DNA of 64,000 nt, from contig NC_090156.1 in the NCBI RefSeq assembly GCF_017916325.1, forward strand, positions 437,501 to 501,500. The letters are read 5' to 3'. The translations under genes and the position numbers were made by a program. Positions 1 to 64,000 of this stretch are shown in pieces (positions within the stretch are counted from its first letter, which is position 1; the number at the start of each line of letters is the position of its first letter). The notes under the pieces were generated by a model. That model ran no database searches. It saw nothing but the letters and a program-made list of their open reading frames with translations, and was not told the DNA's origin. The DNA is from Leishmania martiniquensis. Lineage: Eukaryota > Euglenozoa > Kinetoplastea > Trypanosomatida > Trypanosomatidae.

Positions 1-1595
1 AGCACTCTTTCGATATAAGGCGAGCGCGACACGTCTCGCAGTCGCACACCAACGTCGGAGCGTCGCAGTAGTCGCACTGTAATGCGCTCGTACACGGCAC
101 TGCTGGCGCTCGCGTACGGGTCGTAGCCGAGCCGCAGTCGCAGGCGGTTGAATGGGCCGTTGCGGATGAGGTACGTGAAACACTGCATCACTTGCTTGTT
201 GCGGTACGCGCGCGGACACAGACCTGACTCTAACATGGCGTCCTGCAGGTCCTGCACCACCCACGACGGCCGCTCCGCCAGCAGCCGCACCATCATTTGG
301 ACCTCAGGCGGGTCGCTGCTGAGGCCACCGTCGAGGGAGCTTCCCATCGAGCGCAGGAAGCTGTCGTGCGCCGCCTGCCGCGTCGGCAACAAGGACGACT
401 CCTCAGCGCTGATACTGATCGTCGGTAGCGTTGCTAAATCGTACTGCGCCGTTGCCGAGTCACCGTTGCCTTCCACCGCGAGCCTGTCACCCCCCGACGC
501 TGTTGCTGCAGAGGCGGCCGCCACGGTGGTGTTCGGGTCTCTGCCGGGCTCGTACCGCACCTCAAACGGGGCCCGCGAGCTCAGGAAGTGCTGCGGTGGG
601 AAGACGTCCGCGCCGCAGAGCGACGGCGCTGCCTGCAGCTGCTCCGGTGTGAACAGCGCAAACGTAAAGTCGGCTGGACGTGCCAGCTCCATCTCGCGCG
701 ACACCACCCCAATAACTTCTGCGCTCAAGCCACTCTTTTCGGGCGTCTCACGCGCGTCTCTGTTGTCGTGCGCAGATCCCCTTCGGTCCTCTTCGACCTC
801 GACTACGTCCTCCTCGCGAAGCACCGCGTTGGTGAGGGGGTCACGGTACCGGCGGATGCAGCGGCGCTGTCGAACCTGCAGCAGCAGGTCGTTACGGTAG
901 TACCCGTTGACGAGCAACTGCGGCTCAGTCGAGGCAAACACTTCGCGACGGCGACGCTTCTGCGCTCGCAGGTGCGCCGCCTCCGCTGCACCTTTTTCAC
1001 CCTGTGCATCCGTGCACCCACCCCAGACGAACTCACGGTCACTTACACCATCCTCCTCATCGTTGTTGTCGTCGTCGCTGTCCCAGTTTGTGCTGCGCCA
1101 CCCGCTGAAGATCGGTACCGTGCAGTAGTGGCGTTGATGGCGCGTGAGGAGGCGCAGCTTCCGCTGCTGGCCGCCCGCCGCCTGGACAGCGGCCCGCTTC
1201 GACACGGTGGACGGAAGGGCACGGGATGCACTGTCGTCGCTGTGCCCGCCGCTACTGCTACTCTGCACGTCGTCGCCGTTCTCATCCTCTCCTTCCAGCT
1301 CGCCGGCGTCACCCTGCGCGCTGCCCACATCTCCGCGAGCGGTCGGCTGCTGTGGCGTAGCGCTGTGGAGACACGGAGCGACAAACGAGGCAGGCAGGAA
1401 GGCCTCCAGCTCGCGCCGCTGTCCCGCGTATGCCGACGTGCTTGACTGATCTGCACCGTCGAGCATGCCGGACAATGTGGTGACGGTTGGTGCCATCGTG
1501 AAGGGCAGTTCAACGCTGATGTAGCTTCGAAACGCCGGCATGCCGGGCTGCTCACCGCCAGTGGCAGTAGCCGGCGAGCTGTTTAGGGCAGTCAT
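1..1595 (-). CDS. TFIIIC tau95 / GTF3C5-like subunit (C-terminus cut by window edge)
   Basis: An open frame of about 531 codons runs from an ATG at 1593-1595 off the left edge. I read it as the tau95 (yeast Tfc1, human GTF3C5) subunit of the RNA polymerase III factor TFIIIC. Seen: an N-terminal strand SYISVELPF (from residue 24), an acidic insert (about 75-215), then EPQLLVNGYYRNDLLLQVR (about 224-242) and SAEVIGVVSREMEL (about 291-304). These have the order and spacing of the two halves of the tau95 dimerisation barrel. Residues about 433-510 hold LLAERPSWVVQDL, then YLIRNGPFNRLRLRLGYDP, matching the family's DNA-binding winged helix (human: an RPIWSR motif, then GPW..LW.R.GYDPR). In other eukaryotes this subunit helps bind the A box of tRNA genes. 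The acidic insert is larger than usual. The family match rests on remembered family motifs, not a search. Confidence 0.8.
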   Translation of the reverse strand, partial: MTALNSSPATATGGEQPGMPAFRSYISVELPFTMAPTVTTLSGMLDGADQSSTSAYAGQRRELEAFLPASFVAPCLHSATPQQPTARGDVGSAQGDAGELEGEDENGDDVQSSSSGGHSDDSASRALPSTVSKRAAVQAAGGQQRKLRLLTRHQRHYCTVPIFSGWRSTNWDSDDDNNDEEDGVSDREFVWGGCTDAQGEKGAAEAAHLRAQKRRRREVFASTEPQLLVNGYYRNDLLLQVRQRRCIRRYRDPLTNAVLREEDVVEVEEDRRGSAHDNRDARETPEKSGLSAEVIGVVSREMELARPADFTFALFTPEQLQAAPSLCGADVFPPQHFLSSRAPFEVRYEPGRDPNTTVAAASAATASGGDRLAVEGNGDSATAQYDLATLPTISISAEESSLLPTRQAAHDSFLRSMGSSLDGGLSSDPPEVQMMVRLLAERPSWVVQDLQDAMLESGLCPRAYRNKQVMQCFTYLIRNGPFNRLRLRLGYDPYASASSAVYERITVRLLRRSDVGVRLRDVSRSPYIERV

Positions 1596-3126
1596 ATGGC
1601 GCAGCTAGGCACACACAGTTTGCGCTGCGGAAGATACTGACCACTGGCCCGTCCCTCCCCCGGGAGGCGGATATGCAAAAAAGGTGTTGTTATATTCGAG
1701 AGAGGCAGGCAGAGGGTGGTGAGGGTGTAGGGGATGTTGGCTTGTGTGTGCGTGGGTGGGGTGGGGGTGACGGGGTGTGGGTATGGAAGGGTGAGAGAAG
1801 GCGCGCCGACAAGGGGGGTGCGCCGCGCACAATGGATACGATCACTGTCCCCTTCCCCTCCCTCTTTCTCCCCCGCTACCTCAAAACCACCTCCCTTTTT
1901 CCCTTCACATCATACCGCTGTACCCCCGACACGCGTGCATGTGCCCTTTCTTGGCGTGCGTCGGTGATGGGGGAGTGCCAGTGTGAAGAAGAGGTGCGCG
2001 TGTGTGGGGAGGTGTGTTTGTGGGGGGGAAGCGAATATGCCGTACCCGCGCGACCAACGTGGGCGGACGCCGAGCGTCGCTGACCCCCCGCACGTGTACC
2101 TCGACAACGGCGTTCCCCCTCCTTCCTTTCTTGGCGACGTGTACGACCCGCATACGTTGTGTTCCAAGTGCAGTGAGAAGAGTGGGATGCCAACAGCATC
2201 GGACATGGGGAGGGGGAGGGGAGCTCTGAGACATACAACACATGTCGTTGTGTGTGTGTGTCCCCTCCTCCATCTCTCTGCGCGCGCGCATGGGGGTGGG
2301 GGTGGGGAGTGGGGGACAGGAGAACATACACGAGTGGGGACCGACACAACGAACATGAGTGGGAGGAAGGGGGGAGGGGGAATGGTGAGGAGGCTATGTA
2401 CAAAGGGCGTCAATGATCAACACAAATGCAAAGGGGAGGGGAGGGGGGGGTGCAGTCACCCCGCATCGCCAGCCGCTGCTGCCGCACAGCACCGAGCACA
2501 GACATGCACGGAACACAGGAAACAGACCCGACAGAGCGAACACACACACACACCGACACGGGGTGCCGGATGGGGACCTTCAACGGAGGACGACGCGACT
2601 GAAGAAGGCATACACCAAAGGGGGGAGGTAAAGGCAGCGGAGGGAGGGGGGGAAGAGTAGAAAAAGAGGCATGCCCGCTGCACATGCACAGAGAAGTGTA
2701 TGCGCCGCGCTACTGACCGCAGGCCCCGCCCCGCAATGCGGCTGCCCCTCCTTCCACTTTCTCTGCACCCCACCCCCTCTTACTCACTGCACCCCCCCGT
2801 TAAGTTCCGTTCTGGCTGGACGATTGCTTGAGGGGGGGGGGTGATCCCAGAGGGCGGTGGAGAGGGCCCCGGGGGGGGGGAAGGGGGGGAGAGGAGCTTC
2901 CGGACATGCGCCCGCCCGCGAACAAACGCGAAGACGCTGCGGATGTGAGCGGTGGAGACCGGAAGCAGCAGCAGCTGCATGAATGGTATTACAGCACATA
3001 CGCACGTACACGCATTGACTGCTTCACCAACACGCCACCATCATCCTCTGCAAAGCAAGGAAAGGGTCGAACACCATCGCTTTCGACCTCCCTCTTCCCT
3101 TCATCACCCACGTACTGTTGTCTGCG
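1596..3126. other. Intergenic spacer with trans-splice tract and G-runs
   Basis: This holds the presumed 3'UTR of the IQ/TPR gene (right part) and the 5'UTR of the TFIIIC-like gene (left part). A sense-strand polypyrimidine tract lies around 1665-1733. Long plus-strand G runs sit at about 2831-2890, and CA/GT repeats are scattered. No convincing gene: the open frames here are repeat-driven. Confidence 0.7.
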
Positions 3127-6100
3127 TCATAACGTGCGTGCCGCGCGGCGGCGCTGGTGCTTGCGGAACGTGTCTTGGATGACTGTCGCTGCCTCCTGCT
3201 TTGCATGCATGCGCTGCCACTCTTGGTGAGCCTGCCGCAGTCGCGCTGCCGTCCGCTGCGCCTGCACACGCCGCCAAAAGCATTGGATGACAATGGAGGC
3301 ATGATCCAGCATGTCTTGCAGCAGAACATGCTCCTGCCGCTCCGCCTCGGCGGTGGCGCGCCACAGGGGCCAACTTCGCCGTACCAGCCAGCCGCGAATG
3401 TGGCATTGCAGTCGCGTGGCTGCGGCCTGTCTCCGCTGGCGGTTCTTGACACGGTGGGTATCGCGGTAGTGACGCCAGCAATCTTGCAGAAGTCGCGCAG
3501 CCTGCTCGCGGTGGTGCAGCACCGCGGCCCTCGCGACCTGCTGACGAGACTTGTGGCAGCGATAGGCGCGCTGAATCGAAACGGCGGCGGCGCGCATCCG
3601 CTCCGCCTTTCGAAGGCGCGCATCGCCACCTCCGCGCTGCTGATACTGCGCATTGAGCCAGAAGAGCTCTCGCACCACCTCGGCCGGGTCCGCCTTCTCC
3701 GCGAACTCCTGGTGGCTCGCAAGCACCCGCTCCAGCTCCGCTTGCTTTAAATCGGCGAGCTGCTGCCGCGCCCTCGCGCAGCGGTACGCGCACTGAATAG
3801 CGACCGCAGCACGCTGCTGCTGTGCCGCCAACGCAGCCGTCTGCCGCGCCTCCTCGCGAGCCTGCGCCACAAGCCCACGTACGTACAAGCGCTCGTAGTG
3901 GCCACGGTAGACCGCCTGAATCTTTGTGGCGGCCACGTTCCGATTCAGGAAGCGATGCCGCGCCGCCTCGGTCAGCTGCCCCACGAGGTAGTCGCGAAGA
4001 CGATCGCGCGCCAGCACCTGCGCCTGACGCGTGCGCACGAAGGAGTTCACCGACGACACGTGCGCCTTCCACTGCATGGCGTAGTACACCTCGAGCGCGG
4101 CCTCCTCACGGCGAATAATACGACGTCGCGCGAGCTCGTACCGGGCAAGCTGCATGCGCCACCACGTCTTGATTCGAACCGCCGCCTCAAGGCGCTTCTG
4201 CCTCACGATACGCAAACGTGCGGCGCACCGCACCGCCATCATCATGCGCCAGAAGCACTGCAGTACCAGCGCCGCTTCTGCATCACGGGCCCGCTCCTTG
4301 ATACGCTGGCTCAGCTCGCGGTGCAGCTGCCGCCGAAAGTGCCATGAACGCCACGCGCGTTGGATGCACACCGCAGTGACAGACAAGGCTTTCCAATCTT
4401 CTTGCTCCTCTTTCAGCGCCTTGCGGGTGACGTGTCCGCGCCAGAGCGACTGGATCATGACGGCCGCTTCCTGCCGACGCATGCGCCGCATCTTCTTCAG
4501 GTGCTCGCCGCGGTAGTAAGCGTCCGTTTCCTTCGCGCGCTGACGACGCTGGAAGTCAGCCCACGCGCGTTGAATGCCGCGGGCAGCGGCGTCCTCTAGG
4601 CGAAGCCCACGCGCACTGCGTAGCTCAGCTAGCTGCGCCCGTGCTCTATACACACGGTACGCACGCGTGATAACGTCAGCGGCTGCTGCCTCGCGGCGCA
4701 TGCGCGCGACCGTATCCTTCGCCGCGGCACAGCGCCACCCTCGCTGCAACACGCACGCGGCAGCCGTGCGTCGCGCCATCTCGCGTTCTTTAGCCGCGAT
4801 ACAATATGCAGCGCGCCGCTCCAGTGACATCTCCAGTCGCGCCGCAAACCCACGACCGACCCGTTGCCACACTCTGGCGAGGATATCATGGCGCTGGTAA
4901 ATGCGGCGCACACTAGCCACGAGTCGGTCACTGAGGCATGCCGTGCAGCACGCCTGCAGGACAACGATTGCGCGCGCCTGGATCCTCTGCTTCTGCTGCT
5001 GACGCAGAAGATCGGCATGGTAGGCGGCGAACTCGCGAGCTTTCGCCGCCTGCCAGCACTGACGTAGCCACCGCTGAACGCGCGAGGCTGCGCGGATGCG
5101 CTTTTGCTGGAGCCTGTACTCCAGGAACGCGCGCCGCACCACCCTCATGCGGTACCAGCGCTGGATGCGCGTTACCCGGCGCACGAGTCGGTCACGCTCC
5201 GCCTGCAGACGCGCGAGGTGGATTTTGGCGACGTGGCACCGCCAGAGGCTCTGCAGCTGCGTCGCCGCCCGGCACCGGCGCGCCTCTAGCATGGCCAAAA
5301 AGGCACTCAAGACGCGCTGTTGACCGTAGTAAGCGGAGCAGATGGCACGGCACGCGCTCTGGATCATCACCAGCCTGCCCTGCATCGCGGCCGAACGTAC
5401 CTCCTGGTCACGGCGGTACACGCGGTAGTAAGAGTACCACGCACGAGTGAGGTAGCCGCGCATGGCGGCCTGAATGTGAACGGCGGCCTGGATACGGCGT
5501 TGGCGCGCATAGAGCTCCTCGAGCTCCGCCCGCTTCACGCGGTACTCCAGGTAGGCCTTCTGGATGCGACGGGCAGCTGTCTTGCGGCGGAACTGCCGCT
5601 GCTCGTCTTCCCTTCGGTTCGCCTCTGCTCTGGCGGCGAGTAGTGCAGCTCGGCGCTCGCAGAAAGAACGGTAGCCGCGCTGGATAGTGCGGGCTGCATA
5701 GTAGAGTCGCGCCTGATTCGCACGGTACTCGCGGCGAATCTGCAGGCGCCGGAAAAACTGACGCGCCCGCGCTTGTAAGACACGGCAGGCGGCCTCATGC
5801 CGCGCCAACTCCTCGGCCTGCTGGCGAGCGCGCTCTTCCGCCTCGTGGGCATGTCGCACCCGTACACTCACGAGAAAGCGGCGCACTACGCGTTGGAGTC
5901 GCACAGAGGCAGCGATCAGGGTAGACACCCACGTCCGCGCCAGCACGCCACGCCAAATACGCTGAATCTGCACAGCGGCGCGACGACACCGCTCGACTTC
6001 AGTCCTTTCCTTGTCGCTGATAAGCTCGTTGAAGATTCGCTCGGCCAACGCCGCATCAGCTACGGCAGCGTCGAGCTGCTGCCTTCGGGCGAGGCTCTTC

Positions 6101-8433
6101 TGCCGTCTCAGCTGCCTCTTCTTCGCGTCCTGAAAGGCCCGCTGGCGGTCGTTGAATGCGTCTTGCGCCCGACCGCCGCGTGGCGGGTTCGGCGTAAGCC
6201 TAGCAGCGGCGCTGGCAGCTCCTGCGGTGAGGCTGGCGATGGAGGGGCGCAGACTGTCGCGTGACGCGGTTTTCAGAAGGGAGGTGTTCAACGTCCTGCC
6301 GCTGAATGTGCGACGCCCGAAGGGGTTCGTAGTGTCACAGCCGACCTTCTTTAGCGGCAGCGGTGCAGATGCATTGAGCTCTGCGAAGGGCGGAGTGTGC
6401 CGATTCATCGGTGGAAGGGCTGGCGGCGTTGTGGCTGTCAGGCTCGTGCCGCTGCTCTGCCCGTCGCTGATGGGAAGCGGCTCGAGTTCCGGCGGAGGTG
6501 GTCGCGACGCCAGCGTTGGGAGAGGTGCAGGCCAGGCGTTCTGCTGTTCACCGAGGTGCAAGGACGTCGGTGCTGACGGCAGCGGGGGAAGCGGCAAGCC
6601 GTGGCTGCTGGGCCGGCGGAACACTGATGGCGTTGGTGAAGCAGCATGGACGTTCGTGGTCAACGTAGGCGGCAGAGATGAGCGCTGCGGCCTGGTCTGC
6701 GGTGGTGGCAACACCGAGTAGTGAGACGGCGCTTCGCGCGCGGCGGGAGGGCCGGACTTCCCCATGTCCGCCATCGGCGTTGCAGCCGACAGTGCGCCAC
6801 AAGACGAGGGGCTCATTGGCGGTGGCATCTGGTGCGAGGCTGCCACATTGACACCTCTTCGATCTGCAGCGCCGGCAAAGGCTTTCGTTGGCGAAGAGCC
6901 AGTCCATGGCGGTGCTCCACGACTGTCTCTGTTTCCCTCCTCTCGTCCGGCTTTGCCACCGCGCATGTTCGCTACCTCACTCGGCGCTGCTACGTACAAC
7001 TTCTCCTCCGCGAGAAATGCGGCCGTGGCCGGGTGCCGAAGTGCCCGCATCACCTGCTCAATCGTGCGACAGAATGCCGGGACGAGGCGGTAGCGGTGAC
7101 ATACCTGGATAGCTTCCTGGAAGGCACACTGCTGGGCGGCGGTGTTGCCGCTGGCGGTGTCGCGTCGCTCCAGTGAGGCGCCAAAGCTGTAGTACGCCAC
7201 CGCGAGCATTTTGGCCGTGCGCACCTGCGCATCCTTGGCCTGTTGCTGCTGCGCGCGCAGATCAGCTTCGTTGGTCGCTGTCGCCGCCGCGGGAGCACTG
7301 GAGCACTCTAGGAGTGCTTGCTGCAGCAGCGGAAGTACTCGCTCGCACACGTGCGCCGCCTCCGCGTGCTGCCCTAGCTCGTTCAGCACGGTACACAGGT
7401 TCAGATAAGTGGAGGCGATACCCGTCACATCGCTGCTGCTACCGTTGCTGTGCCTTTGCTCCGCCTTCGCCCAGACTTCAGCAGCGGCGTCGCCATGAAC
7501 TCGGCGACTTTCGTCCAACTGAGTCTGTGTCTGTATCGCCATACGCAGAAATATCACAGCAGCGCCGGGCCGCCCACGACGCTGCTCCAGACAGCCGAGG
7601 TGGTTCAGCGTGGCGGCGCGGAGGGACAGGCGCAACTGCTGGTCATGCGGTGTTGGGCCAAAGCACGCACGGAAAGCCGCCGCTGCGGCTGCGGTGGAAT
7701 GCGTCACCTCGTCGTGCGCGTGCTCCAGCGGGTCGGGGACAGTGGAATCAGCAGCTGTCGCCACCGACGGGGACTTGGGCTGCCGCGCAGATGACTGCAA
7801 AAGCTTGCGCCACCACCACTGCCCAGAGACCGCAGCGCCATCACTCTGGACACCACCTCCTGCGCCATCCACGGGAGAATCGTCTTGCTGCGCATCCTGG
7901 CCTCCGTCGGTGAGGAACATGGCGCGGTTGAGGAAGAACGCCGCGCTATCGTACTGCGCATGATGGAGGGCCATCACGGCGTAGCTGTTGCACCGCAGCA
8001 CCACCTCTTGCGCCTGCAGGCAGACGTGCATTGGCAGAGCCACGTCCCCATTGTCCGTCAGGGGCACGTAGTCCTCTTCTACCTCCTTGGTGCTCGGTGC
8101 ACCACACCGCGCCTTCGTGGAGCGGTGGCGGGAGGTCTTCTTTGCCAGAGCACGCCGTCGCTCTGCCAAGGCGTTATCTACAGCGACCGCGTTAGCTTGC
8201 CGCAGCAGTAGCGCGGACTCGATGCTCTTGACACACTCGGCGTAATTGCCCTGCTCCTCGAACATGCTCGCCATCCGCTGTAGGAAGCACAATGAGGAAA
8301 GCAGCTCACCATCATCAGTGTAGGGGCCACTCGGTGCTCGCCGCAGGTGTGCTTCGTCCCCCGTCTTCCAGTGTATGACAGCTCGCCTGTCGTGCGTGAC
8401 GCCAGACGCAGCGGCAGCGGTGGTGGTGCGCAT
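3127..8433 (-). CDS. TPR and multi-IQ-motif (calmodulin-binding) protein
   Basis: This encodes 1768 residues from an ATG at 8433. Residues about 50-450 contain TPR-like helical pairs such as LCFLQRMASMFEEQGNYAEC and STYLNLCTVLNELGQHAEAA. A proline/serine-rich linker follows (about 450-760). From about residue 821 to the end I count roughly 25 IQ motifs of the form AAxxIQxxxRxxxxR, for example AAVQIQRIWRG, AATQLQSLWRC and AATKIQAVYRG, spaced about 35-45 residues apart. IQ motifs bind calmodulin or calmodulin-like light chains, so the tail is probably a long helix coated by such proteins. The repeat number recalls ASPM and myosin necks, but there is no motor or calponin-homology domain. A cytoskeletal, flagellar or basal-body role is likely but inferred. 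The gene is complete. Confidence 0.9.
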   Translation of the reverse strand: MRTTTAAAASGVTHDRRAVIHWKTGDEAHLRRAPSGPYTDDGELLSSLCFLQRMASMFEEQGNYAECVKSIESALLLRQANAVAVDNALAERRRALAKKTSRHRSTKARCGAPSTKEVEEDYVPLTDNGDVALPMHVCLQAQEVVLRCNSYAVMALHHAQYDSAAFFLNRAMFLTDGGQDAQQDDSPVDGAGGGVQSDGAAVSGQWWWRKLLQSSARQPKSPSVATAADSTVPDPLEHAHDEVTHSTAAAAAAFRACFGPTPHDQQLRLSLRAATLNHLGCLEQRRGRPGAAVIFLRMAIQTQTQLDESRRVHGDAAAEVWAKAEQRHSNGSSSDVTGIASTYLNLCTVLNELGQHAEAAHVCERVLPLLQQALLECSSAPAAATATNEADLRAQQQQAKDAQVRTAKMLAVAYYSFGASLERRDTASGNTAAQQCAFQEAIQVCHRYRLVPAFCRTIEQVMRALRHPATAAFLAEEKLYVAAPSEVANMRGGKAGREEGNRDSRGAPPWTGSSPTKAFAGAADRRGVNVAASHQMPPPMSPSSCGALSAATPMADMGKSGPPAAREAPSHYSVLPPPQTRPQRSSLPPTLTTNVHAASPTPSVFRRPSSHGLPLPPLPSAPTSLHLGEQQNAWPAPLPTLASRPPPPELEPLPISDGQSSGTSLTATTPPALPPMNRHTPPFAELNASAPLPLKKVGCDTTNPFGRRTFSGRTLNTSLLKTASRDSLRPSIASLTAGAASAAARLTPNPPRGGRAQDAFNDRQRAFQDAKKRQLRRQKSLARRQQLDAAVADAALAERIFNELISDKERTEVERCRRAAVQIQRIWRGVLARTWVSTLIAASVRLQRVVRRFLVSVRVRHAHEAEERARQQAEELARHEAACRVLQARARQFFRRLQIRREYRANQARLYYAARTIQRGYRSFCERRAALLAARAEANRREDEQRQFRRKTAARRIQKAYLEYRVKRAELEELYARQRRIQAAVHIQAAMRGYLTRAWYSYYRVYRRDQEVRSAAMQGRLVMIQSACRAICSAYYGQQRVLSAFLAMLEARRCRAATQLQSLWRCHVAKIHLARLQAERDRLVRRVTRIQRWYRMRVVRRAFLEYRLQQKRIRAASRVQRWLRQCWQAAKAREFAAYHADLLRQQQKQRIQARAIVVLQACCTACLSDRLVASVRRIYQRHDILARVWQRVGRGFAARLEMSLERRAAYCIAAKEREMARRTAAACVLQRGWRCAAAKDTVARMRREAAAADVITRAYRVYRARAQLAELRSARGLRLEDAAARGIQRAWADFQRRQRAKETDAYYRGEHLKKMRRMRRQEAAVMIQSLWRGHVTRKALKEEQEDWKALSVTAVCIQRAWRSWHFRRQLHRELSQRIKERARDAEAALVLQCFWRMMMAVRCAARLRIVRQKRLEAAVRIKTWWRMQLARYELARRRIIRREEAALEVYYAMQWKAHVSSVNSFVRTRQAQVLARDRLRDYLVGQLTEAARHRFLNRNVAATKIQAVYRGHYERLYVRGLVAQAREEARQTAALAAQQQRAAVAIQCAYRCARARQQLADLKQAELERVLASHQEFAEKADPAEVVRELFWLNAQYQQRGGGDARLRKAERMRAAAVSIQRAYRCHKSRQQVARAAVLHHREQAARLLQDCWRHYRDTHRVKNRQRRQAAATRLQCHIRGWLVRRSWPLWRATAEAERQEHVLLQDMLDHASIVIQCFWRRVQAQRTAARLRQAHQEWQRMHAKQEAATVIQDTFRKHQRRRAARTL

Positions 8434-9071
8434 GGTGCGTCTTGGTGCCCGTATGCATGCATGGATGTACTAGGATCCCTATCTCGATGCCACCACCCGG
8501 TTCAAAGACACACACGCACACCCAATGGTGCGTATGTATATGAGCACGCGCCACTGTATCCGTGTGTGTGTGTGTGGTAGTGGTGGTGGTGCAAGATACA
8601 GCGACGCAGGTGCACGCCAGCGCAATAGGAGACAATCTATATATGTGCGCCTGCGTATGTGTGTAGACAAGGTGGAGCACAAGTTTACCGTAAGGTCTCA
8701 CAGAACCCCTGCAGAGGCTTCCCTACCGCCCTCCGCGAACAAAAAAGCAGAAGACCGAAGAAGACGCGAAGAAGTGAGGAATGCACACACACACACACCC
8801 AAAGACGGAGACAGGGACACACTCTCTTAGAAATAGATGTATCCGTATGGGCGTGAAAGGGCGAGGAGGACACCTGTCTTACCCTGGCGGTAGTCCGACC
8901 AGCGGTGCAGAAGATCGACGCGCTATGGCATACGTGAGCTCCCTTTCTTTTTTAAAGCTTCTTTCCACACTGACTCTCTGCTTGCGTTGCTTTGTTGCAT
9001 GCCATCGCTGTCGACGGCGCCGCAGCCCACCAACGTGTCGCACGAGCCAACTGGACGACGCAGCCGCGGCA
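8434..9071. other. Intergenic spacer
   Basis: A short spacer between the WD40 gene stop (9072) and the IQ/TPR gene start (8433). It has CA/GT repeats and a purine-rich plus strand at 8739-8785, which is the sense-strand polypyrimidine tract for the IQ/TPR gene. Nothing else seen. Confidence 0.7.
8731..8785 (-). promoter_or_regulatory. Candidate trans-splice acceptor of the IQ/TPR gene
   Basis: A pyrimidine-rich sense strand (8739-8785) is followed by a first AG at 8731-8732. That would give a 5'UTR of about 300 nt ahead of the ATG at 8433. Confidence 0.4.
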
Positions 9072-10913
9072 TCATGTCCTTTTCCGAAGCGCTTCCATCT
9101 CATCCTCGCTGCTGTCCTCCTCGGCCTCATCGTTGCCCTCGCTGCGGCTGCCGTTCTGGGGTGCGCAAGAGGCTGCTGCACTCTTCACCGGCCCCTGCGC
9201 CGGCAGCGGCTTCTTCTGCAGCGCCATCATCTCGTCATCGTCGTCGCTGCCGCTGCTACTAGTCTCTTCCTGGCCGTCGGGGGGCCGACCTGCATACGAG
9301 GCGAGCACAGTGAGCCGCATGTCTTGAGCGAGCCCGTGGGCGGAGGCGACAACGTTGTTCTCCGTTACCTTGATGGTCTCCTCCGCCAGCTCGTCTGCCG
9401 TGCCGACGTCGTACAGCAGCCAGTTCTTGCCGTGCCCGACCACCATAATCGACGTGGACGAGGTCCAGTGAGGGGAGACCGGTGGGAGCTGAGGTCGGCA
9501 CTGCGCATAGAGAGGCATGCCCGCATCCAGGCTGCGCACGCACAGACCGGTGTCCGCGTCCCACACACGCAAGGTGTGGTCCAGCGACGTCGTCACCAAG
9601 CCGATCGGCAGCATTCCTATCATCGCGCCGCCGCCACCGGCGCCGAGGGGGTTGCTGTAAAAGCTCAGCGACGTCACAACGTCGTCATGGCCGAGAAGTT
9701 GGAATGGGGCAGCACCACCACCACCACCGGCGTCGTTGTGCGGCCCCAGTCCCGCCTTGCACAGCTTCCGCGCATCATAAATGTGCACAACGCCATCACT
9801 GCCACCAGACGCAAGGCGAACGCCACAAGGAGACCATGCCACGCATGGCGCGGCTCTCAAGTGCCCACCAATGCGGCCGCCTGTGTGGAAGACAAGTTGG
9901 CCGCTACGCGTGTCCCAGGCGACCACGCGACCGCCGGCGTCGCTTGTTGTGAGCAGTGAGCCGTCGGGGTGAAATGCAATGCCGAGAGTAGCCCCGGCCG
10001 TCTCGTAGCCGTCCTGAAGGTACAGATATGTGAGCGGAGAGGTACCCGAGGTGGTGCGCGTGGCAGACGACGTGCCCTCAAGTACAGCCCGCGCATCCCA
10101 TACATGGACTGTGCCGGTGGCGTGCGTTGCGGCTAGGAGAGCGCCTGTGGGGTCCAGGGCAAGCTGCTGTAGACCCCCAGCGTCGCCGTCAGAGCTGCCG
10201 TCCACTGACTCGTCATTCGTGATGGACGCTATTGTCAGGGGCTGCATCAGCGAGCTGGCGACGTCGTCCTGGGCGTCGCCATCAACGTCACCTGACGCCA
10301 CTCGCCACACACGCACGACACGTTGAAACATGCTCGCCGTGAACGCAAACGACGCTGCCGATGCCGCGCTTACTCCGCTCTGCTGCTGCGGGTGAACCAC
10401 AATCGACCTGACACGCCCCCATCCATGCGACTGGGCGTACGTGGACTTGGTGCTCAGCGCCGTACATTGCTTTGCATCCCACAGCGTAAGGAGCCCATCT
10501 ACAGATCCGGTGAGCACACGCGCCGGCAAAGTACCGGATGATCCGCTGTTGCCGCTGATTACTGCCGGCGTGGCGGGTAGCGCGGCACAGGCGTGGAACG
10601 GTAGGCACAGGGCGCCGGCGACAGCATTGCTATCGCCGCCAGCGCCTTGAACTTTGATGTTGCGCACCGCCTTGACGAGACGCAAGCGGTGGAGTGCCTC
10701 TGCCACAGCTTTCTCGTGCTCGCGCAACAGCACCGCGCGCGGCACCGCATATAGTTTCTTCAGCTTCCCCACCCGCTCCTTCGCGCGCTGCGTCGTTTGT
10801 GGCAGCATGTGCTGCACCCGAATATGGATGAGCTCGCTCGACGCCGGCGAGTGCGAGTCCTTGAAGCGCGGAGACGGCGCCACGCGCACGTACGTGCTTT
10901 GGTGGGAGGCCAT
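9072..10913 (-). CDS. WD40-repeat protein, possibly PRP4-like
   Basis: This encodes 613 residues from the ATG at 10911-10913 (MASHQSTYV). The frame is open further upstream, but the first AG after the polypyrimidine tract lies only 8 nt before this ATG, which removes the upstream Met codons. Several WD40 blades are visible, ending in VLTGSVDGLLTLWDA, GTVHVWDAR, LLTTSDAGGRVVAWDTR, RLASGGSDGVVHIYDAR and LVTTSLDHTLRVWDADTG. The tail is acidic (SSEDEMEAL). Before the propeller, a helical stretch (about residues 42-80, with VGKLKKLYAVPRAVLLREHE and HRLRLV) loosely resembles the splicing-factor motif of U4/U6 protein PRP4. That link is speculative; the WD40 call is firm. Such propellers serve as protein-binding scaffolds. 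Confidence 0.9.
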   Translation of the reverse strand: MASHQSTYVRVAPSPRFKDSHSPASSELIHIRVQHMLPQTTQRAKERVGKLKKLYAVPRAVLLREHEKAVAEALHRLRLVKAVRNIKVQGAGGDSNAVAGALCLPFHACAALPATPAVISGNSGSSGTLPARVLTGSVDGLLTLWDAKQCTALSTKSTYAQSHGWGRVRSIVVHPQQQSGVSAASAASFAFTASMFQRVVRVWRVASGDVDGDAQDDVASSLMQPLTIASITNDESVDGSSDGDAGGLQQLALDPTGALLAATHATGTVHVWDARAVLEGTSSATRTTSGTSPLTYLYLQDGYETAGATLGIAFHPDGSLLTTSDAGGRVVAWDTRSGQLVFHTGGRIGGHLRAAPCVAWSPCGVRLASGGSDGVVHIYDARKLCKAGLGPHNDAGGGGGAAPFQLLGHDDVVTSLSFYSNPLGAGGGGAMIGMLPIGLVTTSLDHTLRVWDADTGLCVRSLDAGMPLYAQCRPQLPPVSPHWTSSTSIMVVGHGKNWLLYDVGTADELAEETIKVTENNVVASAHGLAQDMRLTVLASYAGRPPDGQEETSSSGSDDDDEMMALQKKPLPAQGPVKSAAASCAPQNGSRSEGNDEAEEDSSEDEMEALRKRT

Positions 10914-11587
10914 GAGGTTAGCTGTATGTGCGCGGAGAGCGAAGGGCAGCAGAGCAGAGGTCATGAAACGGGGGGAGGGGGAAGAAAGGTGAAGGGAGGA
11001 GGCAAAGAAGAGAGGGCTGAAAAGTCGTCGAAGAGCGCACCCATAGGCTACAGCGACCGTCTGCCATGCGGTACACGCCGGCTGATGCCATTGCCACAAG
11101 CAGGCAGGCTGCGCCCACACCGACCAGTCCTTTTTTTTTACTTGCTCTGCGTGCAGGGAAGTACCACATGCGCATGTGTGTGTGCGCGCGCCCAGGGACG
11201 TTCAACGAGCGCCGCACATAGCGGCTTCACATTTTGCCTCTTCCTCAGTTGCCCATGCGCGTAAACAAAGGCGGCCGTAAGCGCCCCGTTTCTCTCCACT
11301 CCTCCCCGTATCCCTCTCCCGTCTATGTGCAGTTCCAGCTGATTGAGCCACTGACAGACGCGCCGAAGGGCTGAAATATCGAGGGGATGCGAGATGGGGA
11401 AGGCCATGATATCAGTGGAGACCCCCCTCCCCGCCCCCGCACTGACGCCGAAGAGGGTGCCCAACGGCTCAGGAGAGCATCAGCGACAGAGCCGCACCGG
11501 GCTCCAGCAGCCATCGTAACAACGCCACAGAGAAGCAGCCATCATCATCACCACTAACACCGCCACAGCGCCTTATCCGGCGAGGGG
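10914..11587. other. Intergenic spacer
   Basis: This contains the trans-splice signals of the WD40 gene on its left side and the 3'UTR of the golgin-like gene on its right side. No gene seen. Confidence 0.7.
10922..11032 (-). promoter_or_regulatory. Polypyrimidine tract and trans-splice acceptor of the WD40 gene
   Basis: The sense strand is strongly pyrimidine-rich from 11032 down to about 10969. The first AG after it is at 10922-10923, 8 nt before the ATG. This decides the start codon at 10913. Confidence 0.6.
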
Positions 11588-13441
11588 CTATGGGGCCCGG
11601 GTGGGCTCCTGTGCGTTCACGCTGTCCTCTAGGGCGAGGGTGCCAATGATCATTAAGACGACCCAAATTTGCAGAAGACCGATGTAGCACATCAGTGCCA
11701 CACGCCATACCCAACGTGCCTGCGTGAGGATGCGGCCCAACTGAACGGCGGCACTGTCGATGGAGCAGACGACTGCGACTAGGGCGCGCCCGGCGATACC
11801 GTATTGATGTGCCAGACGCACCATGGTTGGGTTGCGGCGCCGGGCGTCACTGCTACCCTCCGGGGTAGTCGCTGCCGTTCCAGCATAGTGTGCCCAATGC
11901 GCACCCGAATCCGCACTGTGCCCGCCGATGCCGCTGCCGCCGGGACTTCGGCCCCGGTGGCCGCGCATGAACGAAGCCGACGGCGGCGCCGGGAAGGCGA
12001 TCCTGCTACCGCTGCCACCCCCATAAACAGTAGACGCCCGGAAGTCAGCTTCTATTTCAACCGCCGCATCATTCACCTGCTTCGCGAGCTCGTTGTACCG
12101 CTCTTTCAAGTCCTCCGCCTCACGCGTGGCCGCGTCAAGAGCGGCTTGTCGGTTGCTCGCCTGCAGCAAAAGCATTTGGTGGCGCTGCTTCAGCTCATTC
12201 AATTCGCTCTGCAGCTGTGCCACATCGATGGTGGCCGTTGCCGTTGCCGCTGGCAGAGGAGGGCTGCTCCCACTTCCGATCCGCTCGTCTTTCTGCGCCT
12301 GTAGACGACGCAGTGCGCCTCGCGTCTCAGCGTGCGCCGCGACTTCGCCCTCGAGCGACTCGCGAACGGCGCTCACCTCGAGCTGCAATGCGTCCACGCG
12401 CATCTGCTCCTGTCGGTGCCTCTCTTGAACCTGCTGCAGCTCCGCTATGGCGTTGGCCGCCTCCTGGCGATAGCGCTCTACCTCGGTGTTCAGCGATGCG
12501 TGCTCTACCTGCAGCAGTTCCAGCTGCTGATGCAGTTCCTGTGCATCGTGCGCCGCGTTCTGCGGCAGCGGTTCTGTCACTGCCGATTGCCCTGCTGCTG
12601 AGTCGCGTGCCCGCTTCATCTCGCGCTGCGCCTCGTCCAACAGCCGCTGTGAGGTTTCCTTGTACACTCCGAGTGCCTGCTCAGCCGCGCGTTGAGCTGC
12701 GCGACTGGCACGTGCATCCTGCTCTGCCTTCCACAAGGCGTCACGTGCCGCGTTGCACTGGGCGCGGTGCGTAGTCGCCTCTTGCTGCCAGCGGATTTTG
12801 TCAGCTTCTAGTACCTTGCACCGCGCCTCAAGCCGCTCCGACACCGCCTCCACAGTGCTGTTGTTGATGGCTGACTCGCCAATACCGGGCACAGCAGATG
12901 GGACGATGGCCGCATTGCCTTCGCGGGAAGCCAGAGAATCGCGAGCAGACGGGCCCGCCACGGTGGAGAAGGTGAGGTGCCGCTTCCATTCAGCGGCAGC
13001 TCCTCCTCCGCCTTCCTCCGTAGCCACGCCTTGCGGGGACGGCCGAAATGAGGGCAGCTTCGTGGGCAGCGACAGTGACACGTGACCTTCCGCGCAGAAT
13101 TCGTGAGGTGCCGGATGTGCGGAGGAGGTGGAGGCGGAAGGCGGCGTCGCCGGGGCTGGAAAGGTACTACTGCTACTGTCGACCGCAGTGCCGTGGCCGC
13201 GCGCGGGTCCCCTTAGGCGAGCTTCATCAAAGGCACCTCCGTCGTTGCTGCCGCTTGCAGGGTGCAGCGCTTGCTGGGGGAAGGGTTGCCGAGACACGGC
13301 ACAGCTCAAACCACCGCTGTTGCGCAGCCGCTGTTGCTGCTGTTCCGCCGCCCGCGCGAGATCTTTTTCATCCGCGGCGTTGGCCATCTCCTCCGTCTTC
13401 TTGTCGATGGCCTCCAGGAAGGCACCGACACGGGTGAACAT
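11588..13441 (-). CDS. Golgin-84-like tail-anchored coiled-coil protein
   Basis: This encodes 617 residues from the ATG at 13439-13441. The layout is a short N-terminal amphipathic segment (FTRVGAFLEAIDKKTEEM), a low-complexity region (about 40-200), a long coiled coil (about 205-465), a Ser/Gly-rich stretch, and one C-terminal membrane segment (about 574-600; VALMCYIGLLQIWVVLMII) with about 20 residues after it. This matches golgin-84 (GOLGA5), a Golgi-rim tether: same N-terminal helix, central coiled coil, and a C-terminus reading LGxxL...A..V...YxxLLxxWV. The membrane segment and coiled coil are seen directly; the family assignment comes from motif order and the anchor sequence. The expected site is the Golgi membrane with the coil in the cytosol. 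Confidence 0.8.
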   Translation of the reverse strand: MFTRVGAFLEAIDKKTEEMANAADEKDLARAAEQQQQRLRNSGGLSCAVSRQPFPQQALHPASGSNDGGAFDEARLRGPARGHGTAVDSSSSTFPAPATPPSASTSSAHPAPHEFCAEGHVSLSLPTKLPSFRPSPQGVATEEGGGGAAAEWKRHLTFSTVAGPSARDSLASREGNAAIVPSAVPGIGESAINNSTVEAVSERLEARCKVLEADKIRWQQEATTHRAQCNAARDALWKAEQDARASRAAQRAAEQALGVYKETSQRLLDEAQREMKRARDSAAGQSAVTEPLPQNAAHDAQELHQQLELLQVEHASLNTEVERYRQEAANAIAELQQVQERHRQEQMRVDALQLEVSAVRESLEGEVAAHAETRGALRRLQAQKDERIGSGSSPPLPAATATATIDVAQLQSELNELKQRHQMLLLQASNRQAALDAATREAEDLKERYNELAKQVNDAAVEIEADFRASTVYGGGSGSRIAFPAPPSASFMRGHRGRSPGGSGIGGHSADSGAHWAHYAGTAATTPEGSSDARRRNPTMVRLAHQYGIAGRALVAVVCSIDSAAVQLGRILTQARWVWRVALMCYIGLLQIWVVLMIIGTLALEDSVNAQEPTRAP

Positions 13442-13453
13442 CAGGGGTATCGG

Positions 13454-13500
13454 CTAGCGGGAGCGTGCGCGGCAGAGGAGGGGGAGGGGGAGAGAAAACC
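13454..13500 (-). promoter_or_regulatory. Polypyrimidine tract and trans-splice acceptor of the golgin-like gene
   Basis: A CT-rich sense strand at about 13474-13500 is followed by the first AG at 13454-13455, which leaves a 12-nt leader before the ATG at 13441. Confidence 0.55.
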
Positions 13501-14212
13501 GATGAGAAGACACGAGCGCACGTGCGCGTGCATAACCGGAAGCGCACTCATACACAGTGCCAGCGATTGGCGATGACTCGCTCGCCTCGCCTCCTTTCGT
13601 GAAGGCCGGCGTCGGTCACACACACCCACACACGCGGAAAGGGGTGAGGTGGGTGAAGGAGGGGGGTGGGGGACAGAGAGGGAGGGAGGGGAGGGGAAGA
13701 GGGGGGTTCCTTCGATGCGTGGAACTTCCGCGACACACAAATGACGTGCCAACCGACAGTCTCCCTCACAAGGGCGAGGTAAGGTGGAGGAGGTGGCGAG
13801 GGTAAGTGTGGGGGCGCACTCATGTGCGTCGAAGCTGGCCGCCGTGCATGGGCTTCACGTGTGCTGATGCGTTTTTTAACCCTTTTGCCCTCCTTGTCGA
13901 TGCCTTTCTCCGTCCTCGCTGGCCTGACGGTGAATGAAGCCCTTTTTTTCTTATCCGTTCAGCTTGACTGGTCCCTCAGAGCAGATTTGCTCGAACCTGT
14001 CCACGTGCCCTCCCCAACGAGCGTGATGCATGACCCTGCGAAGCAAACACACGCACCGGCGAGCATAGACTGCTTTTCACCTTACTCTCTCCACACCCTT
14101 TCCACCTCTCTCCAGCCCTCTCTTCTTCTATATCCATTGAGACGCAGCAATCGGGGCTCAGCTCACATATGTTGTTGCGTAATGCTCTGTGTGCATGCGA
14201 GAGTGCCGACCG

Positions 14213-14246
14213 TACACACACACACACACACGTGTGTGTGTGTGTA
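14213..14246. repeat. (CA)n-(TG)n microsatellite forming a palindrome
   Basis: A run of CA dinucleotides flips directly into GT dinucleotides around 14231/14232. That gives a self-complementary alternating purine-pyrimidine tract of roughly 28 bp. Confidence 0.8.
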
Positions 14247-14686
14247 GGCGCACTGAGGTCCTGTTGGGCTTTTCTTTGTGCCGCTCATCTGACATGTGTG
14301 GACAGTTCGCTCTGGAGAAATACCACACATACACACAGACAGACGGGCAACTACAACGGGGCATGTCCGTGTGAGTGGCGCCGCACAGACAAGGGGGGCT
14401 GAAGTTAATGTGAAAGCAGCGAATGCGGCTGGGCAGAAGGAGGGAGGAAAGCGCGGCTCTTCTCCATCGAAAAATGGGGAGGGGAGTAGAGAGGGGAAGG
14501 CGCATGGCAGCGCGGCTTCGCCCTCCGTTACATCAACGGCCCACCTACACACGACCGCCCGCAATCCCTTTTTGACCGCACACCGCCATGCGCCGATCGT
14601 ACCACTAGTGCGCCTACAAATCCGGTGTACTTCGCGAGAACCCCATTCGAGAGAAAGACAGGGTGCAAGGGCGCACCGACTCCGCT

Positions 14687-15637
14687 TCACAGTGGGGAGT
14701 AGCCCAGTTCCGCGTACCGCGCACGCAGTGCTATCGCATTCGCGTCGTCTTCCGCCTGCTGCGGATGCTGTCCCTCTGCCTCCTCGTCACCTCCAGCTAG
14801 CAAGCCAACGCGAAGTCCAGCATCTGCGTCCTTGTCTTCGCCCGTGTCAATGCTCCGGTCGCCGTTGGAGGGCCTGCTGCCATATCGTCTAGCAAGGATC
14901 GCCGCTGATGTTTCCGCGTGCTCCTCTGCAAGCATTGCCACCTCGTGCGATGCTGGCCGCTGAGAGGAGGCGCCATCCTGCAACGTTTCAGCTTCGGCGA
15001 TAATGTCCGAGCGGTGATTGGCTACAATGTCCGCAACAAGCTGCCGGACCGCAGCGAGGCGCTTGGCAGCGTCCACAGGCAAATCCAAGTCGTTTTGCTC
15101 CTGAGGCTGTGGTGCAGACGCGGCAGCTGGTTCTGGCGGTGCGGCGGCCATTGCCGCGGCTCTTGCAGGCGACTCTGCAGCGTCCGCGTTTAGTAGTTCG
15201 TGCAGGGTGTGCGCGTGAGCCAGCAGGCCATCGTAAGCCTGCTGGATCGACTCCACGCAGCGGCCCAGTTCGTCCAGATGTATACGCGCCTCGCAGTAGC
15301 GACGGCGGGAGCCATTGCGCTTGTGGCGGAGCGACGACGCCGTGACAGCTTCTTGCTGCTGCACCTCTGCATCTCTTTGCCATGCCGTCGGTGCCGCAGC
15401 CTCCCTGTCACTTTCAAGACCGCCGCTGGAGCTCAAGCGCACCTCGACCCCACCAAAGTAGCCAATTCTCTCGCTCACAGCGATGCGCACTGCCTCCTTA
15501 ACAATCTCCTGCTCCACTATCGGATCCCCCAAGTCTGCCAAGATGCTCAGGTCGAGCGGAATGTCCAGCGAGCCCTTTACCTCGACATGCACCCATGTCG
15601 AGGCAGTGACACTGTCACGTTGGCCGCCGACGTTCAT
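14687..15637 (-). CDS. Conserved-looking protein of unknown function
   Basis: This encodes 316 residues from the ATG at 15635-15637. I do not recognise it. The N-terminal 55 residues (for example HVEVKGSLDIPLDLSILADL, then IVKEAVRIAVSERIGYFG) look like a folded alpha/beta segment. A basic patch (about 100-115) is followed by a helical stretch (about 117-150; HLDELGRCVESIQQAYDGLL). The rest is Ala/Glu/Pro-rich and probably disordered, ending in ARYAELGYSPL. There is no signal peptide or membrane segment. It is complete, with a credible trans-splice acceptor 17 nt upstream, and coding character is clear from sustained G/C in third codon positions. Confidence 0.75.
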   Translation of the reverse strand: MNVGGQRDSVTASTWVHVEVKGSLDIPLDLSILADLGDPIVEQEIVKEAVRIAVSERIGYFGGVEVRLSSSGGLESDREAAAPTAWQRDAEVQQQEAVTASSLRHKRNGSRRRYCEARIHLDELGRCVESIQQAYDGLLAHAHTLHELLNADAAESPARAAAMAAAPPEPAAASAPQPQEQNDLDLPVDAAKRLAAVRQLVADIVANHRSDIIAEAETLQDGASSQRPASHEVAMLAEEHAETSAAILARRYGSRPSNGDRSIDTGEDKDADAGLRVGLLAGGDEEAEGQHPQQAEDDANAIALRARYAELGYSPL

Positions 15638-16596
15638 CTTCTGTCAGAGGTGCGCTACCGAAGGAGGGGGGCGGGGGAGAGGAGAAGCAGCACACACGGC
15701 AAGCAACTCCGGGCTCGCGCGCGTGTATGTACCGGATGCGGGTGTGTGAATGCGTGCGTCTGGGGGCAGGTTTCGTGTGGGTGACGGTCTTCCGTGAAGA
15801 GGGGGAGGGGAGGGGATCAAGAGCTGCACAGCTCAAGGAAGCAGGCCGGCCGCCGTTGTGGTGGGGAGGGGGTGGGGGCAGGGGAAGGGGGATCGCTTAT
15901 GCGGATGGTGGCGGTAAATGGCACTGGGTGCGCACGTGCGATGATCAAGCGATGCAGGGCAAGGCAAAACGTAAACGAAGGAAGAGGGGGGGCGCGCGTC
16001 AAGGATATGCCATGTGCTTGTGGGGGCGGGGCGGGGTCGGGTAGGGGAGACACGCGCACGCGCAGGCAATCGCCACGCGGAAAAAGGCTGGGGTCGGGAC
16101 CCCCAACGGGGATACCTCCCGCCAGCCCAGCCATGCGGCTCCTACAGCATCCTGGAAAGCGCGCCCACACGTGACGCGAACGAAAGGCGCGGCCCCATTC
16201 ATCACCCATGTCGTGCACGGCCTCTGCAATGCCAACAAACGGGCGCGCATGAGGCGGCGACGCAGAAGAAGGTGGCGGAGGCCGCGTGCGCGTCACTGCA
16301 GTTCATATGTCCGGCCTCTTTGTGCAGTTCTCTCTCTTTTGTTTTTTCGGCGCAAATACACATCTCTATGGAAGGGGAGGAACCCGCGGGGTCCTGTCTA
16401 TGCGTACGTTGAAGCACGTCGGCAGGGTGCACGCGGACAGTATCGCGCCCGCTTTCATCTGCAACCGGAGAAAGGCTGCGGCGGGAGGTGTGTGTGTGTG
16501 TATGAGTCCATTTCGATGGAGCGTGCGTGATTCTCATGTCTGGGTGCATCGTTAGAGTTCGGGCTCCTCGCCGCACCCCCCGCACGCGTGGGAGCG
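15638..16596. other. Intergenic spacer
   Basis: This holds the presumed 3'UTR of the large coiled-coil gene and the splice signals of the 316-residue protein. It has purine-rich plus-strand blocks at about 15661-15685 and 15799-15825. No gene seen. Confidence 0.7.
15655..15685 (-). promoter_or_regulatory. Candidate trans-splice acceptor of the 316-residue protein
   Basis: A pyrimidine-rich sense strand at 15661-15685 is followed by AG at 15655-15656, 17 nt before the ATG. A second and third AG lie closer to the start. Confidence 0.5.
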
Positions 16597-19500
16597 TCAC
16601 AGCGCGTCCATCACGCGCGTGCCGTTGATGCAGAAGAGCTGCCCGTACTCCTTCTCATGCTGCGTGACATCGTGGCGTAGCTGCTCTGTCAGTCGCCGCA
16701 ACTCGACTCGAAGCTGCTCGAGCTGCTTGCTCTCGGCCTCGCCTTGTAACTTGCTCGGCGGCGAAACGGCCGCCGATGTAGTAGCGCTATTCTCATCACC
16801 GCCAAACACCTGAGAGGGCGATGGCGAGGGGGCGGAGACGGTGACGTGTATGGCGCCGTCGTTATCGTACCCCCTATCCGCGGCGCAGAAGCTCCTCCGC
16901 GGAGCGTCGGCGCTGTTCACAGGAAGAGCATTCAATGTTGGCACGCCGTCTAAGGCGCGCAGTTGGCGCTGCACATACTCGCGGCGCGTCAGGGCCTTTA
17001 GAAGCGGCAGCTGCGCTTCCAGCCGTCGCTGCTCTCGCGTCAGCACGTCTTGCAGCTCGGCCGCTGGTGCCTCTTCCGCGAGCGAGTCCACGTAGCTGAG
17101 GAAGGTGCGCTGATCGTCAGAGGGCACCTCCAGCACGTCCCACAGCTGCCGAAGACGCTGCTTCGCTTGTAGCAACACAGCTTCACAGGACTGGTGACTG
17201 TGACTATGAGGACGACTGCCATGGGGAGACAGCGCCGGCAGCTCAATGGGAGCAGCTGGGGAAGTGAGCAAAGGACTTTCCAGCGAGACTGCCGGGTACG
17301 GCGCAGCGGGCGTTGAGACGCTCGAGAAAACTGCGCTGCCGCTGCGGCGTCTCCTGGCGACCGGCGTGTGTGACTCCGGGGCTGTCACAAGGACGGGGGT
17401 GTTGACCACGGGAGGAGGATGCGCGGACGCACTCAGCTGCTGCTGCGATTGCGCTTGGGTCGGATGACGACGGGCGCACCGACGCTGCAGCATCTCAGCT
17501 GCAAAGCGCTGTTCCTCCTCCTCAAGGCAGCGGCGCGCAAGCTCCTCGCGCTCCATCTGCACATCGTGCCGCATCTGCTCCAGTAGCCCGCGGTACTCGT
17601 CGTCCAGTGCGCGATAGACCGCTGCTTGGCGCTGCTCTGACGCCACACGGAGCTCGGCTGCTGCCGCTACCGCCGCCTTGGCGCGTTCGTCTGCGGCGCG
17701 TCGGTCGCGGCGCTCGTCCTCTAGGAGCTTCTGCCAGCTCTCCTGCTGGGCCTCCCATGAGGACTGCAGTGCCGCTTCGGCAGCCTCATGCTCTTTGCGT
17801 AGTTGGCAAGCCTGCGCTATGAGGTCTGCTTCATGGCGAGCCCGTAGTCGAGCTAGCTCCTCCTGCTGGCGCTGCTGCTGCTCCGCCAGGGCTTTCTCGT
17901 GGGCGAGGAGCAGCTCGGCGAGTCGCTTCTCGTGCTCCTCCATGAAGTGGGCTAGCTTCTTGTCTGCCGCCGCGTGAATGCGGTCTGCCTCGCTTTGCAG
18001 GCGCGTGTACAGGGAGGCTTGTAGCTCAGCGTATCTCTGATTCCGGTCTTCAATAGCGCCGCGCAGGCCCGCTATGCTCTCCTCGTACTCTGCACGAAGC
18101 CTCGCCTCCTGCTCGCCTCGAACATGTTGCGCTTGCCGGTACGATTCCGCTTCCACGTTGCATAGCTGACTCGCCAGCGCGTCGCAGCGCTGCTGCAGTT
18201 CTGAAATTTGCTGCTCGTACAGGAGACGCACATCCCGCATTCGCGCTGACGCCGCTTTCTCGCACGCCTCGCGCGCTGCCACATTGTGGGAGCGCTCCAT
18301 AGCCAACTGCTCCTCGAGCGCCTCTCTCACCTCTTGCACATGTGCCTCATGTTCCCGCTGGCGCGCGTCGAGGTCCTTCTTCAGCTGCGCGGCGCATGAT
18401 GCCCTCACCTGCGTGATAGCCTCTTCATGTCGGAGGCGCTGCTCCGCTAGGAGCGCAGACGTTTTCGCTTCCTGTTGCTCCAGTACGGGAAGGTAGCTCG
18501 CGCGCACCTCTTCCTCCACCTGCGCACGGGTGGCCTCCGCGATGGACAACCGTTCCGCAATTCGTGCAGCGGCAGCTTCGATGCTGGCGCCTTGTTGCGC
18601 TGCGTGCCGCTCCCGCGCCGTGTGCCACTGGGCTTGCTCGACCGCCAGCACTTCCTGCAACTTGGCAGCGGCAGCTTCGCTGTAGGCGTCGAGGGAGGCA
18701 GTCCGTGCGGCGGCCCAGGCTGCCTCGCGTGCACGCATGGCTTCTGCTTCCTGAGTGAGATGGAGCCGCTGAGCGTCTTGCAAAGAAGCGATCTGGGCTG
18801 CGTGATGCTTGTCAAGCAGGTGCACCTCCTGGCGGTGAAGCTGCTGCACACACGCCAGCTCCTGCATCCGGAACTCCTGCCATGTGGTGAAGCGCTGCAG
18901 CAGCTCCGCTTCCAGCACCTCTGCCCAGCCCTTCTCAGCGGCGGCCAGCTGCTCTGCCAGCCGCACCTCCATCTCCCCTCGCACGGCCCTCCTTATGTCG
19001 CGCTCCATCACAGCCTGCTGCTGCGCGAGCTGAGCCCGCTCACTGCGCAGGATGGCCTCTTGCTCCTCCAACGCCGCGAGCTGCTGTGCGTGCTGCGCAG
19101 CAACCTGTGCCGTCAGTTGCTGCAGTGCCGCCTCAGTGTCTTCGGTGCGGCGACGCTGCCAGCACGCTTCGGCGACGTTGAGCTGCTTCTCGCGCACTGC
19201 AAGTGCATCCTCGCCGGCACGCACGCGCCTCTCGACTTCCACTTCCCAATCACGTTGTGCCGCAGCGTGCTGATGCCTGAGCTGCTCTAGTGCACGCTGA
19301 GAGGCCTCTTTCTCTCTGCGGATGACATCTTGCAGCTCTTCTTGGTGGGCCCTACGCTGGGATAGACATTTCTGCTCCAGTGCTTGCTCACGTCGCTGCA
19401 CCTCCTCGAGGAGCGCCGCCCGCAGCGTGCGGTGCTGCTGCTCCATTGCGTCACAGGCGGCTTGCTGCTGCTGGCGGCACTCCTCCAACCGAGCTGACCA

Positions 19501-21486
19501 TAGTACTACCGCCTCGTTTACGGCCTGCTGCACTCGAGTCGCGTTCTCCGCCTGAGCCTCGTGCAGCGCCTCCTCGAGCTCCAACACTCGTTTCAGCGCC
19601 ACCGTCGAATTCGTGAAGCGAGCTCCTTCACTGCCGCTGCAGGCCGCCTGGAGCTTATCCTTGTACTGTTGCAACACCGCATCGAACCTCACCTCGAGGC
19701 TGCTCAGCTGAGACGTGTAGCGCGCTTCTGCGGCCTGTTGCGCGTCATGCACTTCTGCCTCGCGTGCAAGTTCCGCGTGCCGAAGCTGATCCTTCAGCTC
19801 CTGAATGTGTCTCAAGAGACCCTCCCTTTCTCTTTCCGACCTCTGCAGCGCCGCCTGCACCCTCTGGAGATCGCTGTCAGCGGCGGCAGTCATCTGCTCC
19901 TGCTGGCGCGCCAGACGCTCTTCCCAGGCCGTGCGCTCTCTTTCGTGCTCCTCCTTCAGCTTGGCCACCTTGGCGGCACTGGCGCTGTGTACCTTTTCTA
20001 CAGCCTCCTTGTGCACAGAAGTCAGCCGCAGCACAGCGGCGCGGTGTGCCTCCAGCTCCGCTGCCCACCGAGACTGCCACCGGGAGTCCACTTTTTCCTC
20101 CACAACGTGCAGCTGCTGCGCGACGGCTTCCGCCACCTGCACAGCGCATTGCTCGGCCTGACGCACTGCCTCCTGCTTTTCCCCCGCAATGCGGTTTAAC
20201 TCCCCGTGTAGGCCGCGTATAATGTACGCGTAGTCGTGCTGCAGGCGCAGCACGTACTCGGCCGTCTCTTCCATTGACGCGACGTGCTCGCTGGCGAGGC
20301 TTTCGTATGCCGACAGGTACTCCTGAGCAACCTGTGCCTCCCGCTGTGTATGCTCCTGCAGAAGCTTCTCCCGCAATGCTGTGATGTCCCGCATCGCCAG
20401 GTGCAGCGTCTCCAGCTGGCGCCGACTCGCTTCACGAGCCGCCGCCTCGCCGGCCGCGATCATGCGGGCGTGCTCCTCTTTCAGGAAGCGGTGCCACTGC
20501 GACTCTCGATATGCCACTTGCTCGTCCATCAGTCGCTGCCGTTCTGTCATGTCGTCTTCCAGTACACGGCGGTACTCCGCCTTGAACGACTCCACCTGCT
20601 CCTGCACGGCCGCCGCGATGCCCGCATGCTGTGCACGCTCGGTCTCGACGGTAGATTTGGCCACCGACACGAGGTGCTGCTGAAGGCGCTTCACTAGCGC
20701 GTCCTGCTGCTCTACAAGAGCAGTCTGTAGGCGAGAAACGAGAGCTTCCTCACACGCGGCGCGGGTCTCCTCGAGGCTCTCAGCACTTCGCTTCCACGCA
20801 TCGGTGACGCGCTGCAGAGCGGCTTCCAGGTGCTCCCGGCTGGTGGAGTCGCGGAATCGCACGAGCGACTCGTAGTCTGTCAAGAGCTGAGCCGTCCGCT
20901 CCGTAATGTCGTCGTCAGCGTGCCGCAGCTGCGCCTCTTCGCGCAGCTGCCGCGTGCGCTCCCGCAGATGTGCTTGCTTCTCAAAAGCATAGAGGCGCTG
21001 CAGCTCCGCCAGTTTCTCGCGGGTGCGCTGAAGCTCCACAGCCAGGCTGCCAGACGACGTGAGATGAGACTCGCCGACTTCTGCAGAACGTGACGACGGT
21101 GCCGACGGCGACGCTGGCTCCACCTTCACTGTAGCGGCGAAGGGCACATCTGAGTGTAGTGGTGGCCCTGCTGTGGCAACGCTGTCCGGCAGTGAAGCAG
21201 AGCGCATCGAAGAAGGGTCTTTCGCCTCGTCGCCATCGCCAGAACATAATGCAGAGCTGTGTCGTCCTCCTGGGTATTGCCGCGCCGGCTGCTGCTGCTT
21301 TATCGGATGTGCTTTCAGCTGTTTGCGCGCCATGTAAAACTGACGGAGTCCCTCCGATAGCGTCGATGGCAGACTTGTCGACTGTGGCAGCGACGACGAC
21401 GGCTTCGCGGGCACCGCCGCATCATCGAGGGGCACTTGCCGTTGCTGCTGCAGACGCTGCAGTGTCGTAGAGCTGTGGCTCCGCAT
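16597..21486 (-). CDS. Large coiled-coil protein
   Basis: This encodes 1629 residues from the ATG at 21484-21486. The N-terminal 140 residues are polar and low in complexity, apart from one short helix (LRQFYMARKQLKAHP). Residues about 149-1332 are an almost unbroken heptad pattern rich in Ala, Glu, Gln, Arg and Leu, with few prolines. A disordered segment follows (about 1335-1440), then short helices (LLQAKQRLRQLWDVLEVPSD) and a final coil ending near GQLFCINGTRVMDAL. No enzymatic domain is visible. Its length and composition suggest a filament or tether of the cytoskeleton, basal body, flagellum or Golgi, but the sequence does not decide which. Confidence 0.85.
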   Translation of the reverse strand: MRSHSSTTLQRLQQQRQVPLDDAAVPAKPSSSLPQSTSLPSTLSEGLRQFYMARKQLKAHPIKQQQPARQYPGGRHSSALCSGDGDEAKDPSSMRSASLPDSVATAGPPLHSDVPFAATVKVEPASPSAPSSRSAEVGESHLTSSGSLAVELQRTREKLAELQRLYAFEKQAHLRERTRQLREEAQLRHADDDITERTAQLLTDYESLVRFRDSTSREHLEAALQRVTDAWKRSAESLEETRAACEEALVSRLQTALVEQQDALVKRLQQHLVSVAKSTVETERAQHAGIAAAVQEQVESFKAEYRRVLEDDMTERQRLMDEQVAYRESQWHRFLKEEHARMIAAGEAAAREASRRQLETLHLAMRDITALREKLLQEHTQREAQVAQEYLSAYESLASEHVASMEETAEYVLRLQHDYAYIIRGLHGELNRIAGEKQEAVRQAEQCAVQVAEAVAQQLHVVEEKVDSRWQSRWAAELEAHRAAVLRLTSVHKEAVEKVHSASAAKVAKLKEEHERERTAWEERLARQQEQMTAAADSDLQRVQAALQRSEREREGLLRHIQELKDQLRHAELAREAEVHDAQQAAEARYTSQLSSLEVRFDAVLQQYKDKLQAACSGSEGARFTNSTVALKRVLELEEALHEAQAENATRVQQAVNEAVVLWSARLEECRQQQQAACDAMEQQHRTLRAALLEEVQRREQALEQKCLSQRRAHQEELQDVIRREKEASQRALEQLRHQHAAAQRDWEVEVERRVRAGEDALAVREKQLNVAEACWQRRRTEDTEAALQQLTAQVAAQHAQQLAALEEQEAILRSERAQLAQQQAVMERDIRRAVRGEMEVRLAEQLAAAEKGWAEVLEAELLQRFTTWQEFRMQELACVQQLHRQEVHLLDKHHAAQIASLQDAQRLHLTQEAEAMRAREAAWAAARTASLDAYSEAAAAKLQEVLAVEQAQWHTARERHAAQQGASIEAAAARIAERLSIAEATRAQVEEEVRASYLPVLEQQEAKTSALLAEQRLRHEEAITQVRASCAAQLKKDLDARQREHEAHVQEVREALEEQLAMERSHNVAAREACEKAASARMRDVRLLYEQQISELQQRCDALASQLCNVEAESYRQAQHVRGEQEARLRAEYEESIAGLRGAIEDRNQRYAELQASLYTRLQSEADRIHAAADKKLAHFMEEHEKRLAELLLAHEKALAEQQQRQQEELARLRARHEADLIAQACQLRKEHEAAEAALQSSWEAQQESWQKLLEDERRDRRAADERAKAAVAAAAELRVASEQRQAAVYRALDDEYRGLLEQMRHDVQMEREELARRCLEEEEQRFAAEMLQRRCARRHPTQAQSQQQLSASAHPPPVVNTPVLVTAPESHTPVARRRRSGSAVFSSVSTPAAPYPAVSLESPLLTSPAAPIELPALSPHGSRPHSHSHQSCEAVLLQAKQRLRQLWDVLEVPSDDQRTFLSYVDSLAEEAPAAELQDVLTREQRRLEAQLPLLKALTRREYVQRQLRALDGVPTLNALPVNSADAPRRSFCAADRGYDNDGAIHVTVSAPSPSPSQVFGGDENSATTSAAVSPPSKLQGEAESKQLEQLRVELRRLTEQLRHDVTQHEKEYGQLFCINGTRVMDAL

Positions 21487-24128
21487 TTCGCACCTCAGCT
21501 AAGGCTCATAGATGTGTGTGTGTGTGTGTGTGCTTGCATGTATATGCGTGTGTCTATATGTGTGTATGTGCCGGTGCGAACGCGCGAACAGGTGAAAGGG
21601 AGCGGGCTAATGCACACCCTCCTATGCGTGCCCACAAAGATAGGGAAGGGGTGGGGAAAGTTCCGCGCTCAAGAAGGCGAAGGCAGCAGCCGTGAGCAAT
21701 GTAAATTTTTTTTGGCCTTCACATCGAAAGACGGAGATGAGCAAAGGGGGCGAACCCCCCTCCCCCGAAAAAAAAATCGGACATGTGGTGTCCACGCAAA
21801 ACACCACTTAGGGGGGTGGGGTGAGTCGGCACCGTTCCCCCTACACCTCTCTGGTGGTGGTGAAGAGAGGGCGAAGGAGAAGGGTGGAGCCCCGACAAGA
21901 TCGAGAAGAGCTGTCCTCTGTGCGTCCGACTGCTCTCTTTTTTTTCCGCCTTCGGTTTCTGTTTGCTGTCGTCAACCTACAGGACAGTTCGTCCTCGACG
22001 CCCACGATCGAGCCGCCGTGCACTTCAAAAAAAAAGGCCGTCGGCTGTTCACGTATTGCTCACACGACGCTTTGAAAGAAAGGGGGAAAAAATAACCTCC
22101 GACCACCTTCGCCATACGCGACGAGCATATAGGCAGACACACAGAGCGCCAGACAGAGTGTACGCGAGTCGCGTCTTGCTTGCGTCCTTGCCCTTACGCC
22201 CGCGCTGGGTGAGCCGGGCGGTTCGCAACACATGCCCATCACAGAACAGATGAAAGACTAAGAAATGCTCTTCTGTACTATCCCTCCTTCCCTCCCCCAT
22301 CGCAATCCGTAAGCGTACGCACGTGTACGTGTCTGCCTGTCCCTCTCTCTGTGCGTGTCTGTCGGTGCAGCTTCTGATCGAAGGTTTGAGATGGGGTGGG
22401 AGAGGCAAAGCGGCAGAGAGAGAGAGACAGAGGACCATTCCTCAGGCGTGAGTTCTATGCTCTTACTGCGAAAGAATAAAAGCGTGAGAGCGGATGCGTG
22501 CATCTACGCCCGTGCGCCATTCATCTGGCTGAAGCGGAGGGGGTGTGCCAAAGCGATCGGCCCAGCCAGGACGAACGTCGCCGCCCTTTTCCGCTCTTCT
22601 TGGTCGGCGGTGGCTGTATGCGCGCGGCGCACTCCATGGCCAGCCTCCACACAGAGGGGCAGCAAACATCGCTCTTTTCTGTCTCTGTGAGCACAGACAC
22701 GCGCGCGCAGACACACTCAGCGGGAGGGGAAAGGCAAAAACAGGGGCGGACCGCCATTCAAACAGGCGGACATGTCTATCATACAAAAGATACGGCGAAT
22801 GGGGTGGGGGCGGCGCGCGAGCAGGATGAGACAAGCACACCAAGAAGGTGCGCGAAAGGTCGAGCAGGGCGAAGAAAGTGAAAGAGATGACGAGGAGAGG
22901 GGCCCCATCCTATTTTCTTTTTTGCCCCGTTGAATCCACTGCCACCCGACTGCTCCACCCGGTCGAGCGCCGCCGCGCAACGGAACGCCGACTGGCGCAC
23001 TCCGCCCGTCCGAAATGGCCGCCGTTCCTTCAAACGACATCGACGAAAGGGCAAAGTCCGCTCTGCCCCTTACCCTTCACGTTTCGCCCGGCGACAGACG
23101 CCGAGTGGTGGCGGGCCTCTGCGTGGGACGGATTGGAGCTGGCCGACACGACGGTGAGGCCAGGCGACGGCCTCCTCGCCATAGAGGAGAGAGGAAAGAG
23201 TGCCGCAATGCCCAAGACAGAGAGAGAGTGGGAGGCGCACATCAAACTTCGTCCCTGACGTGGGCGGCAAAGAGACGTACAGATGTGTGCGCGCGTGGAC
23301 CACCACATGTGGAAGCCCAAGACGTCAGCACTCGGCGAACACCGCCCCGGCAAGGCGAACGTTTCGTTGTTTTTGCAGAGGGAGGCGGATCTGATTTCAC
23401 GCACCGACCGTGCGAGAAAGAGAGAGGGAGAGGACGGGGGACAGACAGACAGAAGAGATGCGATGCGCGTCATCCTTCGCTGCTTCATGGTACACCTACA
23501 GCGCCATCACCTGTGCTTCCAAGGGCTGAGAAAGCGGATGCTGCTGTTCAACCGGACACCCCATTATCAAGTCAGCATCAGCTAAGTAGGAGTGAAGGAC
23601 AGAGGTGTTTGGACACGCTCACATTCACTGGGGCGCATGTATGCGGCCAGGAGGCCGCTGTAGGGGAGGTGTTTCTCACGACGACGCACGAGAGGCGATG
23701 CATGTACGAAGAAAGGTAATCGAAAGGGCAGGCCATCGTATGCCTCCTCATAGGCACCTGCCTTCGTCAATCAGACGAGCCAAGGACAGAGAGAGAGGGA
23801 GAGGGAGGGGGGGAGAGGTGCAGACCAAGACAAAGGAGGAAGGGGGAGCGAAAGGGAGTGGATGTGCCGCGCACATCCGCAGCAACGTTGCCTGGCTCCA
23901 GCGAAAAAAAAGCTGGCGGAGAGAAATTACCGTGCTTGATGTCTGCGGAGGGAAAACAGAAGGTACCCCCCTTCTGAAGTCCATTGAATCGCCATAGTTG
24001 TATCCGTTCCTGCAGTGCATCTTGATTTCCTCTCTCTTGTCCTCACCTTCGCCCGTGCGTCTGACGCATAATCTCGCCTGTCACCAAAACTTTGCTCAAG
24101 GAGAGTAAGCGCGGCAACGCCCCCCAAT
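21487..24128. other. Long spacer left of the retroposon
   Basis: This begins with a (TG)n run at 21513-21532 and has a pyrimidine-rich sense tract at 21637-21660, with a first AG at 21622-21623 as candidate acceptor for the coiled-coil gene. Further G/A-rich stretches follow. The region 22850-23720 is less repetitive, but neither strand gives a protein with domain structure or consistent codon bias. No tRNA-like B box seen. Confidence 0.6.
21622..21660 (-). promoter_or_regulatory. Candidate trans-splice acceptor of the large coiled-coil gene
   Basis: A CT-rich sense strand at 21637-21660 is followed by AG at 21622-21623, giving a 5'UTR of about 135 nt. More pyrimidine tracts lie further upstream, for example 21853-21890, so other sites are possible. 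Confidence 0.35.
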
Positions 24129-24138
24129 TTTTTTTTTG
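24129..24138 (-). other. Ten-base A run on the sense strand, possible retroposon tail
   Basis: The plus strand has ten T residues here, so the minus strand reads A10. It lies downstream of the DIRE and could be its A-rich tail, or an unrelated homopolymer. Confidence 0.35.
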
Positions 24139-24250
24139 CTTCCCTTCGAGCCGTTTGCAGTAGAAGAATGAACGAATCTCTGTTTTCGCGTCAGTACCAC
24201 GACACACTCAAAAGAAAATACAGTAAGCCTTCGTCCCAAACGGCCCAACA

Positions 24251-24268
24251 GAGGCGCGCGCGCGCCTC
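24251..24268. repeat. 18-bp perfect GC palindrome
   Basis: A spacer-less self-complementary sequence gaggcgcgc/gcgcgcctc, 22 bp from the larger palindrome. Confidence 0.9.
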
Positions 24269-24290
24269 CCGCCAGACGACACCGACGTGT

Positions 24291-24338
24291 CTGTGATCGT
24301 GTGTGAGGGTCTGCGCAGACCCTCACACACGATCACAG
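24291..24338. repeat. 48-bp perfect palindrome without spacer
   Basis: Two 24-bp arms are exact reverse complements meeting at 24314/24315. The left arm begins ctgtgatcgtgtgtgagg and the right arm ends cctcacacacgatcacag. On the sense RNA it would form a long hairpin. Spacer-less palindromes of this size are rare and tend to be unstable. Confidence 0.95.
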
Positions 24339-24489
24339 TTGCAAGTATTGATGTTGCCCATGGTGATATAATTTTAACCTCTTAGACACCCGTTTGCCAC
24401 ACACGCCGCTTTATGCCGAGGGAGTCCGAAAACTTTACAAACATATATATGTGTGTATGTGTGTGTGTAGGCGCATCCACACATATACA

Positions 24490-26253
24490 CACGCAGCTCA
24501 TCAATGCGCCCCAGCCCTATTGGCCCCCGCCCCTTCGGCAAAATGTGCGTCACCTGCTATGAGGTGGACGGCCGTCGAAGTCGGGGCCGCGCGGCCAGCA
24601 GGGGCTGTGAGCACCCTGAGCGAGCCGCATGCCGTGATCCGGGCCGGCAGCGCCCATGGCCCTGCTCGGGGGCGGAGGCGGTGGCGTCTGTCCTGCAGGC
24701 AGCATCGGGGTGGTGACCAGGTGCATGGCGGATAAGCTCAGGGAGGGGGGAGGGGAGCGGGCAAGCCTCAGGCCGGGGCCTTGTGAGACCCTCCGCACGG
24801 CCGCTACGACCTGCTCCACCCCACCCCCTTCGTCGCTGCGATCCGCTGCACCCCATCACATGGCGTGGCGGACCCTCGCATTGGCCTCGTCGAGTTTCCA
24901 GCGCCTGGGCCGCATCAGCGCCACCCCGGCCCCGTGTCGGGGATGCCGCCTATGCCGCACACACGCACCTGGGGCGGGCGGGCACGGGTCTCTGTGCGCC
25001 CGCTTCGCCCGGCGCTCCAGCTCCTCTCCCCTCCCGACGCTGTGCCGTGGGTGTGATGCGCCACGCCGGCTATCGCCCACAGCGCTCGCTGCCTCCGTCC
25101 CCTGTTTCCATCGGCACCACTGCCACGGGCGTCCGCGGGCAGACAGCGGCATGCGCACACAGAACCCACAGCCGTAGACACCCCACAGGGGAAAGAGACG
25201 CACAGCGCGAGTGAGGTGTGGGCAAGCGCAGCATCGCGCGAAACGTGGTGTGCTTGGTGCCCTGAGCCAGCCGAGGGCCTCCCGCTGCTCACCGGGTGCC
25301 GGGGTACCACAGCGCCAGCGCAGCAGTAGGCGCCACGCCATCCGCGCTCCGTGCAGTCACCGCCAGTCGCCAGTCGCTGCAGGAATTCAAAGCGCGGGCA
25401 CCTGCCGCCCGTGCGGACCTGGGCGGCAATGCTCTCCTCCGCACCTCGTATCCCCAACGCCATTGCTCTTCCGCTGTAGGGCGGCGGCCACCAAGAGACG
25501 CCTGTCGTCGCGTGCCGCGCAGCTGGCGTCAGCGCCTCGGGCGCAGCACATCTTGCAGGCGCATCCACTTTGGCGCGCTGCCCCACCTCACAGGAACGGC
25601 GCCGAAACGCATCGCAACGCGTCGTGCTGCACCGCTCGAGAGCCTGCGCCGAGCGCAGTGAGCGGGCCAAGAGAAGGTCAGTCTGCAACAGCAGCCATCA
25701 CACTTCCTTTTACGTTCTCTGGTTGGCCGAGTCGTCCCCGCAGCATGTCGTGTTCCAACACCGCTGCTCCACACGCAGCGTGACGGCGCTGCAGAGGATC
25801 TCTGATTCCATCGGTTCTGCGCAGAAGAGGCGGAAAGAGCTCCTGCAGCCGTCCCCCTTCCTCTGGGTACGTGCGCGCGACGGAGAGCCGCAGCGGGGCT
25901 CTGTGCAGCACTCAGCTCCACGAAGCTTTCCAGCCTCCAGGGGGCGCATGGTGGTGCTGCTTGCGCGGCGCCATTATCTGCGGAGGACGTAGAGCGTGTG
26001 AAGCCATCCGAAATGAAGCTGCAGCGCTGTCCAGGTGTCTTGAGGGGCACCGCCCCCAGGGAGTCGACGGTAGAGCGGTGAGGGCGGAAGCAACCCAGCC
26101 GCGGGTGGGCCTTGGTATTCACAAGGTCGCGCAGTCTTCGCGAGACCATGCGGGCCAGCAGCATTCGTAAATCCCCCGTCCGCGCTACAGAGCCAGTAGA
26201 GCGCGCGATCCATGCGGTGCTTGTGCGACATCAGCTGGAATAGATCGAGCCCC
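24490..26253 (-). mobile_element. Degenerate ingi/L1Tc-type retroposon (DIRE), decayed
   Basis: A very GC-rich block that differs from the repeat-laden spacers on either side. On the minus strand at 26040-26164 a frame reads ARMVSRRLRDLVN, then GCFRPHRSTVDSL. This is the reverse-transcriptase signature of ingi/L1Tc-like non-LTR elements (a RMVxxRLR helix followed by GFRxxRSTxD). The frame then breaks up: the catalytic Asp motifs are not found and several stops follow, so the element is dead. Coding-like but frameshifted GC-rich sequence continues to about 24500. Both ends are uncertain; the downstream A10 run may mark the true 3' end. It lies in the orientation of the gene cluster. I did not find the short conserved 5' signature that would distinguish DIRE from SIDER. 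Confidence 0.6.
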
Positions 26254-26421
26254 TCACTTCATTGCAGCAGAGATGTGGTCGGCGACGACGGCGCCCGTGG
26301 AAGGGGCATACTCGGCGTAGCGGCGTGCCACCTCAAGCGCGCCCAGCGCGAATAGCGTAAGGGGTGTGAAGGGGAAGAGGAGGCCATGCGGGGAGTCACC
26401 TCGGCTCCTGCAGCTGCATCG
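26254..26421 (-). pseudogene. Coding-like remnant of an unknown gene's 3' end
   Basis: This is 55 codons open from just after a stop at 26422-26424 to a TGA at 26254-26256, with no usable start. The translation includes LLFPFTPLTLFALGALEV and RRYAEYAPSTGAVVADHI, with mostly G or C in third positions. It could be the C-terminal end of a membrane or globular protein left behind next to the retroposon. I cannot name the parent gene. Confidence 0.3.
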
Positions 26422-27251
26422 CTACCCATACGCTGATCTTCTGCGTCCTCGCACTAAAAAGGCATTAGCCGACCTGCCCCACGACTTGCGCGGGGCAGCG
26501 CGGAGGATTGAATAGACGTGAGGAAAGCGGAGCAGTAAGGCTGCATTGCTGCTTCAAGAGTGACTCTGTGGGGGTTCCCTGATGGCCACATCGAAGAGAC
26601 GACGACATGCAAGGCACCTCTTTGAGAGCGACCCCGACAGCGTCCGCCTCGCCGTCCAGATCCGTCCATCGGCAGCGTCACGAGACGGGCCAGCCGTCCT
26701 CATCGTCCTTGGCAAGAAGAGAGGCGACGAATTCAGTAGGAACATGGCAGGCAGATCGCTATCAGCCCGGGGGAGGCCGGACGTTGTAAGGATGATGGCA
26801 CGGTAAGAGAAGGAAACGCGCAGATCGCTATCGGCAGGGGTGCCCCGCCTTCCACCTGCGCCCTCCGGAGTGGCGCGCGCACACACACACACAGAGAGGG
26901 CACACAACTGAAACAAACAGACAAACAAAAAAAGGGAAGCGCCATGCCAATAGAGGTGTATAACAGTCTTCCATACTGAGAGAGGGAGGGAGGGAGAGAA
27001 TGGGCGTGTGCGTGGTGGTGGAGGGGTGAGGGGTGAGGCGAGAAGAGAAGCGAGCGTAACAGACAACCCCCCGAAAAAAAAAAGAAAAAAGGCGCAGTGA
27101 CCTGTGCAAAAACGTAGACGCACCAAGAGACGAGACACGCATGGCAGGCAGCAGCGCTTGGAGAACGCATACATGCAGCCAACACTTGCGTGTGTGTGTG
27201 TGTGAAACGTTAGCGGAGGCGCAAAGATCGCGTCCGCACCAACAGTGTGGC

Positions 27252-27272
27252 GAAGAGCTCGGTGAGCTCTTC
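27252..27272. repeat. Short hairpin, 9-bp arms
   Basis: gaagagctc and gagctcttc are separated by three bases. Confidence 0.8.
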
Positions 27273-29437
27273 TCTTCTCCTGCTCCCTCCCTTGGTCGAG
27301 AAAGAGGACAGGGAAGTGTGTGCGTGTGTGTGTGCGGGTTTGTCTGAGTCTGTGTGTGTAGGGGGAGGAGGTAGGGGGAGGGGAAAAAACGGCAGATACA
27401 GCGACGCGCACAAATAATATCAATGCACACACAAAAAGGGGCAAATCCGTAAAAGAGGGGGAGGGGGAGGGCAGACTGAGCACAGCGAGTGAAGCGAAAA
27501 CGTAAAGAGACAGTAAACACACACATACACACACAAGGAGAGACAGAGAGAAGGCAAACGCGGGGGGGGGGGAAAGGGTGCACGTGGAAGGGAGGGCCCT
27601 CCTCCCCACAGACGTACCGGTGCACACCCCCGAAACAAAGCAAGAAGACAAGTCCAAACTTCGAAGACTCGCCGTATGCCATCTTTTCAGTATACCAAAA
27701 GACACACACACACATACACATCTCTCTCTACAGATATATGTATATATATATGTGTAGATGTATGTGGGCATGTGCGCGTGTGCAGACAGAGGCGCACGTA
27801 TATATGTGTGAGCGAGCTCACCAACGCGACGCAGTCCAAGCTACGGCAGCTCCCCCCGCGCGCGCTCTCCGCCTCCTCTTTTCTCCATCCTCCCACGCCG
27901 AAGCCAAAAAGAGACCCCTTTCCTCTCCAAAGAAGAAAGAAAAAAATATTCATGCTGCGCAGATCGAAAGCCAAACACACACACCCGCAAAAAAAAACAA
28001 TGCACTGAAGCGATTAAGATGAGAGCGCGGCAGTGACGGAGGAGCCACGCGCGCGAAAGGCTGAACAACAACAAAGCAAAACTGTAAAGGGTACGCACCA
28101 CCGACAGAAAGAGAGAGAGCGTGCGTCACACTACAGACGCATGCGCTGTGGGCGTCGAGGTGGCGGTGGTGGGGAGTGCCACTCAGCGTAAAAGCTGAAA
28201 GAGAAAGAAGCCAGAAGCGCCACCTTACTCACCAGAGAGCCTCATGGATGTATACACACACATATATATACATATATATGTGTGTAGACAAATTCTTTGT
28301 GATGAGAGGGGACCTGAAAAAAGAAAAACGAAATCAAATCCATTCAACAGAGAGAGAGAGAGGGAGGCCGCTCAAACATGGGGGAGGGGAGGGGAAGGCG
28401 GGCAGAAGAGATGCCAGCCTGCTACATGGCGTGGGAACGTGTGCGTGTGTATGCGAGCGAAAGAAGTTCAGGAGGGACCCCCTTCATAGAACATGCGAAG
28501 CCACGGATTGCACACACTGAGGAACGTGTGCCACGTGTGAGGGAGAGAAAGAGAGGGGGAGGGAGACTGGGTGAGGAGGTAGGGGTACTTAGGAGGTGTG
28601 AGGGCTGCTGCTTGCCCTCCTGCGTGCCCTCCTCCCCCTCTCTCCCTCTCCCTCTTTTTTCGGCAAGCACGCTTTCAGCACTACTAGCATTGCCGCCATC
28701 ACCTCACTGGCATTGAGTCCGGCAAAAGTGTCGGATGCGGAGCGAGGAAGGGAGAGAGCGCTAGACAGGCTGGCACGCTCAAAGGCACAGACTAAAGGGC
28801 GGGTCGTCGCGCCCGGCAAGCGAAGGAGACTCACACAAGCCGATTTCGATATACGCAGGTGTGGACGTGAGAGAGAGAGAAAGAGCGAAAAAAAGGCGAT
28901 AGTGAAGGAGGGGTACAAAAAAACGCGGAGGAACAGACAGAGAGAGAGCGGAGGTGTGAGGGGGTGGGTGAGAGGGAAGATGAGGTGATGGTGAGATGCA
29001 CAGGCAGACAGACGAACGCTGGTTCATATGAAGGAGGGACTGCACGGACGTCAGGAGGTGAACAGACGAAAGTACGGGAGGCACGTAGGGTGGGGGGGGT
29101 GGAGGGAGGAAAAGAGGAGGCATAAAAAAATCAAGGAAACGCACTTCTTGAAGAGCATAACGCAACGACAACGACAACGCTCATACACCATTCAAGAGGA
29201 AACGTGAAACGGACACACACGCAGGCGCGCATCCACATCTACAGCTGCATGCGGTTAGCTCATCCACATGAAGGTGGGGGAAGGGGGAAGCCGGACGGGT
29301 GGAATGGTAGCGAATACCACAGGCGAGCGCGAAGAAAGACGGGCCTGGAGGAGGAGCAGGAAATAAGGGGGCCAGAAAGTCCAAGAAGAAACACACAGAC
29401 ACAGGCACATACACATGTATCCATTCATGTATATAGG

Positions 29438-29455
29438 TATATATATATATATATA
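29438..29455. repeat. (TA)n microsatellite
   Basis: An uninterrupted TA dinucleotide run in the spacer. Confidence 0.9.
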
Positions 29456-30301
29456 CATGCCTGAATGGACGGTGGTGGTGAAGGGGGTGGGGCGAGTGGG
29501 GAGTGAAATGCGGGTATAGGAACGGGGAGAGAGAGGGGGGAGGGAAGGAGAAGGGGGAGGGAGAAGGTAGATACATATAAACGAGCATGCACATGCACAC
29601 GTAAGGAGAGCGAACACACACACACACAAGACGGGGAAGAGGGAGGGGAAAAGGCGTGTGTGTGTGTGTGAAAGAGATCTCTGTGTATGTTTCTCTGAAC
29701 ACCAAAGTAACTACAAAAGGATGCACAAGATCAACGAGGGAGTACGTCAGGACGTTAGCGGGAGACCTGAAAGAGGAGCAGTACAAAAGCGGTGATGCCA
29801 GCAAAGGCCTCCGCCTTCTTGGTGCCGCCCTCTCCCACCCCTTCCCCCGGCACCTGAAACACACACACACACACACATGCACACTCAGAGGACAAGCCAA
29901 CAGGACAGGAGAAAGCGGGAACAAGTGGGCGAAGAACGCGCGTCTGTGCGCGCCCCCCTCCTCGTCGTGCTACGCATCGCCATGGCGACAAAGGTGGGAG
30001 GGGGAGGGGGAGGAGATGGCGACGTGAGGGAGGTAGCAAGTGGTTAAACGAACCAAAGCAGCAAAGTAAATCAAGTGGAGAGCGACGCAGCGGTCACAGA
30101 GAACGCGAGCAAGCGAGATGAACAAGGACAGCAGGAACACATGTCGATAAGGGAAGGACGGTAACGGCGATGCTGGCCGATGAGGCTGAGGGGACAGGAA
30201 AACGTAGCACACGCACGCATCAGGAGACACGGAGAATGAGGGATTCCGGTGCGCAGTGGCACAGCAAGAGCAATAGATGTGGGCAGGAAGCGAGAGGAGG
30301 T

Positions 30302-30325
30302 GGCGCCGTTGCTCGCAACGGCGCC
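30302..30325 (-). repeat. Hairpin 3' of the 1101-residue gene
   Basis: Perfect 11-bp arms (ggcgccgttgc / gcaacggcgcc) with a 2-base loop, about 230 nt downstream of the stop codon at 30557, inside the presumed 3'UTR. Confidence 0.85.
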
Positions 30326-30556
30326 CACACCGCCGCCGCCCTAAGCGACTCTCCGAGATGCAAGGACGAGCTGAGAAGCGGGCTGCAGCGCTTACTTTGC
30401 ACTCAGCCGGTTAACAACAATGCACACGTGTGAGCGAAGCCGGCATACCCCCGTTTTCTCGCCTCCTCACCGTTTTTACTGCCCGCGTCTTGAGAAGCCG
30501 GGCGGTGTTTAGCCTCAGCTGCTACCTGCTGCTGCTGCTGGTGGTGGTGGCGAGGG

Positions 30557-33500
30557 CTACTCCTTCCATGGAGCTGAGGTGGCCGAAACGGTGCCGCCGC
30601 TGCCGCTGGTACTATTGCCTGCCGTGAAGCTGCTGCTGCTGCCGCGCTGCAGGTAGCTCTCCCGCAGGCTCGTCAGAAGGACAGTCGCCGGGCTTACGCC
30701 AGACCCACGCTCGGAGACGGCCGTGATGGCGCGCACCAGTCGCGCAAAGTCCTCGAGGTGGCACTCACACGCGCGCTGTTCGTCCTGGCCTGTTGGAAGC
30801 CCGGCACTGCGGAGGCCGCGCTGAAGTTCGCCTGCTGTCACATCAACCATGCCCAGTCGCGCAAAGAGCCCCTCTGCAATGCAGCGGGAAAGCGGGACGG
30901 TGCAGCTCGGAAGAGTTCCATAGCCCGTCGTCGCCGTTCCGGCACTGCCGCTGCCCATCGCGGTCAGCTCTGATGGCGTCGAGGACTCTGTTGCGACGCC
31001 TCCACGCAAGCTGCGGCCGTTGGTCACCAGCGATGCGCCGTCGGCGCCAAGACCGGCACTGCGCCCACTCCCTTCAAAGGCAGCGCCTGCCGACTCGTCA
31101 TCCACCACCATGCCGTAGAAGGCGATGCGGATCGCCTCGGATGGATAACGGCCGTTGATCTTGTAGGCCATGCGCGCCAGAAGGGTGTCGAAGGGGACCG
31201 TAAGCGCTTCTTCGCCATCTGCGGTATCCGTGCGGGGGATCTGCGACACTTCCTGCGGCCGCTGGGGAAGCGAAGTGTCACTGCAGGCGTCGGTGGTGCC
31301 GCGAGTGAACGATTTATAGTTGCCACCCTCGCCAGACGACGCGTGCGCGGCCCCGCCTGTAATACGATTGTCGATCACCAGGACCTTCCCCTCCTTGGCG
31401 TCGGCGCGGCCGCCGAGTGCAACGCTATCATTGCACTGCGCCTCGTCGGCGAAGCGTCTCTGGCCGTGGTTCACATCTTGCGCAGCGATGCTGGGGGGTG
31501 GGTCTGCGGCAGTGACACACGACTCGGCGCCTTGCATCCGTCCTGCAGGCCATGCCGGCCCACTTGCGTTGCCGCTATTGTGCATCGCCGCAGCGCTGGG
31601 GCCGTGAGCGAGGCCGAAGACGCGCGATTTGCCCGTAGCTGCGCCATCCGCGGCCGCTGTGGCAGTCGCCGTGCCGCTGAAAGAGGAGACAGGGTTCACA
31701 CTTCCCGCGCCTAGGCCGCCCCGTGCCAGCGGAGCTGAGCTGTGCTTCAGCGGGGCTGACATGGCTGAGGAGCAACGAGTAGGACTGCGCACACCCGCGA
31801 GGTATCGTGCGCACGGCTGTAGTTCGTCAAACAGGTCCAGCAGTACCTCCGCGTCCGCGCAGGGGAAGCTGCTGGACTCGATGATGCAAGCGAGCTCGTC
31901 CAGCGTAATAGCGGGATGGTCAACACTTCCGCCGTAGCGCTCCTCCTTGGCGATGCGGAATTCGGCAATAAATTCCTGCAGATCCACCGAGTTGGTGCTG
32001 AAGAGGGAGCTGAGGTCGCTCGAGGTGGCCTCGCCACGCTCAAGGCCAGACACGCTAAACGCAAAGGAGGCCATCGATTGCTGTGTCGCGCCGCCACTGG
32101 AGCGAAAGCCACTGCCACTACCACCGCTGTGTTGCAGCAGCGTGGCGCTGCTCCCGGTCTGATGGCCGGCCCCGCTGGGAAGAATGCCACTGCTCGTCAG
32201 GCTGCTCGTCACGACTCCGGGACGCTGCAGAAGTTGCGGGGACCCGTGCTTGCTCGACGCGCTGCCGCTGACGATGAGGTTACTGCTTGCAATCGTGTGC
32301 GTAACAGTTCCGGGCATCGACTGCGGCGTCGAGAGGCCTCCAACACTCGCACCGCTGCGCCCGCCGCGCGGCTGCGGAGACGCCGTCGGCGCAGATGGAG
32401 GGGTGCGCAGAAGGCGTACGACAGCGGCCGGGTCATTACGCGATGTCAGTGGGCTCGGTCGGTTCCCGATGCCGCTGAAGCTGCCGACGAGGTCCATCTC
32501 CCCGCCGCGAGAGGAGCCACTCGCCGATTGCCGGGCTGTAGGGGGCACCGGCCTTGCCCGTGCCTGACCCCCGCCGCCATCGCGCGTGTCGCTGTTTTCT
32601 CGGCGCAGCTCTGCGGAAAGCAGCACGCTCGAGGGCCTCGCCTCCGTCGCTGCGTGTGGGTTGACTGCGTGGGCACCGCCGTGCCCTCTGCTCGAAAGCT
32701 GCCGTGGCTGCGGTACCGTGTGGGTTTGCTGCCCTGGTGGCCGTCGCGCTTCTCCCCGCTGCGGGACCGGGAGCGAGAGCTGCGCGCATGACGCCTGCAC
32801 CGCTGTACCGGCACGAAACTGGGCGAGGTACTGCAGTGGATCTTCGGGCTGCGTGGTCACCACATGCTGATACAAGTTGTTGACGAGCGTCCTCACCCGC
32901 GGATTATCGCGCAGGTACGCTTCTCTGCCGCTGCTGCCGTCTCCACCAGCGGTTCGAGCCGCTGTCTCCCGATGGTGCGCCAAGCCGCGAGTGCCGCTGC
33001 TGTTGGCCGAAGTCAAGTTCACCGTCGATGACGGACGCGGCGTGGATGCAGGCTGCTGCTGCATAGGTGCAGGGGGCAAGGGTATCTGCGCTGTCGGCAC
33101 GGGCGCGGTCTGGGCGCCGCGGTCGGTGCTGTCCGCCACCAGGCAGCACCTGCGCGCCGGCGAGCTGACCGTGAGAATGGTGACGTCTGGCTGCGACACA
33201 AGCCGGGCGGGTGATGTTGGCACCGCCGGCATCGTCGCAGTGGAGGCCGGCTGCGGCGGAGTCGGTGGCTGGGGCATTATTACATTGGAGGTGGCTGTTA
33301 CGGAGGTGGATAGCTTGTGTGCCTGCGCCATTGCCGGCAGGCGACTCGACATGGAGGGCACGGACGGCGCCGGCTCATGAACTCGGAGCCCCAGTGCGCT
33401 GGTACCTCCCTCCACAACGCTGCCACCACTGTTGCTGTTTCCGTTGCTGCGAGTGTGGTGATGTCCACGACGGCCGCTGCTGTCAACACCCTCTTCCGCG

Positions 33501-33862
33501 GAGGCGGACGCTGCGTGCGCTGGGGGACTTGACGGTGGCAGCGACAGCGTACCACCGCATCTGCTGCTGCTTCCAGGATGAGCCCGGTGCTGATATGACT
33601 CCCGTTGCTGCAACGGTGGACTGCGGCCCGGCGCGGCTGGCGGTGATGGGGTAGACGAAAGGGACGGCATGTGCGGCACGCTCGACGCAGGTATGCCAAC
33701 GCGGTTCACAGGGCACGACGAGGGGCCGCTAAGACGCTGTGGAGCGGAGTTGGAGCTGGCAAGCACCTCAGGAGCAAGAGGGGCCGGCAGGTTTGACCGG
33801 CGCAGCCCGTGCGATGGCGAGTTGGAGACGGAGGAGCCTCCGGAGTGGGTGCGCGTCTGCAT
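30557..33862 (-). CDS. Ser/Gly/Ala-rich protein with divergent EF-hand-like C-terminal regions
   Basis: This encodes 1101 residues from the ATG at 33860-33862 (MQTRTHSGG). The frame is open further upstream, but only through a TTG codon at 33904. The first 650 residues are low-complexity Ser/Pro/Gly/Ala. More ordered islands follow: LQEFIAEFRIAKEERYGG with TLDELACIIESSSFPCADAE (about 680-740); FDTLLARMAYKINGRYPSEA with IRIAFYGMVVDD (about 925-960); and FARLGMVDVTAGELQRGLRS with HLEDFARLVRAI (about 1015-1065). The helix-loop-helix spacing and the TxxEL and EFxxxF patterns resemble EF-hands that have lost most calcium ligands. The rest is probably disordered. Function is unknown; it may be a regulatory or scaffold protein. 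The EF-hand reading is tentative, the coding call firm. Confidence 0.8.
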   Translation of the reverse strand: MQTRTHSGGSSVSNSPSHGLRRSNLPAPLAPEVLASSNSAPQRLSGPSSCPVNRVGIPASSVPHMPSLSSTPSPPAAPGRSPPLQQRESYQHRAHPGSSSRCGGTLSLPPSSPPAHAASASAEEGVDSSGRRGHHHTRSNGNSNSGGSVVEGGTSALGLRVHEPAPSVPSMSSRLPAMAQAHKLSTSVTATSNVIMPQPPTPPQPASTATMPAVPTSPARLVSQPDVTILTVSSPARRCCLVADSTDRGAQTAPVPTAQIPLPPAPMQQQPASTPRPSSTVNLTSANSSGTRGLAHHRETAARTAGGDGSSGREAYLRDNPRVRTLVNNLYQHVVTTQPEDPLQYLAQFRAGTAVQASCAQLSLPVPQRGEARRPPGQQTHTVPQPRQLSSRGHGGAHAVNPHAATEARPSSVLLSAELRRENSDTRDGGGGQARARPVPPTARQSASGSSRGGEMDLVGSFSGIGNRPSPLTSRNDPAAVVRLLRTPPSAPTASPQPRGGRSGASVGGLSTPQSMPGTVTHTIASSNLIVSGSASSKHGSPQLLQRPGVVTSSLTSSGILPSGAGHQTGSSATLLQHSGGSGSGFRSSGGATQQSMASFAFSVSGLERGEATSSDLSSLFSTNSVDLQEFIAEFRIAKEERYGGSVDHPAITLDELACIIESSSFPCADAEVLLDLFDELQPCARYLAGVRSPTRCSSAMSAPLKHSSAPLARGGLGAGSVNPVSSFSGTATATAAADGAATGKSRVFGLAHGPSAAAMHNSGNASGPAWPAGRMQGAESCVTAADPPPSIAAQDVNHGQRRFADEAQCNDSVALGGRADAKEGKVLVIDNRITGGAAHASSGEGGNYKSFTRGTTDACSDTSLPQRPQEVSQIPRTDTADGEEALTVPFDTLLARMAYKINGRYPSEAIRIAFYGMVVDDESAGAAFEGSGRSAGLGADGASLVTNGRSLRGGVATESSTPSELTAMGSGSAGTATTGYGTLPSCTVPLSRCIAEGLFARLGMVDVTAGELQRGLRSAGLPTGQDEQRACECHLEDFARLVRAITAVSERGSGVSPATVLLTSLRESYLQRGSSSSFTAGNSTSGSGGTVSATSAPWKE

Positions 33863-33948
33863 TGACCACGCTCGACAGACGTCGAGGAAAGCCAAGGCAA
33901 ACAACTCTAAGCGTCAATGCACAGCCAGACACACAGACACGAACGGCG

Positions 33949-34083
33949 CTGTGTCGGACAAATTTGACAGGGGCAAAGGTGAGTCCACACACATACACAC
34001 ACAAGAGAGCAGAGAACACGCAACGATGAGTGAGGAATGCGAGAACAGAGGAAAGATGCCCAAGAGAAAAGAGTCAAGAGGAA
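33949..34083 (-). promoter_or_regulatory. Candidate trans-splice acceptor of the 1101-residue gene
   Basis: The sense strand is CT-rich from about 34083 to 34020 and free of AG until 33949-33950. That gives a 5'UTR of about 86 nt with no ATG before the one at 33862. Confidence 0.45.
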
Positions 34084-36630
34084 CACGACACGCACTATTG
34101 AAAAAAAAGGGCACACACACACACGCCCTTAGACACGCACGTGAGGGTGAAACAGCGATGAGAAAAAACGAGAAGTGGACAGCAGAATGTGATAAAGAGA
34201 GAGAGAGAGAGAGCCGGCAGTGGTGGTGGAGGGGGAGGGGAACTGGAAGAACGCAAGGCACACCAATAAGGAAAAATAAAATGAGAGAGGAGAGTGCGGA
34301 CCTCTGAAGCGCCGAAAGAGAAGAGCGACAGAGGAGAAGGAGAGCAATGAGGTGCGAGGCTAGAGAGGCGATGGTGCGCTCGCCTGTATGCCGCTGGTGT
34401 ACACACTCGCCTGCTTATGTTCTCCGCCGTGGCCTTCCTCTTTCTCCTCTTTGTGTCTTTGAGACGCCTCTGCTTGTTTGGGATGCCGCGTAGAAATAAG
34501 TCGTGAATGGCTGAGTCAAGGGGGCAGTGTGTGTGCGCGCGAATGAAGCCCTGAGATGAAGTGAGAGGGAGCCGTGATGGTGGCGTCTGCACACACTCTT
34601 GTTTCTTCTTCGCTGTGCGCCCAACCACGCCGACTTTGTGCTGCGTTGCCCCGTAAGCAGCACGGGATACGGCGTGCACTATGGCAGAAGGTAGGAAAAG
34701 GGGAGAGGGTAGAATGCGGTGACGATGGCGTTTCTCCGCAGTTGAACTGTGGAGGCGGTTGACACTGAGAGAGAGACAGAAAATAGGCGACAGAAGAAGG
34801 CACAGTAGCACGCAGGCAGCAGGCGCAGGTGTATCGATGGATGGAGAAGAAGAGAAGCCTTGGATGCACAGACGATTGTTGAAGCCGTACCAACAAACTG
34901 AGGAAAAGAAGAGAGGAGTGAGACGAAGAGAGCTTTGATGCAGCGGCTGCTTGTGATGATGGCTCCAGGGCTAACGGAACAGCAACCGCAACCTCTCTCT
35001 CTTTCTGTGTGTGTGTGCGCGCTTGACCCCGTTCTTTGTTTGGGGCCATAGAGGGGAGGAGGTATGGAGAAAAGGACCGCACCGTTTTCAATAAAACATG
35101 GCGGAGATGAGAAGAGCCACACACCAACATGGGGGGCCAGCCGAGAATTGAAAAAGGAGAGGGAGGGAATGAAAGGATGCCGTGAGGAGCGCGAACGAAG
35201 GGGAGCGGAGAAGAGATGAAGAGCAGAAGTGGTGTGCAACGCGGAGAAGGTAAAATGGTCATTCGTTTTCCTGCAGAGGAGGCTTGGGGCACGGAGCGAC
35301 GGTGCTCGAATGAGATCACCGGCATTGTGCTGCCGTGAGGGAGTTGGGAGGGTGGACAGAGCCTTACCTTTCGTCGCGCGTTCTCCCATCCACCACTGCG
35401 CAGCGCAGATGGCATCATCATGGGGCAGCGGTGTGCGTGTCAGCATCCTCACGGGCACTTCTCCTCTCCCGCAAAGGCTGCAGCCTCTGCTATCGCCATG
35501 CTCTCTTTTTTCCGCACTGTTCATGTCAGCCGTGCACCATTGCCCACCTTCATGGCTGCGCCGTGTACGCATGCAGAGGACACATGTGGAAGGCGTGATG
35601 AGTCACGATAGAAATCAAAAAGGAAAAAACGAGAGGAAGAAGGGAGAGAAAGAGAGAAGGGAGGGGGTGGAGGGGCGCTATAGTGGTGGCGATGAACGCG
35701 CACACCCCACAGCATGACTGGAGAAGAGGAGTCTATATATGTACATATATATATATATACGTGTGTGTGCGTGTATTTCTGTCTATACTCAGCGTGATGC
35801 CGTTGAGAGGGGAGACACAGAGACAGACACAAAGAGAAGGGACGAGGAGGGGGGGTGGAGGAACGCCGGCTTCGGCCACAAAGTTGAAGAATGAGAGGGA
35901 GAGGGAGGGGAAGGGGACCTCGACCTGGGGAGGACCTGAAGAGACAGGGGAGCTGCCCAACGGACCAGCCTTGACGAGGGCAGCAAGCGGCACACACACA
36001 AACACACTTGCACACATGCACTCAAGGAGAGGGACAAGGTGCTTCACGAGATGTGCACATGTGCGACCGAGGGAGGGGGAAAGGAGGGCGATGTCGTGGC
36101 GGGGCAAGCGGTATCTGCAGACAGTGGATCAGCGGCCACTGCTGCGGCGCTGAGGGGTGAACGGGGAGGGGGGACGACGACGCGGACAGCGACATGCACG
36201 CGCACGCGCATGAAAGAAAGAAAGAAGCTACGGAGAGGACGAAAATGCGAGCCTAATGAGAGTGGTCTCATTGTTCGTGCGGCGGAGGGAAGCGAAAAGC
36301 CCAACAAAACAAAAAGGGGAGAAGGAGAGGGGGAAGAGATGTACGAACGAATACACAAATAAATGATTGAACGAGCGATAGAGAGAGACGAGAGAGGCGC
36401 CCACTATGCAGAGGACCACTGAGGAAAGCGAAAAGGGGGGAGGGGGGCGGAGGGAGGGGAGAGGGAAGAAAATGAGCAGACAGACAGACACACACACACA
36501 ACGAAAAAAAAAGACGGAATAGAGGGAAAGGAGGTTAGGACAGAGAGACGTTCTTTTGAGGCATGTGCGTGCGTGTGTGCGTCTCATCAAGCAACACTCA
36601 TAAGTGCATATTTATATGTAAATACATTAA

Positions 36631-36652
36631 ATATATATATATATATATATAT
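36631..36652. repeat. (AT)11 microsatellite
   Basis: Eleven uninterrupted AT units in the spacer, preceded by further A/T-rich sequence. Confidence 0.95.
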
Positions 36653-37791
36653 GCACGCACAACGACGACTGTACGCTGAGGTGCTTTTTTTTTGTTGAGG
36701 AGAGAAAAAAAGGAATGCAGTCCTGCACTTAGTTCCAATGAACGTGTCAGTCGATCTCGCATGCGCGCCTGCTTTGAATAGATCAAGAGATAACCTATGC
36801 GCATATATCTGTGCACGAAGCAAAGGGCTTTCGCTCTCTCTCTCTCCGCCTCTCTATACGGTAAGGAACTTGTACAGTGTAGCTGTGAGGTCAAAGGAGG
36901 CGCACAGCGTTAGCGCCTTGACAAGATCGACACACTTACTCAGCCACCCACACCCGCGCCTATTCATGCACACATGGGGTGGGCGAGGGTGGTGGTGGCG
37001 GTAGTGGTGTGAGGATCTTTGGAAGAGGCCTAGCAGCGTTAAGGAAAAAGAAATGAAAGAGTGTGTGAGAGAGGGGGGAAGCGAATCAAGGAGACGACAA
37101 CAACGACGCATCAGAGAATGCCCGTCGTCAGGAGTTAGTCTTAGAAGGGGGAGAGAGAGGCGGAGGAAGGCTGGTGGTGGTGGTGGTGGGGAAGGTGAAA
37201 TACATGCACATGCACACGCATGCAGATGAGCCGCAAGGGAGAGAAAGGATTAACGGCAGGTGATGAGGAACAAGAGAAAGAGGAGCATAAACGACGAAGA
37301 CACGATGCCTATGGACAATGTGGAGTGGACAGAGGCCTGGAAGCGAGGGAAGGGGTGAGGAGGACGTGTGTGTGTGTGTGTCTGAGTGTGGATGCGAAAC
37401 ATAAGCAACGGAGCGTCGAGCGGACAGACAGAGCGACAAGAAGTATGGAGGGCAAGAGAAAAAGGGGGAGTCTACGATCAACGATGTCAGTACCAGGGAG
37501 GAGCGTGCACACACCGAGAGAAGCATAGAGATGCCATAGAAGCACAGCGAAAGAGAAAAGGGGGGTGGGAAGGGAGAGGTGATGGCGGTGGGTAGCAGAC
37601 TGTATGTATAGGGTACGTATAATGGAAGGCAGATAAGGCAAAGAGGGAGAACAGCTGGTGATGATGGTGGTGTGCGCCTGGATGCGTGTGTGAGGGCGAC
37701 TGCCAGTCAGAGGGGCGACGGTCTCTGGGCGAAGTATGCAGAACGAAGACAAGAGAGATGAAGAGCACCTTGATAACTGCACACAGACACG

Positions 37792-37815
37792 CACACACAC
37801 ACACACACACACACA
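37792..37815. repeat. (CA)n microsatellite
   Basis: About twelve CA units in the spacer. Confidence 0.9.
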
Positions 37816-38414
37816 GGCTCATGGATGTAATCCTCACCCTCACGCGGCTGCATATGCACATGAGCAACACGTGCCATACATGTTTAGCTCAAAGACACAC
37901 ACGTATATATATATATATACCGGTATGCACATGTGAAAATCACACACGTACACACTGAGACGGTGGATGCAGCGGCGGAAGATGATCCCTAGGAAAAGGG
38001 GCGAACGATGCAGGGTGCGTGGCGAGCGCTGAACACAGCGTCCTCCACATCCTGGTAGACGGGCACGCCCCATCGTCACGAGCGGAGACGCCCCACCCTT
38101 CCTTTCGCCATCCCGTTGCTACTCAACGCCACACAGACAGAGAGCGGGTAGCGAAAAGAAAGCGGACATTAGTCGCCGGACGGAACAGCCCTTCTCGTAA
38201 GGGCTTTGAACGCACGGCACGCATCCGCGCCCTTCCGCGCTCGTGTCACCGCGACTATGAATCTTTTCCTTTCCGTGCTTTCTCTCCACGAGTCTAGCCA
38301 TCACGTTGGCGGGCACCGACATCAGCACACAGTCAAAGAGCCAAAGACGTTGGCGTTTGGAGTTAGCGATCGATCGACGCGGCCGCATGCAAAGAGCGAG
38401 GCTGACTCGTAACA

Positions 38415-38445
38415 GATGCGACCGCCGCTTAGCGGCGGTCGCATC
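38415..38445 (-). repeat. Hairpin 3' of the PSA-like gene
   Basis: Perfect 15-bp arms (gatgcgaccgccgct / agcggcggtcgcatc) around a single T, about 165 nt downstream of the stop codon at 38609 and so within the presumed 3'UTR. Confidence 0.9.
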
Positions 38446-38608
38446 GCCGAGAATAGGGCACGTTGTAGGTTCTTCTTCAAGAGGAGCCGCCGTTGGTGTC
38501 GCGGGCCGAGGGAGCGTTGGATGTGGAGGGAGGCCAACGGGGTAGGCGAGCAAAAAGAAAAGTCCCACTGCTTCGATTGATCACTACGCGTGGGCTCGCG
38601 GCAAGAGC

Positions 38609-40006
38609 TTAGCCGTGAGTGAGGCTGACGCTGTGGTTGCTGACTTCATTGCACGTGTTCACATCTGAGCAGTTCAAACCCATCAAAGGCCCGTCCACTG
38701 TGATGGTGACGTACCTGCCTGTCCACTCGGCTGGAATGCTGCCGCACAGCGCGTTGCCTTCCAGGTGGACATATTGAATTGCTGGAAGCGTCGTCCACGA
38801 AACGGGGAGCGGGCCACACAGCTTGTTGTAGCTGGCGCTCAGCGTGTCGAGATGCTGCATCGAGCTCCATGACACTGGCAGAGTGCCGCTCAGTGCGTTC
38901 TTGGAAACATCCAGCACCTCCATGAGTGTCATACGACTCCACGCGGTGGGCAGCGAGCCAACGAGGCTGTTTCGCTCCAGCCGTAGCTGCGTCAGTGAGG
39001 CCATGTCCGACCACGACGTAGGCAAGGGGCCAATGAGCGCGTTCCCCCCCAAGTGCAGTTCCTCCAGCAATGTCAGGCTTCCCCATTCTGCAGGCAACGT
39101 GCCGGTGAAGCTGTTGCCAGAGAGGCGCAGAGTGGTTAGGAATGCCATCGTCGACCACGCCGCAGGTAACGTGCCCGTAAGGCGGTTCGACTGCAGGCCC
39201 ATCCACTCCATCATCATCAGTTGTGCCCACTCGCGTGGAAGGGTGCCGCTGAGGGCGTTCATGCCAATGCTCAACGTGGAGACACCGGGCAGCAGTCCCC
39301 ATGCGACCGGCAGCGTGCCATCAAGTCGGTTTTCTTCCAACATCAGAGACCGCAGCGACTTCATGCCTCCCCACTCCGGCGGTAGCGTTCCGACCAGCGC
39401 GTTACGATCGAGGGAGAGGAAGGACAGACGCCGCATGCTCTCACCCCACGACGGTGGCAGGGTGCCCGTGAGATGATTGTTGCACAAGGAGAGCTCCACC
39501 AAACCGCCCAGGCCGCTCCACTCCGGTGGCAGGCTTCCCGTGAGGCTGTTCCTCTCCAGGTGCACCTTGCGCAGGTTTCGCAGCAAGCCCCAGCTGGCTG
39601 GCAGCGTCCCTGACAAGTTCCACCCGCTCGAGCGCACCGTGATGGAGGTGACAAGCACTTGGGACACATCGACGTCGGTGCTCGGCACCTCCGGCAGGCG
39701 GCCGGGGAAGACAGCCAGCTGGGCCCAACCAATGGCGCTGATGGAGACCCCATTACCGAGGCACGTCACTGCCTCCCAGTCGCAGAAGTCGTCACCGGTC
39801 CAGATGCGTTGGAGGCCTGGCATTGACTGCAGAAACCCATCCAAGAACTTGCGCGTATGGAGCTGCTGCGATTCCGTGTACAGCGCCATTGAACTCTTCT
39901 CCTGGGCACGCGCTGTGATGCACGGCAGCACTGAAACCAGCGCTGCAACAGCCACAAGCGCACACGCCCGTGCGGCAAAGCGGTACCGACGCGGCTGTGA
40001 CGTCAT
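38609..40006 (-). CDS. Secreted PSA-like leucine-rich-repeat protein
   Basis: This encodes 465 residues from the ATG at 40004-40006 (MTSQPRRYR). Residues about 5-30 form a signal peptide (CALVAVAALVSVLPCITARA). A cap domain with FLQSMPGLQRIWTGDDFCDW follows; the equivalent W.G.DFC.W cap motif is typical of Leishmania promastigote surface antigen (PSA-2/gp46). Then come 13 LRRs of 24 residues with consensus LxxLxLxxNxLxGTLPxxW, for example LSFLSLDRNALVGTLPPEW. Unlike classic PSA-2, the protein stops about 30 residues after the last repeat (NCSDVNTCNEVSNHSVSLTHG region). It has no Thr-rich stalk and no hydrophobic GPI signal, so it is more likely secreted than surface anchored. PSA proteins are implicated in host interaction. 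A trans-splice acceptor lies 112 nt upstream. Confidence 0.92.
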   Translation of the reverse strand: MTSQPRRYRFAARACALVAVAALVSVLPCITARAQEKSSMALYTESQQLHTRKFLDGFLQSMPGLQRIWTGDDFCDWEAVTCLGNGVSISAIGWAQLAVFPGRLPEVPSTDVDVSQVLVTSITVRSSGWNLSGTLPASWGLLRNLRKVHLERNSLTGSLPPEWSGLGGLVELSLCNNHLTGTLPPSWGESMRRLSFLSLDRNALVGTLPPEWGGMKSLRSLMLEENRLDGTLPVAWGLLPGVSTLSIGMNALSGTLPREWAQLMMMEWMGLQSNRLTGTLPAAWSTMAFLTTLRLSGNSFTGTLPAEWGSLTLLEELHLGGNALIGPLPTSWSDMASLTQLRLERNSLVGSLPTAWSRMTLMEVLDVSKNALSGTLPVSWSSMQHLDTLSASYNKLCGPLPVSWTTLPAIQYVHLEGNALCGSIPAEWTGRYVTITVDGPLMGLNCSDVNTCNEVSNHSVSLTHG

Positions 40007-41905
40007 GCTTGCGTAGGTATAACTTAATGAGAGTGCGTACAGGTTCAGGTGCGCTCCCCCGTTTTGTTTCCTCTTTCTTTCCCTCTCGAGAGATGCGACA
40101 GGGACTCGTCTGAGGCAACTGTGTGTGTGTGTGTGTGTGTTGGTGGGGGCAGGCAGGCACGGTGGTGGTGGTGGTGGGGAGGGAGGGAGGAGAATGAGCT
40201 TGGATATGTGCCGGTATCCATACCAGCAGGGCACTCCCTGGAGAGGAAATGAGCGCAAAAGAGAAAAGGGGAGCGCTCCAACGAAAATTTCGCAGATTCA
40301 CCGGGAGGGCGTTCGGCACACTTACTGTGCGTGCACGAATATGTGATGTGTTCGGAAGAGGACAAGTTTGTGCGTGTGCGTGTTTGGGGAAGGAGGGAGG
40401 GAGGCGAAGCGAGGTGCAGGGCGGGGGATGGTGGTTGAGAGCACTAACGAATCGCAGCATGACTGTGTGCGAGGAGAAGGGCAAAGATGGGGCGAGCTCA
40501 AGAAAAAAAAACGCAGCAACCTCGCATCACCTTCGGGATCGCTTGATGGCGCGACATAATGGCGCCTGACGCGTCACAGTTTAGAGCAGCCGCACGTATG
40601 GGGTCCGTGCAGGGCTGCGGACGACCGACGGCATCGCCAACAAAGGGGAAAAGGGGTGGGGCTGAGCCCAACGCAGAGGTGACAAGCAGCGAGAGAGAGA
40701 GCAACACACCCTCTAGTTTGCTGGTCCTCCTGACGGCGACGATCACCGTACCCTTCCGCTTCTCCCGTCGCCTTCTCGCCTGCAGAGCACACACCCGCTA
40801 AACGCGCCCTCCAGTGCCACTTGGCATATAAGCGAGGCACCGCCGCCTGCGATGGCTGTCGCATTGGTGGGTAGAGAGGGGGCGAGCTGCACACGTGCCC
40901 CTTGGCGCATAGCGGTACGAGACAGAGGGAGTTTTCCGCCACTGCTGCAGAAGAGAAGGTGAACCGTGCCGGAAGCAATCTTAGATGGTGCGCTGCCTTT
41001 GCCCGAGAGGCGGAGATGCAGCAGTGCAAATAGAAAACGGTGGACCACAAGAGAGAGAAAGAGACCCGCACAAGACGATGCGTGTACGTGCCTGTGTGTG
41101 TGTGTGTGGAGGAAAGGGTTTCAGAAGGGTATGTGCCGCTGTGGCAGTAGGAGCGCGTCTGTATGGTGTTCCTGTGTGACTTACACTCATGCGGGAACAC
41201 GGAATGGAAGAGAGGGGGCAGACAGAGGAAAGGCCCAGCGCAGGAGAGATGAGGGGTAGGTGCTAAAGCCATAGGGGTGCGGCATCAGCAGCCCCCCCGC
41301 CCTCCCCGGGTGATGCAGCTGCGTTGGCATCCCGTAAGCGTTCCCGATGCTTCGTTTTTTCCCTCTGCCTTCTATGGAGTGTGGTGGCCCGAAGCCACCC
41401 CACCTGGGGAGCGCCGCGCAGGCTCGTACGCTTCCTCGATTCGGCCAGCACGCCAATGCACGCGCGTCACTCATCGAGAAAGGGCGATGCGCCACACCTT
41501 TGGGGATGCGCACGAGCCGCACACGCACATGTGCGCATGCGAAACATCGATACAGTTCTTTTGAGGCCATTTTTATCCACGCGCACCGCACACCTTTTAA
41601 ACGTCCTTCAAAGCATATATATATATATATCTTCTCGCTTGGCTACTGAGTCAACGACGCGCGCAAATGGCGAACGGGAAAGCGACCACACGAGGAGGCG
41701 CTGCTGCTGGTGGTGGTGGTGGCGAAGAGGGGGAGGGCAGCGAGGAGATCAGGCAGCTCACCAAAAACACACACGCGCACGAACGCATTGGCCTCTACCC
41801 CCCCTCCTTACCCCGGTGGGTGGGCCATCGCCGATTCTTTTTTTTTCTTCTTCCGTTGCGAACTCAGGCCTGCAAGAGAGCGGCCGTGGCGGCCTCCCTC
41901 TCTCC
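40007..41905. other. Intergenic spacer
   Basis: This holds splice signals of the PSA-like gene (left) and the presumed 3'UTR of the L1-domain gene (right). It has a (TG)n run at 40122-40141 and an (AT)8 run at 41615-41630. No gene seen. Confidence 0.65.
40119..40195 (-). promoter_or_regulatory. Candidate trans-splice acceptor of the PSA-like gene
   Basis: A sense-strand pyrimidine tract at about 40158-40195 is followed by CA repeats and a first AG at 40119-40120. Confidence 0.5.
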
Positions 41906-42685
41906 TCACTTGGAAATGTGCACCTCCATGAAGCGTATACGCTCTGTCCGGTTCGATATCAGCGCAAACTCTCGGATGTACCGCCACACTGTCGGAAGCT
42001 CTCGCTTGAGTGCAACGACAAATGTCTTCGCGTTCTCGCACACTGCACCCGCCGTCATGCCGCCGTGGCCGACGCGAAACAGCAGGTGACCCTGCCTATG
42101 TGACTCCACCAGCCCCGCTGTGGAGCCTTGCGAGAGGCGGAAACTGAGCGTCTCGCGCTCGTCAAGGCCATCTAGCGGCGTGATCGTTTTACGTGGGCAG
42201 AGCGCCAGTACGTTCGGCGCCTCCCTGGAAGCTGTCGCCGATGAGGAGACGCTCGCTTTCACTGCCTCCGTGATGGCGTGCGGCAGCTTTGACTCGATGC
42301 GGGCATCCACCACAAAATGACTGAACGTGGCCGAGACGCGGAGTGCCCTCTTCGCTGCCTCCGTGTCGCAGCGCTTGCAGATGGCTTCGGCCGTCACCAC
42401 CGCGTCGTAGTAGCCGTGCCGCTTGTTGATCTTCCCGCAGTCGTGCGAGATGACCTTTGGAACAATAAGACACGTCGTCCGCCCGTTGGCGGCGTACACG
42501 CGATTCGGCAGGTGGAAGCGGTGGCCATGCACGAGCTGCGGGCACTGCGCGATGATAACAGATGGTAGGATGAACTCAAGGTAGATGCCTTCCTGGTCTG
42601 CGCCGCCAATCTCTTCCTCCGCGCAGACGCGCTGCAGCTTATACAGCACCGCCTTGGTGACAATTAGGCGCTTATCTTGCGGCAT
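41906..42685 (-). CDS. Ribosomal L1-domain protein, RSL1D1/Utp30-like
   Basis: This encodes 259 residues from the ATG at 42683-42685 (MPQDKRLIV). The frame is open upstream, but the first AG after the polypyrimidine tract (42753-42754) lies inside that extension, so the internal Met is preferred. Seen: TKAVLYKLQRV near the N-terminus, IYLEFILPSVI and HRFHLPNRVY, then CLIVPK; near the C-terminus LLFRVGHGGMTAGAVCENAK, LKRELPTVWRYIREFAL and RIRFMEVHI. This order matches eukaryotic nucleolar L1-domain proteins (human RSL1D1, yeast Utp30/Cic1), which act in ribosome assembly, more closely than organellar or cytosolic L1. It lacks the long basic C-terminal extension of RSL1D1, so it is close to a bare L1 fold. 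No mitochondrial presequence is seen. Confidence 0.8.
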   Translation of the reverse strand: MPQDKRLIVTKAVLYKLQRVCAEEEIGGADQEGIYLEFILPSVIIAQCPQLVHGHRFHLPNRVYAANGRTTCLIVPKVISHDCGKINKRHGYYDAVVTAEAICKRCDTEAAKRALRVSATFSHFVVDARIESKLPHAITEAVKASVSSSATASREAPNVLALCPRKTITPLDGLDERETLSFRLSQGSTAGLVESHRQGHLLFRVGHGGMTAGAVCENAKTFVVALKRELPTVWRYIREFALISNRTERIRFMEVHISK

Positions 42686-43629
42686 GGCACAGCGCACCAG
42701 CAAGAGGCAAGAGACGATGAAGCAGGAGGTCGTGTCTGTGTCTGTGTGCGCGCTTATGGTGGCGGTGGTGGTGGTGGTGGCGGTGGCGGAGAGGAGTCGC
42801 ACAAAGCGCACGAGCGGAAACTCACAGAAGCGTCCAGAGACACACTTCCAATGACGAGGGACGTCAACACCTGCGTTACAGAATCAAGCACATGATGGGC
42901 AGCAAACCAAAAGGGACGCGTGCAAGTGTAGCGAGCGCACAGGGAGGAGGTGGGGCCGGGTAGACAGAGGGGCGCGTTGATATCAGGGAAAAAGAGAGGG
43001 GAGGGGGGGAGTGGCGGCTGAGCGCGACGGAGGAACGAGGCTCACACCTACGCGCCAGCCGCCGCACGAGGACCATAGATAGACTTATCGCGCAGAGTCA
43101 TACCATGCAGCGCACATGATGCGAACGTCGGCGTACGCCACCGCCTATCCATGTCTCCTCCCTCCCATTAGCACTAAAGGTAGCTGCATTGCCGGAGAGC
43201 AGGCACACATGGTCTCATGGCAAGGCGCATCTTCCGAAGCCGTTATGTGTTATGCTCCCCCTTTTTTGTATGCGTGGGCCTGTGCGTCTCTGCGTCTTCA
43301 CTTTTCTGCCGTGCGTGGATGCGACTACGCTCATGCACGCCTGCCTGCGCTCCCGGAGGGCGCTGCGCTTTCCAGCTGACTCCGAAGCCATCAGCAGCGC
43401 GAGCGTCCCACGCAGGTTCAGCATGTGGGTCGCTCTTTCGCTCTATCGTGGTGCTTCCATGAACGCGTTCATGCACTCTCCGGTGCACCCCTCATGACCG
43501 CTACAGGGACGAGGGGTGTGTGGTGCGGTCCTACCTCTCGCTTCGACTTCTTCCTCCCCTCTCCCCCACACCCACCACCAGCACACACACACACAGTCAT
43601 GCGCACCCCGCGGTTCGCTGTAGTAGAGA
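42686..43629. other. Intergenic spacer
   Basis: This contains splice signals of the L1-domain gene on the left and the 3'UTR of the PIF1 gene on the right. No further feature seen. Confidence 0.65.
42753..42800 (-). promoter_or_regulatory. Candidate trans-splice acceptor of the L1-domain gene
   Basis: A sense strand rich in CCACC/CCGCC repeats and CT (42756-42800) is followed by AG at 42753-42754. The leader would be about 67 nt. Confidence 0.4.
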
Positions 43630-45984
43630 CTACGCCTCTTCCGCTCGGGGACGCTTCAAAGAGACATTCGCACTGCTGCCGCTGCCGCCCTCCACTTTCG
43701 CCGGACTGAGAGGAGCACTGTCGCCTGAGGCGCCGTCGGAGCCTAACGACCCCTTCGCGGAGGCGGCATCGCTTTGCAGCAACACCGCAGGCTCGACAGC
43801 CGGAGACCCGCAAGCCCTCTTCGCGACAGTCTGTGAGGACTGCGCCAACATCGTCGTGCCCAGGCCATAGAATTCGCGCCCCTCCGCCGAAACTCGCGCC
43901 GCCACGACGCCCAGGTCCAGAGCCGTAAGACTCAAGTCCACTGCTTTGCGCACTCGCGATAGCGCCACGTACGCTTGCCCTGCCTCGAAGAAGGACTTGT
44001 CCAGTGCGAGGCGGATCATGGGCAGTGTCATGCCCTGCACTCGGTGCACAGTCAGCGCCCAGGCCAGCTGCAGCGGCACTTGGCGCCTAGACAAGCTGAG
44101 GCGACCGTCTCGTCCGTACACCTCCATTGTGATCTCAGGCACGATGGACTCGAGGCCGGTGGAGAAGCGGACTAGCGGCAACGCAGGGCCGTGCGCCTGT
44201 GCGATGAACCCCACAACAACACCGAGATTTCCGTTAGCCAGACTGGGCTCGTTTGGTAGGGATGCGAGGAGCACCACCTGCGCCCCCACCTTCAACGTAA
44301 GTACAGGTGGCAAAGACACCTCGTCGTCGATGTTGGCGCCAGGGACGGCGGCGTAGTCCTCGGAAGCGTAGCGATGAAACTGCATCGACTCCAATTGCTG
44401 CAGCCGCTGTGCGTTGTAGCGATCCACGTCTTTTCGTCGCGCGAGCAACGTTGTGGCCTCCACGCCGAAGCGCTCTTCCAGTTCCCGCCCCAAACACGCC
44501 TCGAGCACCTCCTGCACCAGTGGCGTGCATTCGCCTCGCCGCACCGCCGCGCAGCACTCAGCAAAGCGCGGATCCTCAGCGTGGCGGTAATCCTTCGTGA
44601 AGAGGAGTGTCTGAAAGTTACAGGAGCGCCACGCACTCGCCATGAAGGCAGGCTGTACCTCCTCCCCAGCGCCACGCGACACCGGCGGCAGCTGTAGAAA
44701 GTCACCGACCACCAGCAGCTGAATGCCGCCGAACGGCAGTGCCGCGTTGTTTGTGGGGTGCCGCCGTTGTGACGAGGAGGCGGGGGGCGGCATCGAGGCT
44801 CGTAGCGCGCGCGCGATGCGGTCAAGCAAGGCGAATGTGCGGGAGGAAAGCATGCTGATTTCATCAATGACAAGAACCTCGCACTGCTGCCACGCCCGCA
44901 CGATGTCTGGCCTGCTCTGCACGCGCTGCAGGATAACGTCTGGGTCGCCCTCGCTGCGGCCGATGCCAGAGAAGGAGTGCACTGTTTTGCCGCCAATGAG
45001 ACGAGCGGCGATGCCTGTCGCGGCTGTCACCGCGACTCGTGCGGTGTCCACCGCATATTCCTCTTTCCCTTCTTCAGCCCCCGGATGTGCCCCGCTCTTC
45101 AAACCTTGGCGCTGCCGCGTTCGAGGTAGGACGTGCTGCAGTACATGCAATAGCCATTCCGTCTTGCCTGTCCCGGCAGCACCGCTCACAAAGACGTTGT
45201 GGCCGGCGCGCACTAGCTGCATCGCGCGCTGCTGCTCACGTGTCCAACTCCACCGCGGCTGCAGGGCCGCAGGACCGGAGGCGACAGGCTCGCTGCTCTT
45301 GCTGCTGCCAGCAACCATCGTGCTCCTCTGGGGCGCTGAAGACTGCGACGCGGCCACTGGGGGAGATGGCACCAGCAAAGCTGCAGCTAGTGTGCGCTCC
45401 TGCACGGCCCTGACAGCGGCTTGGTCGCCGTCGCCACGGGTCTCGTTCATTGCCTCACCATAATCGTCGTCGTCATCGTCGTCTTCCGCGCCGCGGCCCG
45501 TCAGCTGGGCAAGACTGGGGTCCCGCAGCTCTGCACTGCTTCGACCGCCACCATCCCCTTTCCCGCCACGGAGCGGGCCACTGCGGCCTTTGCTCGCCAC
45601 GTTGCGCTCCATATCCTTCCACCGCGCCTTGTCTTGCAGCACACCAGCCATCATGCGCAGCTCGTCCAAGTCGTCTGTCGTGTCGATGAACACACTACAC
45701 TGACGCTTCTCATGAGGCACCATCACCGTTAAGTGTCCTTGTGCCACGCGCGTAGATACCACTCGCTGGAGCCGCCCCAGTTGGAAAAATGTACCCTCAT
45801 GTCTCCGGTGCCGGCTGGAGCGGACGACAAGGCACGGCCCCAGCCCGCTTTGGCGCGAGAGGAAGCACTCGGTTCCGCCCCATTGACCAATCCGCTCGCC
45901 GTCCTCGGCAAATACGGTGATTCGGCCCTGAACGGCGCTCATCGTCATCTTGGGCTTTGGCACGCGTACCCGAACCGCCGCCAT
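43630..45984 (-). CDS. PIF1-like: PIF1-family DNA helicase
   Basis: This encodes 784 residues if the ATG at 45984 is used. Motifs of 5'-3' superfamily 1B PIF1 helicases are visible: Walker A VSGAAGTGKT (about 264-275), TGIAARLIGGKTVHSFSGIG, Walker B VLVIDEISML (about 371), FGGIQLLVVGDFLQLPPV (about 428), and the C-terminal QLAWALTVHRVQGMTLP and AYVALSRVRKAVDL. Ahead of the helicase, residues about 18-125 (GRITVFAEDGERI through DDLDELRMMAGVL) resemble the N-terminal domain of animal PIF1. The C-terminus carries KRPR, a possible nuclear signal, and there is no clear mitochondrial presequence. In T. brucei the family has eight members, mostly mitochondrial, with PIF6 nuclear; this could be that one. 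Expected role: unwinding DNA or G-quadruplexes during replication and repair. Met13 or Met15 may be the true start. Confidence 0.93.
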   Translation of the reverse strand: MAAVRVRVPKPKMTMSAVQGRITVFAEDGERIGQWGGTECFLSRQSGLGPCLVVRSSRHRRHEGTFFQLGRLQRVVSTRVAQGHLTVMVPHEKRQCSVFIDTTDDLDELRMMAGVLQDKARWKDMERNVASKGRSGPLRGGKGDGGGRSSAELRDPSLAQLTGRGAEDDDDDDDYGEAMNETRGDGDQAAVRAVQERTLAAALLVPSPPVAASQSSAPQRSTMVAGSSKSSEPVASGPAALQPRWSWTREQQRAMQLVRAGHNVFVSGAAGTGKTEWLLHVLQHVLPRTRQRQGLKSGAHPGAEEGKEEYAVDTARVAVTAATGIAARLIGGKTVHSFSGIGRSEGDPDVILQRVQSRPDIVRAWQQCEVLVIDEISMLSSRTFALLDRIARALRASMPPPASSSQRRHPTNNAALPFGGIQLLVVGDFLQLPPVSRGAGEEVQPAFMASAWRSCNFQTLLFTKDYRHAEDPRFAECCAAVRRGECTPLVQEVLEACLGRELEERFGVEATTLLARRKDVDRYNAQRLQQLESMQFHRYASEDYAAVPGANIDDEVSLPPVLTLKVGAQVVLLASLPNEPSLANGNLGVVVGFIAQAHGPALPLVRFSTGLESIVPEITMEVYGRDGRLSLSRRQVPLQLAWALTVHRVQGMTLPMIRLALDKSFFEAGQAYVALSRVRKAVDLSLTALDLGVVAARVSAEGREFYGLGTTMLAQSSQTVAKRACGSPAVEPAVLLQSDAASAKGSLGSDGASGDSAPLSPAKVEGGSGSSANVSLKRPRAEEA

Positions 45985-47915
45985 GCTGGTGAGAGGGGGG
46001 AGGGGAGGGGGCTGCGCTCTTGATGTGATGGGCTACTGACCGGTGAAGGGGACGAGAAAGCGATAAGACGTGTGAGTGAGAGCCGTGGGTGGTGCTAAGC
46101 AGGCACTGATGTGACGTTGGCGCGTGCGCGGCGGCCGCGGCGACGAGGGACCTCCGACGGGATAAAATTGGCTCTTCTATGAATGTCTCTTTCTATGTGG
46201 ATGCTCATCTGTGGGGGTGCTTACGAGGCGAAAGCCGCATGCGTGGCACGCCTCTCTTGGTGAACGAGTGGGGGCGCTCAGGCGAAGAGAGGCAGCGAGA
46301 AGGTGGAACGCAGTGCGAAAGAGCAGAAGAAAGGAGAGACGGGCTTTTACGCATGGGCGCGTAGACGCACAGAGGGGCAGAGATAACCCCCTCCAGTTTT
46401 CACGACCCTCCAGCGAGCTGCGAATATTCCTTCACCCCACAGTGGTGCGCGCGCGACCCTTCTCTACTTGCCGAGCATGCGCGCGCACGCCATGCGCTCT
46501 TGTGTCTCGCGCTGCCGTCGTCTCACTTACCGTTTCACTCGTGTGGGACACACGGAGGCCAGCGCCCATACGCGCATGTGTAACAGCGGAAGAGGGCTCA
46601 GAGCGGACTACGCGGTAAGACAGGGGCTGAGGGGGCGGGCGCAGCCGCGACAGAGAGCGACGTACGAAGCGTGACGAAAGCTGGTCCGCCGTACCATGCG
46701 CAGCCGGATGCGGGGGATAATGCAAGAATCGTTCGAACGGACGGAGAGTTAGCAGACAGGCGGTGTAGGAGTGGTAAGGAAATGGAAGGAGCCGCAGAGC
46801 GAGAGAAGGTGCGATCGAGGAAAAGATGGAGAAGGGGGTCGGGGGTGGGCAGCCAGTGCAGGAAGACACACAAGGCGCGCGCACCGAGACACGCAGATAC
46901 GCGCACACACACAAAAGCTGCAGCGCAAGACGTGAATAGGTCACATGTGGAAGCCATGCCGAAGAGACGACGCAGTTCAGGAGGGTTGCAAAGGGGGTGC
47001 CCTGTGGTGTCTGTGTGTGTGCGAGATGGAGATGGAGAGAGCGTTGCCCGTCTTTTCGAGCGCTGGGACGCGTCAAGACATGCGTGTGTGAAAGGAATGC
47101 GCCCCCCCCCCCAAAAATGGCGTTCCTCTGGCCGCCGCTGTCGGGCGGAGTTCCTCTCCATCGCCTTCTCCTCGGGCGGCATGACTGACCGCTGCGCTGT
47201 TCCAAGTGATGTACAAAAGAGCGGAGGGGAGAGGGCGAAGGACACCGTGTGGGAAGGGGGAGGGGGTGAGCTGAAGCTTTTACTCTTGTGGGCACTTTCG
47301 GGGTACGCGTGTGCGTGTGTGTGTGTGCGCGCAATGCAGAAAGGGAGCGCGGGCGGGAGGTGAGGGAGTGACTCAGCGCTGCGCGAAGCGATTGCGGTGG
47401 GGCCATTCTGTGTGGGGTACGGCATGGAATCTGAGCCGAGTAAGGCGGTTGCGACAGCGCGGACCTGCGTGAGGGTAACTGTACGGCTGATCACGTCAAA
47501 CACAGAGGAGAGCGTAGAAGACGGGTGGAAGCGGGGTGAGCACCACGCCTATGATGCCATGCGTACTAACCACTACCCCCCTTCCTTCAGCTCTGCACTC
47601 TGTGACCGCGTCGTTCGTGCTTGGACGTATCGTCATGATTTTCACGCACGAGACGCCGGATTCGATGTCCCATCACCTCTGAAGCAAAAAATGACCAATT
47701 GGGGGGACTTACAACGGATACGAGACGAAAGAGGCCGCGTGACGCAGCGATGCGCAGCAACTGCTAAGCCGGCACAGGATACGTCCGTGTTTGGGGGGAA
47801 GAGGGGGAGGAGGAGAACCGCTGTACGAGGAAAGGGTGAAGGGTGGGGGCGGGATCAGTCAGCTCGCCTTCTCCCTCCCCCCTCGTACCCCCTTTCTTGC
47901 GGTTGTTGCCGGCGC
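45985..47915. other. Intergenic spacer
   Basis: This is the upstream region of PIF1 and the presumed 3'UTR of the small mitochondrial-like gene. It includes a run of twelve C at about 47102-47113 and GT repeats. A 324-codon minus-strand frame at 46432-47406 is Pro/Ser/His repeat sequence and not a gene. Confidence 0.65.
45986..46010 (-). promoter_or_regulatory. Polypyrimidine tract abutting the PIF1 start codon
   Basis: The sense strand reads a long C/T tract (46010-45990), and its first AG (45986-45987) is one base before the annotated ATG. The next AG lies directly before Met13, at about 45948. Confidence 0.5.
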
Positions 47916-48773
47916 TCATGGGGGCGTCTTTTCGAAGACGCTCGTCGCGGCCTCGCGTTCGCTGCGCTCCACCGCCGTTGCCATGCCCGGCACGGCCGAC
48001 GGCTCCGCCGAAACATGCTCGCTGTGGTAGCCGATGTTTTGCCGCACGTACTGACGCGCACCAGCTTCGATAGCCGCTAAGTCCACTTCCTCCGCCGTCA
48101 GCCCGATGGTGAGCAGGCGCCGTAGCTCCACTTCTAGATTGTCGTGGGCGGCTCGCAGCGCCATGCCTGTATAGCGAAGGCTTGATGCGGTGAGGTGAGC
48201 CGCGCGGTCTGTCTCTGAGAGTCGTGCGAGCACACCCTCGTAGAGCCCCGCGTTGGTCTCCTCCGCCTTCGCCAGCTGCAGCCGCGTTTCAAGCAGCTCG
48301 CGCCGAAGAGAGACGAGCTGCTCGCTCACGGCTGCACTAGTCGATGCATAGGAACGGCGCGGCCGTTCTGCGTCGACTGCAGCTGCGGACGGAGAGGGTT
48401 GCGGCACTGGCAGCGGGGCGGCTGCACTCTTGTCCGGGGGCGGAGATGCTGTCGTACCGGCCCTGGAGAGGAACGCGACGGCTTGTGGTGCCGTACCTTC
48501 AATGCTGGAGGTGGTGGCGGGAACGGGCCGATTCGAGCGGGACGTGTAGAGCGACGAATTCGATGAGGTGGCCGTGCCGGACTTCTCTTGTGTTGCCCTC
48601 GGTGCACGCTTCTTTGTCTTGAGCAGGCGTGCTGTTGTGGGTTTCGCAAGAAGCGCTCGCCGCTGCTCGTAATGAGCGGCAAAGACGCAGGAGGACGTAA
48701 CGCGAGCAGACACCTCTGGCGGGAAGTGGCATGCGCTCGCTACGTGGAGGGTCCGCAGCGTTGAGGCGCGCAT
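47916..48773 (-). CDS. Small protein, probably mitochondrial, function unknown
   Basis: This encodes 285 residues from the ATG at 48771-48773. An acceptor AG at 48785-48786 leaves an 11-nt leader and removes upstream in-frame codons. The first 60 residues (MRASTLRTLHVASACHF and later ARLLKTKKRAPRA) are rich in Arg, Ala and Ser with almost no acids, like a mitochondrial presequence. A low-complexity region follows. A helical segment (about 145-240) contains SEQLVSLRRELLETRLQLAK and AALRAAHDNLEVELRRLLTI-like coils, ending with LTAEEVDLAAIEAGARQYV. I do not recognise the family. A mitochondrial or kinetoplast scaffold role is only a guess from the presequence. Confidence 0.72.
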   Translation of the reverse strand: MRASTLRTLHVASACHFPPEVSARVTSSCVFAAHYEQRRALLAKPTTARLLKTKKRAPRATQEKSGTATSSNSSLYTSRSNRPVPATTSSIEGTAPQAVAFLSRAGTTASPPPDKSAAAPLPVPQPSPSAAAVDAERPRRSYASTSAAVSEQLVSLRRELLETRLQLAKAEETNAGLYEGVLARLSETDRAAHLTASSLRYTGMALRAAHDNLEVELRRLLTIGLTAEEVDLAAIEAGARQYVRQNIGYHSEHVSAEPSAVPGMATAVERSEREAATSVFEKTPP

Positions 48774-50713
48774 GGCTGGCACAGCTGACAAGCGGCATGT
48801 ATAGAAAAACCGGAGGGGGAGAGGAATGCTGCGAAGCAAGGGGGGCCGGGGCAGATGAGGCGTTGCCGTGGAGCAGCTCAGCTGCTCCGTTCCAGGAGGT
48901 TGTGGCGAGTTTTTCTTCTTGTTCGGCGGCGCGTGGAGGTGGGGAGAGGGGGAGGAGGAGGGGCAGTGGACTCGCCGTCGCAGAATCATAGAGCGGGAAG
49001 GGTGCAGCATGTACTTGTGTCTTGCGACGCCGGCGCCCGGCAGCACGCGGCACGCTTATGTGCTTGAGCCAACGTGTAGGCAGAGGCATCTGCAAGCTCA
49101 GCCTTCTCGAGCACTTCATCTCGCGTGTGCGCGTACGTGGGCTTGAGGCCTGCGTGGCCCCCCTAAAAGGAAGAAAGTGGCCGAGAGAAAGATCGAGATG
49201 CCGGTGATTGGGTCGCCATACTTTCCCACACTGAAGAACGGGGTGCCGCTCGCATCGCACGGAAAGCGGTCGTATGCAACGAGTCTATACCTGTCCCTCT
49301 GTAGAAAGACACCTGTCCCCCGGGGCCACACACACACACACGGAGCGCTTCAGTCCTTTTTTTTCTTCAGTTTGCTGGCGCTGCTGCTGCCGCTCACGTC
49401 GAAAGAAGGCCTAAGGCACGGCGGAGGCGCTGTCACGCACACAGAGAGAGAGATGCAAAGATGCTCGCCCCCATCACTGAATGTTTGCTAGCACCCCCGA
49501 CATTATGGCAAGAGAAGCACGAATCAAATACGTCTATGCAGTCCCATGCGCGTGCCCCACTCAGTACCTCTTCCCCTCTTTTGTCGCCTCCTCTTCGCGT
49601 CCCTCTCCTTCCCTCGGTCTAAGTGTGTCTGTGTGTGTGTATGCGCAGTGGGGGGACAGTCGTGACACAACCTAAGAGCGAGAGAGGGGGTGGGGGAGGG
49701 CGACTACGCATATAAAAGACGTCCAAAAGCAAAAAAACGAAGAGGAAATCAGAGACCGCTGACACAAGTGTCTCTCTGCACTTACAGCTTGCTCACCCAC
49801 CCTCTCCCTCCCCCTGCGCAAGCACGCACGGCGTGCTTGCCTCTCTCAGCCTCTTTCGCTGCCCCCCGCTTGCGAAGTTGTCGCAGAGATGACCAGGAGT
49901 ACCCGAGCATGGACACAGCTCAAGGCAGAGGAACAATGGTGAACCGAGTATGCTGACGGCTTCCATGGCAACAGCGACCTGGTGGTGGTGTTGGGCAAGA
50001 GGGTCTAGAAAGTGTGTGTGCGTCAGGGGAAGGGGGGACGGCTTCGCAGCGCACAAGAGAGCCTTCCTCTTTCTTCCCTCCAAAAAAGGGCAAAGGGAAG
50101 CACAACGCACAAAAACTGTTTGGGAGGGGCGCAGTGACACATCGTTTACATACGAATATTCTGCACGCCGGTGAAGGTCTATCTTGCGTGATGAGAGCGT
50201 GAGGACCCTGACATGAAGCGACTCGAAGAACGACGTCCACATCCGAGTCAAGTGTTCCCCCACCCTTGTCCATCTCCCGCCCACGACGGCTAACGCCCCG
50301 CTCCGTGTGCCGCACGCTTGCCTTACTTGCATGTGTGCGCAGTGCCATGGCACCAAGACTGTGGTTGCAGGGAGAAAGATCGACGCCCCCTCATGGCACC
50401 GACGGCCAAAGCCAAACATCGCACACGCGCGTCAAGTCCCGCTTCACGGCTGCGATCCTGTTGCCTCCCCCCTCTCCGCTCTACCCACTTCGCCCATCGC
50501 CCCCCCACTCCTCGGGCTACCCCCCATCGCCGCTGCCGCGTCATCGACTGACATGACGTGCGTCAGAACATCAGAGAGTGGAAGAGGTGTAGGCGGAAGT
50601 TGGGAGGGGAGGGGAGACGAGGAGCGGCAGCTGCACGACCACACATCTCAGCTTCCTTCTGGCCGCTACCGATCACGAGCCCGAGTCCTCTTCGATGGAC
50701 GCCCCTCCCCTCG
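48774..50713. other. Intergenic spacer
   Basis: This holds splice signals of the small gene near 48785-48825 and the presumed 3'UTR of thymidine kinase on the right. Microsatellites and purine-rich blocks occur; no gene seen. Confidence 0.65.
48785..48825 (-). promoter_or_regulatory. Trans-splice acceptor of the small mitochondrial-like gene
   Basis: A CT-rich sense strand at about 48801-48825 is followed by AG at 48785-48786. This supports the start at 48773. Confidence 0.5.
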
Positions 50714-51568
50714 TCACTCCGAGGATTTGGCAGACGCCGTGCACGCCGACTCCACGCGCTGGTGCTTGGACGGCTCAGCGGTGAAAGCCCTCATCTCGCC
50801 TTGGTCCCGACTCGATTTCATGCCGACAGTCGGCCCAGATACAGCTGCTCCCTCCGTTGCCGTCTTGGGAAGCGTCGAGACCCCGTTCCTAGCACTCCAG
50901 CCGCCGGCCGGCTTCTCGGGCGTCTCAGGACCGGTGGCTGCCTTCTTCACTGCCACGTTGAGGAAGCGCTTCTCGACTTCCTTGATGGCCAATTGCTGTG
51001 TCCGCATCTCCTCGATAGAGGGCAGCTGCTGCTGCGTGTAGCACTCGCGGCAGGTCGCGATGTACATGTCTGCGCCGCCGATGAGTTCCTGCTTCTCCAC
51101 ATTCACGGTGCGACGCGTAAAGCAGGCCGGCTGCTCGTGGCACATCATGCACACGGCCGTCAGCTTATCCACCGCCTCGCAGTACGGGACGAGCTCGCAG
51201 ATCTGCCCAAATGGCTTGCGCCGGTAGTCGCCGTCGAGCGCTGACACCATTACAACCTTTCCCGCGTCGGCAGCGGTGTTGCAGAAATCCACGAGGTCGG
51301 AGAAAAACTGACCCTCGTCGATTGCCAGCACATCGAACCTCTGCCAACTGTCCCGCACCTCTTTCAGCTGCGAGACCGCTGCCTGCGCCCGTAGCATTAG
51401 TTGATCATGCGAAGCGACGTTGTGCTCATCATACCGGGTGTCCTTCGAGTACTTGATGACGAAGCAGCTGCGACGGGCATGAATTTCGCGCTTGACACGG
51501 CGCATCAGTTCAGTCGTCTTCCCGGCAAACATAGGGCCGATGATGAGTTCTATACGACCGCGGAACAT
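50714..51568 (-). CDS. TK: Thymidine kinase (type II)
   Basis: This encodes 284 residues from the ATG at 51566-51568 (MFRGRIELI). It phosphorylates thymidine and deoxyuridine with ATP in the pyrimidine salvage pathway. Seen: P-loop GPMFAGKTTE (about 11-20), Walker B and catalytic DEGQFF (about 84-90), the lasso segment LIGGADMYIA, and two zinc-binding Cys pairs (CMMC and CREC), all in the order of human TK1. The last 90 residues beyond the kinase fold are polar and Pro/Ser/Thr-rich, an extension not found in the animal core enzyme. Only one kinase domain is present, whereas T. brucei TK is a tandem fusion. The frame is open upstream, but the acceptor AG at 51616-51617 favours this start. Confidence 0.97.
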   Translation of the reverse strand: MFRGRIELIIGPMFAGKTTELMRRVKREIHARRSCFVIKYSKDTRYDEHNVASHDQLMLRAQAAVSQLKEVRDSWQRFDVLAIDEGQFFSDLVDFCNTAADAGKVVMVSALDGDYRRKPFGQICELVPYCEAVDKLTAVCMMCHEQPACFTRRTVNVEKQELIGGADMYIATCRECYTQQQLPSIEEMRTQQLAIKEVEKRFLNVAVKKAATGPETPEKPAGGWSARNGVSTLPKTATEGAAVSGPTVGMKSSRDQGEMRAFTAEPSKHQRVESACTASAKSSE

Positions 51569-51615
51569 CTTGGCGACCGTTGTAAGTGTGTGCGTGTTTG
51601 TGTACCTGTGCGCTT

Positions 51616-51650
51616 CTCGCAGTAGAGAGAGAGGAGGAGAGGGGTGGGTG
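51616..51650 (-). promoter_or_regulatory. Polypyrimidine tract and trans-splice acceptor of thymidine kinase
   Basis: A sense-strand CT run at 51622-51650 is followed by AG at 51616-51617, giving a leader of 47 nt. Confidence 0.55.
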
Positions 51651-52585
51651 GATGGACGTATGAATGCCGGCGGATCTCTCTGCTGGTGGCTGGAGAGGGC
51701 AATCACCACTGCTCGTCTATTGGCGTAATGGGGGAAGGTGAAAGGCCGAGGGGTGCGAGGCAGGTGCACAGAGATGGCGAGCTGATCTGTGTGTGTGTGT
51801 AGCGATTATGTCTATGTGGGCTCCTTCAGCGTAGGTGCTCGCTTGCAAGGCAAAGACAGGGTGGGGACTATGTGGAAGGACGGGCGCGCGTATATATATA
51901 TATATATGTGTATTTATGTGTGCGCGTATGGACTCAACGGTGATGCCAAAAAAAAAATGCTGTTGAATGACAGCGTGCTGTGCGATGGCGTCGGTGGTCT
52001 ATATGACGTGTGCGTGTGCGTGAATGGCACGTGAGGGGGGAGGGAGGGAGGGAGGGAAAGGGATGTGGCAAATAGGAGGTGCAAAAGACAAAGGGGAACG
52101 AAGTATACACGGCCATGCATCAGCCGCGGCGACGGTCAGGGCCCGCTGAGTCGAACCGAATGGAAAAAGCACCTGCAAAAATGTTCACAGCCGACTCGAG
52201 CCGCTTTTCCACAATCTCCTCCGCACACACACACACACAGACAGACAGACACAGACACGCTCCCATCCGTTGCAAGCAGGCGGAGAAGATGAGGGTGGAG
52301 TGGGGAGGTCGGGCTGGGACTCCTCTCTTTTTTTCCTTTTCATCGTGTATGTGTATGTGTGTGTGTGTGTGCTCATATGTGCTGAGGCGTATCAGTCGCT
52401 CTTGGTCCCGATGCATAGAACCGAAAAGGGGGCATCGACCCTGGAGCTTTTACACACGGCATGACACACACAGGCACACCCTTGCATATGGGTCGTGATG
52501 TGCGCGCGTGTTCTCTGTGCCGCGTGCCTTTGTGTGGCTCTGGAAAGGTGCTTCGGGTTTCTATTGCGGTAAACGAGAAGATTAC

Positions 52586-52623
52586 AAGTAAATAAATATA
52601 TATATTTATATATAAATATATAA
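52586..52623. repeat. A/T-rich TATA/AAATA repeat block
   Basis: Thirty-eight bases with almost no G or C, unusual in this GC-rich window. Confidence 0.9.
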
Positions 52624-53059
52624 TGTATGCGTGTGTAGGGGGTGGGGTGGGGGTGAGGAGAAGCGTGTGCACAAAAAAGGGAGGAGAGGGAGGAGAGAGA
52701 GGACGAGCAAGAAGAGCGATGATGCGTGCGTGTGTGGGGTGGGTGAAGCGAGAGAGAGAGGTGATGCGACATCTACGAGAAGGTGGAAGACAACAGCACA
52801 ACCGCACACATAGAAAAAGGGATACGTTAGATCGGCACCGACTTCCCTAAATATACAGAGGCGGCCAAACGCAGTGTGTGTGAGAGTGAAGAAGACGCAC
52901 AAATGGTCGCACGCGCAGGTACGAGCTGCGGAGGGAAGGGCGTAAAGGAAAGGGTGGGCGGGCTGGAGAGGGAGGCTAATAGGGCTCCCCGACGCTCGCA
53001 CTACACGAATGGTTTCTTCATTTGGTTCGGCTGTGTTTGGACCACACCTTGCATCCGCG

Positions 53060-56000
53060 TCACATGTGTGTGGCGCGGGCTCGCTTCATATGGGATGCGA
53101 AGGAGCCGCTCGAGTCTGTCGCCGCCGTCGACATCGTCGGCAGTCCGCGATGGCCGCATGCCGTGCGCATAAGGCTGGCCTCAATGGCTGAGTTACTGCC
53201 TCTACCGCCGCTGAAAGTGGCGGTAGTGTTGCTGCGACGCAACGCGGTTGCCTTCGCAGTGGACGTCGGTGCCGCACTGCGGCGAGCGCCAGACGGTGCG
53301 TTCGTTGGCGACGCGCTGTTGCCGGCGGCGCTTGCAGCGAGTGCACCGCCACTGCTGCTCACACCACACTTCGGTTGCTCGTTGCTCTTCTCTTCCTTTC
53401 GCTCACCCCCGCTCCCTCGAATGGCGGCACCGCTGCTGTTGATGCGCCCGCCGGACGATGGAGAGTCGCCGGTGCCAGCTGCCGCAGCTGCTGGCGGCAA
53501 TCCAGCACCACCGGTACTCGCGGCCGCTGAGGTGGACGTATTGCTGCGGATGTACGTGCGCGAGCTCGTCTGCCGGCTGAAGTCCAGGCGCGGCGCCGCG
53601 TCCACTGTTGTTTTTCCACCTGAGCTGCTTACTGCCACACCCAGTGCTGTATCGCTTGCCGTGCCTCGCTTCGGCGTGTTGCCGTACGACGCGTTTGCAG
53701 CTTCTCGCGCGACGGCAAAGTTCGCAGTCGAGGCGTGGCCGCTCGTTTCTGCTCCCATCGCCGCCGACGCGGACGCTGTGCGAGAGAATGGCGCACTACG
53801 CGGCGGGTGCTTGACAGTGCACGCTTGGATTTTTACTGAAGGACTTGCTGTGGCTGCGTCAGCCATCGCCGCTGCAGTGGTCCCGCAACAGTGAAAGCTC
53901 TTGCTCGCAGTCTCCCGCGATGCCGGGATATCCAGCTTGTCCAGCAGCGGCAGCAGCAGGTCTGCTAGCTGTGCCAACAGCTTCCGGTGATCCGTGGCGG
54001 CGCGTGACACCGTAGTCCCGAGAGCGCTCTTCCGATGCCCGCTGCGTCGCGTTCCACTGTTGTCATCAACAGCCCTCCCACTGTCCGTCTCGCTGCCACA
54101 CCCGCCTGCCGCCCCCGCGCGATCGGCTGCGCTGCCCGGTGAGAGGCTTGCCTCCATGCCCATGGAGGTGACGACGCACTGCAGGCGACGCAGGCACTGC
54201 TGGAGGGTTGTGTTGCTGTTGGTCAAGACGACGAGGGACTCCCGGGCAACGTCGTCACGCTCAGCGTCTTCGTTTTGCCTCCGCGGCGACACAGGCACAG
54301 AGTGCTGCTCGGCGGCCCGCCTCTTCTCCCTCTCCTCCATCCGAATCAGCTGCTTCACCAGCAAATCAAAGTCGTGCTTCTTCGCCCGCAGCTCCTGCTG
54401 CGCCGCCTCCAACTCGCGCTGCATGGAGGCTTGGATGTTCGACAAGTCGCTCATGTCCGTGTCCATTTCTCGAACCTGGCGTGCGAGTGCCGTGCGCTCT
54501 TCCTTGGCAAGCCTCAGTGCCTCCCGCAGCGCCGCCTCCTCGGCCGACGCACCCGAGTCAACGCCGGGGCCTGAGGACGCCATCTTCGACTGCAGCTCCG
54601 CTAACGCCACCTCCTTCATGGCTAGCGCCTCCTCGACCTCAGCCAGCCGGGCCGCCGCGAAAATCGACGCCGTCCTGTGCTCTTCCAGCATACGGTTCCT
54701 CTCGGACTCTGCAGCCGCCGTCTTGGCGCTCAGCGTCGCCTCCAGCCGCTTCAACTTTTCCTCCAGAGCACCCCCCGAATCACCGGAGCTCGTCTGCTGA
54801 TTGCGCAGCTGCGCTTCTAACGTGCCCACTCGCTCAGCGAGCTGCTCCTTTGCGACGGACAACTCAGTGCAGCGCGCTGTGAGGCCACTCAACGCGTGCT
54901 CCAAGCGTTCGCGCTCCTGCTGCGCATCCGCCGAGAGCTGCGTTGCACGGCGGCTCTCCTCCTCGAGACGGCGTGCCGCCGACTCGGCAGCTGTCAGCCG
55001 CGAGACGAGCTGGCCGATGCGTTCTAGGACGCTGCTCGCATCAGCAGAGCCGCCCGGCAGGACACTGCTCACTCGCGCGTGAATCTCGCGCAGCTTCCAT
55101 GCCTCGGCGGCACGCTGCGTGTTCTGCGCCTGCTGCATCTCCGCTTGCGAGGCGGAAATGGCAGTTGTAACGCGCTGCTCTGCCTCTCTGACGGCTCGCT
55201 GTGCATCCAACACCGTGGCGGCCTCTCGCTTGAATGCATCGCTACACATCCGCAAGTACTCCAGAGCCACATTGCAGGGGTCCGAGCTCAGTTTCTTCGT
55301 CATCTCCACCTTGACAGCTTCGGCGTCCTTCTTCCCCGCGTAGAAGGCGAGATTCACGGCGACCTCTAGCGTGGCAGCACCGTCGCCCAATGAGCACTCC
55401 TTGGTCACGACCGGGACAGCCCCGGCACACCGTGCGGCGTGGCAGAGAAGTAGCGCGTGCAGCACGCGCGTCTGCTGAGCCTCTTCCAACAAGCGATTCG
55501 CTGCACACTGCGCCGACTCCGTAGGCAGCGCCACACTGAAGCGGAACGTACTCATCAGTAGCTCGACCTTCTCATCAGCTTGGCGCTGCAGTAACGTTCG
55601 AGTCGCCTCTTCCCGTGCCTGGTCGACCGCTGCCTGTGCTGTGGCGAGCTGCTCGTGAAGGGCCGCGAGTTCCGTCTTGAACTTCTTCTCCGCAGCTGCC
55701 GCGGCATCCTGCACAGCCGCCTTTGCCCGCTCCGACACGCGCAGCTGCGTGGACTTCATGGCCAGCGCCTTCTGCAGCTCCTGTGCCTCCTGCTGCGTCG
55801 ACTGCAGCGCCTCATACACCTCCTTCACAGTCGCTTCTGTCTCGCGCAGTGCGTTGTCCATATCGGTGTCCAGCGTCTCTCGGTCTGCGTCGCGGCGGCT
55901 AAGCGAGGCTTCGAGAGAGCGCATGGCGCGGCGCAGGCTATCCACTTCGCCCACCCTCTCTGCCAGTGCCGCCTCCAACTCCTTGATCCGCTTGGCGTTA

Positions 56001-57385
56001 CGGTCAGGCGGCTTGCGTGTCGCCAGCTCCGCCTTCGCTTTGTCAAGAAACGTCCTTAGCTCTGGGTAGTCGTGGCTGAGCAGCGAGAAGTCGATCTCAT
56101 CCTCTTTCACGCGCGCTGGGTGGCGGACGTCGAACTCGACGCTGACCGCCTCAGTGTGGGTGCGCACTTCGACGCTCGTGAGGTACCCGTATGGAACCCG
56201 CAGCAGCGTGGAGACAGAACGCAGGAAGGCGTCTTTGAAGGACTCTGGCGAGAAGCAGTGACCATCCACGAAGGCTTGTCCGCCCAGCAGGCGGTAGTGG
56301 TGGGTCACAATAAGGCGATCAGTGCTTGTCTCGCCACTGCTGCTGTGGTGGTCAGCTGTGACTGGCGCAGAGTTCGTGCGACTGTCGCGGGGCCCAGGCT
56401 TCGATGCGCCCTGATGCGCCTCCGAGGTGCTCTTCTGCTTGTGCACCTTTGCTTCAAGTGCCGTGATCAGCCGCTCTTTGCAATCGAGTGTGCTACGCAG
56501 TCCTGCGAGCTCTTCGTCGCGGCACTGCAGCGCCTGCAAGTGTACTGTACACTGCTGCTGCAGTTTTTTCACGGTAGCCGCAGAGTCTTTGGCGTCACAC
56601 GCAGCCTTCGTTAGCTGTCGCTTCAGCTCTCGAATCGTGCGCTGCGCATCGCGCAGTTCCTTCGCGGTGCCTGGCAGACAGCAGTCCTCGTCGGCGGTGG
56701 CGTCATTCGACTCGGTCAGTGCGCACTTCTGAGTCTCCGAGCGTGCTGCGGCGCACTGGCCCGTGCACTTCAGCGCGGCTACTTCTTTCTCCAAGGCCTG
56801 AATCACCAGCTTCTGCCTCTCTTCGTTCCTCCGTGCCGCCGCCAGGGCGTGCTGCTGTTTCTGCACGGCGTCGCGCACCTCATCCATCGACACGATTGCC
56901 TCTGGCCTCGCCGCCGGGGACGACTTGCCCGCAGCACTCTTAGCGCTATTCGCATCCCGCCGGGCCCGCAAGCCGCGAGTAGTGCCGGTAAGGTCCATGA
57001 GCTCCTTCAAGAAGGCGTCTATGGAAGCCGTCTTGGCTTCCATGGCGGTGAAGATAGCATCCTTGTACTTGCGCTCCTGCACCAACACGCGTAGCGCCGC
57101 AATGTCGGAGGTGTGCGCGTCGTAAAACTTCAGGAGATTTTTATTGTCTTCCTCCATGCACGTGTAGTAGTCCACGAGCTGCTTCTCGTATGAAGTGGTA
57201 GCTGCTGGCGCAGAGGCCGCAGCACTCGCTGGCTGTGTTGCAGTGGGTGGTGTCGGCAGGGACCCGGGCTGCGCCACGTACGACCGCGGAATATTCGAGA
57301 CATGCACAGCTGCCCCTCTGGGCGCCGCCGTGGCGCCCGCCGGCAGCGGGGCTGAGTCATAGCGCTTCAGCTTGCGGCCCTCCAT
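53060..57385 (-). CDS. Large coiled-coil protein with FAZ1-type domains
   Basis: This encodes 1441 residues from the ATG at 57383-57385 (MEGRKLKRYD). The frame is open 4 codons further only through GTG. Coiled coils cover about 165-310, 470-610 and 740-1130. Between them lie two globular regions. The first (about 355-455) reads VTHHYRLLGGQAFVDGHCF, then FKDAFLRSVSTLLRVPYGYL and VSVEFDVRHPARVKEDEIDF. The second (about 615-720) reads MSTFRFSVALPTE, later LEVAVNLAFYAGKKDAEAV. The first fits the kinetoplastid domain found in flagellum attachment zone protein FAZ1 and related coiled-coil proteins; the second looks like a diverged copy. The C-terminal 300 residues are Ser/Ala/Gly-rich with arginine patches. 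A cytoskeletal or flagellum-attachment role is inferred. Confidence 0.85.
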   Translation of the reverse strand: MEGRKLKRYDSAPLPAGATAAPRGAAVHVSNIPRSYVAQPGSLPTPPTATQPASAAASAPAATTSYEKQLVDYYTCMEEDNKNLLKFYDAHTSDIAALRVLVQERKYKDAIFTAMEAKTASIDAFLKELMDLTGTTRGLRARRDANSAKSAAGKSSPAARPEAIVSMDEVRDAVQKQQHALAAARRNEERQKLVIQALEKEVAALKCTGQCAAARSETQKCALTESNDATADEDCCLPGTAKELRDAQRTIRELKRQLTKAACDAKDSAATVKKLQQQCTVHLQALQCRDEELAGLRSTLDCKERLITALEAKVHKQKSTSEAHQGASKPGPRDSRTNSAPVTADHHSSSGETSTDRLIVTHHYRLLGGQAFVDGHCFSPESFKDAFLRSVSTLLRVPYGYLTSVEVRTHTEAVSVEFDVRHPARVKEDEIDFSLLSHDYPELRTFLDKAKAELATRKPPDRNAKRIKELEAALAERVGEVDSLRRAMRSLEASLSRRDADRETLDTDMDNALRETEATVKEVYEALQSTQQEAQELQKALAMKSTQLRVSERAKAAVQDAAAAAEKKFKTELAALHEQLATAQAAVDQAREEATRTLLQRQADEKVELLMSTFRFSVALPTESAQCAANRLLEEAQQTRVLHALLLCHAARCAGAVPVVTKECSLGDGAATLEVAVNLAFYAGKKDAEAVKVEMTKKLSSDPCNVALEYLRMCSDAFKREAATVLDAQRAVREAEQRVTTAISASQAEMQQAQNTQRAAEAWKLREIHARVSSVLPGGSADASSVLERIGQLVSRLTAAESAARRLEEESRRATQLSADAQQERERLEHALSGLTARCTELSVAKEQLAERVGTLEAQLRNQQTSSGDSGGALEEKLKRLEATLSAKTAAAESERNRMLEEHRTASIFAAARLAEVEEALAMKEVALAELQSKMASSGPGVDSGASAEEAALREALRLAKEERTALARQVREMDTDMSDLSNIQASMQRELEAAQQELRAKKHDFDLLVKQLIRMEEREKRRAAEQHSVPVSPRRQNEDAERDDVARESLVVLTNSNTTLQQCLRRLQCVVTSMGMEASLSPGSAADRAGAAGGCGSETDSGRAVDDNSGTRRSGHRKSALGTTVSRAATDHRKLLAQLADLLLPLLDKLDIPASRETASKSFHCCGTTAAAMADAATASPSVKIQACTVKHPPRSAPFSRTASASAAMGAETSGHASTANFAVAREAANASYGNTPKRGTASDTALGVAVSSSGGKTTVDAAPRLDFSRQTSSRTYIRSNTSTSAAASTGGAGLPPAAAAAGTGDSPSSGGRINSSGAAIRGSGGERKEEKSNEQPKCGVSSSGGALAASAAGNSASPTNAPSGARRSAAPTSTAKATALRRSNTTATFSGGRGSNSAIEASLMRTACGHRGLPTMSTAATDSSGSFASHMKRARATHM

Positions 57386-60259
57386 CGACGTGGTCACGCA
57401 GTAAACGGCGTGCGTGCCCTATTCGCGACTCCGTCTTCAGCAGAGTTATCTGCTCGTAGTAAGTATGTATGCGGAGGCGGGTGGGGGTGAGGTGGAGCTC
57501 AAGCTCCAGCACAGGCAATGCAGAGTGCGTGCCTGTGGATATATGCGCCAACGAGGAGGAGAGAGCGCGAGCCAAACAAAATAAAATCTAGGAGAGACTG
57601 AGGTACAGGTGAGTGCGTGGGTTTATGTGTGTGAGGTATCCAGAGCACGCAGGTCTACACGATGCTCCCATGAACACAATGAGAAGCAGCGCCAACACAC
57701 ACATACAAAAAAAAGATCTAACGAGACGGAAACAAAAGCAAGGCGGAGGCCAAGAAAAAAACTGAGAGCGAGAGAGCGCACTACCCGTCGTCTAGAGGCA
57801 CACTGGAGCTCTTCTGTGCACGCGTTCGCGTTCGTTGGGCGCGACGAACTGACCCTAAACCAAAGATAGCGAACAAATGGGGCACTGTCGCCTTTTCCTG
57901 TATGGCCCGCCGTATGCAGGAGGGGTATCTAAGTGTGTGTGTGTGTGCCTGTAGAGGAAGGGGGAGGGGGCCGTCGTGGCGGTGTAGATGTGCACTACGA
58001 TAGGCCCTCCCCTTTCACATCCGAAGGCGATGATCACGACCGGTGCAGTGACGACGGGGTTGAGTGCGACGGTGTCAGGTGCGCGCGCGAGACAATGGCG
58101 ACAGAACAAGAGCACAAAAAAGACCAGAAAAGGATATCGAGTGCGTGAGGGAGAGGTTGATTAGCAAACGTGAAGGGAAAGGCTCCTTCCGAGCGGAGCA
58201 CGTGCACGAGTGCTGCACACACGCACACACACATACAGTGGTGATCTGTGTGGTGGGTGCAGAAGACATCTGTAGTGCGCCTCGCTGACGCGAACCAGTT
58301 GAGGACGCCGTGGTGAGTGGCAGTTACAGGAATAGAGGCGCACTCCAGTTTACATCACCCGCCAGGTGGCCACAGCTGCATCGCACTCGAGCACGCCCGC
58401 TCGAAGAAGACTAGCATGCGTCTGCTTTCTTTTGCTTGGCGTGCCCGCATGATCCGGGATGGCCCCACTCATCCAAACACGCCCCAACCCCCATCGCCTA
58501 CCTTCCATCTACCCATTCACCTCCTCTCTCCGGGGGCCGGCTGCTGCTGTCGCCGGGCCGTGGACACAGGCAGCGCCCGACCGACGAACCACCGATCCTG
58601 CCCGCGCCGTTTTCTCACACGTTTCCCTCGACAGCCTTTCTTTGTTCTGTCTGAAGTCTCATCAGGGGCGAGGGTGGGGAGCGGTAAAGGAGAGAGCGCA
58701 GGTAATGGTGGCGGTGATGGCCGAGAAGAGGCGAGGGCTATGCGCCAGGACAGTGCCGATGACAGACGCGGCGAGAGAAGGATAGGAACGAAGGGCAGAG
58801 CGAGCGGTGGAGGCGGGCGACGCGCTGGTGGTGGCAAGAACGATGTATGACGATGATGAGAGGAGGGGCTCAGAGAGGGAGAGAGAGAGAGAAACGCGGA
58901 TAGAGATCGGAGAAGAAGAAGCGAATGTGTAAACTATGCGTGTCAGAGGCCACTCTCTGACGCGTGTGCGTGGGAACCCATCGCGTAGTGCCCCAGGGAA
59001 GGGGGAGGGGAAGGACGCACCACAGAAAATCAAAGCAGAGGAGGAAATGGCCGCTCAGCGAAGAGAACCAACCAACGATAGAAAGGCAGAGAGAAAAAAA
59101 GGCGCTTCACCTGGCCAATGAGGCAGCGGGGGGGGAGGGGACGGAATGACTTCGTACCCGTAGAAGGACCGCAGATGGGCCCAGAGATACACACACTGGC
59201 CCACAGAGAAAAAGCGAGAGGCAATACCGAGCAGGAGGTGCAAGTAACCCTCATCACCGCGCCCCTCCTTCTCTCACGTGCTTGCGACGGGGCGCGTCGT
59301 GAACGATAGCGCGTGTGTGCGTGCACGCGCGCAAGAGAAGAAGCGAAGAGCACCAACACCAGCGAAAGAATAACACAAGCACATGCATATATATATATAA
59401 GCGAAAGATGCCGATAATGAGGTCGATCAATGATCGAAGGCGTCTGTTTGTTGCCGAACGCCTTTCCCTTGCGAAGACGCTGCTGTCTACGCTTCACGAG
59501 AAGCGGAGCTCCGCGCACACACAGACGTGGGCACACATCACCACCACCACCGTCCTTTCTCCACTACCCGACATACAAACACACACACAAACACACAGAG
59601 ATCGACACCTCCACACATGGCAAAGGTAAACAAAAGAGTAACACCCAAAAAAAACGAACAGCACAGACGGGTGGTGATTCGAGCGGAGCACTAAAGCACC
59701 GCATCATCACCGTCTTCTTCATGATACTGCTGCTGCTGCGTGCGTGCGTCAGGCAGCAGACCCGGTACGCGTCCCCATCCACCCACACGCCCACAAAGGC
59801 GCGCGCGCCCGGTGTGGGGCTCGATAAGGAAGAGAGAGAGAGAGCGAATGTGTGATGGTGGAGAAGAAAATGGGACACAGAAGCAACACACGCAGTTCAG
59901 AGAGCGAAATACGTGCGAGGAAGAAAGACGTGCAGGGGAGAGGGGGAGCACAAGACAAAAAAAGGGGGGTGAGGTGCCCCCCTCTCTCTCTGTGCGTATG
60001 TGTGCGATACCGAGAGAGGGCGGAGGAGAGGGACAAGTGGGAGAGCGACGTCGTTCGCTTCCAGCGAGGGCGATGATACCCACATCCTCGCAGCTTCACA
60101 CGCGCCTCTGCACGACGGCGCCGCAAGGAAGCAACGATAAAATTTACCCTCCCCCTCTATTACCTTTAACCCTGTGGTCCAATCTCCTTTGCGGGCTCGG
60201 ACACGACAGCAGCCATGGCGGCGTTCTACGCCTTTACCACCTCCACGGCAAAGGTCACC
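57386..60259. other. Intergenic spacer
   Basis: This holds splice signals of the FAZ-like gene on the left and the 3'UTR of the WD40 gene on the right. GA-rich plus-strand blocks, CA runs and a TA run at 59387-59399 are present. No gene seen on either strand. Confidence 0.65.
57453..57496 (-). promoter_or_regulatory. Candidate trans-splice acceptor of the FAZ-like gene
   Basis: A C/T-rich sense strand at 57470-57496 is followed by AG at 57453-57454, about 67 nt before the ATG. Confidence 0.45.
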
Positions 60260-61927
60260 TCAGTCCGCTTTTCGGTCATCGGACTGCCCGCCATGCCGCT
60301 CCCTTGCGTTCGCTTCGGCTGGCGCGTCGGACATCGCAGGCGACTCCGTCCGCCCGGAGACCTTGGCGCCCTCCGCGGCGCTGAGGTGCGGGCCCTTGCC
60401 CATCTTCTCCAACTCGGTGCGCAGCTCAGCACTTTTCCTCCTTTCCACCGCAAGCTCTGCCTGCAGCTGATGTACTTCCCTCTGCGCCTCAGCCGTATAA
60501 TCGTCGCGGATCGACTCCGCCACAGCGTCGAGAGGGATGCCGCCGTCATCGTCATCGACGCCCCCTGCGTTTTGAGCCTCGTAGCGGTTCACTACGTCGC
60601 CGGTATCGTTGACGCCGCTGCCGTTGTCGGGGTGCACATCTGCCGAATCTGCCAATAGCGCTGCCACAGTGCGCCGCAGCTGCGCAACGCTCTCGCGCAG
60701 CTCTTGGACCCTGTTTTCTGGCAGTGCACTCGCAGAGCGGGACCGCTTGTACTTGTTTGCGTCAACAGCGCCCCTGCTTGCGTGATCGCCGCGGTGCCGG
60801 CCCCCGCGCGACGAGCGCGGCTTCCGACTTTGCAGGGGTTGGCGCCCACGCATCAAGACGCACGCTTTGTCGGCGGACTGCTTCGCGCCACCCGATAAGG
60901 AGACGTCCCAGGACTGCCACGACCCATCCGCCGCTGTGGTCCACACATTGCAGAAGAAGGAGTGAGTCACGGGGAGGATCGACATGGCGAAGCGCTGCGT
61001 CCTGGCAGCGGCCCTGCTTCTCGCCAGCGGCTGCGTAGCCCGGTAGAGGATCTCTTTTGAGAAGCGGTTCGTAACGGCGATTGCGCCATCCTTGCTGCCA
61101 GACCACACCGTCTCGTCCACCTTCTGCAGCGCTACCACAGGAGCGCGGTGGGCTCTGATGATGTTGGTGGCGGCCAGCGTGCAGAGGTCCCACACGCGAA
61201 TCGCGGAGTCCTCGCTGCCGGCCCACAACTCTGCTGTGTCGTCCAGCACCAAAACGCTTAGAATACAGAGGCCCTGCTTCTCGAGCGTGGCGACACAGTC
61301 GCCGCCTTCCGTTTTGGCCCTGCTCGTTCTCGTGGTCGCCGCTTTCCACACCTTGATGGTGCCGTCGTCGCTGCCCGACACGACGTAGCGGTGACCGCCC
61401 TGCTGATCCAGGTACGTCGTCAAGGAGCGGACCGTGCTGCGGTGGCCATAGAACATGCGACTGTAGCGCAGGTCTGCCGCCTCCCACTCGTGCACCTTCC
61501 AGTCCGCCCCACCCGTGTACACATAGTCACCGGCGGCGCACATTGCGTAGACGGCAGCCGTGTGCTGCGTTGACTCACGCAGCAACTTGTGAGTAGCGTG
61601 GTCAAAGACGCGAATGGCGCCATCAGAGTAGCCGACCCAGATGCAGTCGCCGACGTTCGCAATCACAAGCACCATGGAGCGGCCGTTGGGCTTGATGCGG
61701 CCCACCTCCATCCCGCTGGGTGTGAGGCGGGTCGCGATGGCACCGTCTCTCTCACCCGTCCACGCCATGCCGTTTAGGGCCATTGTCGAACAGCGCGACT
61801 GGCCATCGAAACGCCCGCAGACGGTAACGCCATCGCAGCCGCTTCCGTTACGGCGGTGTGCCGACAACGTCCCCTTTGACTTGGCATTGCCTGGCTTGCG
61901 AGGCATCGACGCTACTGGAGCCCTCAT
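60260..61927 (-). CDS. WD40-repeat protein with C-terminal coiled coil
   Basis: This encodes 555 residues from the ATG at 61925-61927 (MRAPVASMP). Upstream the frame continues only to a TTG codon at 61948. WD40 blades span about residues 40-340; clear ends are CIWVGYSDGAIRVFDHAT, YVYTGGADWKVHEWEA, YVVSGSDDGTIKVWKA, ELWAGSEDSAIRVWDL and TVWSGSKDGAIAV. A basic, Ser-rich linker follows, then two short coils (RVQELRESVAQLRRTVAALL and REVHQLQAELAVERRKSAEL) and a charged tail. The short blades with W/Y-xG-xxDxxIxVWD turns resemble propellers of cytoskeletal and signalling adaptors. The specific partner is unknown. Confidence 0.9.
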   Translation of the reverse strand: MRAPVASMPRKPGNAKSKGTLSAHRRNGSGCDGVTVCGRFDGQSRCSTMALNGMAWTGERDGAIATRLTPSGMEVGRIKPNGRSMVLVIANVGDCIWVGYSDGAIRVFDHATHKLLRESTQHTAAVYAMCAAGDYVYTGGADWKVHEWEAADLRYSRMFYGHRSTVRSLTTYLDQQGGHRYVVSGSDDGTIKVWKAATTRTSRAKTEGGDCVATLEKQGLCILSVLVLDDTAELWAGSEDSAIRVWDLCTLAATNIIRAHRAPVVALQKVDETVWSGSKDGAIAVTNRFSKEILYRATQPLARSRAAARTQRFAMSILPVTHSFFCNVWTTAADGSWQSWDVSLSGGAKQSADKACVLMRGRQPLQSRKPRSSRGGRHRGDHASRGAVDANKYKRSRSASALPENRVQELRESVAQLRRTVAALLADSADVHPDNGSGVNDTGDVVNRYEAQNAGGVDDDDGGIPLDAVAESIRDDYTAEAQREVHQLQAELAVERRKSAELRTELEKMGKGPHLSAAEGAKVSGRTESPAMSDAPAEANARERHGGQSDDRKAD

Positions 61928-63771
61928 GGGTGCCGAAGACCACGTCAATGAGTGAGCGAGGCGTCTCTGCAGGGGGTAGTCTCTTTTGGGTGTTCGCTCT
62001 CACAGGCACGTGTGTGTGTGTATGTGTGTGCGGGAGGTGTGTGTGCTGGGGGTGTGGCTGCCGTTGAAATAGGGTGACGACGGTGGTCAAGGGAGAGTTG
62101 CGACATGCCACCAGAGCCGCGCTCGTGCATGAGGGTGCGGGGGAGGGGGAGGAGGAGGAAGAGCGGACGAAGAGGACGTACGGAGCATGAAAGGATCATG
62201 GAAGGGCGGTAGAACCCAACACAGACGCATCGTGCTGAGTATGCGCCGATAGCTGCTAGTACAACGGACACCTTTCGGCAAGTGCGCCGCGCGCAGAGAT
62301 GATGCTTAGAGAGAGAGAGTAGGGGAGGTGCGGAGAGTGAGAGAAGACGGCTGCCGGCGACATGGTGGTGTCTTGCTCCGTGTACGGTCGCCCCTGCAGT
62401 GCGCCCCCTCCGCCCCCCCACCTCTAACCCTCCCACCGCACTCGCCGCATACACTCTCCCTCACAACCACCTACACGCATTGCGTCATGCAATGGTTTCC
62501 TCGTACACTTCGAGACACCGTGAGCCATACGCGGTCTCCCTCTGCTTCCCTTCGCCAGATCCGTTGCAAAAAGGCCTCCTCTCTTTTCTGCGCTGCTCTC
62601 TCGATTGCAGGGCATGCATCACCCATACACAGCGCGTGTGCAAAATAAGCAAACGATATGGAGGAGACGGAGCCGAGCAGTGCCGCTGCGCCGCTGCCTT
62701 CTCACCCCCACTCGTCAGCGGCTCAGCGGCACATTAGACAACAGGACTGCACACCCACAGCACCACCCGCCTCAGGATTTTACGATATACAGTGAAATGT
62801 ACAGCTTTTTTTTTTGTGCCCTCCCCCCTTTTTTCGTGCTTACCGATTTCTTCCTTTCATTTGGTTGAAGTATTTCGCTGAGGTTCCCCTCCCTCCCTCC
62901 CGCAAGCGCCTCGCGCTGGAGAACTGTGCCATCCGACCGGCAGCGCACCCAAAGCACTTCGTTATCATCTCTTCCCCCCTCCCCTTCCCCCCGACACGCG
63001 CGAAGTTGGGCGGAGACGCAAACGCCTGCATCTCAGTAAAAAAAATAAGGAAAGAGGGAGGGGACGGACAGTCGATCTCGAGAGAGTGAGTGAGTGGCGG
63101 AGAAGGCAAAAATGAGAGGGTGTTTGGACATGGGGTACAGAAGCCGGCGGGTAGAGGAGAGGGGTGGGGGAGAGGAGGAGGGGGAGGGGGAAGGGGGCAG
63201 AGAGGGAGGGAGAGGGAGAGACAATGGCGTTGAAAGCAGAGAGATGGGGACGGAAGGAAGTGACAGCGAGGTGGGAGGGAGGAGGAGGGGAGCGGTGGTG
63301 ATGGCTTGTCCGCGTTCTTCCTTACGCACACGCATGAGCCCACATGGCAAAAAGAAAAACACAGATGGAGCACATAAAAGACCCGCCGATGAGAGTGGAA
63401 CGAAGGCGACAGCCACAGCGGCAGAGTAACAGTAACAGAACGGCCGCAGATTCGTTAGGAGGAGAAAGAAGAGCGCGAGCGTGCACACTGGACAGAGACG
63501 TGGACGGGTCACGCGTGTGCGTGACGGTAGCTGAGAGGGGAGGAAAGAGAGGGACAGAGAGAGAGGGAGGAGTGGTGCGAAGGATATCAAGTTGACGCGT
63601 GCTCGAAGTAAAAAAAAAACAAATGGGAAGAGAGGGGCAACACAATCACCATGAAGAAGAGAGGAAAGCGAGTGAGGGAGGGGAGGGGGTGCACACACTG
63701 CACATTGTCGCCGTGGGGGCGATATATATATATATGCAGGGCAATCTGCAAGCATTCCCAAGTCGCCGTTG
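61928..63771. other. Intergenic spacer
   Basis: This includes a strong purine-rich plus-strand block at 62131-62180 (the likely splice tract for the WD40 gene), Pro/Ser-coding repeat sequence, and a (TA)n run at 63722-63735. No gene seen. Confidence 0.65.
63722..63735. repeat. (AT)7 microsatellite
   Basis: A TA run about 37 bp downstream of the stop codon of the rightmost gene. Confidence 0.9.
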
Positions 63772-63800
63772 CTACTGCGGGTTCCGCGACGGCGACTTGG
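63758..63800 (-). repeat. Stem-loop across a stop codon
   Basis: 12-bp perfect arms (ccaagtcgccgt at 63758-63769, acggcgacttgg at 63789-63800) enclose a 19-base loop that contains the TAG of the rightmost gene. Confidence 0.85.
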
Positions 63801-64000
63801 ATGGGGACGGGCTGCTCACAACGTTATCGATGCTCGAGTACCGATCCGCTGTATCGAGTTCCGGTGACCGCGCCACACATTGCTGATACTGCTGGATCTT
63901 CAACAGCAGCCGATGTTTCTCATCGCGCTGCACCACCAGCTGCCTCGACGAGGAGAGCAGGGAGTCTTGCAGGTGCGCGATGACTGTCTCCGCATCTGCC
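63772..64000 (-). CDS. C-terminal 75 residues of an unknown, probably coiled-coil protein (cut by window edge)
   Basis: The frame enters from the right edge and ends with TAG at 63772-63774. The visible part begins ADAETVIAHLQDSLLSSSRQ, continues with LLLKIQQYQQCVA (helical, heptad-like) and ends in a Ser/Pro tail (SPSPSKSPSRNPQ). Codon bias is coding-like. The family cannot be judged from this fragment. Confidence 0.7.
   Translation of the reverse strand, partial: ADAETVIAHLQDSLLSSSRQLVVQRDEKHRLLLKIQQYQQCVARSPELDTADRYSSIDNVVSSPSPSKSPSRNPQ

Follow-up and report, generated by a model that had tools for sequence, protein, structure and literature searches.

A gene in Leishmania martiniquensis that very probably encodes Tau95, the TFIIIC subunit already described in L. 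major and T. brucei

We have analysed a stretch of 64,000 nucleotides of Leishmania martiniquensis DNA (the window), whose first gene, on the minus strand, we are nearly certain is the ortholog of LmjF.21.1100, that is, Tau95 of TFIIIC from a species of the Leishmania lineage, most likely with a Tau55-pairing barrel and box A binding. The frame is Tau95/GTF3C5/Tfc1, a conclusion supported by the family profile, a profile search of the PDB and fold comparison, and the Tau95-like identity proposed in the original prediction is thereby borne out. Window positions 3-1595 form one open frame, still open at the left edge of the window, and the first ATG downstream of the upstream stop lies at 1593-1595. 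The visible 531 residues (the window protein) are thus the 5´ part of the gene, the last part lying beyond the window. A database protein of 690 residues, P0001, shows 100% identity along the full window protein. The features discussed below are as follows.

3..1595, minus strand: Tau95 (TFIIIC subunit 5), N-terminal 531 residues; open frame and PF09734 in relatives
1500..1526, minus strand: SYISVELPF, first putative barrel strand, residues 24-32; conservation and low-confidence model
1158..1358, minus strand: variable linker 1, residues 80-146; length 18-119 residues over the 26 rows of alignment A2
1080..1157, minus strand: conserved 26-residue block between the linkers, residues 147-172; alignment A2
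951..1079, minus strand: variable linker 2, residues 173-215; length 8-72 residues over the 26 rows of A2
870..926, minus strand: EPQLLVNGYYRNDLLLQVR, putative barrel strand, residues 224-242; conservation and low-confidence model
684..725, minus strand: SAEVIGVVSREMEL, putative barrel strand, residues 291-304; conservation and low-confidence model
72..605, minus strand: PF09734 Tau95 HTH/DNA-binding region, residues 331-508; hmmscan, 76.9 bits against 23.7
3..359, minus strand: winged-helix part of the DNA-binding region, residues 413-531; alignment A2 and fold of the P0018 equivalent

The family assignment is carried by PF09734 (Tau95). A HMMER search with the TFIIIC HTH family, proposed as a check in the original prediction, matched all 144 profile positions to residues 331-508 with E 3.5e-21 and 76.9 bits, the curated cut-off being 23.7 bits. 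It is the single Pfam family found at E <= 10 in the window protein; a search of NCBIfam returned nothing at E <= 1. When the source genome of the window (32.3 Mb, 41 contigs) was searched in six frames, PF09734 was reported once, at the Tau95 gene itself, and it appeared in none of 14 control genomes. The translation contains all five strings quoted in the original prediction, and their order is the one stated there: besides the three putative barrel strands listed above, AERPSWVV occupies residues 440-447 and NGPFNRLRLRLGYDP residues 479-493.

Three protein searches were run for relatives; about 8,000 candidates, those sharing most words with the query, were scored in each. They yielded 26 proteins, P0001-P0026; because of this number of candidates, relatives outside trypanosomatids may be missed. 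The first search listed 18 proteins at E <= 0.001, P0001 included, and PF09734 is found in all of them. The second used alignment A1 (18 rows) as its profile and contributed a single new row, P0019, and the third, started from residues 175-590 of P0018, gained seven Trypanosoma proteins. Alignment A2 comprises 26 rows (P0002-P0026 and the window protein), every one with a match to PF09734; P0001 was excluded from A1, A2 and the tree. All relatives with a species name are trypanosomatids (Leishmania, Porcisia, Novymonas, Leptomonas, Phytomonas, Trypanosoma). Some are already annotated as "Transcription factor IIIC subunit 5" or "RNA polymerase III transcription factor (TF)IIIC subunit", and others are "hypothetical" in at least one source. 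In a protein tree of 13 of the 18 A1 rows (P0011-P0015 left out), the window protein pairs with P0002 (support 100/99), and the pair sits in an open fork with L. braziliensis, L. major, L. donovani, L. tarentolae, Porcisia and Novymonas. This points to a species of the Leishmania lineage as the likely source, for which the subgenus Mundinia is a tentative candidate. Since the E-value of 3.5e-21 extends over the full profile, and since blocks are kept while linkers drift among relatives, the family match is not a chance one.

The N-terminal half of the original prediction, strands of the tau95 barrel, holds in part: the strings are there and the blocks around them are conserved, but profile detection of the barrel is weak in relatives and fails in the window protein. 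PF17682 (Tau95_N barrel) gave no match there, with either the whole protein or residues 1-304 alone. Sub-threshold matches occur in three of the 26 A2 rows (P0003, E 0.004; P0005, 0.013; P0016, 0.023); all cover profile positions 58-120, the best scoring 17.9 bits against a cut-off of 23.1. The stretch of P0003 corresponds approximately to window residues 234-312, from RNDLLLQVR through VVGVVSRE, which would agree with the strands as originally assigned, short of proving them. Conservation is pronounced within these strings. E29, L30, P31 and F32 are invariant in 18 of 18 rows, as are P225, Q226, L228, G231, R234, N235, D236 and L238 in EPQLLVNGYYRNDLLLQVR, and V294 and G296-R300 in SAEVIGVVSREMEL; a low-confidence model places putative strands at 24-29, 231-243 and 290-304, respectively. 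One could imagine a genuine Tau95 homolog that has lost or changed its Tau55-pairing barrel in this lineage and acts mainly as a DNA-binding subunit, and the silence of PF17682 and the poor modelling of the region, which is of low confidence in both structure models, would suit it. We consider this very improbable. Residues 216-262 and 292-352 are well conserved (43-98% and 44-97% identity to the window protein, respectively, in the 25 other A2 rows), the low confidence of the models is in keeping with a shallow alignment and an absent partner, and Tau55 is reported in PMC10781861 among the most abundant proteins co-purifying with Tau95 in both T. brucei and L. major.

For the DNA-binding region we return to our preferred reading, the Tau95 ortholog. 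Across the 25 other A2 rows, identity to the window protein over residues 413-531 amounts to 47-97%. Evidence on fold was taken from the ortholog P0018, 36% identical to the window protein, because the window protein's own model, built from 18 rows, is poor (mean pLDDT 41.5); the latter was excluded from the fold search. The original prediction suggested comparing a predicted structure with yeast tau95, and the winged-helix and winged-helix-interacting region of P0018 indeed matches 9gi4, 4bji and 6yj6. Searched alone against the PDB, the window protein finds Sfc1 at E 0.06 and GTF3C5 at E 1.3; with the narrower, 18-row profile two unrelated chains outrank two Tau95 chains, all at E 0.6-0.97. 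That the gene encodes an unrelated winged-helix protein (RAP30/TFIIF-like or cullin-type), resembling Tau95 just by the common HTH fold, is hardly conceivable given the PF09734 match and the P0018 fold comparison; for the L. major ortholog, its joint purification with Tau55 and Tau131 (PMC10781861) speaks against such a reading as well.

The "acidic insert of about 140 residues" of the original prediction resolves into two linkers of variable length, separated by 26 conserved residues, and its acidity is confined to patches. Residues 76-219 contain 25 D/E and 18 K/R among 144 residues, and just two short patches are markedly acidic, residues 92-112 in linker 1 (8 D/E, no K/R) and residues 172-190 at linker 2 (10 D/E, 1 K/R). 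The block between the linkers is 26 residues long in all 26 A2 rows, with Y157, F163 and W166 invariant in 18 of 18 rows. Linker 1 measures 67-86 residues in 14 A2 rows, nine of them from Leishmania, Porcisia, Novymonas and Leptomonas; it has 18-33 residues in the eight Trypanosoma rows, 58-59 in Phytomonas, 119 in P0015 and 77 in P0019. At window residues 173-215 and 353-412, P0019 (1007 residues; 31% identical to P0018) has longer stretches than any other row. As for the C-terminal acidic tail region, the last 60 residues of the 25 other A2 rows carry 10-26 D/E and 0-7 K/R. It is tempting to see in both linkers a lineage-specific regulatory device and to tie the growth of linker 1 to the association of C82 with TFIIIC, strong in T. 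brucei and weak in L. major (PMC11894013), and linker 1 could then, for example, shield a surface or weaken DNA binding; we regard this idea as unlikely.

According to the original prediction the gene, if real, would be a core Pol III factor that had so far escaped notice in trypanosomatids, a view that is out of date. TFIIIC was believed absent from these organisms until papers of 2021 and 2024 (PMC7920299, PMC10781861). The Tau131 ortholog was found with Brf1 in 2021 (PMC7920299), and Tau95 was characterised in 2024, when LmjF.21.1100 and Tb927.10.980 received that name on the basis of HHpred (100%, E 3.0e-40 and 1.9e-40). The following is drawn from the same paper (PMC10781861). Tau95 is nuclear in both L. 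major and T. brucei. The two experiments once proposed for this gene, co-purification of the tagged protein and ChIP over tRNA genes, are on record there, the former for both parasites and the latter for T. brucei. Tandem purifications from each bring down Tau55, Tau131 and Tau138 with Tau95, and partners corresponding to Tau60 or Tau91 were found in neither. ChIP in T. brucei detects Tau95 on tRNA and U2 genes and not on 5S rRNA genes, with low occupancy of an rRNA and an SL RNA promoter; attempts to knock down TbTau95 were unsuccessful, according to a section heading. In another paper of 2024 (PMC11894013), all four TFIIIC subunits accompany the Pol III subunit C82 in T. brucei, and the association is weak in L. 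major. The Tau95 identification is thus correct and already published for trypanosomatids. To have recognised this low-identity factor in the bare sequence deserves credit, while the biological point itself is in print.

Generally, the N-terminal module of Tau95 pairs with Tau55, the C-terminal DNA-binding region binds box A, and the protein links to Tau131, recruiter of TFIIIB (PMC10781861). By orthology, the N-terminal blocks would most likely form the beta-barrel dimerization module with Tau55. The winged-helix and winged-helix-interacting region would most likely contact box A of tRNA genes, and the same region most likely also box A of the tRNA-like elements upstream of snRNA genes. Through a presumed link to Tau131, which recruits TFIIIB, TFIIIC would then help position TFIIIB and Pol III. 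We expect that Tau95 of L. martiniquensis behaves like its L. major and T. brucei orthologs.

Neither a tRNA (ARAGORN) nor an Rfam family reaching its gathering score (cmscan) was found in the window. Profiles of PF17682, PF10419 (TFIIIC_sub6/Tau55), PF04182 (B-block) and PF12657 (TFIIIC_delta) had no match in its source genome; absence of the subunits does not follow from this, because PF17682, PF10419 and PF12657 matched none of the 14 control genomes and PF04182 four, all bacteria or archaea.

On the far side of the Tau95 gene lies a plus-strand protein kinase gene (Pkinase E 6.5e-72, L002 498-1400), probably that of the cdc2-related kinase CRK1. The remaining genes noted in the window are on the minus strand. 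The product of positions 3127-8433 has 1768 residues and contains IQ calmodulin-binding motifs (PF00612 E 2.5e-11); its TPR matches are weak and fall under their cut-offs. Further away are a 465-residue leucine-rich-repeat protein (38609-40006, PF13855 E 1.1e-28), a PIF1-like helicase (43630-45984, PF05970 E 1e-29) and a protein of 1441 residues that carries the FAZ1 conserved domain (53060-57385, PF23398 E 6.9e-19). Long ORFs at 16597-21486 (1629 aa), 26554-27771 (405 aa), 30557-33862 (1101 aa) and 47916-49010 (364 aa) have no Pfam match at E <= 0.001. WD40 proteins are encoded at 9072-10964 (PF00400 E 9.2e-17) and 60260-61927 (PF00400 E 2e-10). Tau60 and Tau91, missing from trypanosomatid TFIIIC, are WD40 proteins too (PMC10781861); nothing in our analysis ties either of the two window proteins to TFIIIC.

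Among known systems, the closest are Tau95 of L. major (LmjF.21.1100) and T. brucei (Tb927.10.980), with which the window protein has family and block order in common; the species differs, and so do the lengths and sequences of the linkers. The L. major Friedlin protein P0004 is 78% identical to the window protein, and its computed mass of 76.5 kDa equals the size printed for LmjF.21.1100 in PMC10781861. S. pombe Sfc1, S. cerevisiae Tfc1 (tau95) and human GTF3C5 (4bji, 6yj6, 9gi4) share PF09734 and the DNA-binding fold, whereas identity to Sfc1 is printed as 17.0% for the T. brucei protein and 16.7% for that of L. major (same paper). Unlike these proteins, trypanosomatid Tau95 carries variable linkers between its N-terminal blocks, and it works in a TFIIIC for which, in that paper, neither a Tau60 nor a Tau91 partner was found.
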